From a virus, in the IMG/VR virus record IMGVR_UViG_3300009502_000093, positions 1 to 42,189 of that record: a DNA stretch of 42,189 bases; one strand, written 5' to 3'. Every line of letters starts with the position of its first letter. Position 1 is the first letter of the stretch. Of this stretch, positions 1 through 42,189 are shown in pieces. A program made the translations under genes and the position numbers. Below the pieces are notes generated by a model. That model ran no database searches, was not told the DNA's origin, and saw only the letters and a list, made by a program, of their open reading frames with translations.

Positions 1-185
1 TCAAAATTATTCCAACCATATTTTTTAATGGCATCATAAAATTTTCTATTTTCTTTTTTGTATTTTTCTTTGTGTTGTTTTAATCTTCTAGGCCAATTTG
101 AGTCAAATCCAATATAACATTTACCATTTATTTTATTTACAGATTTATAAATGGTACATATATTTTTATCAAATTTTGTCATCAT
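1..185 (-). CDS. GIY-YIG homing endonuclease, N-terminal part (runs off the window)
   Basis: This is the first 61 codons of a gene that continues beyond the left edge. The protein carries the GIY-YIG nuclease core: TIY at residues 11-13, KCYIGF around 23-27, a candidate catalytic arginine in WPRRL (33-34), and the family-typical FYDAIKKYGWNNF at 49-61. Members of this family cut DNA at a specific site and spread their own gene by repair; T4 I-TevI and the Seg proteins are relatives. The start ATG at 185 overlaps the TAA of gp15 by one base (TAATG) and is followed at once by a second ATG. The DNA-binding C-terminal half is not visible, so target type and intactness are unknown. It appears free-standing after gp15 rather than inside an intron. 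Confidence 0.85.
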   Translation of the reverse strand, partial: MMTKFDKNICTIYKSVNKINGKCYIGFDSNWPRRLKQHKEKYKKENRKFYDAIKKYGWNNF

Positions 186-1189
186 TATACTCTAGGTGTT
201 TCGGTTATCGTTGTAGTGTATGTGTATGCACTATTTGCATTGGCAGTAATTGGATTAGGTGTGACTACGACCTTAGCCAACTGAGTAGGATTCACACTAT
301 AACTGTTAAATGTATATTGTGCATTAGTAATGGTACCTACAATATTTGCGGTTGAAACAAAATTACCAGTAATATTATTTAATACCAACACAGAATTAGG
401 TTGTAATTGTGTGTGATTCCAAGCAACGACTTTTCCTGATGCTATAGGATTATTTTTATTTCCCTGATAAACAGTTTCACCCATCTGATAATTACCTACA
501 CCATTATTATAAACATTAAATGCAACTGTACCAAATGTTGACATATTATAAACATTGGTAATGGCTGTTTCAATTAGACCAATATTATTTGTTTCACCAC
601 CAAATATATATCCTTTTACTGTAAAATTTAATGTCCAAATAATCAATCTGGTATCATTTTCTCTACCACCTTCATATTCTACATTATAATCAACTGAATT
701 AAAAACAACGGGTATTTCTTTAATGACACCTAATTCTGGTATCATATTTAATTTAATTGTATAATCAGGAGTAAAGTAAGGTAATATGTGTTCAATAATT
801 TGTATACCATCTTCTATATTTCTAACATATAAGTACAATGAGAAATCAAAATTATATGGTACAGGATTATACTGAGAAGAAATTGTTCCAGTAGTAGAAT
901 TTTGTCCAAAATTTTTAGTATTAGTATTTTGTTTACGGGATGCATCATAACTCATACCGTTTAATTCAAAAGACATTCTAGGTAAAGTTAATTGAACTTT
1001 TTTGTCTAAGTCGGGATCATCTTGAATTCTCATAACATATCTTTCTTTTGAAGCATATGCAATTGGTACAATAAATCTTTCTTGCTCTAGATTATTTTGA
1101 TCATAACGAATCATGGTAATATTATTAAATAAATTACCAAATCCTAAAATAAGTTTTCTTATGCTTCTGTTATAGAATGTATTAGCCAT
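185..1189 (-). CDS. 15: Tail sheath terminator / stabiliser gp15, copy 1
   Basis: This 334-residue protein resembles T4 gp15, the hexameric terminator that caps the sheath and tube and joins tail to neck. The N-terminus has FYNRSIRKL, GNLFNNI and PIAYASKERYVMR, matching the T4 pattern (FYNSSFRRY, GDLFSNI, PITYASKEHFMMK), followed by QYNPVPY and YLYVRNIEDGIQIIEHILPYF. I place the start at the ATG at 1189, which overlaps the TGA of gp14 (TGATG); an in-frame TTG one codon upstream is possible but unnecessary. The C-terminal third (from about residue 225) has a GNY..GETVYQG module also present in gp14 and in the second gp15. A paralogue lies at 7982-9079. It is the last visible structural gene before the GIY-YIG gene. 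Confidence 0.9.
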   Translation of the reverse strand: MANTFYNRSIRKLILGFGNLFNNITMIRYDQNNLEQERFIVPIAYASKERYVMRIQDDPDLDKKVQLTLPRMSFELNGMSYDASRKQNTNTKNFGQNSTTGTISSQYNPVPYNFDFSLYLYVRNIEDGIQIIEHILPYFTPDYTIKLNMIPELGVIKEIPVVFNSVDYNVEYEGGRENDTRLIIWTLNFTVKGYIFGGETNNIGLIETAITNVYNMSTFGTVAFNVYNNGVGNYQMGETVYQGNKNNPIASGKVVAWNHTQLQPNSVLVLNNITGNFVSTANIVGTITNAQYTFNSYSVNPTQLAKVVVTPNPITANANSAYTYTTTITETPRV

Positions 1190-2073
1190 CAAATATTACC
1201 AAATGGATTAGTTTCAGATGTATCTATAATAATATTTGCCGAATTAGAAATATACAGATTATCATAATTCTCTTTAATCGCAGGGTTTTGTAATGGATCA
1301 AACGTAGCTAATGTGTAATGTGCGTTACTTGACGCACCAATAATAGTAATGTTATCTGTAAATTGTCCATATATATTCGTTACAGTTAATAACAATGAAG
1401 GTGCATACCATGATTGAACTGTAGCAGATGTAAACGCATTAGCCAATGTAGAATCGTTTGACTGGAAAACAATTTCTGTTGTTGTGTAATTACCAGTTCC
1501 GTTTGCAGAAACATTAAGATTTAATGTGTAAGCAGAATCAGTAACAACTGCATCAATATCGGGTATACCAGTAGAAATGACTTCTTGTGAATACTTGAAT
1601 TTTTCAAGTTCCAATTCATAAAAGTAAGGGACTTTTCTTCCAAGCATAGCCATATCTTTATTTTGATTTGTGAATTTAATTTCAAACAATTCACCTGTAC
1701 CATTTAGAAAAGGTACATAAATCAAATCACCTTCACGTGGTCGTGTAAATGTATTTTGAGGAACACGCTCTGTAAATGATCTTTTTGAAACAATAACATT
1801 AATGTTATTTTTAATTTCAAGACCAAATTTTGAAAAGAATTCTTTTTCACCCATGTACTCGGTCGCATTTGACAAATACATTTCTAGCGTAAACGCTGTT
1901 TTAAATTTCTTAATTGGATCTTCACCAAATAATAAATCCCGAGCCGCGTCATTATCGTTAGGTAAATAATATGCATCAAAACCTTGAATTTTAATAGATT
2001 CAATAATAATATCCTCTATCACACGTTGTTCGTTTTTAGCGGAATAGTTAGAAAAGTATTGAGAAGTTGCCAT
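1189..2073 (-). CDS. 14: Neck protein gp14
   Basis: This 294-residue protein is a T4 gp14-like neck protein; gp13 and gp14 close the filled head and form the tail docking site. Supporting motifs are FSNYSAKNEQRVIEDIIIE, GFDAYYLPND, LLFGEDP and REGDLIYVPFLNGTGELFEI, which are characteristic of gp14 in aquatic T4-like phages. Residues from about 190 onward form an added module (TGNYTTTEIVFQS ... ITIIGASSNAHY) that recurs in both gp15 copies. Unlike in T4, gp14 does not directly follow gp13: some 7 kb of gp15 copy 2 and fibre genes lie between. An exact late promoter box lies about 24 bases upstream of the start, just after a strong terminator, so gp14-gp15-endonuclease looks like a separate late transcription unit. 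Confidence 0.85.
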   Translation of the reverse strand: MATSQYFSNYSAKNEQRVIEDIIIESIKIQGFDAYYLPNDNDAARDLLFGEDPIKKFKTAFTLEMYLSNATEYMGEKEFFSKFGLEIKNNINVIVSKRSFTERVPQNTFTRPREGDLIYVPFLNGTGELFEIKFTNQNKDMAMLGRKVPYFYELELEKFKYSQEVISTGIPDIDAVVTDSAYTLNLNVSANGTGNYTTTEIVFQSNDSTLANAFTSATVQSWYAPSLLLTVTNIYGQFTDNITIIGASSNAHYTLATFDPLQNPAIKENYDNLYISNSANIIIDTSETNPFGNI

Positions 2074-2096
2074 TATGTTTCCGTTTGTTTATCAAC

Positions 2097-2104
2097 TATT
2101 TATA
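2097..2104 (-). promoter_or_regulatory. T4-type late promoter box for gp14
   Basis: The minus strand reads TATAAATA here, identical to the T4 late consensus read by the gp55 sigma factor with gp33 and the sliding clamp. It lies between the terminator at 2111-2134 and the gp14 start at 2073, at a normal promoter distance. No -35 element is expected for this class. Confidence 0.75.
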
Positions 2105-2110
2105 CGCAAC

Positions 2111-2134
2111 AAAAAAAGCACCCGAAGGTGCTTT
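2111..2134 (-). terminator. Strong intrinsic terminator after the 213-residue gene
   Basis: On the minus strand an 8-bp stem AAAGCACC / GGTGCTTT with a UUCG tetraloop is followed by a run of seven T (three of them part of the stem). It lies 26 bases past the stop codon of the 2160-2801 gene and upstream of the gp14 promoter. It is the clearest terminator in the window. Confidence 0.9.
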
Positions 2135-2159
2135 CTCGATAAAGAGTGACCGTCTATAA

Positions 2160-2801
2160 TCAGATCGGCACTTCTTCCCACTGGAACGAACCCCAGAAAC
2201 CTGCCGTGTTAGACGCAGTTGATGTGTAGATCGAAGCAGCATAACCTGGAGGAATAACCAAACTACCTTCTAAATCGTACATACCTTGAATTTGACCAAA
2301 AACAGTAATAGCACCAGTACCAACAGTACCTAAAATGTGTGCAGGTAATGCAGCAGTCGAATATGTAATGGTAGCAACAGAATACGCCAGTGCAGTTGGA
2401 GCAGAACCACCAAGAAACAAGTTACGAGTCGTTGCCGCAGTAGTTGTTGCTACAGCAGAAACAACACCAAGAGTTGTTAAACCATAAGTGATAGCCGCAG
2501 CAGGTGTAACCGGAAATGACAAACCAACTTTGTTCAGTACCAAGTTGTTCGAGTTACCTACAGGATTATACAATACTAAGCCTGTATAAGCCGCAGCCGA
2601 AGCAACGATACCAGCAGAAGTAACAGAAGCCGCAGGTGATGTTGCTAAAAATAAGTTACGGCGATATGCAGTTTCGTAATAACGACCATGCAGTTCTGAT
2701 ACAATGGTGTCACCCAATTGACCGGCACGAGCAGGTGATTGTAAACCTGCTGAAATTGATGTGGTAGTCGCTACTGGACCGACCTGGTTTTGAATAAGCA
2801 T
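2160..2801 (-). CDS. Virion protein of unknown function, probably abundant
   Basis: This 213-residue protein is rich in Ala, Thr, Gly and Ser with short hydrophobic beta-like stretches, and has no signal peptide or catalytic motif. The N-terminus has GLQSPARAGQLGDTIVSELHGRYYETAYRRNLFLA; proteins with a similar [AR]AGQ.G...V.ELHGRYYE opening occur in phage structural regions, but I know no assigned function. It starts at ATG 2801 behind a good AAGGAG site 9 bases away. Two overlapping late promoter boxes lie upstream and a strong terminator lies downstream, so it can be made from its own short mRNA, as expected for a protein needed in many copies. It is visibly more GC-rich than its neighbours. 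A head or tail decoration protein is one possibility (inference only). Confidence 0.7.
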   Translation of the reverse strand: MLIQNQVGPVATTTSISAGLQSPARAGQLGDTIVSELHGRYYETAYRRNLFLATSPAASVTSAGIVASAAAYTGLVLYNPVGNSNNLVLNKVGLSFPVTPAAAITYGLTTLGVVSAVATTTAATTRNLFLGGSAPTALAYSVATITYSTAALPAHILGTVGTGAITVFGQIQGMYDLEGSLVIPPGYAASIYTSTASNTAGFWGSFQWEEVPI

Positions 2802-2846
2802 TTTGTAAAACTCCTTAGAATTAAATACACTATTATGTGTGTTAGT

Positions 2847-2860
2847 TATTTATATTTATA
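2847..2860 (-). promoter_or_regulatory. Tandem overlapping late promoter boxes
   Basis: The minus strand reads TATAAATATAAATA: two exact copies of TATAAATA sharing two bases (2853-2860 and 2847-2854). They lie about 46 bases upstream of the ATG at 2801, between the stop of the 450-residue gene and the ribosome binding site. Confidence 0.75.
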
Positions 2861-2872
2861 AAACTTCTAAAT

Positions 2873-4225
2873 TTACTGCTGGTTAATAAACAGAGAAGCA
2901 TCATTTCTCATCTGTGTCGGTTCGTCACCCAAATACGGTTGCGGATTAATTGCTGCACTGCTGTACCCATTCATTTGAGCAGCCATAATACGTGGTAATT
3001 CATACAATTGCTGGTTCATGATCTTCATTTCTTGTAGAATAAGACCTAAAATTTCAATTTGAGATAGACCTTCATATACAGACGTATCTTGAACACTAAT
3101 GGATACTTGATTATTGAAACCACCAGTAGCAATCGGTGCATTACCTGTTGTTGCTGAACCTAATGCAGCATTACTTGTTGGTATTGTTCTGTTAGATATG
3201 GTTAAATCGCCTAACATCGTTGAGCCAATTCTTCTTGTCAATCCAGTTGGATCAACCGCACCCGCTAATAATGGGTTAGATGTCGGGGTAGCACCCACCG
3301 CAGCAGAACTACCAACACCCAAAGTACCAGCAAGACCACCTGTGACAGTAGCAGTACCACCAACCTGAACAACGTTCATACCCAATTGAGCAGTCGTAGC
3401 GGATATTCCTGCTCCGTTGATACCTATTAGGTTTTGGCCTGTAAACTGTGCAGCGGCATTTCTTAAATAATATGTAAATTGGCCTTGAGCAGTGGCGATT
3501 ATTCTGGCATATCTACCTGTTACTGGTATAACATAAGATGTAGGTCCAGTAAGTGTGGTACTCAACGCCCCCTGTGCCGTCTGAAATGGACCTTGTGTAA
3601 ATGTTATACCATCATTACCGAATTGCACACCGCCGGTAGCAGCAAAAGTTGAGTTGGTGGTTAGGTGTATGGTCTGATACCCTGTGGTATCAATAATTGT
3701 TTGACCACCAGTAGCAAGTTGAACAGTAGTAATTGCAGTTGGTGCATCCGACAGAATAAACGCACCTGATGCATCTTGTTTAATACCTGAGTTCTGCAGT
3801 TGCAATTTGACATTCAACGGGGTATTATTAGATTCGTCCATCGCTAAAGCGACTTTATCTACTGGTGAACTAGCAGTAATTGAATTACCTGTTATAATAA
3901 TATTACAAGAATTGGTAATATTTTGTATATTATAACGAATGAATAACGTATCCGATCTTACTGAATATAAACCAACAGTATCAATTTGTGTTTGTAACGA
4001 CAATTCATTTATTTTTTCTACTAATAATGGTGTCCAATTTACGTTATCATTACTACCTTCTAGTATAATGATACCTGACCATAAGTTTGATGTATTTGAA
4101 TTTGATATTTGTACTGTGAAAGATGCAAAACCTGTCGTATTTAATACCGTACCAACACCAGTCGTAGATGCTGTAATATTTAATAAAATAGATTGATCGG
4201 GTAGTTGTTGACCTATAAAACTCAT
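2873..4225 (-). CDS. Virion structural protein, fibre-associated, unknown role
   Basis: This 450-residue protein has two similar beta-rich units in its N-terminal part: ILEGSNDNVNWTPL near residues 53-66 and GVQFGNDGITFTQGPF near 198-213, each typical of immunoglobulin-like or fibre-decorating domains in phage virion proteins. A Gly/Ala/Thr-rich middle follows. The C-terminus changes character, with a helical stretch GLSQIEILGLILQEMKIMNQQ and a charged end (GDEPTQMRNDASLFIN) that could be an oligomerisation or docking segment. The ATG at 4225 is one base past the stop of the 105-residue gene, and its GAGG site lies inside that gene. It belongs to the second fibre block; a direct role in adsorption is inference. 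Confidence 0.65.
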   Translation of the reverse strand: MSFIGQQLPDQSILLNITASTTGVGTVLNTTGFASFTVQISNSNTSNLWSGIIILEGSNDNVNWTPLLVEKINELSLQTQIDTVGLYSVRSDTLFIRYNIQNITNSCNIIITGNSITASSPVDKVALAMDESNNTPLNVKLQLQNSGIKQDASGAFILSDAPTAITTVQLATGGQTIIDTTGYQTIHLTTNSTFAATGGVQFGNDGITFTQGPFQTAQGALSTTLTGPTSYVIPVTGRYARIIATAQGQFTYYLRNAAAQFTGQNLIGINGAGISATTAQLGMNVVQVGGTATVTGGLAGTLGVGSSAAVGATPTSNPLLAGAVDPTGLTRRIGSTMLGDLTISNRTIPTSNAALGSATTGNAPIATGGFNNQVSISVQDTSVYEGLSQIEILGLILQEMKIMNQQLYELPRIMAAQMNGYSSAAINPQPYLGDEPTQMRNDASLFINQQ

Positions 4226-4226
4226 A

Positions 4227-4544
4227 TTAACTTACCTCAATTGATGAAATTACAACATCTACTGATTGTGATGAAGTCACTGCAATTGAATTATTCTGCT
4301 GAACTATAATTTTACTGGCGTCAACAACGTTAAGACTGAGACCAGCAGGAATGGATAAGTTTGATATAATATTTGCTGAAGTTGTTGAGGAAATTATTTT
4401 TACGTTAGCAATCGCAGTATTTGCTGTGTTGTTGCATATGATCATACCGACTATTGTTGCTTGAACATTAGTAGTATTTGGTGTATAAACAACAGTATTT
4501 GCTGTTATATTGTTTGAAATGTAATTTAGATAGTTTATTGGCAT
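4227..4544 (-). CDS. Small beta-rich virion protein, paralogue 1 of 3
   Basis: This 105-residue protein has alternating hydrophobic residues suggesting an all-beta fold: VVYTPNTTNVQATIVGMII, CNNTANTAIANVKI, LSIPAGLSLNVVD, NSIAVTSSQSVDVVISSIEVS. The same layout (short N-terminal strand, 'SN.T...A.V.V', 'P.G..L.V', final 'S...DV..S..E') occurs in the genes at 13844-14194 and 18441-18767, so they look like paralogues. Each follows a fibre-like gene. No Shine-Dalgarno is visible before the ATG at 4544; instead a perfect TATAAATA ends five bases upstream. Function is unknown; a fibre-junction or decoration subunit is a reasonable guess. Confidence 0.65.
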   Translation of the reverse strand: MPINYLNYISNNITANTVVYTPNTTNVQATIVGMIICNNTANTAIANVKIISSTTSANIISNLSIPAGLSLNVVDASKIIVQQNNSIAVTSSQSVDVVISSIEVS

Positions 4545-4549
4545 GTTAT

Positions 4550-4557
4550 TATTTATA
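4550..4557 (-). promoter_or_regulatory. Late promoter box overlapping the end of the 515-residue gene
   Basis: The minus strand reads TATAAATA, with the TAA stop of the upstream fibre gene inside it. It ends only 5 bases before the ATG at 4544. If used as a T4-type late promoter, transcription would begin at about the start codon, giving a nearly leaderless message for that gene and a normal leader for the 450-residue gene. Confidence 0.5.
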
Positions 4558-6100
4558 CAATAAAGGATTGAGCCAAAGCGATTTTGGCAATATCGACAAG
4601 ACCCTTTGAAGGTCCGTAAGCAACAAAAAGTGATGTGGAAACGTTGGCATTTGCACTCACTAAGGTATTATTTGATGTATAATAAGATAACCTGATTGTG
4701 TTGGATAAGTAACCTGTCGTATTAGCAAAGATGACAGAGTTTGCTGTGTAACCAGATGCTGATGCTAGTGTGTTAGCGTATGTATAAGATGCCTGTGCTA
4801 ATATATTCGCAGAGTTTGCTTGATTGAATGCTGAAACTGCATATTGATATATTACGGCATCATTTGCTTGTAAGAAGGTATTGGCAGAATATGCATAGGC
4901 ATTGATAGTATTTGCATAATTACCCAATTCAATACCATTATCATAAATTCCTGATGCGTATACATTACCAGAAATTCCAACACCACCAGTAACAACTAAA
5001 GAACCACTCGTTGTATTAACACTAGGTACATTAGGATAAATCAATATATTATTGTTCGATGCAGAAACACGCATCAAATCATTACCAATATTTTGACCAT
5101 TTACCGCAAAAACTATATCATTCAAATAACCAGTAGATAGTACTAATTTACCACCGCCAGTTGATGTATTTCCAGTTACGTTTAAATATCCATCGTTTGG
5201 GCCAAGTAATGTATAACCTGGATAAGCGTAAGTACTACTACCTAAACCTAAATCAAGAAAACCATCCATTAAGGTGCCATTATCCGATGTTAGGAAAACG
5301 TCAGATGAAGAATTTGCACCAGAGTTAATATTTTGATGATTAACACCAGCATAACCATTATAATTAGCGGTGAACTGTGTTATTAATTGAGGGTCAACAA
5401 AATAACCTGTTGGAATACCTGCATATAATGCATTAAAACCATTACTTGAATAACCAAAGAATTGACCAGTATTACCAGAGACTTGATAGGATATTACGTT
5501 ACCTGTAAAGGATACGTTGCCTTGTACAGTTAAATTTTGTTGAATTATGACGTTACCTGATACAGTACCACCTTGTTTACTAAAATAAGTTGCATCACTA
5601 TAAGACTTTAATCCAGTATTAGCAGTATCAGTATATGATTTTGATGTAGATAATACTAAAGCATCATTTGCCTGTAGAAATGTATTTGCAGTATCGGTAT
5701 ATGATTTGGATGTAGATAATACTAAAGCATCATTTGCCTGTAAAAATGTATTTGCTGAATATGAATATGTGTTTACTGTATTTGCTAAATCATAAGCACC
5801 TTGTGCTATTGAGTTTGCTGTATTTGCTTTATTAAATGCAGATTGCGCTAGAACGTTTGCTGAGTTTGCTTGAGTAAATGCCGCAGCGGAACCAATAACT
5901 GTAGAATTGGCTGCAACAAATGCCGCCTGAGCAAAGGATAATGGTGCGAGATAATTACCGCCAGCAGTAACACCGTCTTGTACTGATATTAATTTTTGAT
6001 CTGTGTCTACAATCAATTCAGCCAATGGACCAGTATACGATGCTGTTTGAGCAGTCGTACCTCGTCTGACTTGAACTATTAGTGAATTATTTGCTGACAT
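4553..6100 (-). CDS. Tail-fibre-like protein with Asn/Ala repeats
   Basis: This 515-residue protein begins with a virion-attachment type domain (VQVRRGTTAQTASY ... AELIVDTDQKLISVQDG ... GG) common at the N-termini of phage fibres. Residues about 60-170 are rod-like repeats of the type A[FY]..AN.AN..AQ.AY, including a 22-residue unit duplicated almost exactly. A central globular part has NINSGANSSSDVFLTSDNG and DGYLNVTGN, related to the 574-residue protein at 27473-29197, then a SGSLVVTGGVGISGNVYA motif, more rod repeats and a distinct C-terminal domain. The start has an AGGA site and a late promoter box 26 bases upstream. It is likely part of a trimeric fibre; the receptor-binding part cannot be located with certainty. 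Confidence 0.75.
   Translation of the reverse strand: MSANNSLIVQVRRGTTAQTASYTGPLAELIVDTDQKLISVQDGVTAGGNYLAPLSFAQAAFVAANSTVIGSAAAFTQANSANVLAQSAFNKANTANSIAQGAYDLANTVNTYSYSANTFLQANDALVLSTSKSYTDTANTFLQANDALVLSTSKSYTDTANTGLKSYSDATYFSKQGGTVSGNVIIQQNLTVQGNVSFTGNVISYQVSGNTGQFFGYSSNGFNALYAGIPTGYFVDPQLITQFTANYNGYAGVNHQNINSGANSSSDVFLTSDNGTLMDGFLDLGLGSSTYAYPGYTLLGPNDGYLNVTGNTSTGGGKLVLSTGYLNDIVFAVNGQNIGNDLMRVSASNNNILIYPNVPSVNTTSGSLVVTGGVGISGNVYASGIYDNGIELGNYANTINAYAYSANTFLQANDAVIYQYAVSAFNQANSANILAQASYTYANTLASASGYTANSVIFANTTGYLSNTIRLSYYTSNNTLVSANANVSTSLFVAYGPSKGLVDIAKIALAQSFIV
5622..5753 (-). repeat. Two tandem 66-bp repeats within the 515-residue fibre gene
   Basis: Positions 5622-5687 and 5688-5753 are head-to-tail copies that differ at only a few bases. 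They encode two copies of a 22-residue unit (ANTFLQANDALVLSTSKSY plus TDT). Such exact repeats can lengthen or shorten a fibre rod by recombination without losing frame. Confidence 0.85.
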
Positions 6101-6125
6101 TGTATTCCTAGATTAGATATGATAG

Positions 6126-6133
6126 TATTTATA
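6126..6133 (-). promoter_or_regulatory. Late promoter box for the 515-residue fibre gene
   Basis: The minus strand reads TATAAATA, overlapping the TAA of the upstream 614-residue gene and lying 26 bases before the ATG at 6100, a normal spacing for a T4-type late promoter. Confidence 0.7.
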
Positions 6134-7973
6134 GAGAACCATAATCATATTGTACGGTACTTACAGTCATACCGATCCAACCATAATCGACATATGGACT
6201 AAAAGTAATTAAAGTTGTTCCTCCTGAACCGCCAGTATTTGCTTTATTAAATGCTGCTTGTGCTAATATATTCGCAGAATTTGCTTTATCAAAAGCAGAA
6301 GCAATACTTACATTTTGTGTGTTATTGACCGAAAACAATACTGAAATATTTGCAGAATTGGTGTTTGCTTGAGTAAAAGCGCCAGTTCCTATTGGTTCTG
6401 CATTTGCTTGATTGTAAGCAGATTGTGCTAGAACATTAGATGCATTTGCTTGAGTATAAGCATTTTGAGCAACAACATTAATTGTATTCGAATAATTATA
6501 AGAATTCGCTGCGAGTATTGATGATGCGTTTGCTTGATTCCATGCTGATTGTATATTCGTATTTTGTGTTGCGTCAATACCAAATATTACAGATATATTT
6601 GCTGCGGCAGTATTGGCAATTAGATTTGCTGTATTTGCTTGTATATATGCTGCATTTGCAGTCGTCCTAGCATATGCATCTGTAGCAACACCAGCAGTAG
6701 TCTGTGATGTTCCATCAGGAAATACAATACCACCAGAAGTTGTATATATTGTCGGTACTGTAATGTTCGCAACAATTAAAGTATTGTTTGAAGTCGTGAA
6801 TGATAACGCAGATACGTTAGAAGTGTATCCTGTGCTGTTTGCAAAGATAACCGAGTTTGCTAATAATCCAGTCAGACTAGTTGCCGTATTTGCTTTATTA
6901 AATGCTGCCTGTGCCAGTACGTTTGCTGAGTTCGCTTTATCAAAAGCAGCATTAGCAGTCTGTCTGGCATAACCATCATTTGAACTACCACCAGCAATCG
7001 TATTTGCAAATGCATATGCAGATTGTGCTATTGTATAAGCAGTATTTGCTAATATGTATGCAGTCTGTGCATTAGTATTTGCTGTATTCGCCTGACTATA
7101 TGCTGAATAAGAAAATACATTAACTGTGTTGGCAAAGTCAAAAGCACCTTGTGCTAGTATATTTGCAGAGTTTGCTTTATTAAATGCTGATTGGGTAAAT
7201 GCTGAATTTGAACTAATCCAAGTATTTTGTGTAGAATCAACGCCTTGAGTTATTACTGTATTGGATTGTGCCGAATTAGCAACACTATAAGCAGAATATG
7301 AATATGTGTTTACTGTATTAGCAAAAGCATATGTAGATTGTGATAATACGTTGGCAGAATTCGCTTGAGTAAATGCTGATTGAGTAAATACATTAACTGT
7401 ATTGGCAAAAGCATATGCAGACTGAGCAAGTATATTAGCTGAGTTAGCTTTATCAAAAGCTGCTTGAGTGAATGTAGAAGAACCAGCAGCATTCGCAGCA
7501 TTATAAGCAGCCTGAGCCAAAATATTTGCTGAATTTGCTTGTGTAAATGCTGCATTAATACTTGTGTTTTGAGTATTATTAACGTTTATTAATAATGCAA
7601 TATTAGCAGAAGCAATATTCGCAACGGAATATGCAGAATTAGCATAAGTCCAAATTACAGCATCGTTTGCTTGTAAAAAAGTATTAGAACTGTATGCATA
7701 TGCATTAACTGTATTGGCAAAAGCATATGCACTCTGAGCAGTCAATAATGCCAAGTTAGCAGTATTTGATGCATAGTATGCAGCATTTGCAACGTTTGCT
7801 GCTGAAATTCTTGAAACAAATGTTTCTGTTGCTAAACGAGTTCCACCTAATGTATAACCATCATGTACTGTTAATGCATAACTCGATATATCAATAATCA
7901 ACTCGCCATCGGCTCCAGTAGTATTTGCTACTACCGTATTTGCTGCCCTTTTGAATTGTATGACTCTTGACAT
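6129..7973 (-). CDS. Long rod-like tail-fibre protein built of AN.AN..AQ repeats
   Basis: This 614-residue protein opens with the same attachment-type domain as the 515-residue fibre (QFKRAANTVVANTTGADGEL, then VHDGYTLGG around 36-45). Nearly all the rest consists of about twenty degenerate repeats of the form A[FY]..ANSAN.LAQ.A[FY]..ANT, which suggests a long fibrous trimer rod. A short non-repetitive island (VIFANSTGYTSNVSALSFTTSNN) interrupts it near residue 375. The C-terminal ~35 residues after a GGSGG linker (YVDYGWIGMTVSTVQYDYG) look like a small cap. The AAGG site upstream is weak, and the gene starts 9 bases after gp15 copy 2. Similar repeats occur in fibre genes of aquatic T4-like phages. 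Confidence 0.75.
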   Translation of the reverse strand: MSRVIQFKRAANTVVANTTGADGELIIDISSYALTVHDGYTLGGTRLATETFVSRISAANVANAAYYASNTANLALLTAQSAYAFANTVNAYAYSSNTFLQANDAVIWTYANSAYSVANIASANIALLINVNNTQNTSINAAFTQANSANILAQAAYNAANAAGSSTFTQAAFDKANSANILAQSAYAFANTVNVFTQSAFTQANSANVLSQSTYAFANTVNTYSYSAYSVANSAQSNTVITQGVDSTQNTWISSNSAFTQSAFNKANSANILAQGAFDFANTVNVFSYSAYSQANTANTNAQTAYILANTAYTIAQSAYAFANTIAGGSSNDGYARQTANAAFDKANSANVLAQAAFNKANTATSLTGLLANSVIFANSTGYTSNVSALSFTTSNNTLIVANITVPTIYTTSGGIVFPDGTSQTTAGVATDAYARTTANAAYIQANTANLIANTAAANISVIFGIDATQNTNIQSAWNQANASSILAANSYNYSNTINVVAQNAYTQANASNVLAQSAYNQANAEPIGTGAFTQANTNSANISVLFSVNNTQNVSIASAFDKANSANILAQAAFNKANTGGSGGTTLITFSPYVDYGWIGMTVSTVQYDYGSL

Positions 7974-7981
7974 TTGATACC

Positions 7982-9079
7982 TTAAATTTCCAAATCTAAT
8001 ATGTTATTCTGTTCTATTCCTAGATCATCTCTACCAATTTGAATATTCAAGTCACCTGAGAAATCTCTTGTTACTACAATTGTCGAATTACTATTAGGAG
8101 TTTCAAATATTGTAGTTGTAGCAACAAATATATTATTTGCATTAGAATCGGTTGCCATTGGTGTAACAACGATTTGTGAGTATTTTACTGGCGAAAAATC
8201 ATAAGAATTAAATATGTAATTGGAATTTGTTACTGAACCAATCAATGGCTGAGAAGAAACAAAATTACCTATTATATTTATAACAGACAGATTTGATCGA
8301 ATTGCATCCCAAGAAATAACTTTTGCTAATGCTATAGCAGTTTCTACCGAATAACCCTGATAAACGATTTCACCTGGACGATAGTTTCCCTTACCTCCTG
8401 GTGTTACATTGAAAACAACAACGTCATTATTAGGAACACTTTGATATAGATTAGTAATAGATGTTTTAATCAAACCTATTTTATTAGCTATACCACCAAA
8501 GATATACCCTTTAACTTTAAATTTTAATGTCCATATAACATATCTAGTTTCATTTTCTCTGTCACCTTCATAATCTACTTCATAATCAATAGAATTTAAT
8601 ATGATAGGTATTTCTTTTACGATACCCATTAAAGGTACCATATCAACTTTTATAGTGAAATCGGGTGTAAAGTATGAAGTGATGTGTTCAATTATTTGAT
8701 TTCCATCTTCTATGTTTCTGGTATAGAGATACAAAGAAAAATCAAAATCATATGGAACAGGATTATACTGACCATTAACACCAGAATTACTATTATAATA
8801 AGTTCTATTGCTGGTATTTTGTTTTCTTGTTGAATCATATGACATATTATTCATTTCATATGAAAATCTTGGAAGTGTGATTTGAACCTTTTTATCCAAA
8901 TCTGGATCACTTTGTAGACGCATTACATATCGTTCTTTTGATGAATAACCAATCGGAACAATGAATCTTTCTTGTTCTGATTGATCTGGGTTGTATCTTA
9001 CTAACGTTATGTTATTGAATAAACTACCAAAAGCAATTGTAAGTTGTCTGATACTTCTGTTATATGTAGTGTTAGCCAT
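7982..9079 (-). CDS. 15: Tail sheath terminator gp15, copy 2
   Basis: This 365-residue paralogue of the gene at 185-1189 has the same gp15 motifs: TYNRSIRQL, GSLFNNITLVRY, ERFIVPIGYSSKERYVMR, QYNPVPYDFDFSLYLYTRNIEDG, and a GKGNYRPGEIVYQG module in its C-terminal part. By eye roughly two thirds of the first 95 residues match copy 1, so this is an old duplication, not an assembly repeat. It is about 30 residues longer, mainly at the C-terminus. It starts 4 bases after gp13 with no clear ribosome binding site, so translation is probably coupled. T4 has a single gp15; whether both copies are in virions, or one has a new role at the neck, cannot be told from sequence. Confidence 0.85.
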   Translation of the reverse strand: MANTTYNRSIRQLTIAFGSLFNNITLVRYNPDQSEQERFIVPIGYSSKERYVMRLQSDPDLDKKVQITLPRFSYEMNNMSYDSTRKQNTSNRTYYNSNSGVNGQYNPVPYDFDFSLYLYTRNIEDGNQIIEHITSYFTPDFTIKVDMVPLMGIVKEIPIILNSIDYEVDYEGDRENETRYVIWTLKFKVKGYIFGGIANKIGLIKTSITNLYQSVPNNDVVVFNVTPGGKGNYRPGEIVYQGYSVETAIALAKVISWDAIRSNLSVINIIGNFVSSQPLIGSVTNSNYIFNSYDFSPVKYSQIVVTPMATDSNANNIFVATTTIFETPNSNSTIVVTRDFSGDLNIQIGRDDLGIEQNNILDLEI

Positions 9080-9083
9080 TACA

Positions 9084-10100
9084 TCAGTTCATATACCATT
9101 CCAAAGGCGCGCCGTAATTATTTTCCATTTCTTTTTCAAGTCTTTCGATTTCAGTAACCGCTTCCTCTTGAATTTTAGATCCGTTTAATGTTACTCCACC
9201 TGGTAATTGAAGATTATCAAACTTGGCAATGTTGTTACCCCATGTCCTCTTAATTAAAGCGGTTGCATATTCTTTTAACCAACGATCATTCCATACAGCA
9301 TTATAAACATCTGGATTTATCAATGCATAACATTCGGCAATACAAATTTGACCAACAGGAGCTTCAGTTTCACCCCAAGCCCAATCGATATAGAGACGCT
9401 GCATGTGTCTCTGAAAGCGAATAGGGACTTCACCCGTAAACATTAGTTCAAGTGATCTTAAATGCTGCTGTGTGAGCGTATAGTTGATGTAGGAGGCACT
9501 TGTGAAGTCATATAACTCATTCAAACGCAATTGATATCTCAAATCGAACATATTGATAGATGCTTGTGAATCAGTCACTGGAAATATTCTGGTTACACCA
9601 ATGATGTCAAGTGAATTACCAGCAGAATCAACGGTATAAGTAGGACTCAAATTTAAGTATCTAGCGTCAACGTCACCAATAGTAAAACTAGAGACGTTGG
9701 CTGTTGTATTGTATATATTACCATTTGCTGAGTAATAATTTAATGTTTCACCAGGAATAAAAACTGCACTCGGGGACACACCAGTAAGTTGAATAAACGT
9801 ATTGTTATTTCCTGAAAAACCTGTTATTTTCCCTGTTGCACCTGATGTAGCACCAACTATTGTAGATGAATTAGCAAAGTTCGTTGAAATATCTGCAGTT
9901 GCAACTATTTGAGAACCAGTAATTGCGTGGATATAATAAACTTTTTGTAGACCATCAAAGTGATAATCTTGCCAGTATTGCAGCGCATCATCAATACGAT
10001 CCTGCACTTGATCATCATCAACGTTAATATTAATAACAGGCGCACCAAGGCGTCTTAGACAATAATTAGTAAAATCTGTTCTGTTTGAAATTGTGGCCAT
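9084..10100 (-). CDS. 13: Neck protein gp13
   Basis: This 338-residue protein resembles T4 gp13, the head-completion neck protein. Diagnostic stretches are FTNYCLRRLGAPVININVDD, DDALQYWQDYHFDG near the N-terminus, then NLSPTYTVDSAGNSLDIIGV, DLRYQLRLNELYDF, QRHMQRLYIDWAWGE and WLKEYATALIKRTWGNN in the C-terminal half. Residues about 65-140 form an insert (IVGATSGATGKITGF ... IPGETLNYYS) of the same style as the accessory modules in gp14 and gp15. The ATG at 10100 has a good AGGAG site, and a one-mismatch late box lies just upstream. It is followed by a gp15 paralogue rather than by gp14. Confidence 0.9.
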   Translation of the reverse strand: MATISNRTDFTNYCLRRLGAPVININVDDDQVQDRIDDALQYWQDYHFDGLQKVYYIHAITGSQIVATADISTNFANSSTIVGATSGATGKITGFSGNNNTFIQLTGVSPSAVFIPGETLNYYSANGNIYNTTANVSSFTIGDVDARYLNLSPTYTVDSAGNSLDIIGVTRIFPVTDSQASINMFDLRYQLRLNELYDFTSASYINYTLTQQHLRSLELMFTGEVPIRFQRHMQRLYIDWAWGETEAPVGQICIAECYALINPDVYNAVWNDRWLKEYATALIKRTWGNNIAKFDNLQLPGGVTLNGSKIQEEAVTEIERLEKEMENNYGAPLEWYMN

Positions 10101-10119
10101 ATGATTTCTCCTATAGTTA

Positions 10120-10127
10120 TATTTATC
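10120..10127 (-). promoter_or_regulatory. Possible late promoter box upstream of gp13
   Basis: The minus strand reads GATAAATA, one mismatch from TATAAATA, 20 bases upstream of the gp13 start and overlapping the end of the broken small gene. One-mismatch boxes also occur by chance in AT-rich DNA, so this is tentative. Confidence 0.35.
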
Positions 10128-10274
10128 CCAGAGCTATAGCGAATGCCAATGCGGTAGCAATTGCCTGTAATACAGCATTAGATGTTGCAGCATTGGCACT
10201 AGAATTTGATGAAATTGAGATTGATTGGTACGTACATCGATGGAACTAACTGGATTGACTGTTACTGTGACCAT
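10123..10274 (-). pseudogene. Small virion-type gene broken by an apparent one-base frameshift
   Basis: An ATG at 10274 overlaps the TAA of the 119-residue gene (TAATG) and opens a frame reading MVTVTVNPVSSIDVRTNQS. It then turns into atypical sequence and stops at 10134. From about 10224 the -1 frame reads SISISSNSSANAATSNAVL and then QAIATALAFAIALG to a TAA at 10123, which has exactly the Ser/Asn/Ala composition of neighbouring virion proteins; its final 'ALG' resembles the end of the 171-residue protein at 18781-19296. The two halves together make a sensible ~50-residue protein if one base is restored near 10224. A sequencing or assembly error, a true mutation, or a programmed -1 shift are all possible; I saw no convincing slippery heptamer. 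Confidence 0.5.
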
Positions 10275-10633
10275 TATACAGCAGTGTAATAAGTTACACC
10301 CGGATTAACTATCACTTGTCCTTCTAAAACTCTAGTGATATTATTAGAAGCAGGATTTTTTAACAAAACATCATATACCATATTTGCACCGCTAATTGAT
10401 ACAATATTGGCAGTAGTTGCAGAATTTGCAGATAATTGAATAATACCATTATTTGCATCAATAACAGACACAACAAAATTAATTGTGGTATTTGCTGAAA
10501 AATATGAACGTCTTGCAGAACTTGCTATACTAAAAGTAGTAAGATTATAAGGATTTCCATTGGAATCTGTCAACGTTAATTGTGTAATAAACGTTTCGTT
10601 TTGATTAATGAAAATATTGGAATATCCCGCCAT
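10274..10633 (-). CDS. Small virion protein, immunoglobulin-like beta fold likely
   Basis: This 119-residue protein has alternating polar and hydrophobic segments: SNIFINQNETFITQLTLTD, NPYNLTTFSIASSARRSYF, INFVVSVIDANNGIIQLSA, YDVLLKNPASNNITRVLEG, QVIVNPGVTY. The pattern (a polymer of short strands, 'D.NGN.YNLT', 'YDV.L', 'G.V.V.PGVT') matches small beta-sandwich proteins often found among fibre genes of aquatic T4-like phages, usually annotated only as virion proteins. It starts at ATG 10633 with an AGGA site and overlaps the following broken gene. It lies between the adhesin array and gp13. Confidence 0.6.
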   Translation of the reverse strand: MAGYSNIFINQNETFITQLTLTDSNGNPYNLTTFSIASSARRSYFSANTTINFVVSVIDANNGIIQLSANSATTANIVSISGANMVYDVLLKNPASNNITRVLEGQVIVNPGVTYYTAV

Positions 10634-10650
10634 TTTGGTGTTCCTATAAG

Positions 10651-10708
10651 AAAAAACTCTATCTAATATTTAGTTAGATGTGTCTAATATTTAGTTAGGC
10701 GGAGTTTC
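10651..10708 (-). terminator. Candidate terminator with a duplicated 16-base element
   Basis: On the minus strand AAACTC ... GAGTTT can pair (6 bp), and the second arm runs on into further T (GAGTTTTTT). Inside the loop lie two direct copies of CTAACTAAATATTAGA (10662-10677 and 10683-10698, 21 bases apart); one copy with its flanks can itself fold as ATCTAA/TTAGAT. It sits between the stop of the glycine-rich gene at 10726 and the 119-residue gene. The long AT-rich loop makes it a weaker terminator than the one at 2111-2134. Confidence 0.5.
10662..10698. repeat. Two direct copies of a 16-base element
   Basis: The + strand reads TCTAATATTTAGTTAG at 10662-10677 and again at 10683-10698, identical over 16 bases. 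This is in one of the largest intergenic gaps (10634-10725). It may be part of the terminator structure, a protein-binding site or a recombination scar. Confidence 0.8.
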
Positions 10709-10725
10709 AGCGATAATATTCATTC

Positions 10726-11547
10726 TTATGCTGTATAAGTTCCAGTACCACTAGTCCAGAACAGAACAGTATTTGATCCAACTACTTTTGGATATGTTGC
10801 TGCTAAAGTTCCCGTGTAAGTTCCAGAATAATATGTAGTGGGTATTGACAGAATAACCACGCCTGAGCCACCAGAACCACCTGTAGCACCAGCACTACCA
10901 CCACCACCACTTCCAGTATTTGTCGATGCGCTTGTTCCGTTGTAACCGTAATAATCGCCGCCGTTGCCACCGCCAGCAGAACCTGCTCCACCACCAGTAC
11001 CACCAGAGGAGTAAAAACTACCACCTCCACCACCACCAGCATAAGTAACAGATGTTCCTGTTATTGATGATGAAGTTCCTGTACCACCCGCCGCAGCAAA
11101 ATTACCATTTCCTCCTGCACTACTAGAACCACCTCCTCCACCACCAGTACCGGGATTGTATCCATAGCCGCCATCGTTACCTTGACCAGCAGTACCGTAC
11201 CCACCCGAACCTACAGAGTTTCCACCACCACCTGAACCACCATCAACAGTCGCACCACCTCTTGCACCACCAGATCCACCACCAAATGCCGTTAAAGATG
11301 AAAAAATAGTATTTGCACCTCTGACGTTTTGCGCTCCTCCATCACCAACTGTGATAGTATACGTGGTACCAGGTTTAATGGAAATCGTGCCTGTTAAAAA
11401 ACCACCCGCACCACCGCCACCACCACCATTGGAACCGCCACCACCACCACCGACCAAGAGATATGTTACATTGAATGATGACTTACCTGCTGCGGTAAAC
11501 CCATAACCCTTAGACGAAGCAGCACCTAATGTTGATATTATAGGCAT
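10726..11547 (-). CDS. Glycine-rich receptor-binding (adhesin-like) protein E
   Basis: This 273-residue protein has a ~28-residue N-terminal segment, then VTYLLVGGGGGG, then about 200 residues of Gly-rich sequence with GGGG tracts separated by short variable loops (YGYNPGTGG, FYSSGGTGG, DYYGYNGT), and a C-terminal cap (VVILSIPTTYYSGTY ... NTVLFWTSGTGTYTA). Gly-rich tracts of this kind form packed polyglycine II helices in the gp38 adhesin of T4-like phage S16, where the loops between tracts touch the receptor; that comparison is by composition only. It starts 2 bases after the stop of the 173-residue gene, so it is probably translated by coupling. Its cap is of the same type as protein C. Confidence 0.75.
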   Translation of the reverse strand: MPIISTLGAASSKGYGFTAAGKSSFNVTYLLVGGGGGGSNGGGGGGAGGFLTGTISIKPGTTYTITVGDGGAQNVRGANTIFSSLTAFGGGSGGARGGATVDGGSGGGGNSVGSGGYGTAGQGNDGGYGYNPGTGGGGGGSSSAGGNGNFAAAGGTGTSSSITGTSVTYAGGGGGGSFYSSGGTGGGAGSAGGGNGGDYYGYNGTSASTNTGSGGGGSAGATGGSGGSGVVILSIPTTYYSGTYTGTLAATYPKVVGSNTVLFWTSGTGTYTA

Positions 11548-11549
11548 GA

Positions 11550-12071
11550 TTATTTAAATTGAGTTTGCGAAGCAAATACAGAATACGCAGCAGATCCAGT
11601 TTTAACAATACTGTATGTGTAAAAGTCTACTGAGTTTGCATTACCATTTGTTGGTGCAGAACCACCTTGCCATTTAATTGTTGTGATTACACCATCAACG
11701 TTTGCTGTATTGCTGAAGTATGCTGTTGCACCATTAGTATTCAGGAAAGCAACTGTTGTAGATTGTCCAACACCTAATGTAGAGTTAAGCGTTGTTGTCG
11801 TATTACCGACAAAATTTAATGTAAAGTTTGCAGTGGAGTTTGCGGTATAATAGAGAACTGCTTGATTCAATATGTTATAATTGATAGTACCAGTCGCAGC
11901 GGAAGCAGAAACGTTAACAGTTTCATATACATTTGAAATAGCGGTATTTGCTAAAGTTATATTAGTTAATGGATTAGCAAGTTGAGAAGCCGTAATTGAA
12001 TTATTAGCAAGTGATGATGCAGAGAATGAACCATTTGCAATCATTGCCCCTGAAATTTGTGTTAATGACAT
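11550..12071 (-). CDS. Fibre-type virion protein
   Basis: This 173-residue protein has an N-terminal helix-like leader (SLTQISGAMIANGSF ... NNSITASQLANP) of the kind that links fibre domains in this region, then a beta-rich domain: INYNILNQAVLYYTANSTA, NFTLNFVGNTTTTLNSTLG, VGQSTTVAFLNTNGATAYF, IKWQGGSAPTNGNANSVD, FYTYSIVKTGSAAYSVFAS. This domain recurs in virion proteins of many aquatic T4-like phages, and I have no defined function for it. It has an AAGGAT site before the ATG at 12071 and lies between glycine-rich proteins D and E, so it may carry or connect their tips. Confidence 0.7.
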   Translation of the reverse strand: MSLTQISGAMIANGSFSASSLANNSITASQLANPLTNITLANTAISNVYETVNVSASAATGTINYNILNQAVLYYTANSTANFTLNFVGNTTTTLNSTLGVGQSTTVAFLNTNGATAYFSNTANVDGVITTIKWQGGSAPTNGNANSVDFYTYSIVKTGSAAYSVFASQTQFK

Positions 12072-12090
12072 CTTTTATCCTTATTCATTC

Positions 12091-13074
12091 TTATGCTGTA
12101 TACGTCCCGCTTGATGTGAATGTGTGAATAACGTAACCGCCAGTGATTGTGATTGTGCCGCCTGTGGCTCTTGCAACAGTGCCAATATATGCAACAACAA
12201 CTATGCCAGACCCACCTGATGCACCATTAGTAGTGCCGCCACCACCGCCGCCGCCGCCACCACCGCCTGTGTTTGTTGTGCCACTTACAGCATTACCAGA
12301 GGTGTAACCGCCAGAACCGCCGCCACCTAAACCACCCGCAGCGGCAGAACCCCCAGAGTTAGTCCCGCCTCCGCCACCACCAGCGTAGTTTACTGATGAT
12401 CCAGTAATGGTTGATGCAAGGCCAGCACCTCCAGCACCCGCAACACCATCTGTAATAGTAGATGCACCTACCGCACCTGCGCCACCGCCACCGCCACCAA
12501 CTCTTAATGATGAGACATATCCATTGCCGCCAGTATTGCCTTGACCAGAAGTTCCTGCGCCTCCGGGGTTATTTGTGCCTGAATTTGTACCCGAACCTCC
12601 GCCTCCAGAACCGCCAGAAGAGCCTGTTGCAGTAGTGTATGTTGCGCCGCCACCGCCGCCAATTGCGGTTGCTATAGCACCAAATAATGAGTTACTACCA
12701 CTTGTTCCATTAACGCCAGATGTACTACTACCAGCCCCACCAGAACCAACAGTTACTGTATAGGCAGTACCGGGAGAAACAGATACGCTTGATCCAGTCA
12801 AAAAACCACCAGCCCCGCCGCCGCCGCCTTGACCGGAACCGCCACCACCACCACCTCCAGCAACAGTTAAATAGTTTACTAAATAAGTTTGACTTGCTAC
12901 AGCTTGCCAACTAACGCCATTCCAAACTTCAAGTTGACCAAGCGTACTATTCCACCCCACTTGACCATTTCCTGGATTTGATGGGCGACCTGCTGTTGTC
13001 CATGATGGTGGTATAAAAGATGCTACGTTTGCTGATGTAGTCGCTAAACTTGCTAGATTTGCTGCAAATGTCAT
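12091..13074 (-). CDS. Glycine-rich receptor-binding (adhesin-like) protein D
   Basis: This 327-residue protein starts with a short helical leader (FAANLASLATTSANVASFI), then a small domain RPSNPGNGQVGWNSTLGQLE with VWNGVSWQAV at about residues 29-60, common just before the tip of phage fibres. Next come VNYLTVAGGGGGGG, ~200 residues of GGGG tracts and variable loops, and a cap (GIVVVAYIGTVARATGG ... GYVIHTFTSSGTYTA). The ATG overlaps the TGA of protein C by four bases (ATGA). The cap is of the same type as in A and B, while the upstream neighbour C has the other type. A role in host recognition is inferred from the gp38-like composition. Confidence 0.75.
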   Translation of the reverse strand: MTFAANLASLATTSANVASFIPPSWTTAGRPSNPGNGQVGWNSTLGQLEVWNGVSWQAVASQTYLVNYLTVAGGGGGGGSGQGGGGGAGGFLTGSSVSVSPGTAYTVTVGSGGAGSSTSGVNGTSGSNSLFGAIATAIGGGGGATYTTATGSSGGSGGGGSGTNSGTNNPGGAGTSGQGNTGGNGYVSSLRVGGGGGGAGAVGASTITDGVAGAGGAGLASTITGSSVNYAGGGGGGTNSGGSAAAGGLGGGGSGGYTSGNAVSGTTNTGGGGGGGGGGGTTNGASGGSGIVVVAYIGTVARATGGTITITGGYVIHTFTSSGTYTA

Positions 13075-13844
13075 GCTGTGTAAGCCCCCGAAGAGTTAAA
13101 TTGAAGTACGGTGTTGCTTCCGACAATCGTAATCACAGGCGATCCGGTATATACGCCGGAATACTTAGTTGTTGGAACAGACAAAATAACTACACCCGAA
13201 CCACCCGAACCACCAGATGCTACATATCCAATACCATCATTACCAGGACCGTTTCCACCGCCACCACCACCTGTGTTTGGTGTCCCATTACTTCCATTGC
13301 CATATCCACCACCACCAGCACCACCAGCACCATTATTAGACAATCCAGCAGCACCGCCGCCACCCCCATAATATGTTGGGGTTCCGGTTATCGATGATTG
13401 AGTACCAGCACCACCAGCACCACCAGCAAATGCCGTACCACCATTTCCACCACCAACACCACCAGCACCACCGGCTTGATTACTATTAGAACCACTTTGA
13501 CTACCTCCACTGCCTGGTAATGCAGTAATTGTAGAAAATACACTAGATGACCCACCACCACCAACTGTTACACCATAAGAAACACCAACACCCAATACAA
13601 GCGCACCCGTGAGCACAGATCCACCACCCCCACCGCTACCATAAGTGGAGGTAAATTGACTACTACCCCCACCACCACCACCACCGACTACTAAGTACGA
13701 TATATTATAAAGTAGTAAGGGCCATGCGTTAGCACTTTTTGCTTGTTGTTGTTCTGATAATGACCAGATACCATTAGCAGTTCCAGCAACACCTCCAGTA
13801 GAGAGTGTGCGTGTCCCAATTATACCACCATTGCCACGTCTCAT
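13071..13844 (-). CDS. Glycine-rich receptor-binding (adhesin-like) protein C
   Basis: This 257-residue protein has an N-terminal segment RRGNGGIIGTRTLSTGGVAG followed by GIWSLSEQQQAKSANAWP, a motif seen at the start of short phage tip proteins. Then come ISYLVVGGGGGGG, a Gly-rich region with variable loops (SSQFTSTYGSGG, TPTYYGGGG, YGNGSNGTPNTGG), and a C-terminal cap of the 'VVILSVPTTKYSG.Y' type also found in E. Its ATG overlaps the stop of the 116-residue gene (TAATG), and its own stop overlaps the start of D (ATGA), so 116-residue protein, C and D form a tightly coupled set. Confidence 0.75.
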   Translation of the reverse strand: MRRGNGGIIGTRTLSTGGVAGTANGIWSLSEQQQAKSANAWPLLLYNISYLVVGGGGGGGSSQFTSTYGSGGGGGSVLTGALVLGVGVSYGVTVGGGGSSSVFSTITALPGSGGSQSGSNSNQAGGAGGVGGGNGGTAFAGGAGGAGTQSSITGTPTYYGGGGGAAGLSNNGAGGAGGGGYGNGSNGTPNTGGGGGGNGPGNDGIGYVASGGSGGSGVVILSVPTTKYSGVYTGSPVITIVGSNTVLQFNSSGAYTA

Positions 13845-14194
13845 TAGGAAATTACCTCAAAACTGCAAACTCCAGTGAGTGTGTTATTATTGCTTGATGT
13901 CAGACGTAAAGCATCATTTTCTAATAGATAGATACTTTTGCTAATAACGTCGAGTACAGAATTGTTTGGCACATTAACATAAGATGCAATTGGGTATGCG
14001 ACAGCAGCACGATAAATTTCAACATTAACGCTTGCAGTATTTGATGTCTGATTGGAAATATAAAGTGCGTTAATTTTAAACACTTGATTACTTGAAGGTT
14101 GATTATTCGCAATAGCTGTTGGTGTTGTGCTTATCGATAATACTGCTGTATTACCGTTGATAGTTGTTACGTTAACAATATTGGGTGTGGACAT
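13844..14194 (-). CDS. Small beta-rich virion protein, paralogue 2 of 3
   Basis: This 116-residue protein resembles the 105- and 108-residue proteins at 4227-4544 and 18441-18767: YISNQTSNTASVNVEIYRA, YVNVPNNSVLDVISKSIYLL, then a polar strand NDALRLTSSNNNTLTGVCSF and a final EVIS. It has the strongest ribosome binding site of the region (GGAGG, 11 bases before the ATG at 14194). It is coupled to glycine-rich protein C through a TAATG overlap. Function is unknown; its position suggests a subunit that works with a tip protein. Confidence 0.65.
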   Translation of the reverse strand: MSTPNIVNVTTINGNTAVLSISTTPTAIANNQPSSNQVFKINALYISNQTSNTASVNVEIYRAAVAYPIASYVNVPNNSVLDVISKSIYLLENDALRLTSSNNNTLTGVCSFEVIS

Positions 14195-14200
14195 TTCTAA

Positions 14201-14626
14201 TTAACCTCCGAATACTATTGCCACAGCAATAGACTTTCCTGTTGTTGATATGTTATTTGCTAATTGCGCTGTTGTTACCGCATTGTTTGCAATTTGTAGA
14301 GTTCCGACTGCACCTGCTTGAATAGTATTTGAAGTAACTGTACCTGCTGAAGGTGCAATAGTCTGCGTTAATCTATTAAAATAACGAACATATATGTTAT
14401 TAGTACCCACTGGTGGTGCAGAAGTAAATGTGATCGTACCTGCTGAGTAATTAACTGTGTAAGCAGAAGAAGGATTCTGCACAACATTAGCAACAACAAC
14501 CTCAACGTCATTAACAGAAAAAGTTTGTCTAGATAAAGTAAAAGATGTAGTTGCACCATTGCCTGAGAAGTAGTCTATGCCTGGTGTAAAACTTTGTGAT
14601 AACGGTGAATTTCCTAGATATGACAT
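14201..14626 (-). CDS. Short fibre base protein lacking a tip
   Basis: This 141-residue protein has the same opening domain as glycine-rich protein B: MSYLGNSPLSQSFTPG, YFSGNGATTSFTLS, VVQNPSS, TFTSAPPVGTNNIYVRYF. It then continues into a helix-like leader (NTIQAGAVGTLQIANNAVTT AQLANN) and ends quickly with AVAIVFGG. In B the same opening leads on to a glycine-rich tip, so this looks like a base and stalk without an attached tip, perhaps meant to carry a separately encoded one. It has an AAGGAT site and starts 9 bases after B. Confidence 0.7.
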   Translation of the reverse strand: MSYLGNSPLSQSFTPGIDYFSGNGATTSFTLSRQTFSVNDVEVVVANVVQNPSSAYTVNYSAGTITFTSAPPVGTNNIYVRYFNRLTQTIAPSAGTVTSNTIQAGAVGTLQIANNAVTTAQLANNISTTGKSIAVAIVFGG

Positions 14627-14635
14627 GGTTGATCC

Positions 14636-16291
14636 TTAAGCGTTATAAGTGCCAGACGAAGTGAAAGTGTGAATCGTATATCCACCTGAGCTAGTCACTG
14701 TACCGCCTGTGCCACGTTGTGGACCGAGGTAGGAGATGATTACGATACCTGAGCCGCCTGCTCCAGATGTGCCTGAATACGTTGTTCCGCCAGTAATATA
14801 ATCATAAGCGCCACCACCACCGCCGGTGTTTACTGTTCCGCTAGTTGCTGTACCACTTTGTGTTGCAGTGCCTGCTCCGCCACCGCCAGTACCGGGAGTA
14901 CCGCCGGGGGCGCTACCTCCACCAGCATAAGTTACTGACGTTCCGCTAATGGTTGAAGCAGCTCCATTGCCACCATTAATCGTTGAACCCGCAGCACCAG
15001 CACCGCCGCCACCGCCACCATTACCGTATGGGTTTGCTCCTGCTGTTCCGCCTGCATTACCTTGACCAACCGTTCCTGACCCGCCAACCGCAGTCGTTCC
15101 GCCACCGCCTCCCGACCCACCGCTTGCACCTGTAGATACTCCGCCAGCACCACCGCCTAAGGCAGTTGCAAAAACTCCAAAACCAGAATTTGAACCATTA
15201 TTTCCACCACTGTTTGAACCCGTAACAGAAGCACCACCGGCTCCTACAGTAATTGTGTAAAAAGTTCCTGGAGAAACTGTGTAAGAGCCGCTTAATAACC
15301 CACCAGCCCCACCAGCTCCTGCGCTGTTGTATGCTCCTGACCCTGCGCCGCCGCTGCCTCCACCCGCCACAACAAGGTAATTAACAAAATAATTACCAAT
15401 AGGTGAAACGGTGAAACCGGAATAAGCAACCCATCCTTGATTGGAGTCCGCATAGACTAGAGAGACTGCTGCACCATTTGTGTTTATGGTAACATTAGAA
15501 GAATTAGCATTGATCTTTGAACCGTTGGGAAAAATGATAAAATTATTTGTAGCAAATGTACGAGAATAATCAATAAAGGTAACGGTGTTTCCTGTCGATG
15601 GACTCGACGGCAGTGTTGCAGTGACATTACCAGACGCAGTATTAGTATTAACAAAATAACTATTGCTAGAGTATGCAAGAAATGATGTATTTTGAACTGT
15701 TTGCCATGTTGTGCCTGGAACAATAACACCAGGAGCAATTTGCGCCGCAGTGATTGTGTTATTGGCAATATAAGCACCAATAATGGAAGCAGGTGCCGCA
15801 GGAATTGCATTAACAATTGAAGAGAGATAAAAACTCTCAACCTGAATAACATCGTTTAAGTTTGCACCAGTGTTTAATATAACTGTGACACCAGACGTTG
15901 CTGTGTAATCAGTTATACTTAGTAATACACCATTTCTGTATATGTTTATGAAACCTGCTGTATATGAAGGTACTGTGAATGTTGTTTGACCAGATGTTGC
16001 TGTGTATTCAGTATACGTTCTGTATGATGCGGTTGTCACGCCAGATGCAGGAATGCCAAGATAACGAACGGAAATGTTATTTGTACCGACTGGTGGTGCT
16101 TGAGAAAAAGTTAGTGTTGTTCCGTTAACCCCCATTGTGCTTGGATCCTGCACGACCCCAGTGATAGCAACAATCATTGCGGAAGTAGTTCCTGGTGCAA
16201 CAGACATTGTAAACGCTGTGTTCGAACCATTACCTGAAAACGTATCAATTACAAATGATGCTGTTGTCGGACTAGCCCCCAAATATGACAT
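14636..16291 (-). CDS. Glycine-rich receptor-binding (adhesin-like) protein B with fibre base
   Basis: This 551-residue protein is the longest of the five glycine-rich proteins. Domains in order: fibre base MSYLGASPTTASFVIDTFSG ... APPVGTNNISVRYLG (1-80); a second beta domain with TATSGQTTFTVPSYTAG (about 90-155); a helix-like leader IIGAYIANNTITAAQIAPG (165-185); a beta domain TASGNVTATL ... FIDYSRTFATNNFI (about 215-300); VNYLVVAGGG; Gly-rich tip (about 310-510); and cap (YLGPQRGTGGTVTSSGGY, then TIHTFTSSGTYNA). From the FIDYSRTF domain into the start of the Gly region, and in the cap, it is almost identical to protein A, while the loops inside the Gly-rich part differ. It is the only member that keeps base, stalk and tip in one chain. 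Confidence 0.8.
   Translation of the reverse strand: MSYLGASPTTASFVIDTFSGNGSNTAFTMSVAPGTTSAMIVAITGVVQDPSTMGVNGTTLTFSQAPPVGTNNISVRYLGIPASGVTTASYRTYTEYTATSGQTTFTVPSYTAGFINIYRNGVLLSITDYTATSGVTVILNTGANLNDVIQVESFYLSSIVNAIPAAPASIIGAYIANNTITAAQIAPGVIVPGTTWQTVQNTSFLAYSSNSYFVNTNTASGNVTATLPSSPSTGNTVTFIDYSRTFATNNFIIFPNGSKINANSSNVTINTNGAAVSLVYADSNQGWVAYSGFTVSPIGNYFVNYLVVAGGGSGGAGSGAYNSAGAGGAGGLLSGSYTVSPGTFYTITVGAGGASVTGSNSGGNNGSNSGFGVFATALGGGAGGVSTGASGGSGGGGGTTAVGGSGTVGQGNAGGTAGANPYGNGGGGGGAGAAGSTINGGNGAASTISGTSVTYAGGGSAPGGTPGTGGGGAGTATQSGTATSGTVNTGGGGGAYDYITGGTTYSGTSGAGGSGIVIISYLGPQRGTGGTVTSSGGYTIHTFTSSGTYNA
15388..15433. repeat. 46-bp exact direct repeat, copy in adhesin gene B
   Basis: This segment, from the junction of the FIDYSRTF beta domain and the glycine-rich tip of protein B, is identical to 18012-18057 in protein A. 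Similarity continues on both sides with scattered differences. Confidence 0.85.
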
Positions 16292-16310
16292 GTGTTATAC
16301 CTGTTTAAAA

Positions 16311-16682
16311 TTATTTAGTATTAGCAGTATTCGCTGTTGGTACTGCAACCCACGATGTAGTGGCTTCGTCCCATGTGTATGTTTTGCCGTCTGTGGGCAT
16401 TTCAACAGGTGCTTTCCATACCCACGTAGATTGATCGAGTACCCATGAGTTGAATGGTTTTGGTGGATAAAACACATCATGCGTCGAATCGTATGTGTAT
16501 CCAATACCCGCATAGTTACCACGTAGCGGAGTGCCGCCTTGCGTGTGTGTGTTGGCAATCGTATTGTAGGATGTTTTTATCCAAGAACCAGGACTTGTAT
16601 CCACAAATGTTTGAAAGAATTCTGCTTCCGCTACAATAACTTGTGATACTTTACCGTCAACTACTTTTGCGAAGTGTGAAAT
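16311..16682 (-). CDS. Conserved small virion protein with apparent ATT start
   Basis: The product would be 123 residues. The C-terminal part is a recognisable small protein of aquatic T4-like fibre regions: WIKTSYNT, GNYAGIGYTYD, PPKPFNSWVLD, MPTDGKTYTWDEATTSWV. The family normally begins M[SA]HFAK.., and the in-frame sequence upstream encodes SHFAKVVDGKVSQVIVAEAE. The codon in the initiator position is ATT (16682-16680), preceded by a perfect AAGGAG 7 bases away. The only NTG start in frame is a GTG at 16604, which would cut off the conserved first 26 residues and has no ribosome binding site. I therefore annotate from ATT, as known for AUU in infC; a G-to-T mutation or assembly error is the alternative. 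It sits between the HNH gene and protein B. Confidence 0.7.
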   Translation of the reverse strand: MSHFAKVVDGKVSQVIVAEAEFFQTFVDTSPGSWIKTSYNTIANTHTQGGTPLRGNYAGIGYTYDSTHDVFYPPKPFNSWVLDQSTWVWKAPVEMPTDGKTYTWDEATTSWVAVPTANTANTK

Positions 16683-16688
16683 TTTAAT

Positions 16689-16695
16689 TCTCCTT
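16689..16695 (-). promoter_or_regulatory. Ribosome binding site that decides the ATT start
   Basis: The minus strand reads AAGGAGA, overlapping the TAA stop of the HNH gene (TAAGGAG). The spacing from AAGGAG to the ATT at 16682 is 7 bases, which is optimal, and there is no ATG, GTG or TTG in that frame at a usable distance. Confidence 0.75.
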
Positions 16696-17179
16696 AAAAA
16701 TGTTTGGCATATATGCCATGATATTTATCTCGTGCTTCAGTTGCCACGAGATCAGCTAACTCCAAATCTTCAAATGAACCAATATACTTTCTTTTACCAT
16801 TTACCATTAAACTAACTATCCAATTTTGTTTCCATTCGGAATTTTTTGGTGATGACTGTAAAAAAACATTCTTATATGGGGATCTACTTGTTGATCTATG
16901 TTTACTATTTAAACAATTCTGTTGTTGTGTAACTTCTCTTAAATTCTCTATCTTATTATTTAATCTATCGCCATCGATATGATCTATGGTTTTTGGTAAA
17001 TATCCATGATGCCAAAGAAAAATCATACGATGTAACGTCTGTATTTTTCCATCAACAGAAATCCTCTCATATCGTTTCATACCCATAGCAATCACAGCAG
17101 ATTTACCATTCTTCTTTCTAATTAACTTCCCATCTTTATAGTCAAATAAATCTTTTAATTGATCTTGCGTCACACTCAC
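16694..17179 (-). CDS. HNH homing endonuclease with AP2-like DNA-binding domain
   Basis: This 161-residue protein has an HNH core: LHRMIFLWHHG (catalytic-type His50), KTIDHIDGDRLNN (64-75) and KIENLREVTQQQN (76-88), followed by SPYKNVFLQS and a C-terminal AP2-like segment WIVSLMVNGKRKYIGSFED plus ATEARDKYHG (about 102-158). Free-standing HNH-AP2 genes are mobile elements of phage genomes. The start is GTG at 17179 with AGGAG 7 bases upstream; an ATG just before is followed at once by a stop. It lies between the two most similar adhesin genes (A and B), which suggests it entered here or takes part in gene conversion of this region. All key HNH residues seem present, so it is probably active. 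Confidence 0.9.
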   Translation of the reverse strand: MSVTQDQLKDLFDYKDGKLIRKKNGKSAVIAMGMKRYERISVDGKIQTLHRMIFLWHHGYLPKTIDHIDGDRLNNKIENLREVTQQQNCLNSKHRSTSRSPYKNVFLQSSPKNSEWKQNWIVSLMVNGKRKYIGSFEDLELADLVATEARDKYHGIYAKHF

Positions 17180-17213
17180 ATTACTTCTCCTGAAAATTTA
17201 ATTAATATAAAAC

Positions 17214-17221
17214 TATTTATG
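17214..17221 (-). promoter_or_regulatory. Possible late promoter box upstream of the HNH gene
   Basis: The minus strand reads CATAAATA, one mismatch from the late consensus, in the 50-base gap between protein A and the HNH gene. It is tentative because such boxes also arise by chance in AT-rich DNA. Confidence 0.35.
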
Positions 17222-17229
17222 TTGTTAAA

Positions 17230-18438
17230 TTAAGCGTTATAAGTGCCAGACGATGTAAACGTATGGATGGTGTAGCCACCGCTAGAAGTCACCGTACCGC
17301 CTGTTCCACGCTGTGGACCGAGGTAAGAGATGATTACGATGCCTGAACCGCCTGCGCCACCTGCCGCGGCAGTGCCACCGCCACCACCACCACCTCCGCC
17401 ACCAGTATTGGCTGTACCTGCTGTTCCTATAGTATTAGCTGCACCGCCCGCACCGCCGCCACCAGAACCACCTGCACCAGCCGTTCCTCCGGTATAAGCA
17501 CCGCCACCTCCGCCACCCGCATAAGTTACGGCAGAACCAGAAATAGAATTTGATGCGCCAGCACCGCCACCGCCAGAAGTTGAAGTTACAGCGTTAACAC
17601 CGACGGCAGAAGCACCGCCACCACCGCCTGAACCATAACTTGCAGCAGTTGTGGATGTGCCGCCAGCAAAGCCTTGACCTGAAGTTCCTGCTCCGCCAAC
17701 CCTGCTAGTAACGCTATTAGAACCACCCCCACCGCCGCCCGACCCACCAGCGCCGCCATCCGCATTGCTTCCGCCACCCACTCCGCCATAACCGCCACCT
17801 AAAGCAGTATTAATTGTAGAAATAGACGAATTAATACCGACAGAGCCAGATGTAGTGGATGTACCAGCCGCACCACCAGCACCAACAGTAATTGCGTAAC
17901 TAGCCCCAGAAGAAAAAGCTGTTGTGCTTGTTAAAACACCTCCTGCACCGCCACCTCCCCCGCCGTCACCACCACCACCACCACCGCCAGCCACAATAAG
18001 GTAATTAACCGAATAATTACCAATAGGTGAAACGGTGAAACCGGAATAAGCAACCCAACCTTGGTTTGAGTCAATATAAACTAAAGAGACTGCTGCACCA
18101 TTTGTATTAATAATCACATTACTCGTATTAGCATTAATTTTATTGCCATTAGGATTAATAATAAAATTATTAGTAGCAAATGTACGAGAATAATCAATAA
18201 ATGTGATATTATTACCAATACCAGGACTTGCAGTAAGTGTAGCGAATACGTTTCCCGATGCTGTGTTAGTATTAACGGGATAACTATTTGCTGAATATGC
18301 AATAAAGTTTGCCGTTTGTGGTGTATTCCAAGTTGTACCGCCTGCACCAGGCGCCAACATCGAGTTGGTGATGCTTCCTGCTGGAATCAATGATGATACA
18401 TTAGCAATACTTGTTGAGTCTATGTAACTAATAGTCAT
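17230..18438 (-). CDS. Glycine-rich receptor-binding (adhesin-like) protein A
   Basis: This is a 402-residue protein. I choose the ATG at 18438, two bases after the stop of the 108-residue gene; a start ten codons upstream would only extend into that gene. Layout: short leader ISYIDSTSIANVSSLIPAGS with NSMLAPGA (1-35); a beta domain TASGNVFATL ... FIDYSRTFATNNFI (about 45-135); VNYLIVAGGGGGGG; ~220 residues of Gly tracts with variable loops; and a cap identical to that of protein B (YLGPQRGTGGTVTSSGGY, then TIHTFTSSGTYNA). It lacks B's base domains, so it probably docks on another subunit, perhaps the small protein encoded just upstream. Confidence 0.8.
   Translation of the reverse strand: MTISYIDSTSIANVSSLIPAGSITNSMLAPGAGGTTWNTPQTANFIAYSANSYPVNTNTASGNVFATLTASPGIGNNITFIDYSRTFATNNFIINPNGNKINANTSNVIINTNGAAVSLVYIDSNQGWVAYSGFTVSPIGNYSVNYLIVAGGGGGGGDGGGGGGAGGVLTSTTAFSSGASYAITVGAGGAAGTSTTSGSVGINSSISTINTALGGGYGGVGGGSNADGGAGGSGGGGGGSNSVTSRVGGAGTSGQGFAGGTSTTAASYGSGGGGGASAVGVNAVTSTSGGGGAGASNSISGSAVTYAGGGGGGAYTGGTAGAGGSGGGGAGGAANTIGTAGTANTGGGGGGGGGGTAAAGGAGGSGIVIISYLGPQRGTGGTVTSSGGYTIHTFTSSGTYNA
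18012..18057. repeat. 46-bp exact direct repeat, copy in adhesin gene A
   Basis: Identical over 46 bases to 15388-15433 and in the same orientation. With the matching 3' ends of both genes (24 identical bases at 14636-14659 and 17230-17253) it brackets the variable glycine-rich tips. Confidence 0.85.
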
Positions 18439-18440
18439 GA

Positions 18441-18767
18441 TTATGAATTTTCCAATACGCTGAACCAAACATCAGATGCACTATTTGCAGATGTTGTGAC
18501 GGTTACAACATCACTTGGTAAAAGAACTAATTTCTGATCAACACCTGCTACAACTAATGAACCACCAACAGGTACCGTAGCATTTGCAATGATATAAAAA
18601 GTATTAGATGTTCTTGTGACAGTCACATTTGCTGAAATCGGACTATTAATTTTGTTCGAAATAACAAGACCAATACCAACAGATGAAACAATTGCAGGTA
18701 CAGTATATATTACGGTGCCATTTGTTGAAATATTTGCGCTTGGATAACTTTTGAATAGATTGCTCAT
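18441..18767 (-). CDS. Small beta-rich virion protein, paralogue 3 of 3
   Basis: This 108-residue protein has features shared with the 105- and 116-residue proteins: NGTVIYTVPAIVSSVGIGLV, ISNKINSPISANVTVTR, ATVPVGGSLVVAG, then DVVTVTTSANSASDVWFSVL with a closing ENS. It has an AGGAAAA site before the ATG at 18767 and is followed after 2 bases by glycine-rich protein A. The fold is probably a small beta sandwich. No enzymatic motif is seen. Confidence 0.65.
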   Translation of the reverse strand: MSNLFKSYPSANISTNGTVIYTVPAIVSSVGIGLVISNKINSPISANVTVTRTSNTFYIIANATVPVGGSLVVAGVDQKLVLLPSDVVTVTTSANSASDVWFSVLENS

Positions 18768-18780
18768 GCTGTTTTCCTAT

Positions 18781-19296
18781 TTAACCTAATGCGATTGACA
18801 ATGCTAGTGATAGTGAAGAAACTGCATTTGCCGCATCACTTATTTGTTGTGCTATTTGTGTGTTTGCTTGACCTGATAGTGAATTTGCTGATAATATTGT
18901 TAGTGTTGTGTTACCCGTCACACTCAACGCATTTGTTGCATTCAAAGTCAAAAATGATGCAGAATTTGCATACATTGTGTTTGATGAAATATTTCCAATA
19001 GCGATTTCATTCAGATTTAGGGTAGTATTACCAGATACAGTTAAATTACCAGAAATGATTGCATCACGAGAAACTTGTAACGCTTGGCCGCTACCGGAGA
19101 TTACTACATTACCTGTAAACAATGAGTTGTTGGAGACTTGTAAACCCGTACCCGGAGAGTTTAATGTCAATAAACCAGTATCTTTAGTGTAATTATATTT
19201 ACCGAGATTGTCGATTTCCTGTGTGAGTTGGTTCATTGTCAGAACCAAATCTCCAAACGTATTACTATAGGAAAGTAAAGATACTAGATTTGCCAT
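18781..19296 (-). CDS. Fibre-like virion protein
   Basis: This 171-residue protein has an N-terminal helix (SYSNTFGDLVLTMNQLTQEI, residues about 9-28), typical of a trimerising or docking segment, followed by short beta repeats of the form SGN..VSGN (LFTGNVVISGSG, AIISGNLTVSGNTTLN, ALSVTGNTTLTI) and a C-terminal helix (ISDAANAVSSLSLALSIALG). Proteins of this shape occur after the DUF4815 gene in aquatic T4-like phages and are listed only as virion proteins. The ATG overlaps the stop of the 72-residue gene (TAATG). Confidence 0.65.
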   Translation of the reverse strand: MANLVSLLSYSNTFGDLVLTMNQLTQEIDNLGKYNYTKDTGLLTLNSPGTGLQVSNNSLFTGNVVISGSGQALQVSRDAIISGNLTVSGNTTLNLNEIAIGNISSNTMYANSASFLTLNATNALSVTGNTTLTILSANSLSGQANTQIAQQISDAANAVSSLSLALSIALG

Positions 19297-19514
19297 TATT
19301 GTGTCTTAGATAGTTGTTGTAGCAATTGTTTGATTTCATTCATATCGTTTTTAATGCTAGAAATTTCATCGTTCAATGTATTTATCTGTTCTTTTTGAGA
19401 AGACATCATACGAACTTTATTGTAATATTCATCTTTTGCTGCACTGTCGAGATTACTGAGTCCCATTGATCCAGTGTCTCTTACGAAAGTAGTTCCTGTA
19501 ACTTTGACAAACAT
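19296..19514 (-). CDS. Small coiled-coil virion protein
   Basis: This 72-residue protein has an N-terminal segment FVKVTGTTFVRDTGSMGLSN and a C-terminal coiled coil from about residue 35 (KVRMMSSQKEQINTLNDEIS then SIKNDMNEIKQLLQQL). A small protein with the pattern 'V....FVRD...M.L.N.D..A..EYY.KVRM' is conserved next to baseplate genes in cyanophage-type T4-like genomes. It has a strong AAGGAG site before ATG 19514 and lies 11 bases after the giant baseplate gene. It is probably an assembly or linking subunit (inference). Confidence 0.7.
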   Translation of the reverse strand: MFVKVTGTTFVRDTGSMGLSNLDSAAKDEYYNKVRMMSSQKEQINTLNDEISSIKNDMNEIKQLLQQLSKTQ

Positions 19515-19524
19515 TTTAAACTCC

Positions 19525-22500
19525 TTATAAACCAGTACCCGATGGTAAAGCGATTGCTCTCATTTCAGTCAAATAAGGAGCATTCGTATTGTCTGACGTA
19601 ATCAATATGATTTTTATTGCAAATTGAATGAACGATTTATATGTCGTTCCATTTGTTGAAGTATAAGAAATATAATTATTTGCAATATTATTGATGCCTG
19701 GCGCATATTCAATTTCTTGTGTATCACCAAAATTCTTAGAATAATATGTGAAATTACTCATTGGCGTCATTAATTGCCACGATCCAGAATCAAATGTTTG
19801 ACTATCCGCTGAACTTAACAATTTATACATCACAATGATATTTGAACCGACCGGACGGTATCCTGCCAAGAATACACGTAAATCGCCGGAATCATTGCCT
19901 GGAGCAAGAACAACTTTCTTGGTGATATATTTAGTTGCCGCATTTCCACCTTTAGGTGAATACTCAGAAACAAGAGATAATGAGGCACCTGTACCAGGAG
20001 ACGTATTTGCATCCGTAATTGTTACTGTTGGTGTTGATAGGTAGCCAGAACCACCATACGTTACATATACAGATTGAATGACACCATTAGCAATGTTTGC
20101 GGAAGCAGTTGCCTGTACACCACCAGTTTGATCTGGTGCAGACACAGAAACAGTTGTTGTGTTGACGTTGTAACCAGCACCACCAGAGACTAATGTGATT
20201 TGAGAATTAGAAAATGGTAAGTTATTGATATTATATTTAACGTTGTAAACAGTTAATCCATCATCAGATAACATTGGTGAAACGTTTGAATCGGCAGATG
20301 TCATCGAAGCATAAACAATAAATGAATTGTTTGAATTTGCTACAAGAACTCTTTCACCTTTATTGTCATTTAATAATACATTTGTTAATTTTGGTGAACC
20401 AAAACGCCCCGGTGCAGTCGATGTTTCCCCTGCATAAGCACCTGTTGAGGAAACTGTTGCATTATATGTATAATTAATAGCAGTAGATGTTGGTAACAAA
20501 TCTGTTGTCGTGATATTATATGCATCTGACAGTATGTTAGACGATGATAATGTGTTATCTAAATTAACAATTGTGTTTGCTTGAACAGTACCGTTTACAA
20601 AATTGGATAATGATTTTCTTGTTGGTAGATTTTTAGGAACAACAAATTGAATCTTAGGTGATTGTGTTGTGTCAAATAGTGCTTGATTAACAACAAACAT
20701 CAATGATTTTGTTGGATCGGCAACCCAAGTAATGGCATTTTGTGATAAGAATAAAGAACCAACATAAGGTGTTGTACCAATTTTAGTAATAACAGATGGT
20801 GTTGCATCTGTTGGTAAATTCTTAACAGAAGAAGAAATTGCGGTAGCACCTTGTGATGCTAGATATACATTATACTCTGTGGAATTTGATTGTAAAATGA
20901 ACGAATATAGTTTACCGGATTGAATAAAGACTGGTGCATCAAATGTAAATTCTGTATATGATGTGGAGTCCAAATAATGCGGTGTCGAAGAGACATTTAC
21001 TTTATCCGGTGTCAGTGAAGCAATAGCATAGTCTAGTGTTTGACCGTTTGGATATCCATTCAGTGTACCAACGATAGACAATTTAACTGGTACGTTAGAT
21101 GTTGTCGGTTTCGATTGGAAAAAGAACTTAACAGAACTTAAAAATACACCATTTGGATAATTGCTCTTATCTACAATAAATGTCTGTGCAACAGGATCAT
21201 ACGGTGTAATCGAATATGATGAAGCAACTAATTGATTTTGTATGTATTGAGTCGATGAGAAAGTGTTTTTAGCAGATGCTATTGAGGGTGCAAAATCCAA
21301 TGCTTGTGATGTTGTTGATAATCCAGAAGCAGTGAATGTTGCCACAGCATATGTTGTTGCTGATGTCGAATCTGTAGAAACTGTTCTATTATCAACACGG
21401 AACTGTCTTTGACCGTTCTGGAATGTTGAAGGCGGAATAGAAAACACAGCAGCAAAGTTACCAATTTCATTTGATGAAATTTGCGGTGCAACACCATTAG
21501 AAATGCTTGTTAGATAATTTGTGTTATTTGACCAATTTTTATTACCACGCATACGGTAAACAGAAGTCAGTGCAGAACCTACTGTCGAGTTGTAGCCAGA
21601 AGAGACTGCAATAGAAGTATCTAAAGTAGCAATTTTAGTCGAACCAACATATGATGTTACATTTGCAGTGTAAGTTGTTGTTGATGTGCCGTTCGTTGAT
21701 GTAACGGAAATTGCAGAACCCGTGTAGAAATTATTTGTATTTGATGCTAACGGACTTAACTGAATTTGTGTTACACCGGTCGTGTAAGTACCACCACCGG
21801 ATACGTTCGATGATGTTCCGTTGTTAGCAGAAACCACACCACCAGACATGTTTAATGTTACACCGTTAATTGTATTTGATTGTGGTGTACCATATGCTGT
21901 TGTGCTTAAGTAATTTCCATTTGAATCGAATTGACCGTTTTGTATTGTTGATAAAGTATTTGCTGTCATACCAACGGCAGACACAAAAGTATACAAACGT
22001 GTATTAGATGTATTTGCGTAATTGTATACATCAACAACTTTACCCAATAGATTCCAGTTACCTGATGACAAGTAACCAATTAAATCACCAGAGTTAAATG
22101 AACCAGTCACACCAGTTAATTCAAGAACTGTGGGTAGTGAGATGTATGGATCAACAATTGTGCTATCAAATGATGTTGTTAGTGGTGTATTCACTTTTAA
22201 TGAACCTGCACGAGCAACTAAATCTTGAGCACGAATGTACGGCTGAATTGCTACATTTGTGATGTAACCATTCGTTGAGTTGTATGTAGATGGTAATTGT
22301 GACCAATAACCAGAAACCGTAGTTTGACTCAGATTCACATAAGTTTGTGTTGAATTGACTGAATAACCAACAACGGATCCAAACGGACCGTTAAACGCAC
22401 CGTGATTGATGACTGATTGCGAATAACTTGTTGACCACTCGGAACCAGGTACGGTTTGCCAATTACCAACACTTAAAATATTCAAGTTATTACTTTGTTG

Positions 22501-25500
22501 ATACACTTGCATATTTGGATCAACTAAAAGTAGATCGGGCGCCTTTGTATTATCAACCCAGTTATCCATTGGTGGATTAACAGTCATCGATCCCTCAAAG
22601 ATCGGTGTGGTGAATGGATTCAAATTAACTGTATTTGATGCCAATTGTTGTGTGATAATTGGTGATTTCACATAAGGTAATGTAAAAATATTTGTGTGCT
22701 GATTAACTGTATTAACACCAAAACCAAGGCTTGTTAGTGAAGTATTGCTGACGTTATTATATCCATTTAACAATACTGAAGATTGCAACGGATAATTTGT
22801 AACTGTTTGTGATGCAGACATTTGTTTATTAACAGTGTCAATTGACGCATTGAAATCTGAGTTTGATGTATCAACAGTTGCAAATGATGAAAAATCATCA
22901 ACAAGAATACCATTCTTGAAACGATTCAATCCATTAGAATCCGGAACTTGCAATGCTTGAGTGTTTTGTTCGAGTATAGAAATACTTGTATAGTATTCTA
23001 TATTGTTAACTCGTGTTTGCAAATTGGAAATGTCTTGCATAGTAAATCTTTGATGCTGAACTGCTTGCAACGAAAGATTTGGAAGAACACCAGCAGGTGC
23101 TTCCGTAGGAATATATGCAGTGTATGGATCATTAAATAGGTTAGATATAACCAAAGAACCGTCTGGTGCAGATGGTGAAGTTGGTATTGTTGATGGAACG
23201 CCATTAACAATTTGAAAACTTTTATCTTTACTCAAAATCAACAAATCATTACGAGCAAGATAATAAGCATAATTGCTATAAAATGATGTTAAATCTTGGG
23301 GTAAATAAACGCCTGTATCATCTGATGCAGGATTACCAGTATATTCAAATGTTCTTGTTGCTGTTGCATTCTTACGTGCTGGTCTCCAATCCAAGCAATC
23401 ACGCAGAGAATATATGTTGCCATCTTGTGCTGTGTATGTTGGAATTGATCCGTAGTTTTCTGGACTCGTCGAGATAGGTGACAAGTATGACATGCCGGTA
23501 AAGTATCCATCACCACCTGTGTGTTTGTAGTAATCGAAGATAACTAATAGATTACCTTTTGCTTGCGGTGCACCAGGTTTTAACGTAATTCTTGCGTGCT
23601 CATATGAATTGTCACGTTGACCATTATCGAATGTGTAATATGTTGTCACATCATAAGAAGAATTTGACAACATTGTATTTGATGCCGCTGTGTTGGCTGA
23701 TCCAGTATCGATAATTTTACGAATACGTTTTACGTCATTTACATATAATGATTGTGCCGTACCTGGAGTCACCAGACCGCCGTTTGTGATGTAGACTTGT
23801 GCGTTCGTTAAATCAACATATGTGTTACTTGCAACAATACCATCTGGTCCAGAAGTTGAAACAAAAGATGTATTACCCGTTATTAGATTTTTAGCACGAA
23901 CGATTCTATTTGTGTCATCAGCATTAACTACATTCACTTTAGCAATAATTGAAACTGTCATACCTGTAGTAATATTTACTGTATCACCTGCTGTCAGTGT
24001 CAATGTATTTTTATCTGTTGATACACTGATCGAACGACCATTAGTTGAAACAAAAGGTATAACATCGCCCACATTAACTGTAGGCGAAGAAGCATTTGAT
24101 GTACAAACGATTGTGTAATTTTGTTCTATGGCAGAAGTACCTAATGTTCCAGTACCACCAGCAAAACCAACAATGTTCTGTATACCTACAGGTAAAGTTA
24201 TTTGTATTTGTGATTGACCTGAAACATTAGAGAAAGATTTATTTCTGAAAACCTGAGTAGATGAATACAAAGAACCACTCATACTTGCTAAGAAAGGACT
24301 ACCAATCTTGAATATTAATTCCGGTATTCCAGGATTTTGAATATTCGTAGATGTAACCGAAGTGCCAGCAACTTGACTAGTTGTTTTACTTTGAGTATTG
24401 ATGTTTGCTTTTGCATTAATCACTAAAGAATTTGTATTAGCAATTGATGTAGCATTCACTGATGAAAATTTCAACGATACTTTAGATGTTGTGTCTGGTG
24501 TGATCGAGAATGATTTATTAACAGTGAATGTCTTTGTTGATGGTACATATTGCGTAATTGTTCTTGAATCACCTGAAGATGTACCAGAATCAATTGAAAG
24601 TGTAACACCCGTATATGCATTGGCTACGTTACAGAAAACGCCTGTAGTGTCTGTCAGTGTGATTGTTGTTGATGTTGCAGATGTTACGTTTGCAGAAATT
24701 GTGTTAGCAGAAATATCAGTCAGATATGCACGATAAACATAAGATAGAGTATTTGCATCTGTTGTGTTGTGATCGTAAACCAAACCACGCATATAGGCAG
24801 AGCCTACTTTTGTTGAATTGTAGACTACTGTATTCGCATTTGCTATATTTGCATAAGGCACACAATGCAAATCGATAGGCATCAATGTTGTTACATCAAA
24901 TAATCCTTTAACTGTATCGACATAGAGAAAATTACCATAATCCACAAAAACAGGATTTGTATTTTGAGTGACTGTAGTTCTTGCTCTTGTATTTGTTAAT
25001 TTAATTGGTGATTGATTTTCGATTCGATATCCACGTACATATGCAATACCAGGACCAATATTCAGATCATAAACAGCACTATTTGCTGTATTACTTGTTG
25101 GTGTTACATTGAAAGCATTAACGATGAAGTCACCATTTGTGTCATATGTGCGTTTAGCAAAATAATCATCAATTGAAGAATAGACTGTATTATTTGTTTG
25201 TTTAATTATTTGTCCATTGCTTATTTTTAGCAATTGGATAAAACTGTCATCACTACCCAACGTTAATGGTCTAGTTTGTAATGATAGAGTTACTTGATAT
25301 CTGTCTGCACCAGGTGCTTGATAATTTGATGATCCTGTAGCAGGATCAAGAAGTGAACTGTCTGTTGAATAGGTCACTGTAGATTCTACAATATTTAAAC
25401 CAACACGAAGCGAAGGAACATTATCATATTTGTCTAAGATGACTGTTTGTGGTAATACTGTAACAAAATTACCAATTGAATATTGATTTACCGCACCAGA

Positions 25501-26070
25501 AGAACTCGTGATTTGATTGGAACCGGTAATTACATAAAACACACCAGCAGAAATAGATGCAACAGATGAATTTCCAACCGAAGTTGTGCCACCAGATACA
25601 CCAATTGATGTTGCGGAAGGTGTTAGTGATGAACCATTGTTAATATAAACAGTCATTGCATCACTGAATGTTCCACCAGAAAGATATGTTACTATTAATG
25701 TTGGTGGATCACCAGCAGTTACAGCATTACCCGTTGCTTCGGCTGTAGCAATAACACGAGCAACGATAGTTCCAGTAGAATCTGTTATTGTAGTATTTAA
25801 AAAGTTTGCAGCCGTAACTGAAATTCCACCATAAGTATAATTTAGTTTTATATATTGTGATTTTAAGTTTGTCGTTACTTGACCACCCGAAACTGGTGTA
25901 TTTTGTGAATATATCGACGAAGCAAATTGAGAAATCTGATTTTGTAAAATAGTCTGAGATTGTGTCAATTCTCTTGCTTGAACGGCTTGACCGGGTTTAA
26001 ATAGAATACGATGGTAATTTTTGTCTGGGCTAAAGTCATCAAAATATGGCGAAGTTGCGTAATTGATCAT
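19525..26070 (-). CDS. Giant baseplate protein, DUF4815 type
   Basis: This 2181-residue protein is the largest in the window. The N-terminus YFDDFSPDKNYHRILFKPGQ plus AVQARELTQSQTILQNQI (residues 8-48) is the hallmark of DUF4815 proteins, which sit beside gp8 in aquatic T4-like phages and are thought to be baseplate or fibre-anchor components. Further recognisable parts are YVRGYRIEN (about 350), SLRDCLDWRPAR (about 900), a long beta-rich middle, and near residues 1950-2020 two GG.GY modules (LVSGGAGY, VTYGGSGYLSTPTVTI). The C-terminus APYLTEMRAIALPSGTGL is also typical. It has an AGGAAAA site before ATG 26070. T4 has no direct equivalent; it may replace gp10-like functions, but that is a guess. 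Confidence 0.8.
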   Translation of the reverse strand: MINYATSPYFDDFSPDKNYHRILFKPGQAVQARELTQSQTILQNQISQFASSIYSQNTPVSGGQVTTNLKSQYIKLNYTYGGISVTAANFLNTTITDSTGTIVARVIATAEATGNAVTAGDPPTLIVTYLSGGTFSDAMTVYINNGSSLTPSATSIGVSGGTTSVGNSSVASISAGVFYVITGSNQITSSSGAVNQYSIGNFVTVLPQTVILDKYDNVPSLRVGLNIVESTVTYSTDSSLLDPATGSSNYQAPGADRYQVTLSLQTRPLTLGSDDSFIQLLKISNGQIIKQTNNTVYSSIDDYFAKRTYDTNGDFIVNAFNVTPTSNTANSAVYDLNIGPGIAYVRGYRIENQSPIKLTNTRARTTVTQNTNPVFVDYGNFLYVDTVKGLFDVTTLMPIDLHCVPYANIANANTVVYNSTKVGSAYMRGLVYDHNTTDANTLSYVYRAYLTDISANTISANVTSATSTTITLTDTTGVFCNVANAYTGVTLSIDSGTSSGDSRTITQYVPSTKTFTVNKSFSITPDTTSKVSLKFSSVNATSIANTNSLVINAKANINTQSKTTSQVAGTSVTSTNIQNPGIPELIFKIGSPFLASMSGSLYSSTQVFRNKSFSNVSGQSQIQITLPVGIQNIVGFAGGTGTLGTSAIEQNYTIVCTSNASSPTVNVGDVIPFVSTNGRSISVSTDKNTLTLTAGDTVNITTGMTVSIIAKVNVVNADDTNRIVRAKNLITGNTSFVSTSGPDGIVASNTYVDLTNAQVYITNGGLVTPGTAQSLYVNDVKRIRKIIDTGSANTAASNTMLSNSSYDVTTYYTFDNGQRDNSYEHARITLKPGAPQAKGNLLVIFDYYKHTGGDGYFTGMSYLSPISTSPENYGSIPTYTAQDGNIYSLRDCLDWRPARKNATATRTFEYTGNPASDDTGVYLPQDLTSFYSNYAYYLARNDLLILSKDKSFQIVNGVPSTIPTSPSAPDGSLVISNLFNDPYTAYIPTEAPAGVLPNLSLQAVQHQRFTMQDISNLQTRVNNIEYYTSISILEQNTQALQVPDSNGLNRFKNGILVDDFSSFATVDTSNSDFNASIDTVNKQMSASQTVTNYPLQSSVLLNGYNNVSNTSLTSLGFGVNTVNQHTNIFTLPYVKSPIITQQLASNTVNLNPFTTPIFEGSMTVNPPMDNWVDNTKAPDLLLVDPNMQVYQQSNNLNILSVGNWQTVPGSEWSTSYSQSVINHGAFNGPFGSVVGYSVNSTQTYVNLSQTTVSGYWSQLPSTYNSTNGYITNVAIQPYIRAQDLVARAGSLKVNTPLTTSFDSTIVDPYISLPTVLELTGVTGSFNSGDLIGYLSSGNWNLLGKVVDVYNYANTSNTRLYTFVSAVGMTANTLSTIQNGQFDSNGNYLSTTAYGTPQSNTINGVTLNMSGGVVSANNGTSSNVSGGGTYTTGVTQIQLSPLASNTNNFYTGSAISVTSTNGTSTTTYTANVTSYVGSTKIATLDTSIAVSSGYNSTVGSALTSVYRMRGNKNWSNNTNYLTSISNGVAPQISSNEIGNFAAVFSIPPSTFQNGQRQFRVDNRTVSTDSTSATTYAVATFTASGLSTTSQALDFAPSIASAKNTFSSTQYIQNQLVASSYSITPYDPVAQTFIVDKSNYPNGVFLSSVKFFFQSKPTTSNVPVKLSIVGTLNGYPNGQTLDYAIASLTPDKVNVSSTPHYLDSTSYTEFTFDAPVFIQSGKLYSFILQSNSTEYNVYLASQGATAISSSVKNLPTDATPSVITKIGTTPYVGSLFLSQNAITWVADPTKSLMFVVNQALFDTTQSPKIQFVVPKNLPTRKSLSNFVNGTVQANTIVNLDNTLSSSNILSDAYNITTTDLLPTSTAINYTYNATVSSTGAYAGETSTAPGRFGSPKLTNVLLNDNKGERVLVANSNNSFIVYASMTSADSNVSPMLSDDGLTVYNVKYNINNLPFSNSQITLVSGGAGYNVNTTTVSVSAPDQTGGVQATASANIANGVIQSVYVTYGGSGYLSTPTVTITDANTSPGTGASLSLVSEYSPKGGNAATKYITKKVVLAPGNDSGDLRVFLAGYRPVGSNIIVMYKLLSSADSQTFDSGSWQLMTPMSNFTYYSKNFGDTQEIEYAPGINNIANNYISYTSTNGTTYKSFIQFAIKIILITSDNTNAPYLTEMRAIALPSGTGL

Positions 26071-26091
26071 TAAAATATTTTCCTAAATCTT

Positions 26092-27462
26092 TTAAAATTT
26101 TAAAACAAGTCTTAGTTGTTCGTTACCATTTGGTGATCTTTGTATTGGTTGTCTATTCTCAAAGTACATCATGTAACCAGAACCGACACTGAATTTTGTA
26201 TTATTGTATTGCAGCAATACTCTTGAAGCACCAGATGAACTTCCATAAATTGCTGAACTAAGTGTTGGTGTTCCATATGTATTTATCAGTGAAATTACGT
26301 TGTTTGTTGAATCAAAAGAACAAACTGTTGCTGTATATGTCGCAGTTCCTAGTGTAGTACCTTGATAGACTGTTTCTCCTGACGAAAATGCACCAGAACC
26401 AACAGATATTGTTGCTAAGTCACTAGTATTATATATGTTAGAGGTTGGAGTTGTTCCATCTATCAGTGCTGGATTCACAACAATTCCTAATTGTCGATAT
26501 GATATATCAGTCGGTACGTTGCCACTCTCACCCCCATCAAACTCTGCGCTAACCATGATATGATTACATCCTAACTCGGAAACTGGATCAATTCCGTGAC
26601 CACCAATCGGAGAAATAATAGCATTCGCAGTTGCTCCAGAACCAGAATAACCAATTGTTGGTCCTATTGACACGTTTGCATAGGTGTAATTATTTCCAGT
26701 ATTCGTCATGACCACATCAACAACCATGTTGTTTGTAACATTAGCATAACCGGTTGCACCAACACCGTCACCGGTAATTGTTACCACAGTAGTTGAAAAA
26801 CCGTTGGAGTAACTATTTCCAGAAGAAACTACATTGATTGCGTCAATAGAACCCATTTTTGATGTAAATAACGGGTTAGGCGTGTTATTTCCTACAGAAA
26901 GTGGTATCCAATTGTTATCGAAAAAGTTCTTTTTCAGACCTTTATCTATTGTTGTTACATATATCCATTTGTAACCGTCGGCAAGATAAAGTGTATTTGA
27001 TGAATTTAAAACACCCGCTTGCAATACTGGTTGAATAGTGGAAGCAGAGCCATTGGCATTAGACAAACACTTAAAGATTTGATCATAGTTGTTTCGAACA
27101 TAAAATTTTTGTGTTATGATACCATTAGAATCCATAGTAAACATATCATTATAATCTGTATATGGCGTGTAAACATTACCCGAAGTCCAATCAATTCTAG
27201 GAACCACAGGACACATATTTGATGTTGTTAGCAATTTCGCAGCAAACATGTGTTTAAATGTTTGTTTGATGTATGACTGGGATTGATTGGGTATAGGAAT
27301 ATTTACATCATCGGGCCAAGGATCCGGTTTGCCCAAGAAAAAATATGATGTAGAATTTACATTGGGTACAAATCCCGATGCAGTGATTACAAAAAAATAT
27401 GTTAGTTCAACCTCTACAGTTGAAGCATATGTTGTGAGTAGTCCGTTAACTGTGTTCGCCAT
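26092..27462 (-). CDS. 8: Baseplate wedge protein gp8
   Basis: This 456-residue protein (T4 gp8: 334) has the T4 hallmark segments: YFFLGKPDPWPDDVNIP near residues 40-56 (T4 FITFGRSEPW), VVPRIDWTSGNVY, NDMFTMDSNG, DGYKWIYVTTI, and the end MYFENRQPIQRSPNGNEQLR (T4 YMENRPPI). The extra length is in the middle and C-terminal half: a repeat module at about 210-285 (VVSSGNSYSNG, TNTGNNYTYANVSIG) and a GSGAFSSGETVYQGTTLG module near 355-410. It has no Shine-Dalgarno: AATAAATA ends four bases before the ATG at 27462. In T4, gp8 dimers join the gp6-gp7-gp10 wedge. Confidence 0.9.
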   Translation of the reverse strand: MANTVNGLLTTYASTVEVELTYFFVITASGFVPNVNSTSYFFLGKPDPWPDDVNIPIPNQSQSYIKQTFKHMFAAKLLTTSNMCPVVPRIDWTSGNVYTPYTDYNDMFTMDSNGIITQKFYVRNNYDQIFKCLSNANGSASTIQPVLQAGVLNSSNTLYLADGYKWIYVTTIDKGLKKNFFDNNWIPLSVGNNTPNPLFTSKMGSIDAINVVSSGNSYSNGFSTTVVTITGDGVGATGYANVTNNMVVDVVMTNTGNNYTYANVSIGPTIGYSGSGATANAIISPIGGHGIDPVSELGCNHIMVSAEFDGGESGNVPTDISYRQLGIVVNPALIDGTTPTSNIYNTSDLATISVGSGAFSSGETVYQGTTLGTATYTATVCSFDSTNNVISLINTYGTPTLSSAIYGSSSGASRVLLQYNNTKFSVGSGYMMYFENRQPIQRSPNGNEQLRLVLKF

Positions 27463-27472
27463 GATCTATTTA

Positions 27473-29197
27473 TTAAGCGTGTGTAACAGCAACAAATGTA
27501 TTTTGTGCAGTTCCGTCGATGCTCATATATCTCGCTAAAATTGTTGATGTTGATGGTACTGCGTATGTGTTAGAATTAACCGTTGAATTTAATGCAGTAA
27601 CACCATGTGTAAATGTTTGATTAGTGCCTGATGTGTTTGTGACCCAAAGAAGAACCTCTTTACCCGCTAACAAATTAGAAAGTGTGACAACTAAACCTGT
27701 CGTGGTTTGAGCACGAACTACTGCATTGTTTGCAAAATCAATTGTTATTGCTGTTTGTGCTGCAGGATAAACTAATGGTGTGTAAACAAATCCTTTTTGT
27801 GGATTTACATATCCAGAAAATGTTACAGATAAAGCATTGAAACTTGCAACTTGCGTTAGAGTATTTGATCCGATTGGTGTGTTCCAAAACTGAATCTGTG
27901 TTCCTCTATTGGTGTCGCTGAAATTTTCAGATGCTACAAAATCAATTTTTGTCGGTGAAGACGATGGAAACTGTGTTCCGGTATATCCGCTACCAGTGAT
28001 ACGCATCATTACATCATTTGCTTGAACTGCTGTAGGTGTAGTTACAGAACCACGACCCATACGCCCAACAATTACAGGATACGTATTTTGACCAAAACTA
28101 TCAATAACAACTCTTGTTGTGGAGTTTGCTTTTCCTGTAATTTGTAACATGTAATTTGTATTAGATGGTGCAAATGTGGAATAGTTATTGCTTGCTGTTA
28201 TTTGTATAAATGCATTACTTGGATTAAATGATGAATTATTGAATTGAATGTAACTATTTTGAGAAACAACATTACCTAAAGCCGTTAATGTGCCGGGAAC
28301 AATCAAATTACTATTAGTGGTAATTGTTGTTGTATTTTGCAATGCTGTATTGGCAATAGAATTTGCGGTATTTGCTTGATTATATGCAAGTTGTGCTATG
28401 GGTTCCGATGTCAATACTAAACTATTGTTAGAATAAACAGCAGTTGCATATAAATTACCGCCAACACCGACACCACCGGTGACTATCAAAGCGCCAGTTG
28501 AATTTGAATTTGCTGTAGCCGCACTTTGAACAAATACCTCGGTGTATAGTGGAAATATGACATCTCCAAGTCCATCAGGATCAATAATTAAATTTGCGCC
28601 CGATCCTTTCGGTGTTGTTATGCCATTAGTAATTAAATTTGCGCCATTAGATATTGTTAAACCTGATGCATTAATTTTAACTAAAATATTCGCAGTGTTG
28701 ATTCCACCTGAAATGAATCTAGTTTCTGTTCCTGCTTGAACTGTGCCAATTACCAAATTACCACTTTTGTTTGTTGATGGATTACCCTGAACATAAAGGT
28801 ATCCGGATAATGGTTCGATTGCAGTACCTAAACTATTGTATGGATTGGTATTACCATATGTCGAATTCGTGATGCCCAAATCAACATAATAACTTATATC
28901 ATTACCTATGTCAGCAGTTACAATATAATCAGCAGTACCGTTCGCATTTAAATTTTGTTCATTAACTTGAACATATGATCCGTTAATGCCTGTAAATTGA
29001 GCAACTAAATTGGGTAAAGACGTTGCACCCGTTCCAACAATTAACGAATTATTTGAATAAAGCGTCGAGCCTAATGCTTGACCTGTAATGCTAAATGTGT
29101 TATTTGCACCTAAGTCTGTTGTTACGAACAAAGACTGTGCTGGATTTGCATTTAAATTGTAACTTGGTGTCAAGCCTGAAATTTTTACTGAACTCAT
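27473..29197 (-). CDS. Fibre-like virion protein inserted between gp7 and gp8
   Basis: This 574-residue protein has repeated motifs of phage fibres: VQVNEQNLNANGTADYIVTA (about 77-96), SGYLYVQGNPSTNKSGNLVIG (split by a loop), TGALIVTGGVGVGGNLYATA (about 230-250), a single ANTANSIA rod element, VIVGRMGRGSVTTPTAVQAN and RITGSGYTGTQFPSSSPTKID, typical of fibre heads before chaperone domains, and a C-terminal beta domain (VTNTSGTNQTFTHGV). No S74 chaperone or glycine-rich tip follows. It lies between gp7 and gp8, where T4 has no gene, so it may be a baseplate-attached short fibre or spike. It has an AGGA site before ATG 29197. Confidence 0.75.
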   Translation of the reverse strand: MSSVKISGLTPSYNLNANPAQSLFVTTDLGANNTFSITGQALGSTLYSNNSLIVGTGATSLPNLVAQFTGINGSYVQVNEQNLNANGTADYIVTADIGNDISYYVDLGITNSTYGNTNPYNSLGTAIEPLSGYLYVQGNPSTNKSGNLVIGTVQAGTETRFISGGINTANILVKINASGLTISNGANLITNGITTPKGSGANLIIDPDGLGDVIFPLYTEVFVQSAATANSNSTGALIVTGGVGVGGNLYATAVYSNNSLVLTSEPIAQLAYNQANTANSIANTALQNTTTITTNSNLIVPGTLTALGNVVSQNSYIQFNNSSFNPSNAFIQITASNNYSTFAPSNTNYMLQITGKANSTTRVVIDSFGQNTYPVIVGRMGRGSVTTPTAVQANDVMMRITGSGYTGTQFPSSSPTKIDFVASENFSDTNRGTQIQFWNTPIGSNTLTQVASFNALSVTFSGYVNPQKGFVYTPLVYPAAQTAITIDFANNAVVRAQTTTGLVVTLSNLLAGKEVLLWVTNTSGTNQTFTHGVTALNSTVNSNTYAVPSTSTILARYMSIDGTAQNTFVAVTHA

Positions 29198-29200
29198 TTG

Positions 29201-31948
29201 TTATCCTAATAGAAGTATTCTACCATCTTCGGTTATTATTATTGAACCATTCTCTGTCAACAAATCAACAACTTCAACGACTTGCGTGATTCCAGAAACC
29301 CAAACGTTGCTAGAATTTACATTTTGTGTGAAATATAGGTATCCTGTTTGTGCAGATGAATATGTACCATTTACAGTAATTGTTGTTCCGAGACCGTGTT
29401 GATCGACATGAACAATTTGTTTATAATTTACACCATCGAAAGAAACCGAATCGTAATTGTGCATAAAGTCACTAAAATACGATATTGTATTTCCTGTTGC
29501 AACATTCCATGTATTTGTTATACTATTGATATTTATGATTGATGAATTAGCACTTGCTGTTGCAATAGCAACATTTGGTACTGAAGTTACCCAATTGTCG
29601 TATAATGTGATGCTATTTGCTGTGAATGATTTCACATTCGAGTAAAATGGTGTTCCATTTGTATAAATTGTCACGAATGAGTTTGAAGAAATTACGTTTG
29701 CTATGTTTGATCCGCTTAGATTTGTAAAATTAATCGTGTTTGATGAACCAGATGCAACATTCGCAATATAATTATAATTGCTTAATAGATAACCTAATGG
29801 ACTCAAAGACAATTCTTCACTAGTCATTGAGCCGTGGAAAGAAACATTATTTTTTAATAAATTGTATGCATTATATTTCATACCAGCAGGATGTAAAAAT
29901 GATAATGCTGTATTTGCGTAATTCACTAATGCTTTTTCTACTTGCAGAATGTATGCATAATTATTATAATTTTCACTTTCCAGCAATGAATAACCTGATG
30001 GTTGTCCATCTGAGTTTTGATAAAAACCTGTTCCGTACTGAACACCATTACTGAAATTTACTGTTGCTTTTGCTGATCCATTACCGTAAATTTTTCTGCC
30101 TGTTGTATAAATTCCACTAGTTGTTTGAACTAATGATAGGTTTGCACCTATATCCATACCACTCCTAGCGATATAGATCGATCCATTATTATTAAATGTT
30201 CCATTATAATTATACACTCTTATGTTATAATTATTTGCTGAATAGTAAGAAATCGAATCTACATTAGCAAAAAATGTTTGATTTGCTAAAGTGCCTTGAT
30301 ATAATAAATCACCTTTTGTTGGACTATTACTTAAAACGACATTTGCAACTAATAAATCTTCTATACGTAATGATACATTCGGTGTAGAAACATAATCTTT
30401 ACCCACATTAGTTAAGGTAATTCCTGTTACTTGTCCGTAAGATGTTGAGGATAATGAGAATGTTGCATCTCCACCAACAAGACCAGGTATGTATAATGAT
30501 GCACCAGAACCTGTTGCTGTGTTGACAGATACAGTAGGTAAACCGTTTTGATACGACATACCACCTAAAGGGTATTTTGTATTACCAGAAAGATCAGAAA
30601 TGTACGAAATTTGTTGAATTGCACCATTAGCCGCAACAGAAGTCACGTTAGCATATGCACCGTAACCTGAGCCACCCGAAAATAAAATTTTATCATTTAA
30701 TTGGTAATTTAAACCACCAGAAGATATCTGTACCGAACCAAGAATACCCATTGAAGATAGTGATTCTAATGTAGAAATGTCAGTTAAATAATAACCTACA
30801 GCGTTTGCTGTTGTTGTTGCATCATAACCAGAACCACCAGAAGTAATTGTCGTTGCAGAAATACCAAATGTATTTAATATTGGAAATGTTAAAGCATTTA
30901 CCAGTTTAGTGTTTGCATTTGCATTGGTCAAATTCGAAAAATTATACGACCCTGAATTAATTTTTATTGATGCTTTTGATGCAATAGTATCATTAGGTAC
31001 AAGATAGACGTAATACGGTGTTGGATCAAAAGTTGTAACTAAAGCATTTGCGTTTGATCCTGTTCCAGAACCTGAAATGATGTTAATTCCGGTGAAACTA
31101 CCCGGACGATAACCTTGACCTTTATATATCGGTGTGCTGCTAGTAATACTTGCATTTGTTACTGACGAGATGTATCCTGAGGCACCAATAGGATTAGACA
31201 CTACTGGATTTAATCCACCGTAAAAAACAACTGGATCACCAACATTATAACTAGAGCCTGGATTATTTGAATCCGGTGTAACAGAAGAAACAACACCTAA
31301 AATCTGCGCTCTGACATTTGCAGAATCGATCAATACAGTTGTGTTGTGATTATCTACAACGTGAACATATTCACCTGTTGAGAAATTCCTATCTATACCA
31401 GATAATGTGACCTGTGTTATATTATTACTAATATTGACACTTGAAATTGTTGCATATCCTTTCGATGTCTCGCCAAAAACTCTATAGTTTATCACCGATA
31501 GCCATCTTGGATCAGAAGTGTAGAGATTTAATAATTTTGTGATTGTCCATTTACCGTCAGATGCACGTAGTATATAATCTTTTGCATTATATAATTGAAC
31601 ATCTGAATTATAAAGAACTCTAAAAAGAAACTTATAAGAAGATGGTGTTCCTTTTGTTTTGTATAACTGATTTGCTATTTTTGTTAATTTTGCTTGGTCT
31701 ACAAGCGAACCTTCTGGAAAGAAAGGAAGAAAATCATTCTTGAAATATTGAAGAAAATCAGTTAATGTTGTGTCAATGTCATAATAATTCGGTAGGTTCT
31801 TGGCACCATACACCACATTACCAGACATTTCCATCCACTCATAGTATGCCTGAAGGAATAAAACAAAGTTCTCGTAGTCAGGATCATCCCGAATAAAGGC
31901 GGGTAATTGACTAGGAACTAGTAATGATGTTTTATTGATATATGACAT
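29201..31948 (-). CDS. 7: Baseplate wedge protein gp7, short form
   Basis: This 915-residue protein matches the C-terminal part of T4 gp7. Residues 14-120 contain LPAFIRDDPDYENFVLFLQA and YKTKGTPSSYKFLFRVLYNS (T4: YSTKGIEASYKFLFKVLYN), and around residue 690 LSFLHPAGMKYNAYNLLKNN matches the T4 RFVHPVG segment. The long N-terminal region of T4 gp7 is absent. Between the conserved parts are several GG.GY repeats (ITSGGSGYD, LFSGGSGYG, LTNVGKDYVSTPNVSL), and about 200 extra beta-rich residues follow, ending LTENGSIIITEDGRILLLG. It overlaps gp6 by one base (TAATG). Its role is to link gp6-gp25-gp53 with outer baseplate proteins. Confidence 0.85.
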   Translation of the reverse strand: MSYINKTSLLVPSQLPAFIRDDPDYENFVLFLQAYYEWMEMSGNVVYGAKNLPNYYDIDTTLTDFLQYFKNDFLPFFPEGSLVDQAKLTKIANQLYKTKGTPSSYKFLFRVLYNSDVQLYNAKDYILRASDGKWTITKLLNLYTSDPRWLSVINYRVFGETSKGYATISSVNISNNITQVTLSGIDRNFSTGEYVHVVDNHNTTVLIDSANVRAQILGVVSSVTPDSNNPGSSYNVGDPVVFYGGLNPVVSNPIGASGYISSVTNASITSSTPIYKGQGYRPGSFTGINIISGSGTGSNANALVTTFDPTPYYVYLVPNDTIASKASIKINSGSYNFSNLTNANANTKLVNALTFPILNTFGISATTITSGGSGYDATTTANAVGYYLTDISTLESLSSMGILGSVQISSGGLNYQLNDKILFSGGSGYGAYANVTSVAANGAIQQISYISDLSGNTKYPLGGMSYQNGLPTVSVNTATGSGASLYIPGLVGGDATFSLSSTSYGQVTGITLTNVGKDYVSTPNVSLRIEDLLVANVVLSNSPTKGDLLYQGTLANQTFFANVDSISYYSANNYNIRVYNYNGTFNNNGSIYIARSGMDIGANLSLVQTTSGIYTTGRKIYGNGSAKATVNFSNGVQYGTGFYQNSDGQPSGYSLLESENYNNYAYILQVEKALVNYANTALSFLHPAGMKYNAYNLLKNNVSFHGSMTSEELSLSPLGYLLSNYNYIANVASGSSNTINFTNLSGSNIANVISSNSFVTIYTNGTPFYSNVKSFTANSITLYDNWVTSVPNVAIATASANSSIININSITNTWNVATGNTISYFSDFMHNYDSVSFDGVNYKQIVHVDQHGLGTTITVNGTYSSAQTGYLYFTQNVNSSNVWVSGITQVVEVVDLLTENGSIIITEDGRILLLG

Positions 31949-34014
31949 TATTTTGTAGTAACATTGACTGTTATTGCAGAGGCATCATTTGAATCTAATG
32001 TTATAATTTTATCATATGATGAAGAAACAATTCTGTTAGCAGAATATGCAGTAACACGAAGAATGCCATCTGTATTGTTTAGTGAAACTGGATTAAAATT
32101 GTTCAATGTTACTACACCGTTAGAAAAATCTACAGTACCCGCATTAGATGTATCGCTGTAACTTGTTAAGATATTTTTAACACCATTTACATAATAATAT
32201 GTTCTGAGATTTGCATAATCGCCTCGAATTACAGCAACAGCAACAGCACCAGAACCTGATATATCAGAGATCACAATCGATGCTTGAGTATAACCAGAAC
32301 CACCAGAAGTGACTGTGATGGAAGTGATGACACCATTGACAACGGTTGCTGATGCAGTAGCACCCGTACCATCACCTGATATGGTAACAGAAGGGTTCAC
32401 GTATCCTGAACCACCAGAAGTGACTGTAATTGAATCTATATTTGTAGTTGAATCTGGTGCAACTTCAAAGTACACAGTCGGATAGTAATTACCAGAACTA
32501 TCATATTGAGAAAATGAAGGTGTGATTTGCAACGATTCACTTCCACTACCCATTTCGAGTGGATTGTTAAAATTTATTGTGTATGTCTGTTTTACATTTA
32601 ATTGCGGTATAATTCTTTTTTGTAAATATAAATCAAAATCAACAGCGTATATAGAATTATCTAAAGATTGAATATAGTTTATTAGACCACCAATAACTAA
32701 TGTTGAATTGAATGTGTTTAAATTGTTATTGCAATATGTGATGATGCCAGAATTAACTAATGATGAAATTTGACTTGACGTTAAATTAGTATTTTTTGAA
32801 TAGTATAAAACACTTGCATTAAATAGTAAATAGATATAATCTACGTCTACAATTTCAGGAGTAACTGTCAACACAGAAACGGGAGCAATAATATCGTTGA
32901 TGATCACAGATTTTTGATTATCCGTTAATGTGTATGCGCCTGTTGGTTTAACAGCAACAAATATTTTACCATATTCAGGAATCGCTTGTTCCTCACCACC
33001 CCATACGTTTACAGCATCAAACGTTAATCCGGTAGTGTTTTGTTGAATTAAAGTAATATAATCATCTTTTGTGACTGCACGATTTTGTGCTGAATATGAT
33101 TTTGGTGCTTGAAACTTAATAGAGTCTATAGATTCTCTTTCTGAACCGTTCGATGCAGATATTAACGGTGTGATATTGTATGATGTCAAACCTTGTAACG
33201 AATCCATCAATACAAAATTGTTAGCGCCAGTCGATGATGTTCCACTCGTAGAGATATAAGAAATGTAAATTATATTACCATCTGATAATTCATTGCCTAA
33301 TATACCATCACCAAAATAAATCTCATAATAACCACTTAATGTGCTTTCTTGTAGGAAATATACCGTAGAAGAACTAGATAAGGTTAAGTAATTCGATGCT
33401 TGTTGATATACTGTATAACTTGTATTAGATGACGATTGTTGAACCGTAACTTGTAAAGTAGATGTATCGATATTACCATCTGGAATTTGGAAAGTATAAG
33501 ATGGATTAGTTGTACTATTTACAGTATATGAATATGTTGTTGGATTGCCTTGTTTTAATTGTACATTAGATATTGAAGCAACACTATTCGCTGTGTTTAC
33601 TGTGTATGATGTTGTTGTTACAAAATTATAGTTTACACCACCGACCGCTTGAGACATAAAATTTGTATATGCTGGCAGAGTAAAGGAACTATTTGCTACA
33701 CCATTTGCTTGAAAATTGATAAATGCTGTCGGCGCTATTGCTGATTTTGGTGTGTAATTCAGCAATTTTGCATGAGAAACGACTGATGCTCTTTGAGTTG
33801 CAGAATCCAAGAACATTTCATTCGCTACCATATTTAAGTAAAATGAATTATATTGTGTGTTATATGCTAATATATCCAATAAAACAGACATAGCGGAGCC
33901 GCTAAAGTTGTAATCTTTGAACGTGTCCTGCGACTGAAGGTATGTAATAAAGTTTTGCTTAATACTACTAAAATCTAAATCAGCAATTTGAATATTTGTA
34001 TTAGATGATGCCAT
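31948..34014 (-). CDS. 6: Baseplate wedge protein gp6
   Basis: This 688-residue protein (T4 gp6: 660) is a gp6/gpJ-type wedge protein that forms the ring around the hub. Diagnostic is the N-terminus [40 protein letters not shown]-like sequence at about 40-62, and [20 protein letters not shown]. In the C-terminal half [14 protein letters not shown] precedes an inserted pair of modules at about 535-600 ([35 protein letters not shown]), followed by a conserved end. Its ATG overlaps the stop of gp25 by one base, and its own stop overlaps gp7, so gp25-gp6-gp7 are translationally coupled in the T4-like wedge order. Confidence 0.95.
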
Positions 34015-34409
34015 TATCTGGACCTTTGTAATAATAGATTTACCGCTGTCGGAGAGGTGTTGTTACCTATAAAAAATGTCAACGAAACATTGTATGCATT
34101 TTGATCTTCGTTTGGTTGAACAACAATAGATTGTATTGAAACTCTCGGTTCGAAATTTTTAATAGTATTTGATATTTCGTTTTGTAGTAATGAGGCGGTC
34201 AGTGGATCGATGTTTTCAAATAGCAATTTTGTTACATTTGAACCAATTTGTGGCTGAAACAATCTGTCGTAAGTATTTGTTAATAAAAGATTTCTCACAG
34301 ATCGAATAACTGCCTGTTCGTCATATCTTATTGCGACATCACCCGTAACAGAAACTTTGTTAAAGGTCAAGTCTAAATCTGAATATATCTTAGTTAATTT
34401 TGTGGCCAT
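34014..34409 (-). CDS. 25: Baseplate wedge protein gp25
   Basis: This 131-residue protein is almost the same length as T4 gp25 (132). It contains the family core [20 protein letters not shown] (38-55), [20 protein letters not shown], and the conserved EPRV at 87-90. gp25 starts sheath polymerisation by mimicking a sheath end and binds gp6 and gp53. No Shine-Dalgarno is visible; AATAAATA ends four bases before the ATG at 34409. The stop overlaps the gp6 start. Confidence 0.95.
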
Positions 34410-34425
34410 GTATTATTTATTCGTG

Positions 34426-35265
34426 TTATTTTGAACTATTTGCAGAATTTGCTGATATTTTTGATACTAAACTAGTTGTGCCGATTACATTATTGATGAG
34501 ACCTGTTTGAGTGTTTCCCATATTACTGAAACTATTTAAAAACATATAATTTTGTAGAGTTGTCATTCCTGTGGAATAGAAATTCCAGTCTTGAATTCTA
34601 CTATTGTAGAGAGTGGTTTGTATGTTAGCAATATTATTTGCGATGGTATAAATTACATTTGCCGTTAATGTATTAGCAGTATTACCGGAAATAATGGTGT
34701 TTGCTGAATTAGAGATCGTTATTGTATTTGAAGCTAAAATATCATTAATAAACAAACTAGTCATGCATCCCAATGTTGATACTGAATTTGCTATACCATC
34801 TGTTTTATTCAATAACATGGTGAGTTGAGAACCCATACCAATAACCATTGTATATGTTGGAATTGTATAACTGCCGGAATTTGCCGAAACTCCAGATATA
34901 TTGTTTGTGTGTGAACCAAAATTGGAAACTTCAATGATACATGCATTTGCTGTGTTTGCTAGATAAGCAGCCGCATTTGCTACGGCAGGTGAAGATCCAG
35001 AGGTGTTGCTATTAGACATATATTGTGCAGTAGCACTTATTGAAATTAGATTTGGTGACATTTGTGTACAATATGTCATTGTCGGATTTTGAAAATAATT
35101 AGTTCTTATAATAGAACCATTAGCAAGGTCACTAATTTGCCAAGCGGAAAAATTGGTATTATTTGATACTAAATTTAAAGTATTTGCTTGATCGGAAGAT
35201 ATGTTTATTAATGATCCAAATCTTGAATTGTTAAAACTATAATTAAAATTATTAAAAACACCCAT
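34426..35265 (-). CDS. Unknown virion protein between spike and gp25
   Basis: This 279-residue protein is rich in Asn, Ser, Ala and Thr with no motif I recognise. It opens with an aromatic N-terminus (FNNFNYSFNNSRFGSLINIS), has a middle with SNTSGSSPAVANAAAYLANT, and a C-terminal half of likely helices (NIIANNIANIQTTLY-like, QDWNFYSTGMTTLQNYMFLN). No signal peptide or membrane span is seen. An AGGAT site precedes ATG 35265. Its location among baseplate hub and wedge genes suggests a baseplate part; in several aquatic T4-like phages an unassigned virion protein occupies this place. Confidence 0.6.
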   Translation of the reverse strand: MGVFNNFNYSFNNSRFGSLINISSDQANTLNLVSNNTNFSAWQISDLANGSIIRTNYFQNPTMTYCTQMSPNLISISATAQYMSNSNTSGSSPAVANAAAYLANTANACIIEVSNFGSHTNNISGVSANSGSYTIPTYTMVIGMGSQLTMLLNKTDGIANSVSTLGCMTSLFINDILASNTITISNSANTIISGNTANTLTANVIYTIANNIANIQTTLYNSRIQDWNFYSTGMTTLQNYMFLNSFSNMGNTQTGLINNVIGTTSLVSKISANSANSSK

Positions 35266-35279
35266 TATAAAATCCTAAT

Positions 35280-36101
35280 TTAATACGCACTTTGTGGTGC
35301 AGGAGAGGTAAGACCACCACCAGACGGTGCAACGTGATCATGAATTGCGTCAAATAATCGCATAATAGAAGTTGGTCCAAATATATCAGAAACCACACCA
35401 CCTTGATGCACTGAAGATGTCGTTAGCGGAGCAGATGCACTAACGGTTGCGGTTGCCACACCAGGAGCTATTATTTGTCCTGGTGTTGAAAATCCTATAT
35501 TAGCACCACCAAGAGTCTCTAACCCACCAGTACCAAATACTTTACCCACTGCGGTTATACCAGACTGAGAAGAGATCGACCCGCCGTTAATTGTGCCACT
35601 TACATTTAAGTCACCTTTTACATTAACTACTCCACCTGTGACTAGAGTGATATCACTAGAGACACCCGGAACAACACCACCAGCGGAAATAGTAACACCA
35701 CCAGTTGAAGATACATCTAAATCGCCGTCAACATGTAAATAACTATCTGCACCTGCTGTGGCATACAAAGAGCCGTCTACTTGTATGTTTGAATCTCCAT
35801 ATACATGTAATTTAGAATCACTATGCACTTCGATATTGCATATTCCTTGTATTACTACGTTTTGATCATTTACAACAATTGAAAAATTATTTCCATAAAT
35901 TCTTTGTTCATAATCACCATTTGGTTTCATATGAATGAATGTTCCAGTTTTACCGTGTTGTAAAATTACCTGTTCCTTACTCGGTGTATCATCCATCAAT
36001 AGGAAATGTCCAGATTCACTTTGTTTTACATTAATGAACGGATATGTGCCTATTTCAATTTGTTCCGTGTACCATATACTTCCTGCTGGCGCTTGAATCA
36101 T
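35280..36101 (-). CDS. Tail spike (needle) protein, gp5 C-terminal beta-helix type
   Basis: This 273-residue protein corresponds to the needle part of T4 gp5. Residues about 30-80 (SGHFLLMDDTPSKEQVILQH, THMKPNGDYE-like FIHMKPNGDYEQRIYGNNF) resemble the segment before the gp5/VgrG needle. Residues about 75-165 are short beta-helix repeats (VVIQGICNIEVHSDSKLHVY, GDSNIQVDG, SYLHVDGDLDVSS, VNVKGDLNVSGTING). Near the C-terminus H254-D-H256 forms an HxH motif, as in the iron-binding tips of the P2 gpV and phi92 spikes. The OB-fold part is encoded separately at 36974-37336, and no lysozyme domain is present. The gene follows the 286-residue gene after 2 bases. Confidence 0.75.
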   Translation of the reverse strand: MIQAPAGSIWYTEQIEIGTYPFINVKQSESGHFLLMDDTPSKEQVILQHGKTGTFIHMKPNGDYEQRIYGNNFSIVVNDQNVVIQGICNIEVHSDSKLHVYGDSNIQVDGSLYATAGADSYLHVDGDLDVSSTGGVTISAGGVVPGVSSDITLVTGGVVNVKGDLNVSGTINGGSISSQSGITAVGKVFGTGGLETLGGANIGFSTPGQIIAPGVATATVSASAPLTTSSVHQGGVVSDIFGPTSIMRLFDAIHDHVAPSGGGLTSPAPQSAY

Positions 36102-36103
36102 TA

Positions 36104-36964
36104 TTAAACTACCTTAACTAAAACGGTTGGTGTATAAGATGTTTTTGCATTTGTCAATGTATTTTGTACAGTCGATACGGCTAATGTGACATTATTGCTT
36201 AAATTACCACCCAAAGATGATAGATTATTTGCAATACTAGTAGCACCCGATGCGGCTTGATTTGTGTACGAAACTGCTGTTGCTATATTTGTTGATAACT
36301 GCTGTGCTTGTGCCAATAGACCACCAGTGTTTATATTTAATGATCCAGTTAATGCGCCAGATAACGCATTAGAAAGTAAAGTGACACATTCAGCTAAAGC
36401 GTTTGCTATTACTAAAGGAAGAGAAGCAATAAAATTAATTATGGTATTAATATATTGTTCGACAATAATTATAGTAGCAACAACTTGATTGTAAATTTTC
36501 AAAATGTAATTTACAGTTTTTAATATATTAGCAATATAAGTACCAGCAGCTTTAATCGCTTGTAGAATTGGGCTTACTGTGCCTAAAGCATTTTCTATTG
36601 CACTTCTAATGGCAGAAATAATTTGTTGAACTGTTGCACTTTTCAATAATATATTCATCTTAAGTACAGGAACACCTAATCCAACTGTCGGATACTTAAC
36701 CACATTGTTGTTAGCATCTAATATATATCTCGATGTATTTTTTGTTGCCGTCATACCAAAAGGTTCACATATATGAAAAACATTTGAATTGGAGAAAGCA
36801 ATGCCTGTATTTTCTGTTATTCCTCTGGTCAATTTAGGAATCGTTGCATCACCAATAACAGTACCGTCCCCAATATTTCTAACTGTGGGGTATACCGGTT
36901 CGTACAGACTGTCATAACTACTTGAATTTGTTTGTGTATTTGCAGCATTAACTATTGTTGCCAT
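36104..36964 (-). CDS. Hydrophobic baseplate-hub-region protein, unknown
   Basis: This 286-residue protein has an N-terminal third that is polar (YEPVYPTVRNIGDGTVIGDA, NVFHICEPFG), followed by PTVGLGVPVLKMNILLKSAT and a long run of hydrophobic or amphipathic helices from about residue 115 to 205 (VSPILQAIKAAGTYIANIL, NQVVATIIIVEQYINTIINF, IASLPLVIANALAEC). These could be membrane-active or a helical bundle. The C-terminal third is Asn/Ser/Ala-rich and helical. It is sandwiched between the OB-fold protein and the spike, the two halves of a T4 gp5. It might be delivered with the spike to the envelope, but no catalytic residues support an enzyme. Confidence 0.6.
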   Translation of the reverse strand: MATIVNAANTQTNSSSYDSLYEPVYPTVRNIGDGTVIGDATIPKLTRGITENTGIAFSNSNVFHICEPFGMTATKNTSRYILDANNNVVKYPTVGLGVPVLKMNILLKSATVQQIISAIRSAIENALGTVSPILQAIKAAGTYIANILKTVNYILKIYNQVVATIIIVEQYINTIINFIASLPLVIANALAECVTLLSNALSGALTGSLNINTGGLLAQAQQLSTNIATAVSYTNQAASGATSIANNLSSLGGNLSNNVTLAVSTVQNTLTNAKTSYTPTVLVKVV

Positions 36965-36973
36965 ATTATATCC

Positions 36974-37336
36974 TTAACTTGTGTATGGGTTACTAACTGA
37001 TGATGAAACCGTTTTGCTGTTTGGGTCTATACCAGTATTTACTTGACTGACTCCAGGCAAAACACCCATCATCACAGGAAACTGACCAGATTCCCCATCT
37101 AAAAAGAATCCAACAACCCATTCTCCTACAGCGGGTGCTTGGAAGTCTTTTGAATTGTTAATTGGATACATAGCGACAGACCAAGGAAGATCCTCATCTT
37201 GTATAGAATCACCATACCATCCAAAGATACGAACTTGGCATCTACCCAGACCTAATGGATCAACACGATTTATAATTTCACCCATCCACCAAACAAAGCC
37301 ATTTAGACCTGCAAAGTTATTCACCACTTTAGTCAT
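36974..37336 (-). CDS. 5: gp5-like OB-fold hub protein without lysozyme domain
   Basis: This 120-residue protein matches only the N-terminal OB-fold of T4 gp5: WWMGEIINRVDPLGLGRC, VRIFGWYGDS, EDLPWSVAMYPINNS, GEWVVGFFLDGESGQFPVMM, GVLPG (T4: WFVGVVEDRMDPLKLGRVRV, LPWMSVIQPI, VYGHFLD, VLGTYGG). In T4 this domain connects hub gp27 to the spike, followed by lysozyme and needle in one chain. Here the chain ends after the OB fold and a short polar tail. It overlaps the stop of the hub gene by one base, so hub and OB protein are likely made together. Confidence 0.85.
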   Translation of the reverse strand: MTKVVNNFAGLNGFVWWMGEIINRVDPLGLGRCQVRIFGWYGDSIQDEDLPWSVAMYPINNSKDFQAPAVGEWVVGFFLDGESGQFPVMMGVLPGVSQVNTGIDPNSKTVSSSVSNPYTS

Positions 37337-38772
37337 TATATAATTCCCTTAACTGTATTCTTAAATAACGATGAACTATTATCTGTGCTTGGATATTGTG
37401 TTGGAGAACTTTCTTTTGTGATTTCTAGAATTGTTTTATATTCTGTCAATCCAATAAGATGTCTTACACCAGTAATAAAGTAGTTTCCAGAGTAATATTT
37501 ATCTAGTTCTGTACTATTTGGTGATCTCGATAAAAGATTAAATGTCAATACACGCCCTATCGTAAGTCCAGGGTCACCAGGAACAGATATTCTTACCCTT
37601 GTATAGTTAGCCAAGCTCAATTGAGCGGTTCTATAAGGTACATAAGTCTCAGCAAAAACATCATTACCACCAGCGTTTGGAGGACCTTGTGCAATATAAG
37701 AGTTTTGATTAGAATTAGTATTAGAAAATATTAACTTAACTAATGCTTGAGGTGTTTGTGTAAGTGCATCACCGTTTCTATTAGTAAAGTTATTGATAAT
37801 AGGGAATCCATTTAATAGTTTACCTTGCGTTGTTGTTTGTGGAACAGCAACTGGTGGATTACCAAACGTTGGGTTTGTCAACATACTACCTGATCCTGAT
37901 TGTCCTGCAAGACCACCACTGTAAAGATTATAATCAAAATTTGTTGCTATTCTTGTTCTAGTTAAAGGGTTAGCAGATATTAATTGATTTGCAAATACAC
38001 CAGAAGCAACACCATCTAAAGTATCAAATGAATCTAAAATTTCATATGTTGTAACATTATACATATCAGAATTTAAATCTTGTGAATTGATATTTTTAGG
38101 TTTATAATAATAAGTATAGTATGATGGTTGTCTCATCAATGTTTGAAGTGATCTGAAATTATATCCAAATTTATCTTCAAAAAACAAAATATCCGAACCA
38201 GCACCGTTAGTTGGATTTGTTCTAGCGTAGTTTGTTAACCAATTGATTGCATCAAATGGAGATATCGTAGGTAACACAAAATCATATTTCCCATATGTCG
38301 TTTCTATTATACCAGTTTTATTAGATGGTATTTGTAGATATGTGTTTAATATATCATTTACAATATCTGAAACAGCATAATTTTTATAGGATTTAGATAT
38401 TTTATATTGTGAAGATAGCATCAATTCTTCGGAACAAAAATAAAGAGAATAAGATTCTTTATACATTGTTCCTTCTAGTTTTCTATTTGCTACCTTGTAA
38501 ACACGGAAAACTTTATCAATTTGATTTGTAGTTTCACCAGTCTTACTAAATGTCAATCTGAGAAATTCATTACCTGATATTGCTAGGGTTTCAATGTACC
38601 CAGTAGCCTCAGCTACCATCACATACCCGTAACAAGCGTTATCAAATATATCTTCCGTATATGATATTTCAATCATCATAGGTGTCAAATCAAACGTAGA
38701 TACAGAAGTAAGTAATAGTAAATTACTCAAAACATAGTCTTTTGGATTTTTAATACCAGTAGAAGAAGCCAA
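37336..38772 (-). CDS. Baseplate hub protein, gp27-like
   Basis: This 478-residue protein has features of the hub protein of aquatic T4-like phages: IKNPKDYVLSNLLLLTSV near the N-terminus, MIEISYTEDIFDNACYGYVM, ATGYIETLAISGNEFLRLTF, YSLYFCSEELML, and near the C-terminus VRISVPGDPGLTIGRVLTFN with GNYFITGVRHLIGLTEYKT, a tail-hub (gpD/gp27) pattern. It should form the trimeric centre of the baseplate that carries gp5. The start is TTG at 38772: the gp53 gene ends ATG-TAA just upstream, so no ATG is available, while an AGG site lies 8 bases before the TTG. Overlap with gp5 OB (TAATG) fits a hub complex. Confidence 0.75.
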   Translation of the reverse strand: MASSTGIKNPKDYVLSNLLLLTSVSTFDLTPMMIEISYTEDIFDNACYGYVMVAEATGYIETLAISGNEFLRLTFSKTGETTNQIDKVFRVYKVANRKLEGTMYKESYSLYFCSEELMLSSQYKISKSYKNYAVSDIVNDILNTYLQIPSNKTGIIETTYGKYDFVLPTISPFDAINWLTNYARTNPTNGAGSDILFFEDKFGYNFRSLQTLMRQPSYYTYYYKPKNINSQDLNSDMYNVTTYEILDSFDTLDGVASGVFANQLISANPLTRTRIATNFDYNLYSGGLAGQSGSGSMLTNPTFGNPPVAVPQTTTQGKLLNGFPIINNFTNRNGDALTQTPQALVKLIFSNTNSNQNSYIAQGPPNAGGNDVFAETYVPYRTAQLSLANYTRVRISVPGDPGLTIGRVLTFNLLSRSPNSTELDKYYSGNYFITGVRHLIGLTEYKTILEITKESSPTQYPSTDNSSSLFKNTVKGII

Positions 38773-38773
38773 T

Positions 38774-39400
38774 TTACATACCTAATAAAGAAACTAATTG
38801 TTTTTCAAAATCACTAGCATATTTTTTATTAATAAGTTGTATATTTCTTTTTGATTCATTTAATTGAGTTTCATAGTCATATATACTAAGAATATTTTTT
38901 GAAATAGTTTCTGTTACTGAACTACCGTCAGAAAATGTTTGTGTAGTTGTTCCAGTTTGTGTTGCCAAATAAGTAGGCTGATCAATTATAAGTGTGACTG
39001 AAGTTGTATTTGATGTTATACTATCTGTTGTTGTAATTGTTTTATTATACTGAGATATTGTACCTTGAGTATACGAAAGAACAGAAGTGTTACCCGCAGC
39101 CGCAGAATACTTATCATTTAGATATAAACTAAATTGTTGTGATGTTAATGGCCATTGCCATTGTGGGTCTGTAATTTGATTAGCAAAAAGAACTAACCAA
39201 TATCTATAAGGATCACCATAGTATTTGTCTGCAACAATTTCTGGGGTATCACTTTCTTGTACATCATAACTATAAAATACTAATGGATTCTGTAAAAGAG
39301 AAGGAATAACTTCAACTCTTTGCATCAGATTAGTTAATAAAATAGCATTATTATTATAATCTGTTGTAATAACTTTTTGAAATGAATTAAAATATTTCAT
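38774..39400 (-). CDS. 53: Baseplate wedge protein gp53
   Basis: This 208-residue protein (T4 gp53: 196) has the diagnostic LysM-like segment YDVQESDTPEIVADKYYGDP followed by YRYWLVLFANQITDPQWQWP (residues 45-84), a C-terminal helix SIYDYETQLNESKRNIQLIN, and a middle loop rich in Thr and Ser (residues 105-160). gp53 joins neighbouring wedges to the hub in T4. Its ATG overlaps the stop of gp48 by one base. Confidence 0.95.
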   Translation of the reverse strand: MKYFNSFQKVITTDYNNNAILLTNLMQRVEVIPSLLQNPLVFYSYDVQESDTPEIVADKYYGDPYRYWLVLFANQITDPQWQWPLTSQQFSLYLNDKYSAAAGNTSVLSYTQGTISQYNKTITTTDSITSNTTSVTLIIDQPTYLATQTGTTTQTFSDGSSVTETISKNILSIYDYETQLNESKRNIQLINKKYASDFEKQLVSLLGM

Positions 39401-40584
39401 TATCTTCTATCCTCAATCTCACCAGTTGATGATGACACACCTCTTCCTGAAAAATAGTCTCTGGTGAGAATATCAAGTTCTTTAAAGTTTAAAATTAAAG
39501 TTCTTTGAACCATGGAGCCGTCTGTAAATGCAGCAAAACCATTTGGTGCATCATTAACATTCATTGAAGTTAGAACACAATTACCATATTTTGGAAGTAT
39601 TGAACTTTCTTCACCATTTACATAAAATTGAATTCCAAATTGTGATGGAGGAACTAAAAATAAACTTGTTTGTCCTGTTGTTCCTTGGCCTGCATTTGAA
39701 AGTGTCGGTGAAGAATAAAATCTAAATTGTTGAATTATACTATTTACCATTAATGCTTCTTCTCGTGATTTTGGTGTAAAAGTAAATGATAATTGAAATT
39801 CTCTTAAACCAGTTCCACGATAAACCATTTGAACTTGAGGATTTATAGATAACCCTTGTGCTTTCAACATTAAAGTTGAAACATTTGTAATATTTACTCC
39901 ACCAATAGTTCCTAAATTTTGTGCTGCCGCTAAAACGCCAGGCATACTGCTAGTTTCATTTCCAATTGATCCTGTCGCCAAATTTGTTAAATTATCTATT
40001 GCTGCATCCCCTGCATTAGCAATACCTCTCAAAGTAGAAACTGTAGGACCCAAATCTGAACTTAAATTCATTTCATCATAGTGAGAATTGTAATCCGCGG
40101 CCAAGGTTTCTGGCATATATAACGATATTGTTGTTGAAATTTTAGAAATTGGTGCAGTGATATTAATCCCAACACCTAAAGCAGTATTTGTTGCACCCGC
40201 GGCTATAGCAGTAGTACCAACATTTACGGCAGAATTTACTAAAGCAGTTTTAACAGATTGTCCCGATGCTAGTGATGCCCCCACTCCCGCGGCACCAATA
40301 ACAGCACCTGCTGCCGAGAGTGCCACTGCGTCAGTTACTGCACCAGAAAGACCATATCCTAAAGAACTTTGATATCCTGCGGGTGCTACGTCATATATAG
40401 AAAAAGTAACCCAATGATTTTTTGAATTATTATATTGTGTTGCTCCCAAATCGGCAGGATATCTATAATAACTATTTGTTGCATTTGTATTAAAAAGAGA
40501 AGACAGCGGTCCGCTACCCAATTCCGAAATACCGTATGGTTGACCCGATATATCTACACCTGTTATACTTAAAGCGGTTGCCAT
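39400..40584 (-). CDS. 48: Baseplate tail tube cap protein gp48
   Basis: This 394-residue protein (T4 gp48: 364) has the C-terminal gp48/gp54-type tube fold: PQVQMVYRGTGLREFQLSFT, FTPKSREEALMVNSIIQQFR, FYVNGEESSILPKYGNCVLT, NVNDAPNGFAAFTDG and TLILNFKELDILTRD. The N-terminal part has SYYRYPADLGATQYNNSKNH, a glycine/alanine hydrophobic stretch AVALSAAGAVIGAAGVGASL at about 88-107, and ISLYMPETLAADYNSHYDEM. gp48 and gp54 stack under the tail tube; gp48 fits best because of length and the gp53 neighbour. It is the first gene of the leftward operon, with a late promoter box 31 bases upstream. Confidence 0.85.
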   Translation of the reverse strand: MATALSITGVDISGQPYGISELGSGPLSSLFNTNATNSYYRYPADLGATQYNNSKNHWVTFSIYDVAPAGYQSSLGYGLSGAVTDAVALSAAGAVIGAAGVGASLASGQSVKTALVNSAVNVGTTAIAAGATNTALGVGINITAPISKISTTISLYMPETLAADYNSHYDEMNLSSDLGPTVSTLRGIANAGDAAIDNLTNLATGSIGNETSSMPGVLAAAQNLGTIGGVNITNVSTLMLKAQGLSINPQVQMVYRGTGLREFQLSFTFTPKSREEALMVNSIIQQFRFYSSPTLSNAGQGTTGQTSLFLVPPSQFGIQFYVNGEESSILPKYGNCVLTSMNVNDAPNGFAAFTDGSMVQRTLILNFKELDILTRDYFSGRGVSSSTGEIEDRR

Positions 40585-40621
40585 TCAAAACTCTCTTTTT
40601 AATTGACGTATATATATTTAT
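40585..40621. promoter_or_regulatory. Divergent control region between gp48 and gp4
   Basis: The 37 bases between two divergent start codons are almost pure A/T apart from a TTGACG. On the minus strand an exact TATAAATA (40622-40615) reaches into the gp4 start codon, and a weak GAGAG ribosome site precedes gp48. On the plus strand only TATATATA, one mismatch from the late box, is visible, and gp4 has no Shine-Dalgarno. Confidence 0.6.
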
Positions 40622-40622
40622 A
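40615..40622 (-). promoter_or_regulatory. Late promoter box for the leftward baseplate operon
   Basis: The minus strand reads TATAAATA, 31 bases upstream of the gp48 ATG at 40584. It is the only exact late box before a run of about 34 kb of tightly packed minus-strand genes. Confidence 0.7.
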
Positions 40623-41059
40623 TGGCATATTCAGGCAAATTTACTCCAAGAAATCCACAAAAATATATAGGAGATCACACAAAGATCATCTATCGTTCGT
40701 CATGGGAGTGTAAAATGATGTCGTGGTTGGATAACGAGGATAGTATAATTTCTTGGGCAAGTGAGGAGCTAATAATCCCATATGTATCACCTGTAGATGG
40801 AAAGTATCATCGATATTTCCCCGATTTTCTTGTTAAAGTAAAAACAAAAGATGGAAAAACAAAAACAATGTTGATTGAAGTTAAACCAAAATACCAAACA
40901 ATTCCACCAGTTCAACCTACGAGAAAAACTCGTAGGTTCATCACTGAAGTCATGACATATGGTGTCAATCAGGCTAAATGGAAAGCCGCTGAAGAATATT
41001 GCTTAGACCGAGGTTGGTATTTTCGAGTTATAACTGAAGATGATTTAGGACTGGCATAA
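40622..41059 (+). CDS. 4: Head completion protein / nuclease gp4
   Basis: This 145-residue protein (T4 gp4: 150) closely follows the family: MAYSGKFTPRNPQKYIGD, IIYRSSWECKMM, EELIIPYVSPVDGKYHRYFP, MLIEVKPKYQTIPP, TRRFITEVMTYGVNQAKWKA and YCLDRGWYFRVITEDDLGL. It has a PD-(D/E)xK-like nuclease pattern: E29, D68 in YFPDF, and E86-x-K88 in IEVKPK. In T4 gp4 is needed for joining heads to tails. The start is fixed by the conserved MAYSGK, although no ribosome binding site precedes it. It is the first gene of the rightward unit. Confidence 0.95.
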   Translation: MAYSGKFTPRNPQKYIGDHTKIIYRSSWECKMMSWLDNEDSIISWASEELIIPYVSPVDGKYHRYFPDFLVKVKTKDGKTKTMLIEVKPKYQTIPPVQPTRKTRRFITEVMTYGVNQAKWKAAEEYCLDRGWYFRVITEDDLGLA

Positions 41060-41062
41060 ATA
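41055..41062 (+). promoter_or_regulatory. Possible late promoter box before the 198-residue gene
   Basis: The + strand reads CATAAATA, one mismatch from the late consensus, overlapping the TAA of gp4 and ending five bases before the ATG at 41068. It may instead act as an A/U-rich leader for translation, since no Shine-Dalgarno is present. Confidence 0.35.
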
Positions 41063-41067
41063 ATTAT

Positions 41068-41664
41068 ATGAAATCACAATTAACAAAAATAGCAGAACAA
41101 AAGACCGAGGAAAAACCAGAGTTATTAACTCGTGGTTCTTATCGTTGGATGCAGGATAAGATAAATGAACTAAAACGTTTGTCTAATATTGCTTCATCTA
41201 TATCAAAAGAAGAAAGTAGAAATACAACCCAATATAAAATTGGTCAAATGTATTTTTTCTATTATGATCCAAAGACAAAAGCAGATTTACCGTATTACGA
41301 CAGATTTCCTTTGGTTATTGTACTTGAGAAATATCCAGATGGTTATCTTGGACTGAATCTTCATTACTTGCCAATTAAATACAGAGTGACGTTCTTGAAG
41401 AAATTGATGCAATACGCAGTATACAGCGCAGAGAATGAAATTAAGAGGGTAAGAGTCACCTATGACATTTTAAACGCTACAAGACGTTTTAAAGAGTTCA
41501 GTCCGTGCTTAAAACGCTATCTTTTCTCTCACATTAGGTCAAGATTGTTAGAAGTAAAGCCAAATGAGTGGGAAGTGGCCACGCACTTACCAATTCACCA
41601 ATTTAAGAAAGCTCAACCAAAAGAAGTTTGGGAAGATTCGGTAAACGAAATAAAAGGATCATAA
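41068..41664 (+). CDS. Conserved T4-like virion protein next to gp4
   Basis: This 198-residue protein is of a kind conserved beside gp4 in aquatic T4-like phages. It has a basic helical N-terminus (TRGSYRWMQDKINELKRL), a core YKIGQMYFFYYDPKTKADLP YYDRFPLVIVLEK, then GYLGLNLHYLPIKYRVTFLK, and a C-terminal part with FSPCLKRYLFSHIRSRLLEV and EWEVATHLPIHQFKKA. Homologues are sometimes annotated as the DNA end protector gp2, which in T4 lies next to gene 4; I cannot confirm this by eye and leave the symbol empty. The protein is basic, consistent with DNA binding at the portal. It ends immediately before the gp19 ATG. Confidence 0.7.
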   Translation: MKSQLTKIAEQKTEEKPELLTRGSYRWMQDKINELKRLSNIASSISKEESRNTTQYKIGQMYFFYYDPKTKADLPYYDRFPLVIVLEKYPDGYLGLNLHYLPIKYRVTFLKKLMQYAVYSAENEIKRVRVTYDILNATRRFKEFSPCLKRYLFSHIRSRLLEVKPNEWEVATHLPIHQFKKAQPKEVWEDSVNEIKGS

Positions 41665-42189
41665 ATGCCAGGTTCAATAAACGATTTTAGAGCCAGTTTT
41701 GTAACCGAATTGGCTAGACCAAATAGATTTGATGTTTTAATTCCAGTAACAGATGCACTTAAAAACAAATTAAATGATTTAGGCATTCAAAGTGATCGAT
41801 TATCACTTCGGTGTGAATCTACACAATTACCAAGTAGATCATTTTCTACTATAGAACAAAAATTTGGGTCAAATCCTGTAGAAAAGTATCCATATGAAAC
41901 ATTGTATAATGATGTAGAAATGACATTTATAGTTTCAGGAAATATGAATGAAAGAAAATTCTTTGATTCTTGGATGGATATTATAAGTCCAACTAATAAT
42001 TACAATTTTGAATATAAACAAAATTATTCAGTATCCATTGATGTAATTCAATATGATTTAACAAACGAACCTTCATATACAATTACACTTTTTGATGCAT
42101 ATCCAATTTCCGTTAATCAATTAGATTTGGACTGGTCATCAGATAATTACCATAAATTGACTGTAGTATTTGCATACACATACTGGAAA
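41665..42189 (+). CDS. 19: Tail tube protein gp19 (incomplete at window end)
   Basis: These are the first 175 codons of a gene that continues past the window. The protein has the T4 gp19 tube pattern: MPGSINDFRASFVTELARPN and RFDVLIPV at the N-terminus, LRCESTQLPSRSFSTIEQKF at 48-67, DVEMTFIVSGNMNERKFFDS, a PTNNYNFEYKQNYS segment and ITLFDAYPISVNQLDLDW (140-157) leading to VVFAYTYW. T4 gp19 has 163 residues, so only a short C-terminal tail should be missing. gp54, the tube initiator, has the same fold, but the strong match to the tube pattern favours gp19. It has an AAAAGGA site 7 bases before the ATG, which directly abuts the preceding stop. Confidence 0.9.
   Translation, partial: MPGSINDFRASFVTELARPNRFDVLIPVTDALKNKLNDLGIQSDRLSLRCESTQLPSRSFSTIEQKFGSNPVEKYPYETLYNDVEMTFIVSGNMNERKFFDSWMDIISPTNNYNFEYKQNYSVSIDVIQYDLTNEPSYTITLFDAYPISVNQLDLDWSSDNYHKLTVVFAYTYWK

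Follow-up and report, generated by a model that had tools for sequence, protein, structure and literature searches.

Why would a single phage encode five related glycine-rich proteins in one locus? The question is posed by the window, the whole stretch of 42,189 nucleotides analysed here, which is a 42 kb record of an uncultivated, T4-like virus. All five reading frames are intact and lie on the minus strand: A at 17230-18438 (with an additional TTG upstream, at position 18468), B at 14636-16291, C at 13071-13844, D at 12091-13074 and E at 10726-11547. T4-like baseplate, neck and sheath genes flank the array, as judged by profile matches of the window's ORFs. We find that the adhesin identity of the five genes is well supported, and that they most likely encode tail-tip adhesins, which resemble gp24 of cyanophage Pam3 more than gp38 of phage S16. 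The fuller answer that we favour, and consider fairly probable, is that all five are virion adhesins, that each particle shows several of these tips, and that the locus is an exchangeable rack.

The first-pass annotation described five paralogous glycine-rich proteins built on one plan, and the paralogy holds. A Pfam scan detected PF21722 (Gly_rich_2) in all five, above its curated cut-off of 24.3 bits (36.1-75 bits; E values of 1e-20 to 9e-9, with 1.2e-20 for A, 8e-17 for B and for E, 8.7e-9 for C and 1.4e-19 for D), and it was the sole family matched in the scan of C, D and E. All five also match phrog_2295 of PHROGs, a family without assigned function. The plan itself is looser than first described. 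The entry strand Y[LI].V.GGGGG is present but varies, reading YLVVAGGGSGG in B, and the C-terminal cap exists in two types rather than one: an HTF type, GGY.IHTFTSSGTY.A, in A, B and D, and a GSNT type, GSNTVL.[FW].SG.YTA or similar, in C and E.

What structure does this domain adopt? D and B were modelled as monomers with AlphaFold. The model of D, made from 75 aligned sequences, has a pLDDT of 92.6; that of B is weaker overall (77.3), with modest confidence in its N-terminal 160 residues. The best solved match to D is the tail-tip chain of mycobacteriophage Bxb1 (9d93; Z 14.2, 165 residues), along with the tail fibre of Pam3 (Z 13.2, 168 residues), and the next is the glycine-rich ligand-binding domain of ALK/LTK (Z about 6). 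The C-terminal half of B (residues 297-527) matches the Pam3 fibre at Z 14.5 and Bxb1 9d93 at Z 13.2. A profile of the 75 sequences matches Pam3 gp24 as well (E 4e-5), and this profile was required, as a single-sequence search of solved structures with D missed the glycine-rich domain.

Pam3 gp24 combines a TNF-like domain with a glycine-rich domain of 12 motifs and a hypervariable tip, has been detected in virions by mass spectrometry, and is proposed to bind its receptor through the glycine-rich domain (PMC9608196). The likeness to the window's proteins extends to the TNF-like sandwich and glycine-rich lattice (PDB 7YFW/7YPX; Z 13-14.5 over about 170 residues), to the hypervariable distal loops and to the number of motifs, which the 12 conserved glycine blocks of D equal. 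These blocks are nearly invariant, whereas the loops between them are hypervariable and carry large insertions; mean column entropy is 0.44 bits in glycine columns and 2.21 bits in the other columns of the domain. Loop hypervariability was one of the features that the first-pass annotation proposed to look for in related genomes. In the D model the glycine tracts, where the first-pass annotation had suggested looking for polyglycine-II helices, are non-strand by DSSP, and strands are predicted for the C-terminal cap, which would most simply close the sandwich. We propose that each tip consists of a mount and a TNF-like beta-sandwich projecting some twelve glycine stretches arranged as a lattice, whose joining loops would form a variable receptor-binding face. 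Pam3 differs in having a single tip gene, whose product has a long shaft of helices, and a chaperone of the Tfa type (PMC9608196), whereas in the window there are five genes and the mounts are beta-type or minimal. Neither the D nor the B model contains a long helix such as forms the N-terminal trimer shaft of Pam3 gp24, and scans of the neighbouring genes revealed no clear gene for a Tfa-type chaperone next to each tip. The sole neighbour resembling a fibre-assembly PHROG is a candidate fibre assembly factor at 10274-10633, minus strand (phrog_3304, 'L-shaped tail fiber protein assembly', E 8e-19).

Do the five genes form one fibre operon, as first supposed? They do share one locus, but they are interleaved with an HNH endonuclease gene, a phrog_7759 gene and small putative coupling proteins, all on the minus strand. 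Upstream, the locus is bordered by a conserved protein at 18781-19296 (65-68% identical in the related loci L144 and L147), followed by a small conserved protein at 18441-18767 that is found at the array edge in relatives too (45-49% identical in the same two loci). Between A and B lie the HNH gene at 16694-17179 (PF13392, E 8.6e-16; phrog_99) and the phrog_7759 partner at 16311-16682. HNH genes also occur within the L005 and L026 arrays, and the phrog_7759 partner recurs in many Gly-rich arrays (L005, L009, L012, L018, L023, L026 and L067). Between B and C are a stand-alone protein resembling tail-fibre N-termini at 14201-14626 (phrog_18673 tail fibre, E 5e-10; 39-42% matches at the same locus in L144 and L147) and, directly before C, a small putative coupling protein at 13844-14194, a relative of which precedes a Gly-rich gene in L067. 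C overlaps D by 4 nt, and a phrog_5906 protein at 11550-12071, with a relative inside the L020 array, separates D from E.

Several other features of the window deserve mention. In the phrog_7759 gene, the neighbour of the HNH gene, an ATT (Ile) codon takes the exact place of the initiator Met of seven homologues and is closely preceded by AGGAG, which makes the ATT a candidate AUU start codon. The T4-type late promoter core TATAAATA occurs seven times, always on the minus strand and never in the array, a count equal to chance, and several of these sites directly precede genes; sigma-70-like sites were at chance level in a motif scan. The tail sheath stabiliser is present in two copies, at 185-1192 and 7982-9079 (minus strand; phrog_227, both E <1e-68), which flank fibre-like genes at 2160-7973; several relatives have head-closure and stabiliser genes immediately after the neck gene. 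The region at 2160-7973 may be a second fibre cassette, and its gene at 4553-6100 (minus strand) has a phrog_9648 tail-protein domain, the same PHROG that the B mount matches. The 2181-aa gene at 19525-26070 corresponds to two ORFs of 1830 and 721 aa in L144 (11381-19067). Finally, L063, a contig of 11.2 kb that belongs to a different IMG/VR record, encodes proteins 100% identical to those of the window from E through the stabiliser gene.

The best argument for an adhesin function comes from comparison with related genomes, where the first-pass annotation had suggested looking for gain and loss. L144 and L147 share with the window a baseplate wedge protein (73-75%) and the two small array-border proteins. 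Their extensions, L152 and L153, carry no Gly-rich genes at the array site and instead encode paralogues of phrog_4492, a tail-fibre family: five in L152 and two in L153 (to the contig end). Locus and border genes are those of the window, and L152 even has the same number of paralogues, but the receptor domain belongs to another family, most members of which end in an [SA].EL-like motif. That two different tip families occupy one site argues for a shared role of the Gly-rich genes and tail-fibre tips. Both families occur together in L017, L027 and L033. The tail-fibre adhesin reading is supported by the predicted fold, by the mounts, by the place among baseplate and neck genes and by this replacement in relatives, and the locus resembles a rack on which proteins for host attachment can be exchanged. 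With such a rack, phages would trade single tips as well as whole sets, and even the fold of the adhesin would be replaceable.

How common are such arrays? PF21722 was present in 37 of the 40 records first examined, with up to seven domains per record, a figure that is not a prevalence because the records were fetched using D as the query. Among 68 loci that contain such genes, and which include several near-copies and many fragments, the largest Gly-rich cluster contained one gene in 33, two in 14, three in 11, four in 7 and five in 3, which places five at the top of the common range. 'Glycine-rich domain-containing' proteins of uncultured phages are also abundant in a viral structure library. 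Records with the same neck protein mostly lack PF21722; arrays were found in three of them (L067, L083 and L089). When D was compared in translation with phage records, it matched around the mount only, probably because low-complexity filtering removed the Gly-rich domain, and the same search with the cap alone gave no match.

Would one particle display several tips? The mounts bear on this question. The mount of A (residues 27-137) matches XD1 of the CBA120 tailspike TSP4 (7rfv, E 1.8e-7), and the modelled mount of B (residues 192-295) matches XD1 of TSP4 (7rej, Z 13.8) and T4 gp9 (Z 10.2); A and B alone among the five have this mount. The first 80 residues of B resemble the N-termini of phage neck and fibre proteins (Z 6-8). 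Residues 20-60 of D match short adapters weakly (CBA120 TSP3, Z 5.0, and Mtd, Z 4.4; 39-42 residues each), and C and E have little sequence ahead of the entry strand (28 aa in E). XD1 is trimeric and has an apparent spacer role in gp9 and TSP4 (PMC8825819), and the relatives of these mounts suggest that the tips are trimeric. We infer that the five proteins are present in virions, form trimers, bind receptors and are displayed together. The mounts would place tips differently on the fibre or baseplate, A and B through XD1/gp9-type mounts, D through another adapter and C and E through minimal mounts, and if different mounts mean different attachment points, one particle would display several tips and might use several receptors at once. 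Simultaneous display of all five is plausible given the distinct mounts and the precedent of the branched tailspike complex of Ackermannviridae. That complex (CBA120 TSP1-4) likewise has several receptor proteins per locus and the XD1 mount of A and B. Its receptor parts, however, are tailspikes for lipopolysaccharides rather than Gly-rich tips, and its recruiting modules XD2 and XD3 were not seen in the window, specifically among the matches to the B model, whose N-terminal 160 residues are of modest confidence. Among phages that have several receptor-binding proteins, the best described rely on tailspikes for polysaccharides.

Alternatively, the array could be a store of alternative tips, in which mounts compete for one site, one or two tips prevail, and new ones arise by recombination or gene conversion between genes and between phages. 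The shared mount of A and B fits such a store, as do the HNH genes in several arrays and the DNA identity of A and B, which is 84% in the cap and 61% in the core and is compatible with local exchange, or else with a cap that is more strongly constrained. So does a quick tree, in which the paralogues group among the tips of other phages. Most of its branches are weak, but one of 99% support separates C and E from A, B and D, and both groups have relatives in other phages; the window's paralogues fall into at least two old subfamilies. A single local amplification of the five genes is ruled out, since that branch forces at least two origins. Yet the mounts differ among A/B, C, D and E, so competition is not required, all five reading frames are intact, and the scanned ORFs of the window include no recognisable invertase or reverse transcriptase. 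We regard a store of alternatives as unlikely, though the strongest competitor to co-displayed adhesins.

A second alternative is that the Gly-rich domains act as a low-specificity brush that holds abundant surface glycans or lipids, with the copies raising avidity, while other proteins, such as products of 2160-7973, bind the specific receptor. The Bxb1 tail-tip chain Q (PDB 9D93), a top structural match (Z 14.2 to D over 165 residues), is glycine-rich like our proteins and carries polyglycine-rich or 'brush' domains, although it belongs to a siphovirus tail tip of a mycobacterial phage with another mode of attachment. Such mycobacteriophage brush domains are presumed to touch lipid-rich surfaces (PMC13243795). 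However, hypervariable loops and the swap of the site for another tail-fibre family suggest specific recognition, and we consider the brush improbable. That the five genes are merely low-complexity ORFs without real paralogy, as their high glycine content (20.7-34.8%) and a local rise in GC might suggest, is refuted: against a profile built from other viruses only they score 74-214 bits, and the highest scores of shuffles with glycines fixed (A 75, B 29, C 7, D 75 and E 33 bits) each fall well below the gene's own real score, which indicates homology rather than composition, while non-glycine positions are nearly invariant in places across the 75 aligned sequences.

With the five read as tail-tip adhesins, how do they compare with S16 gp38, the model first proposed for them? 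The adhesin part of that proposal stands, but among solved structures Pam3 gp24 and the Bxb1 tail-tip chain come closest. S16/T2-type gp38 probably works similarly, having glycine stretches with variable, receptor-deciding loops, and the Pam3 study itself likens gp24 to S16 gp38 (PMC9608196). In contrast to the window's proteins, gp38 has N-terminal helices that bind gp37 and a beta-helix domain, and it sits at the tip of the gp37 trimer, whereas the window's mounts suggest trimeric tips. S16 gp38 was absent among the fold matches listed, though it may still be related. The domain, the fold, the mount and multi-receptor phages are already known. In the literature searched, the coverage of which is partial, PF21722 had no match and such arrays are not described; new by that measure are the recurrence of a rack of Gly-rich tips and the way in which a different tail-fibre family takes its place at one locus.

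More tentatively, a multi-adhesin rack may be general in a large uncultivated T4-like group: about five tips of one fold, co-displayed through distinct mounts, the set being swapped for another fold, and attachment being polyvalent. A recurrent rack of polyglycine-type tips for which another tail-fibre family can be substituted at the same site would help to account for shifts and expansions of host range in aquatic T4-like phages, and it would provide markers with which to predict host-range change from metagenomes.
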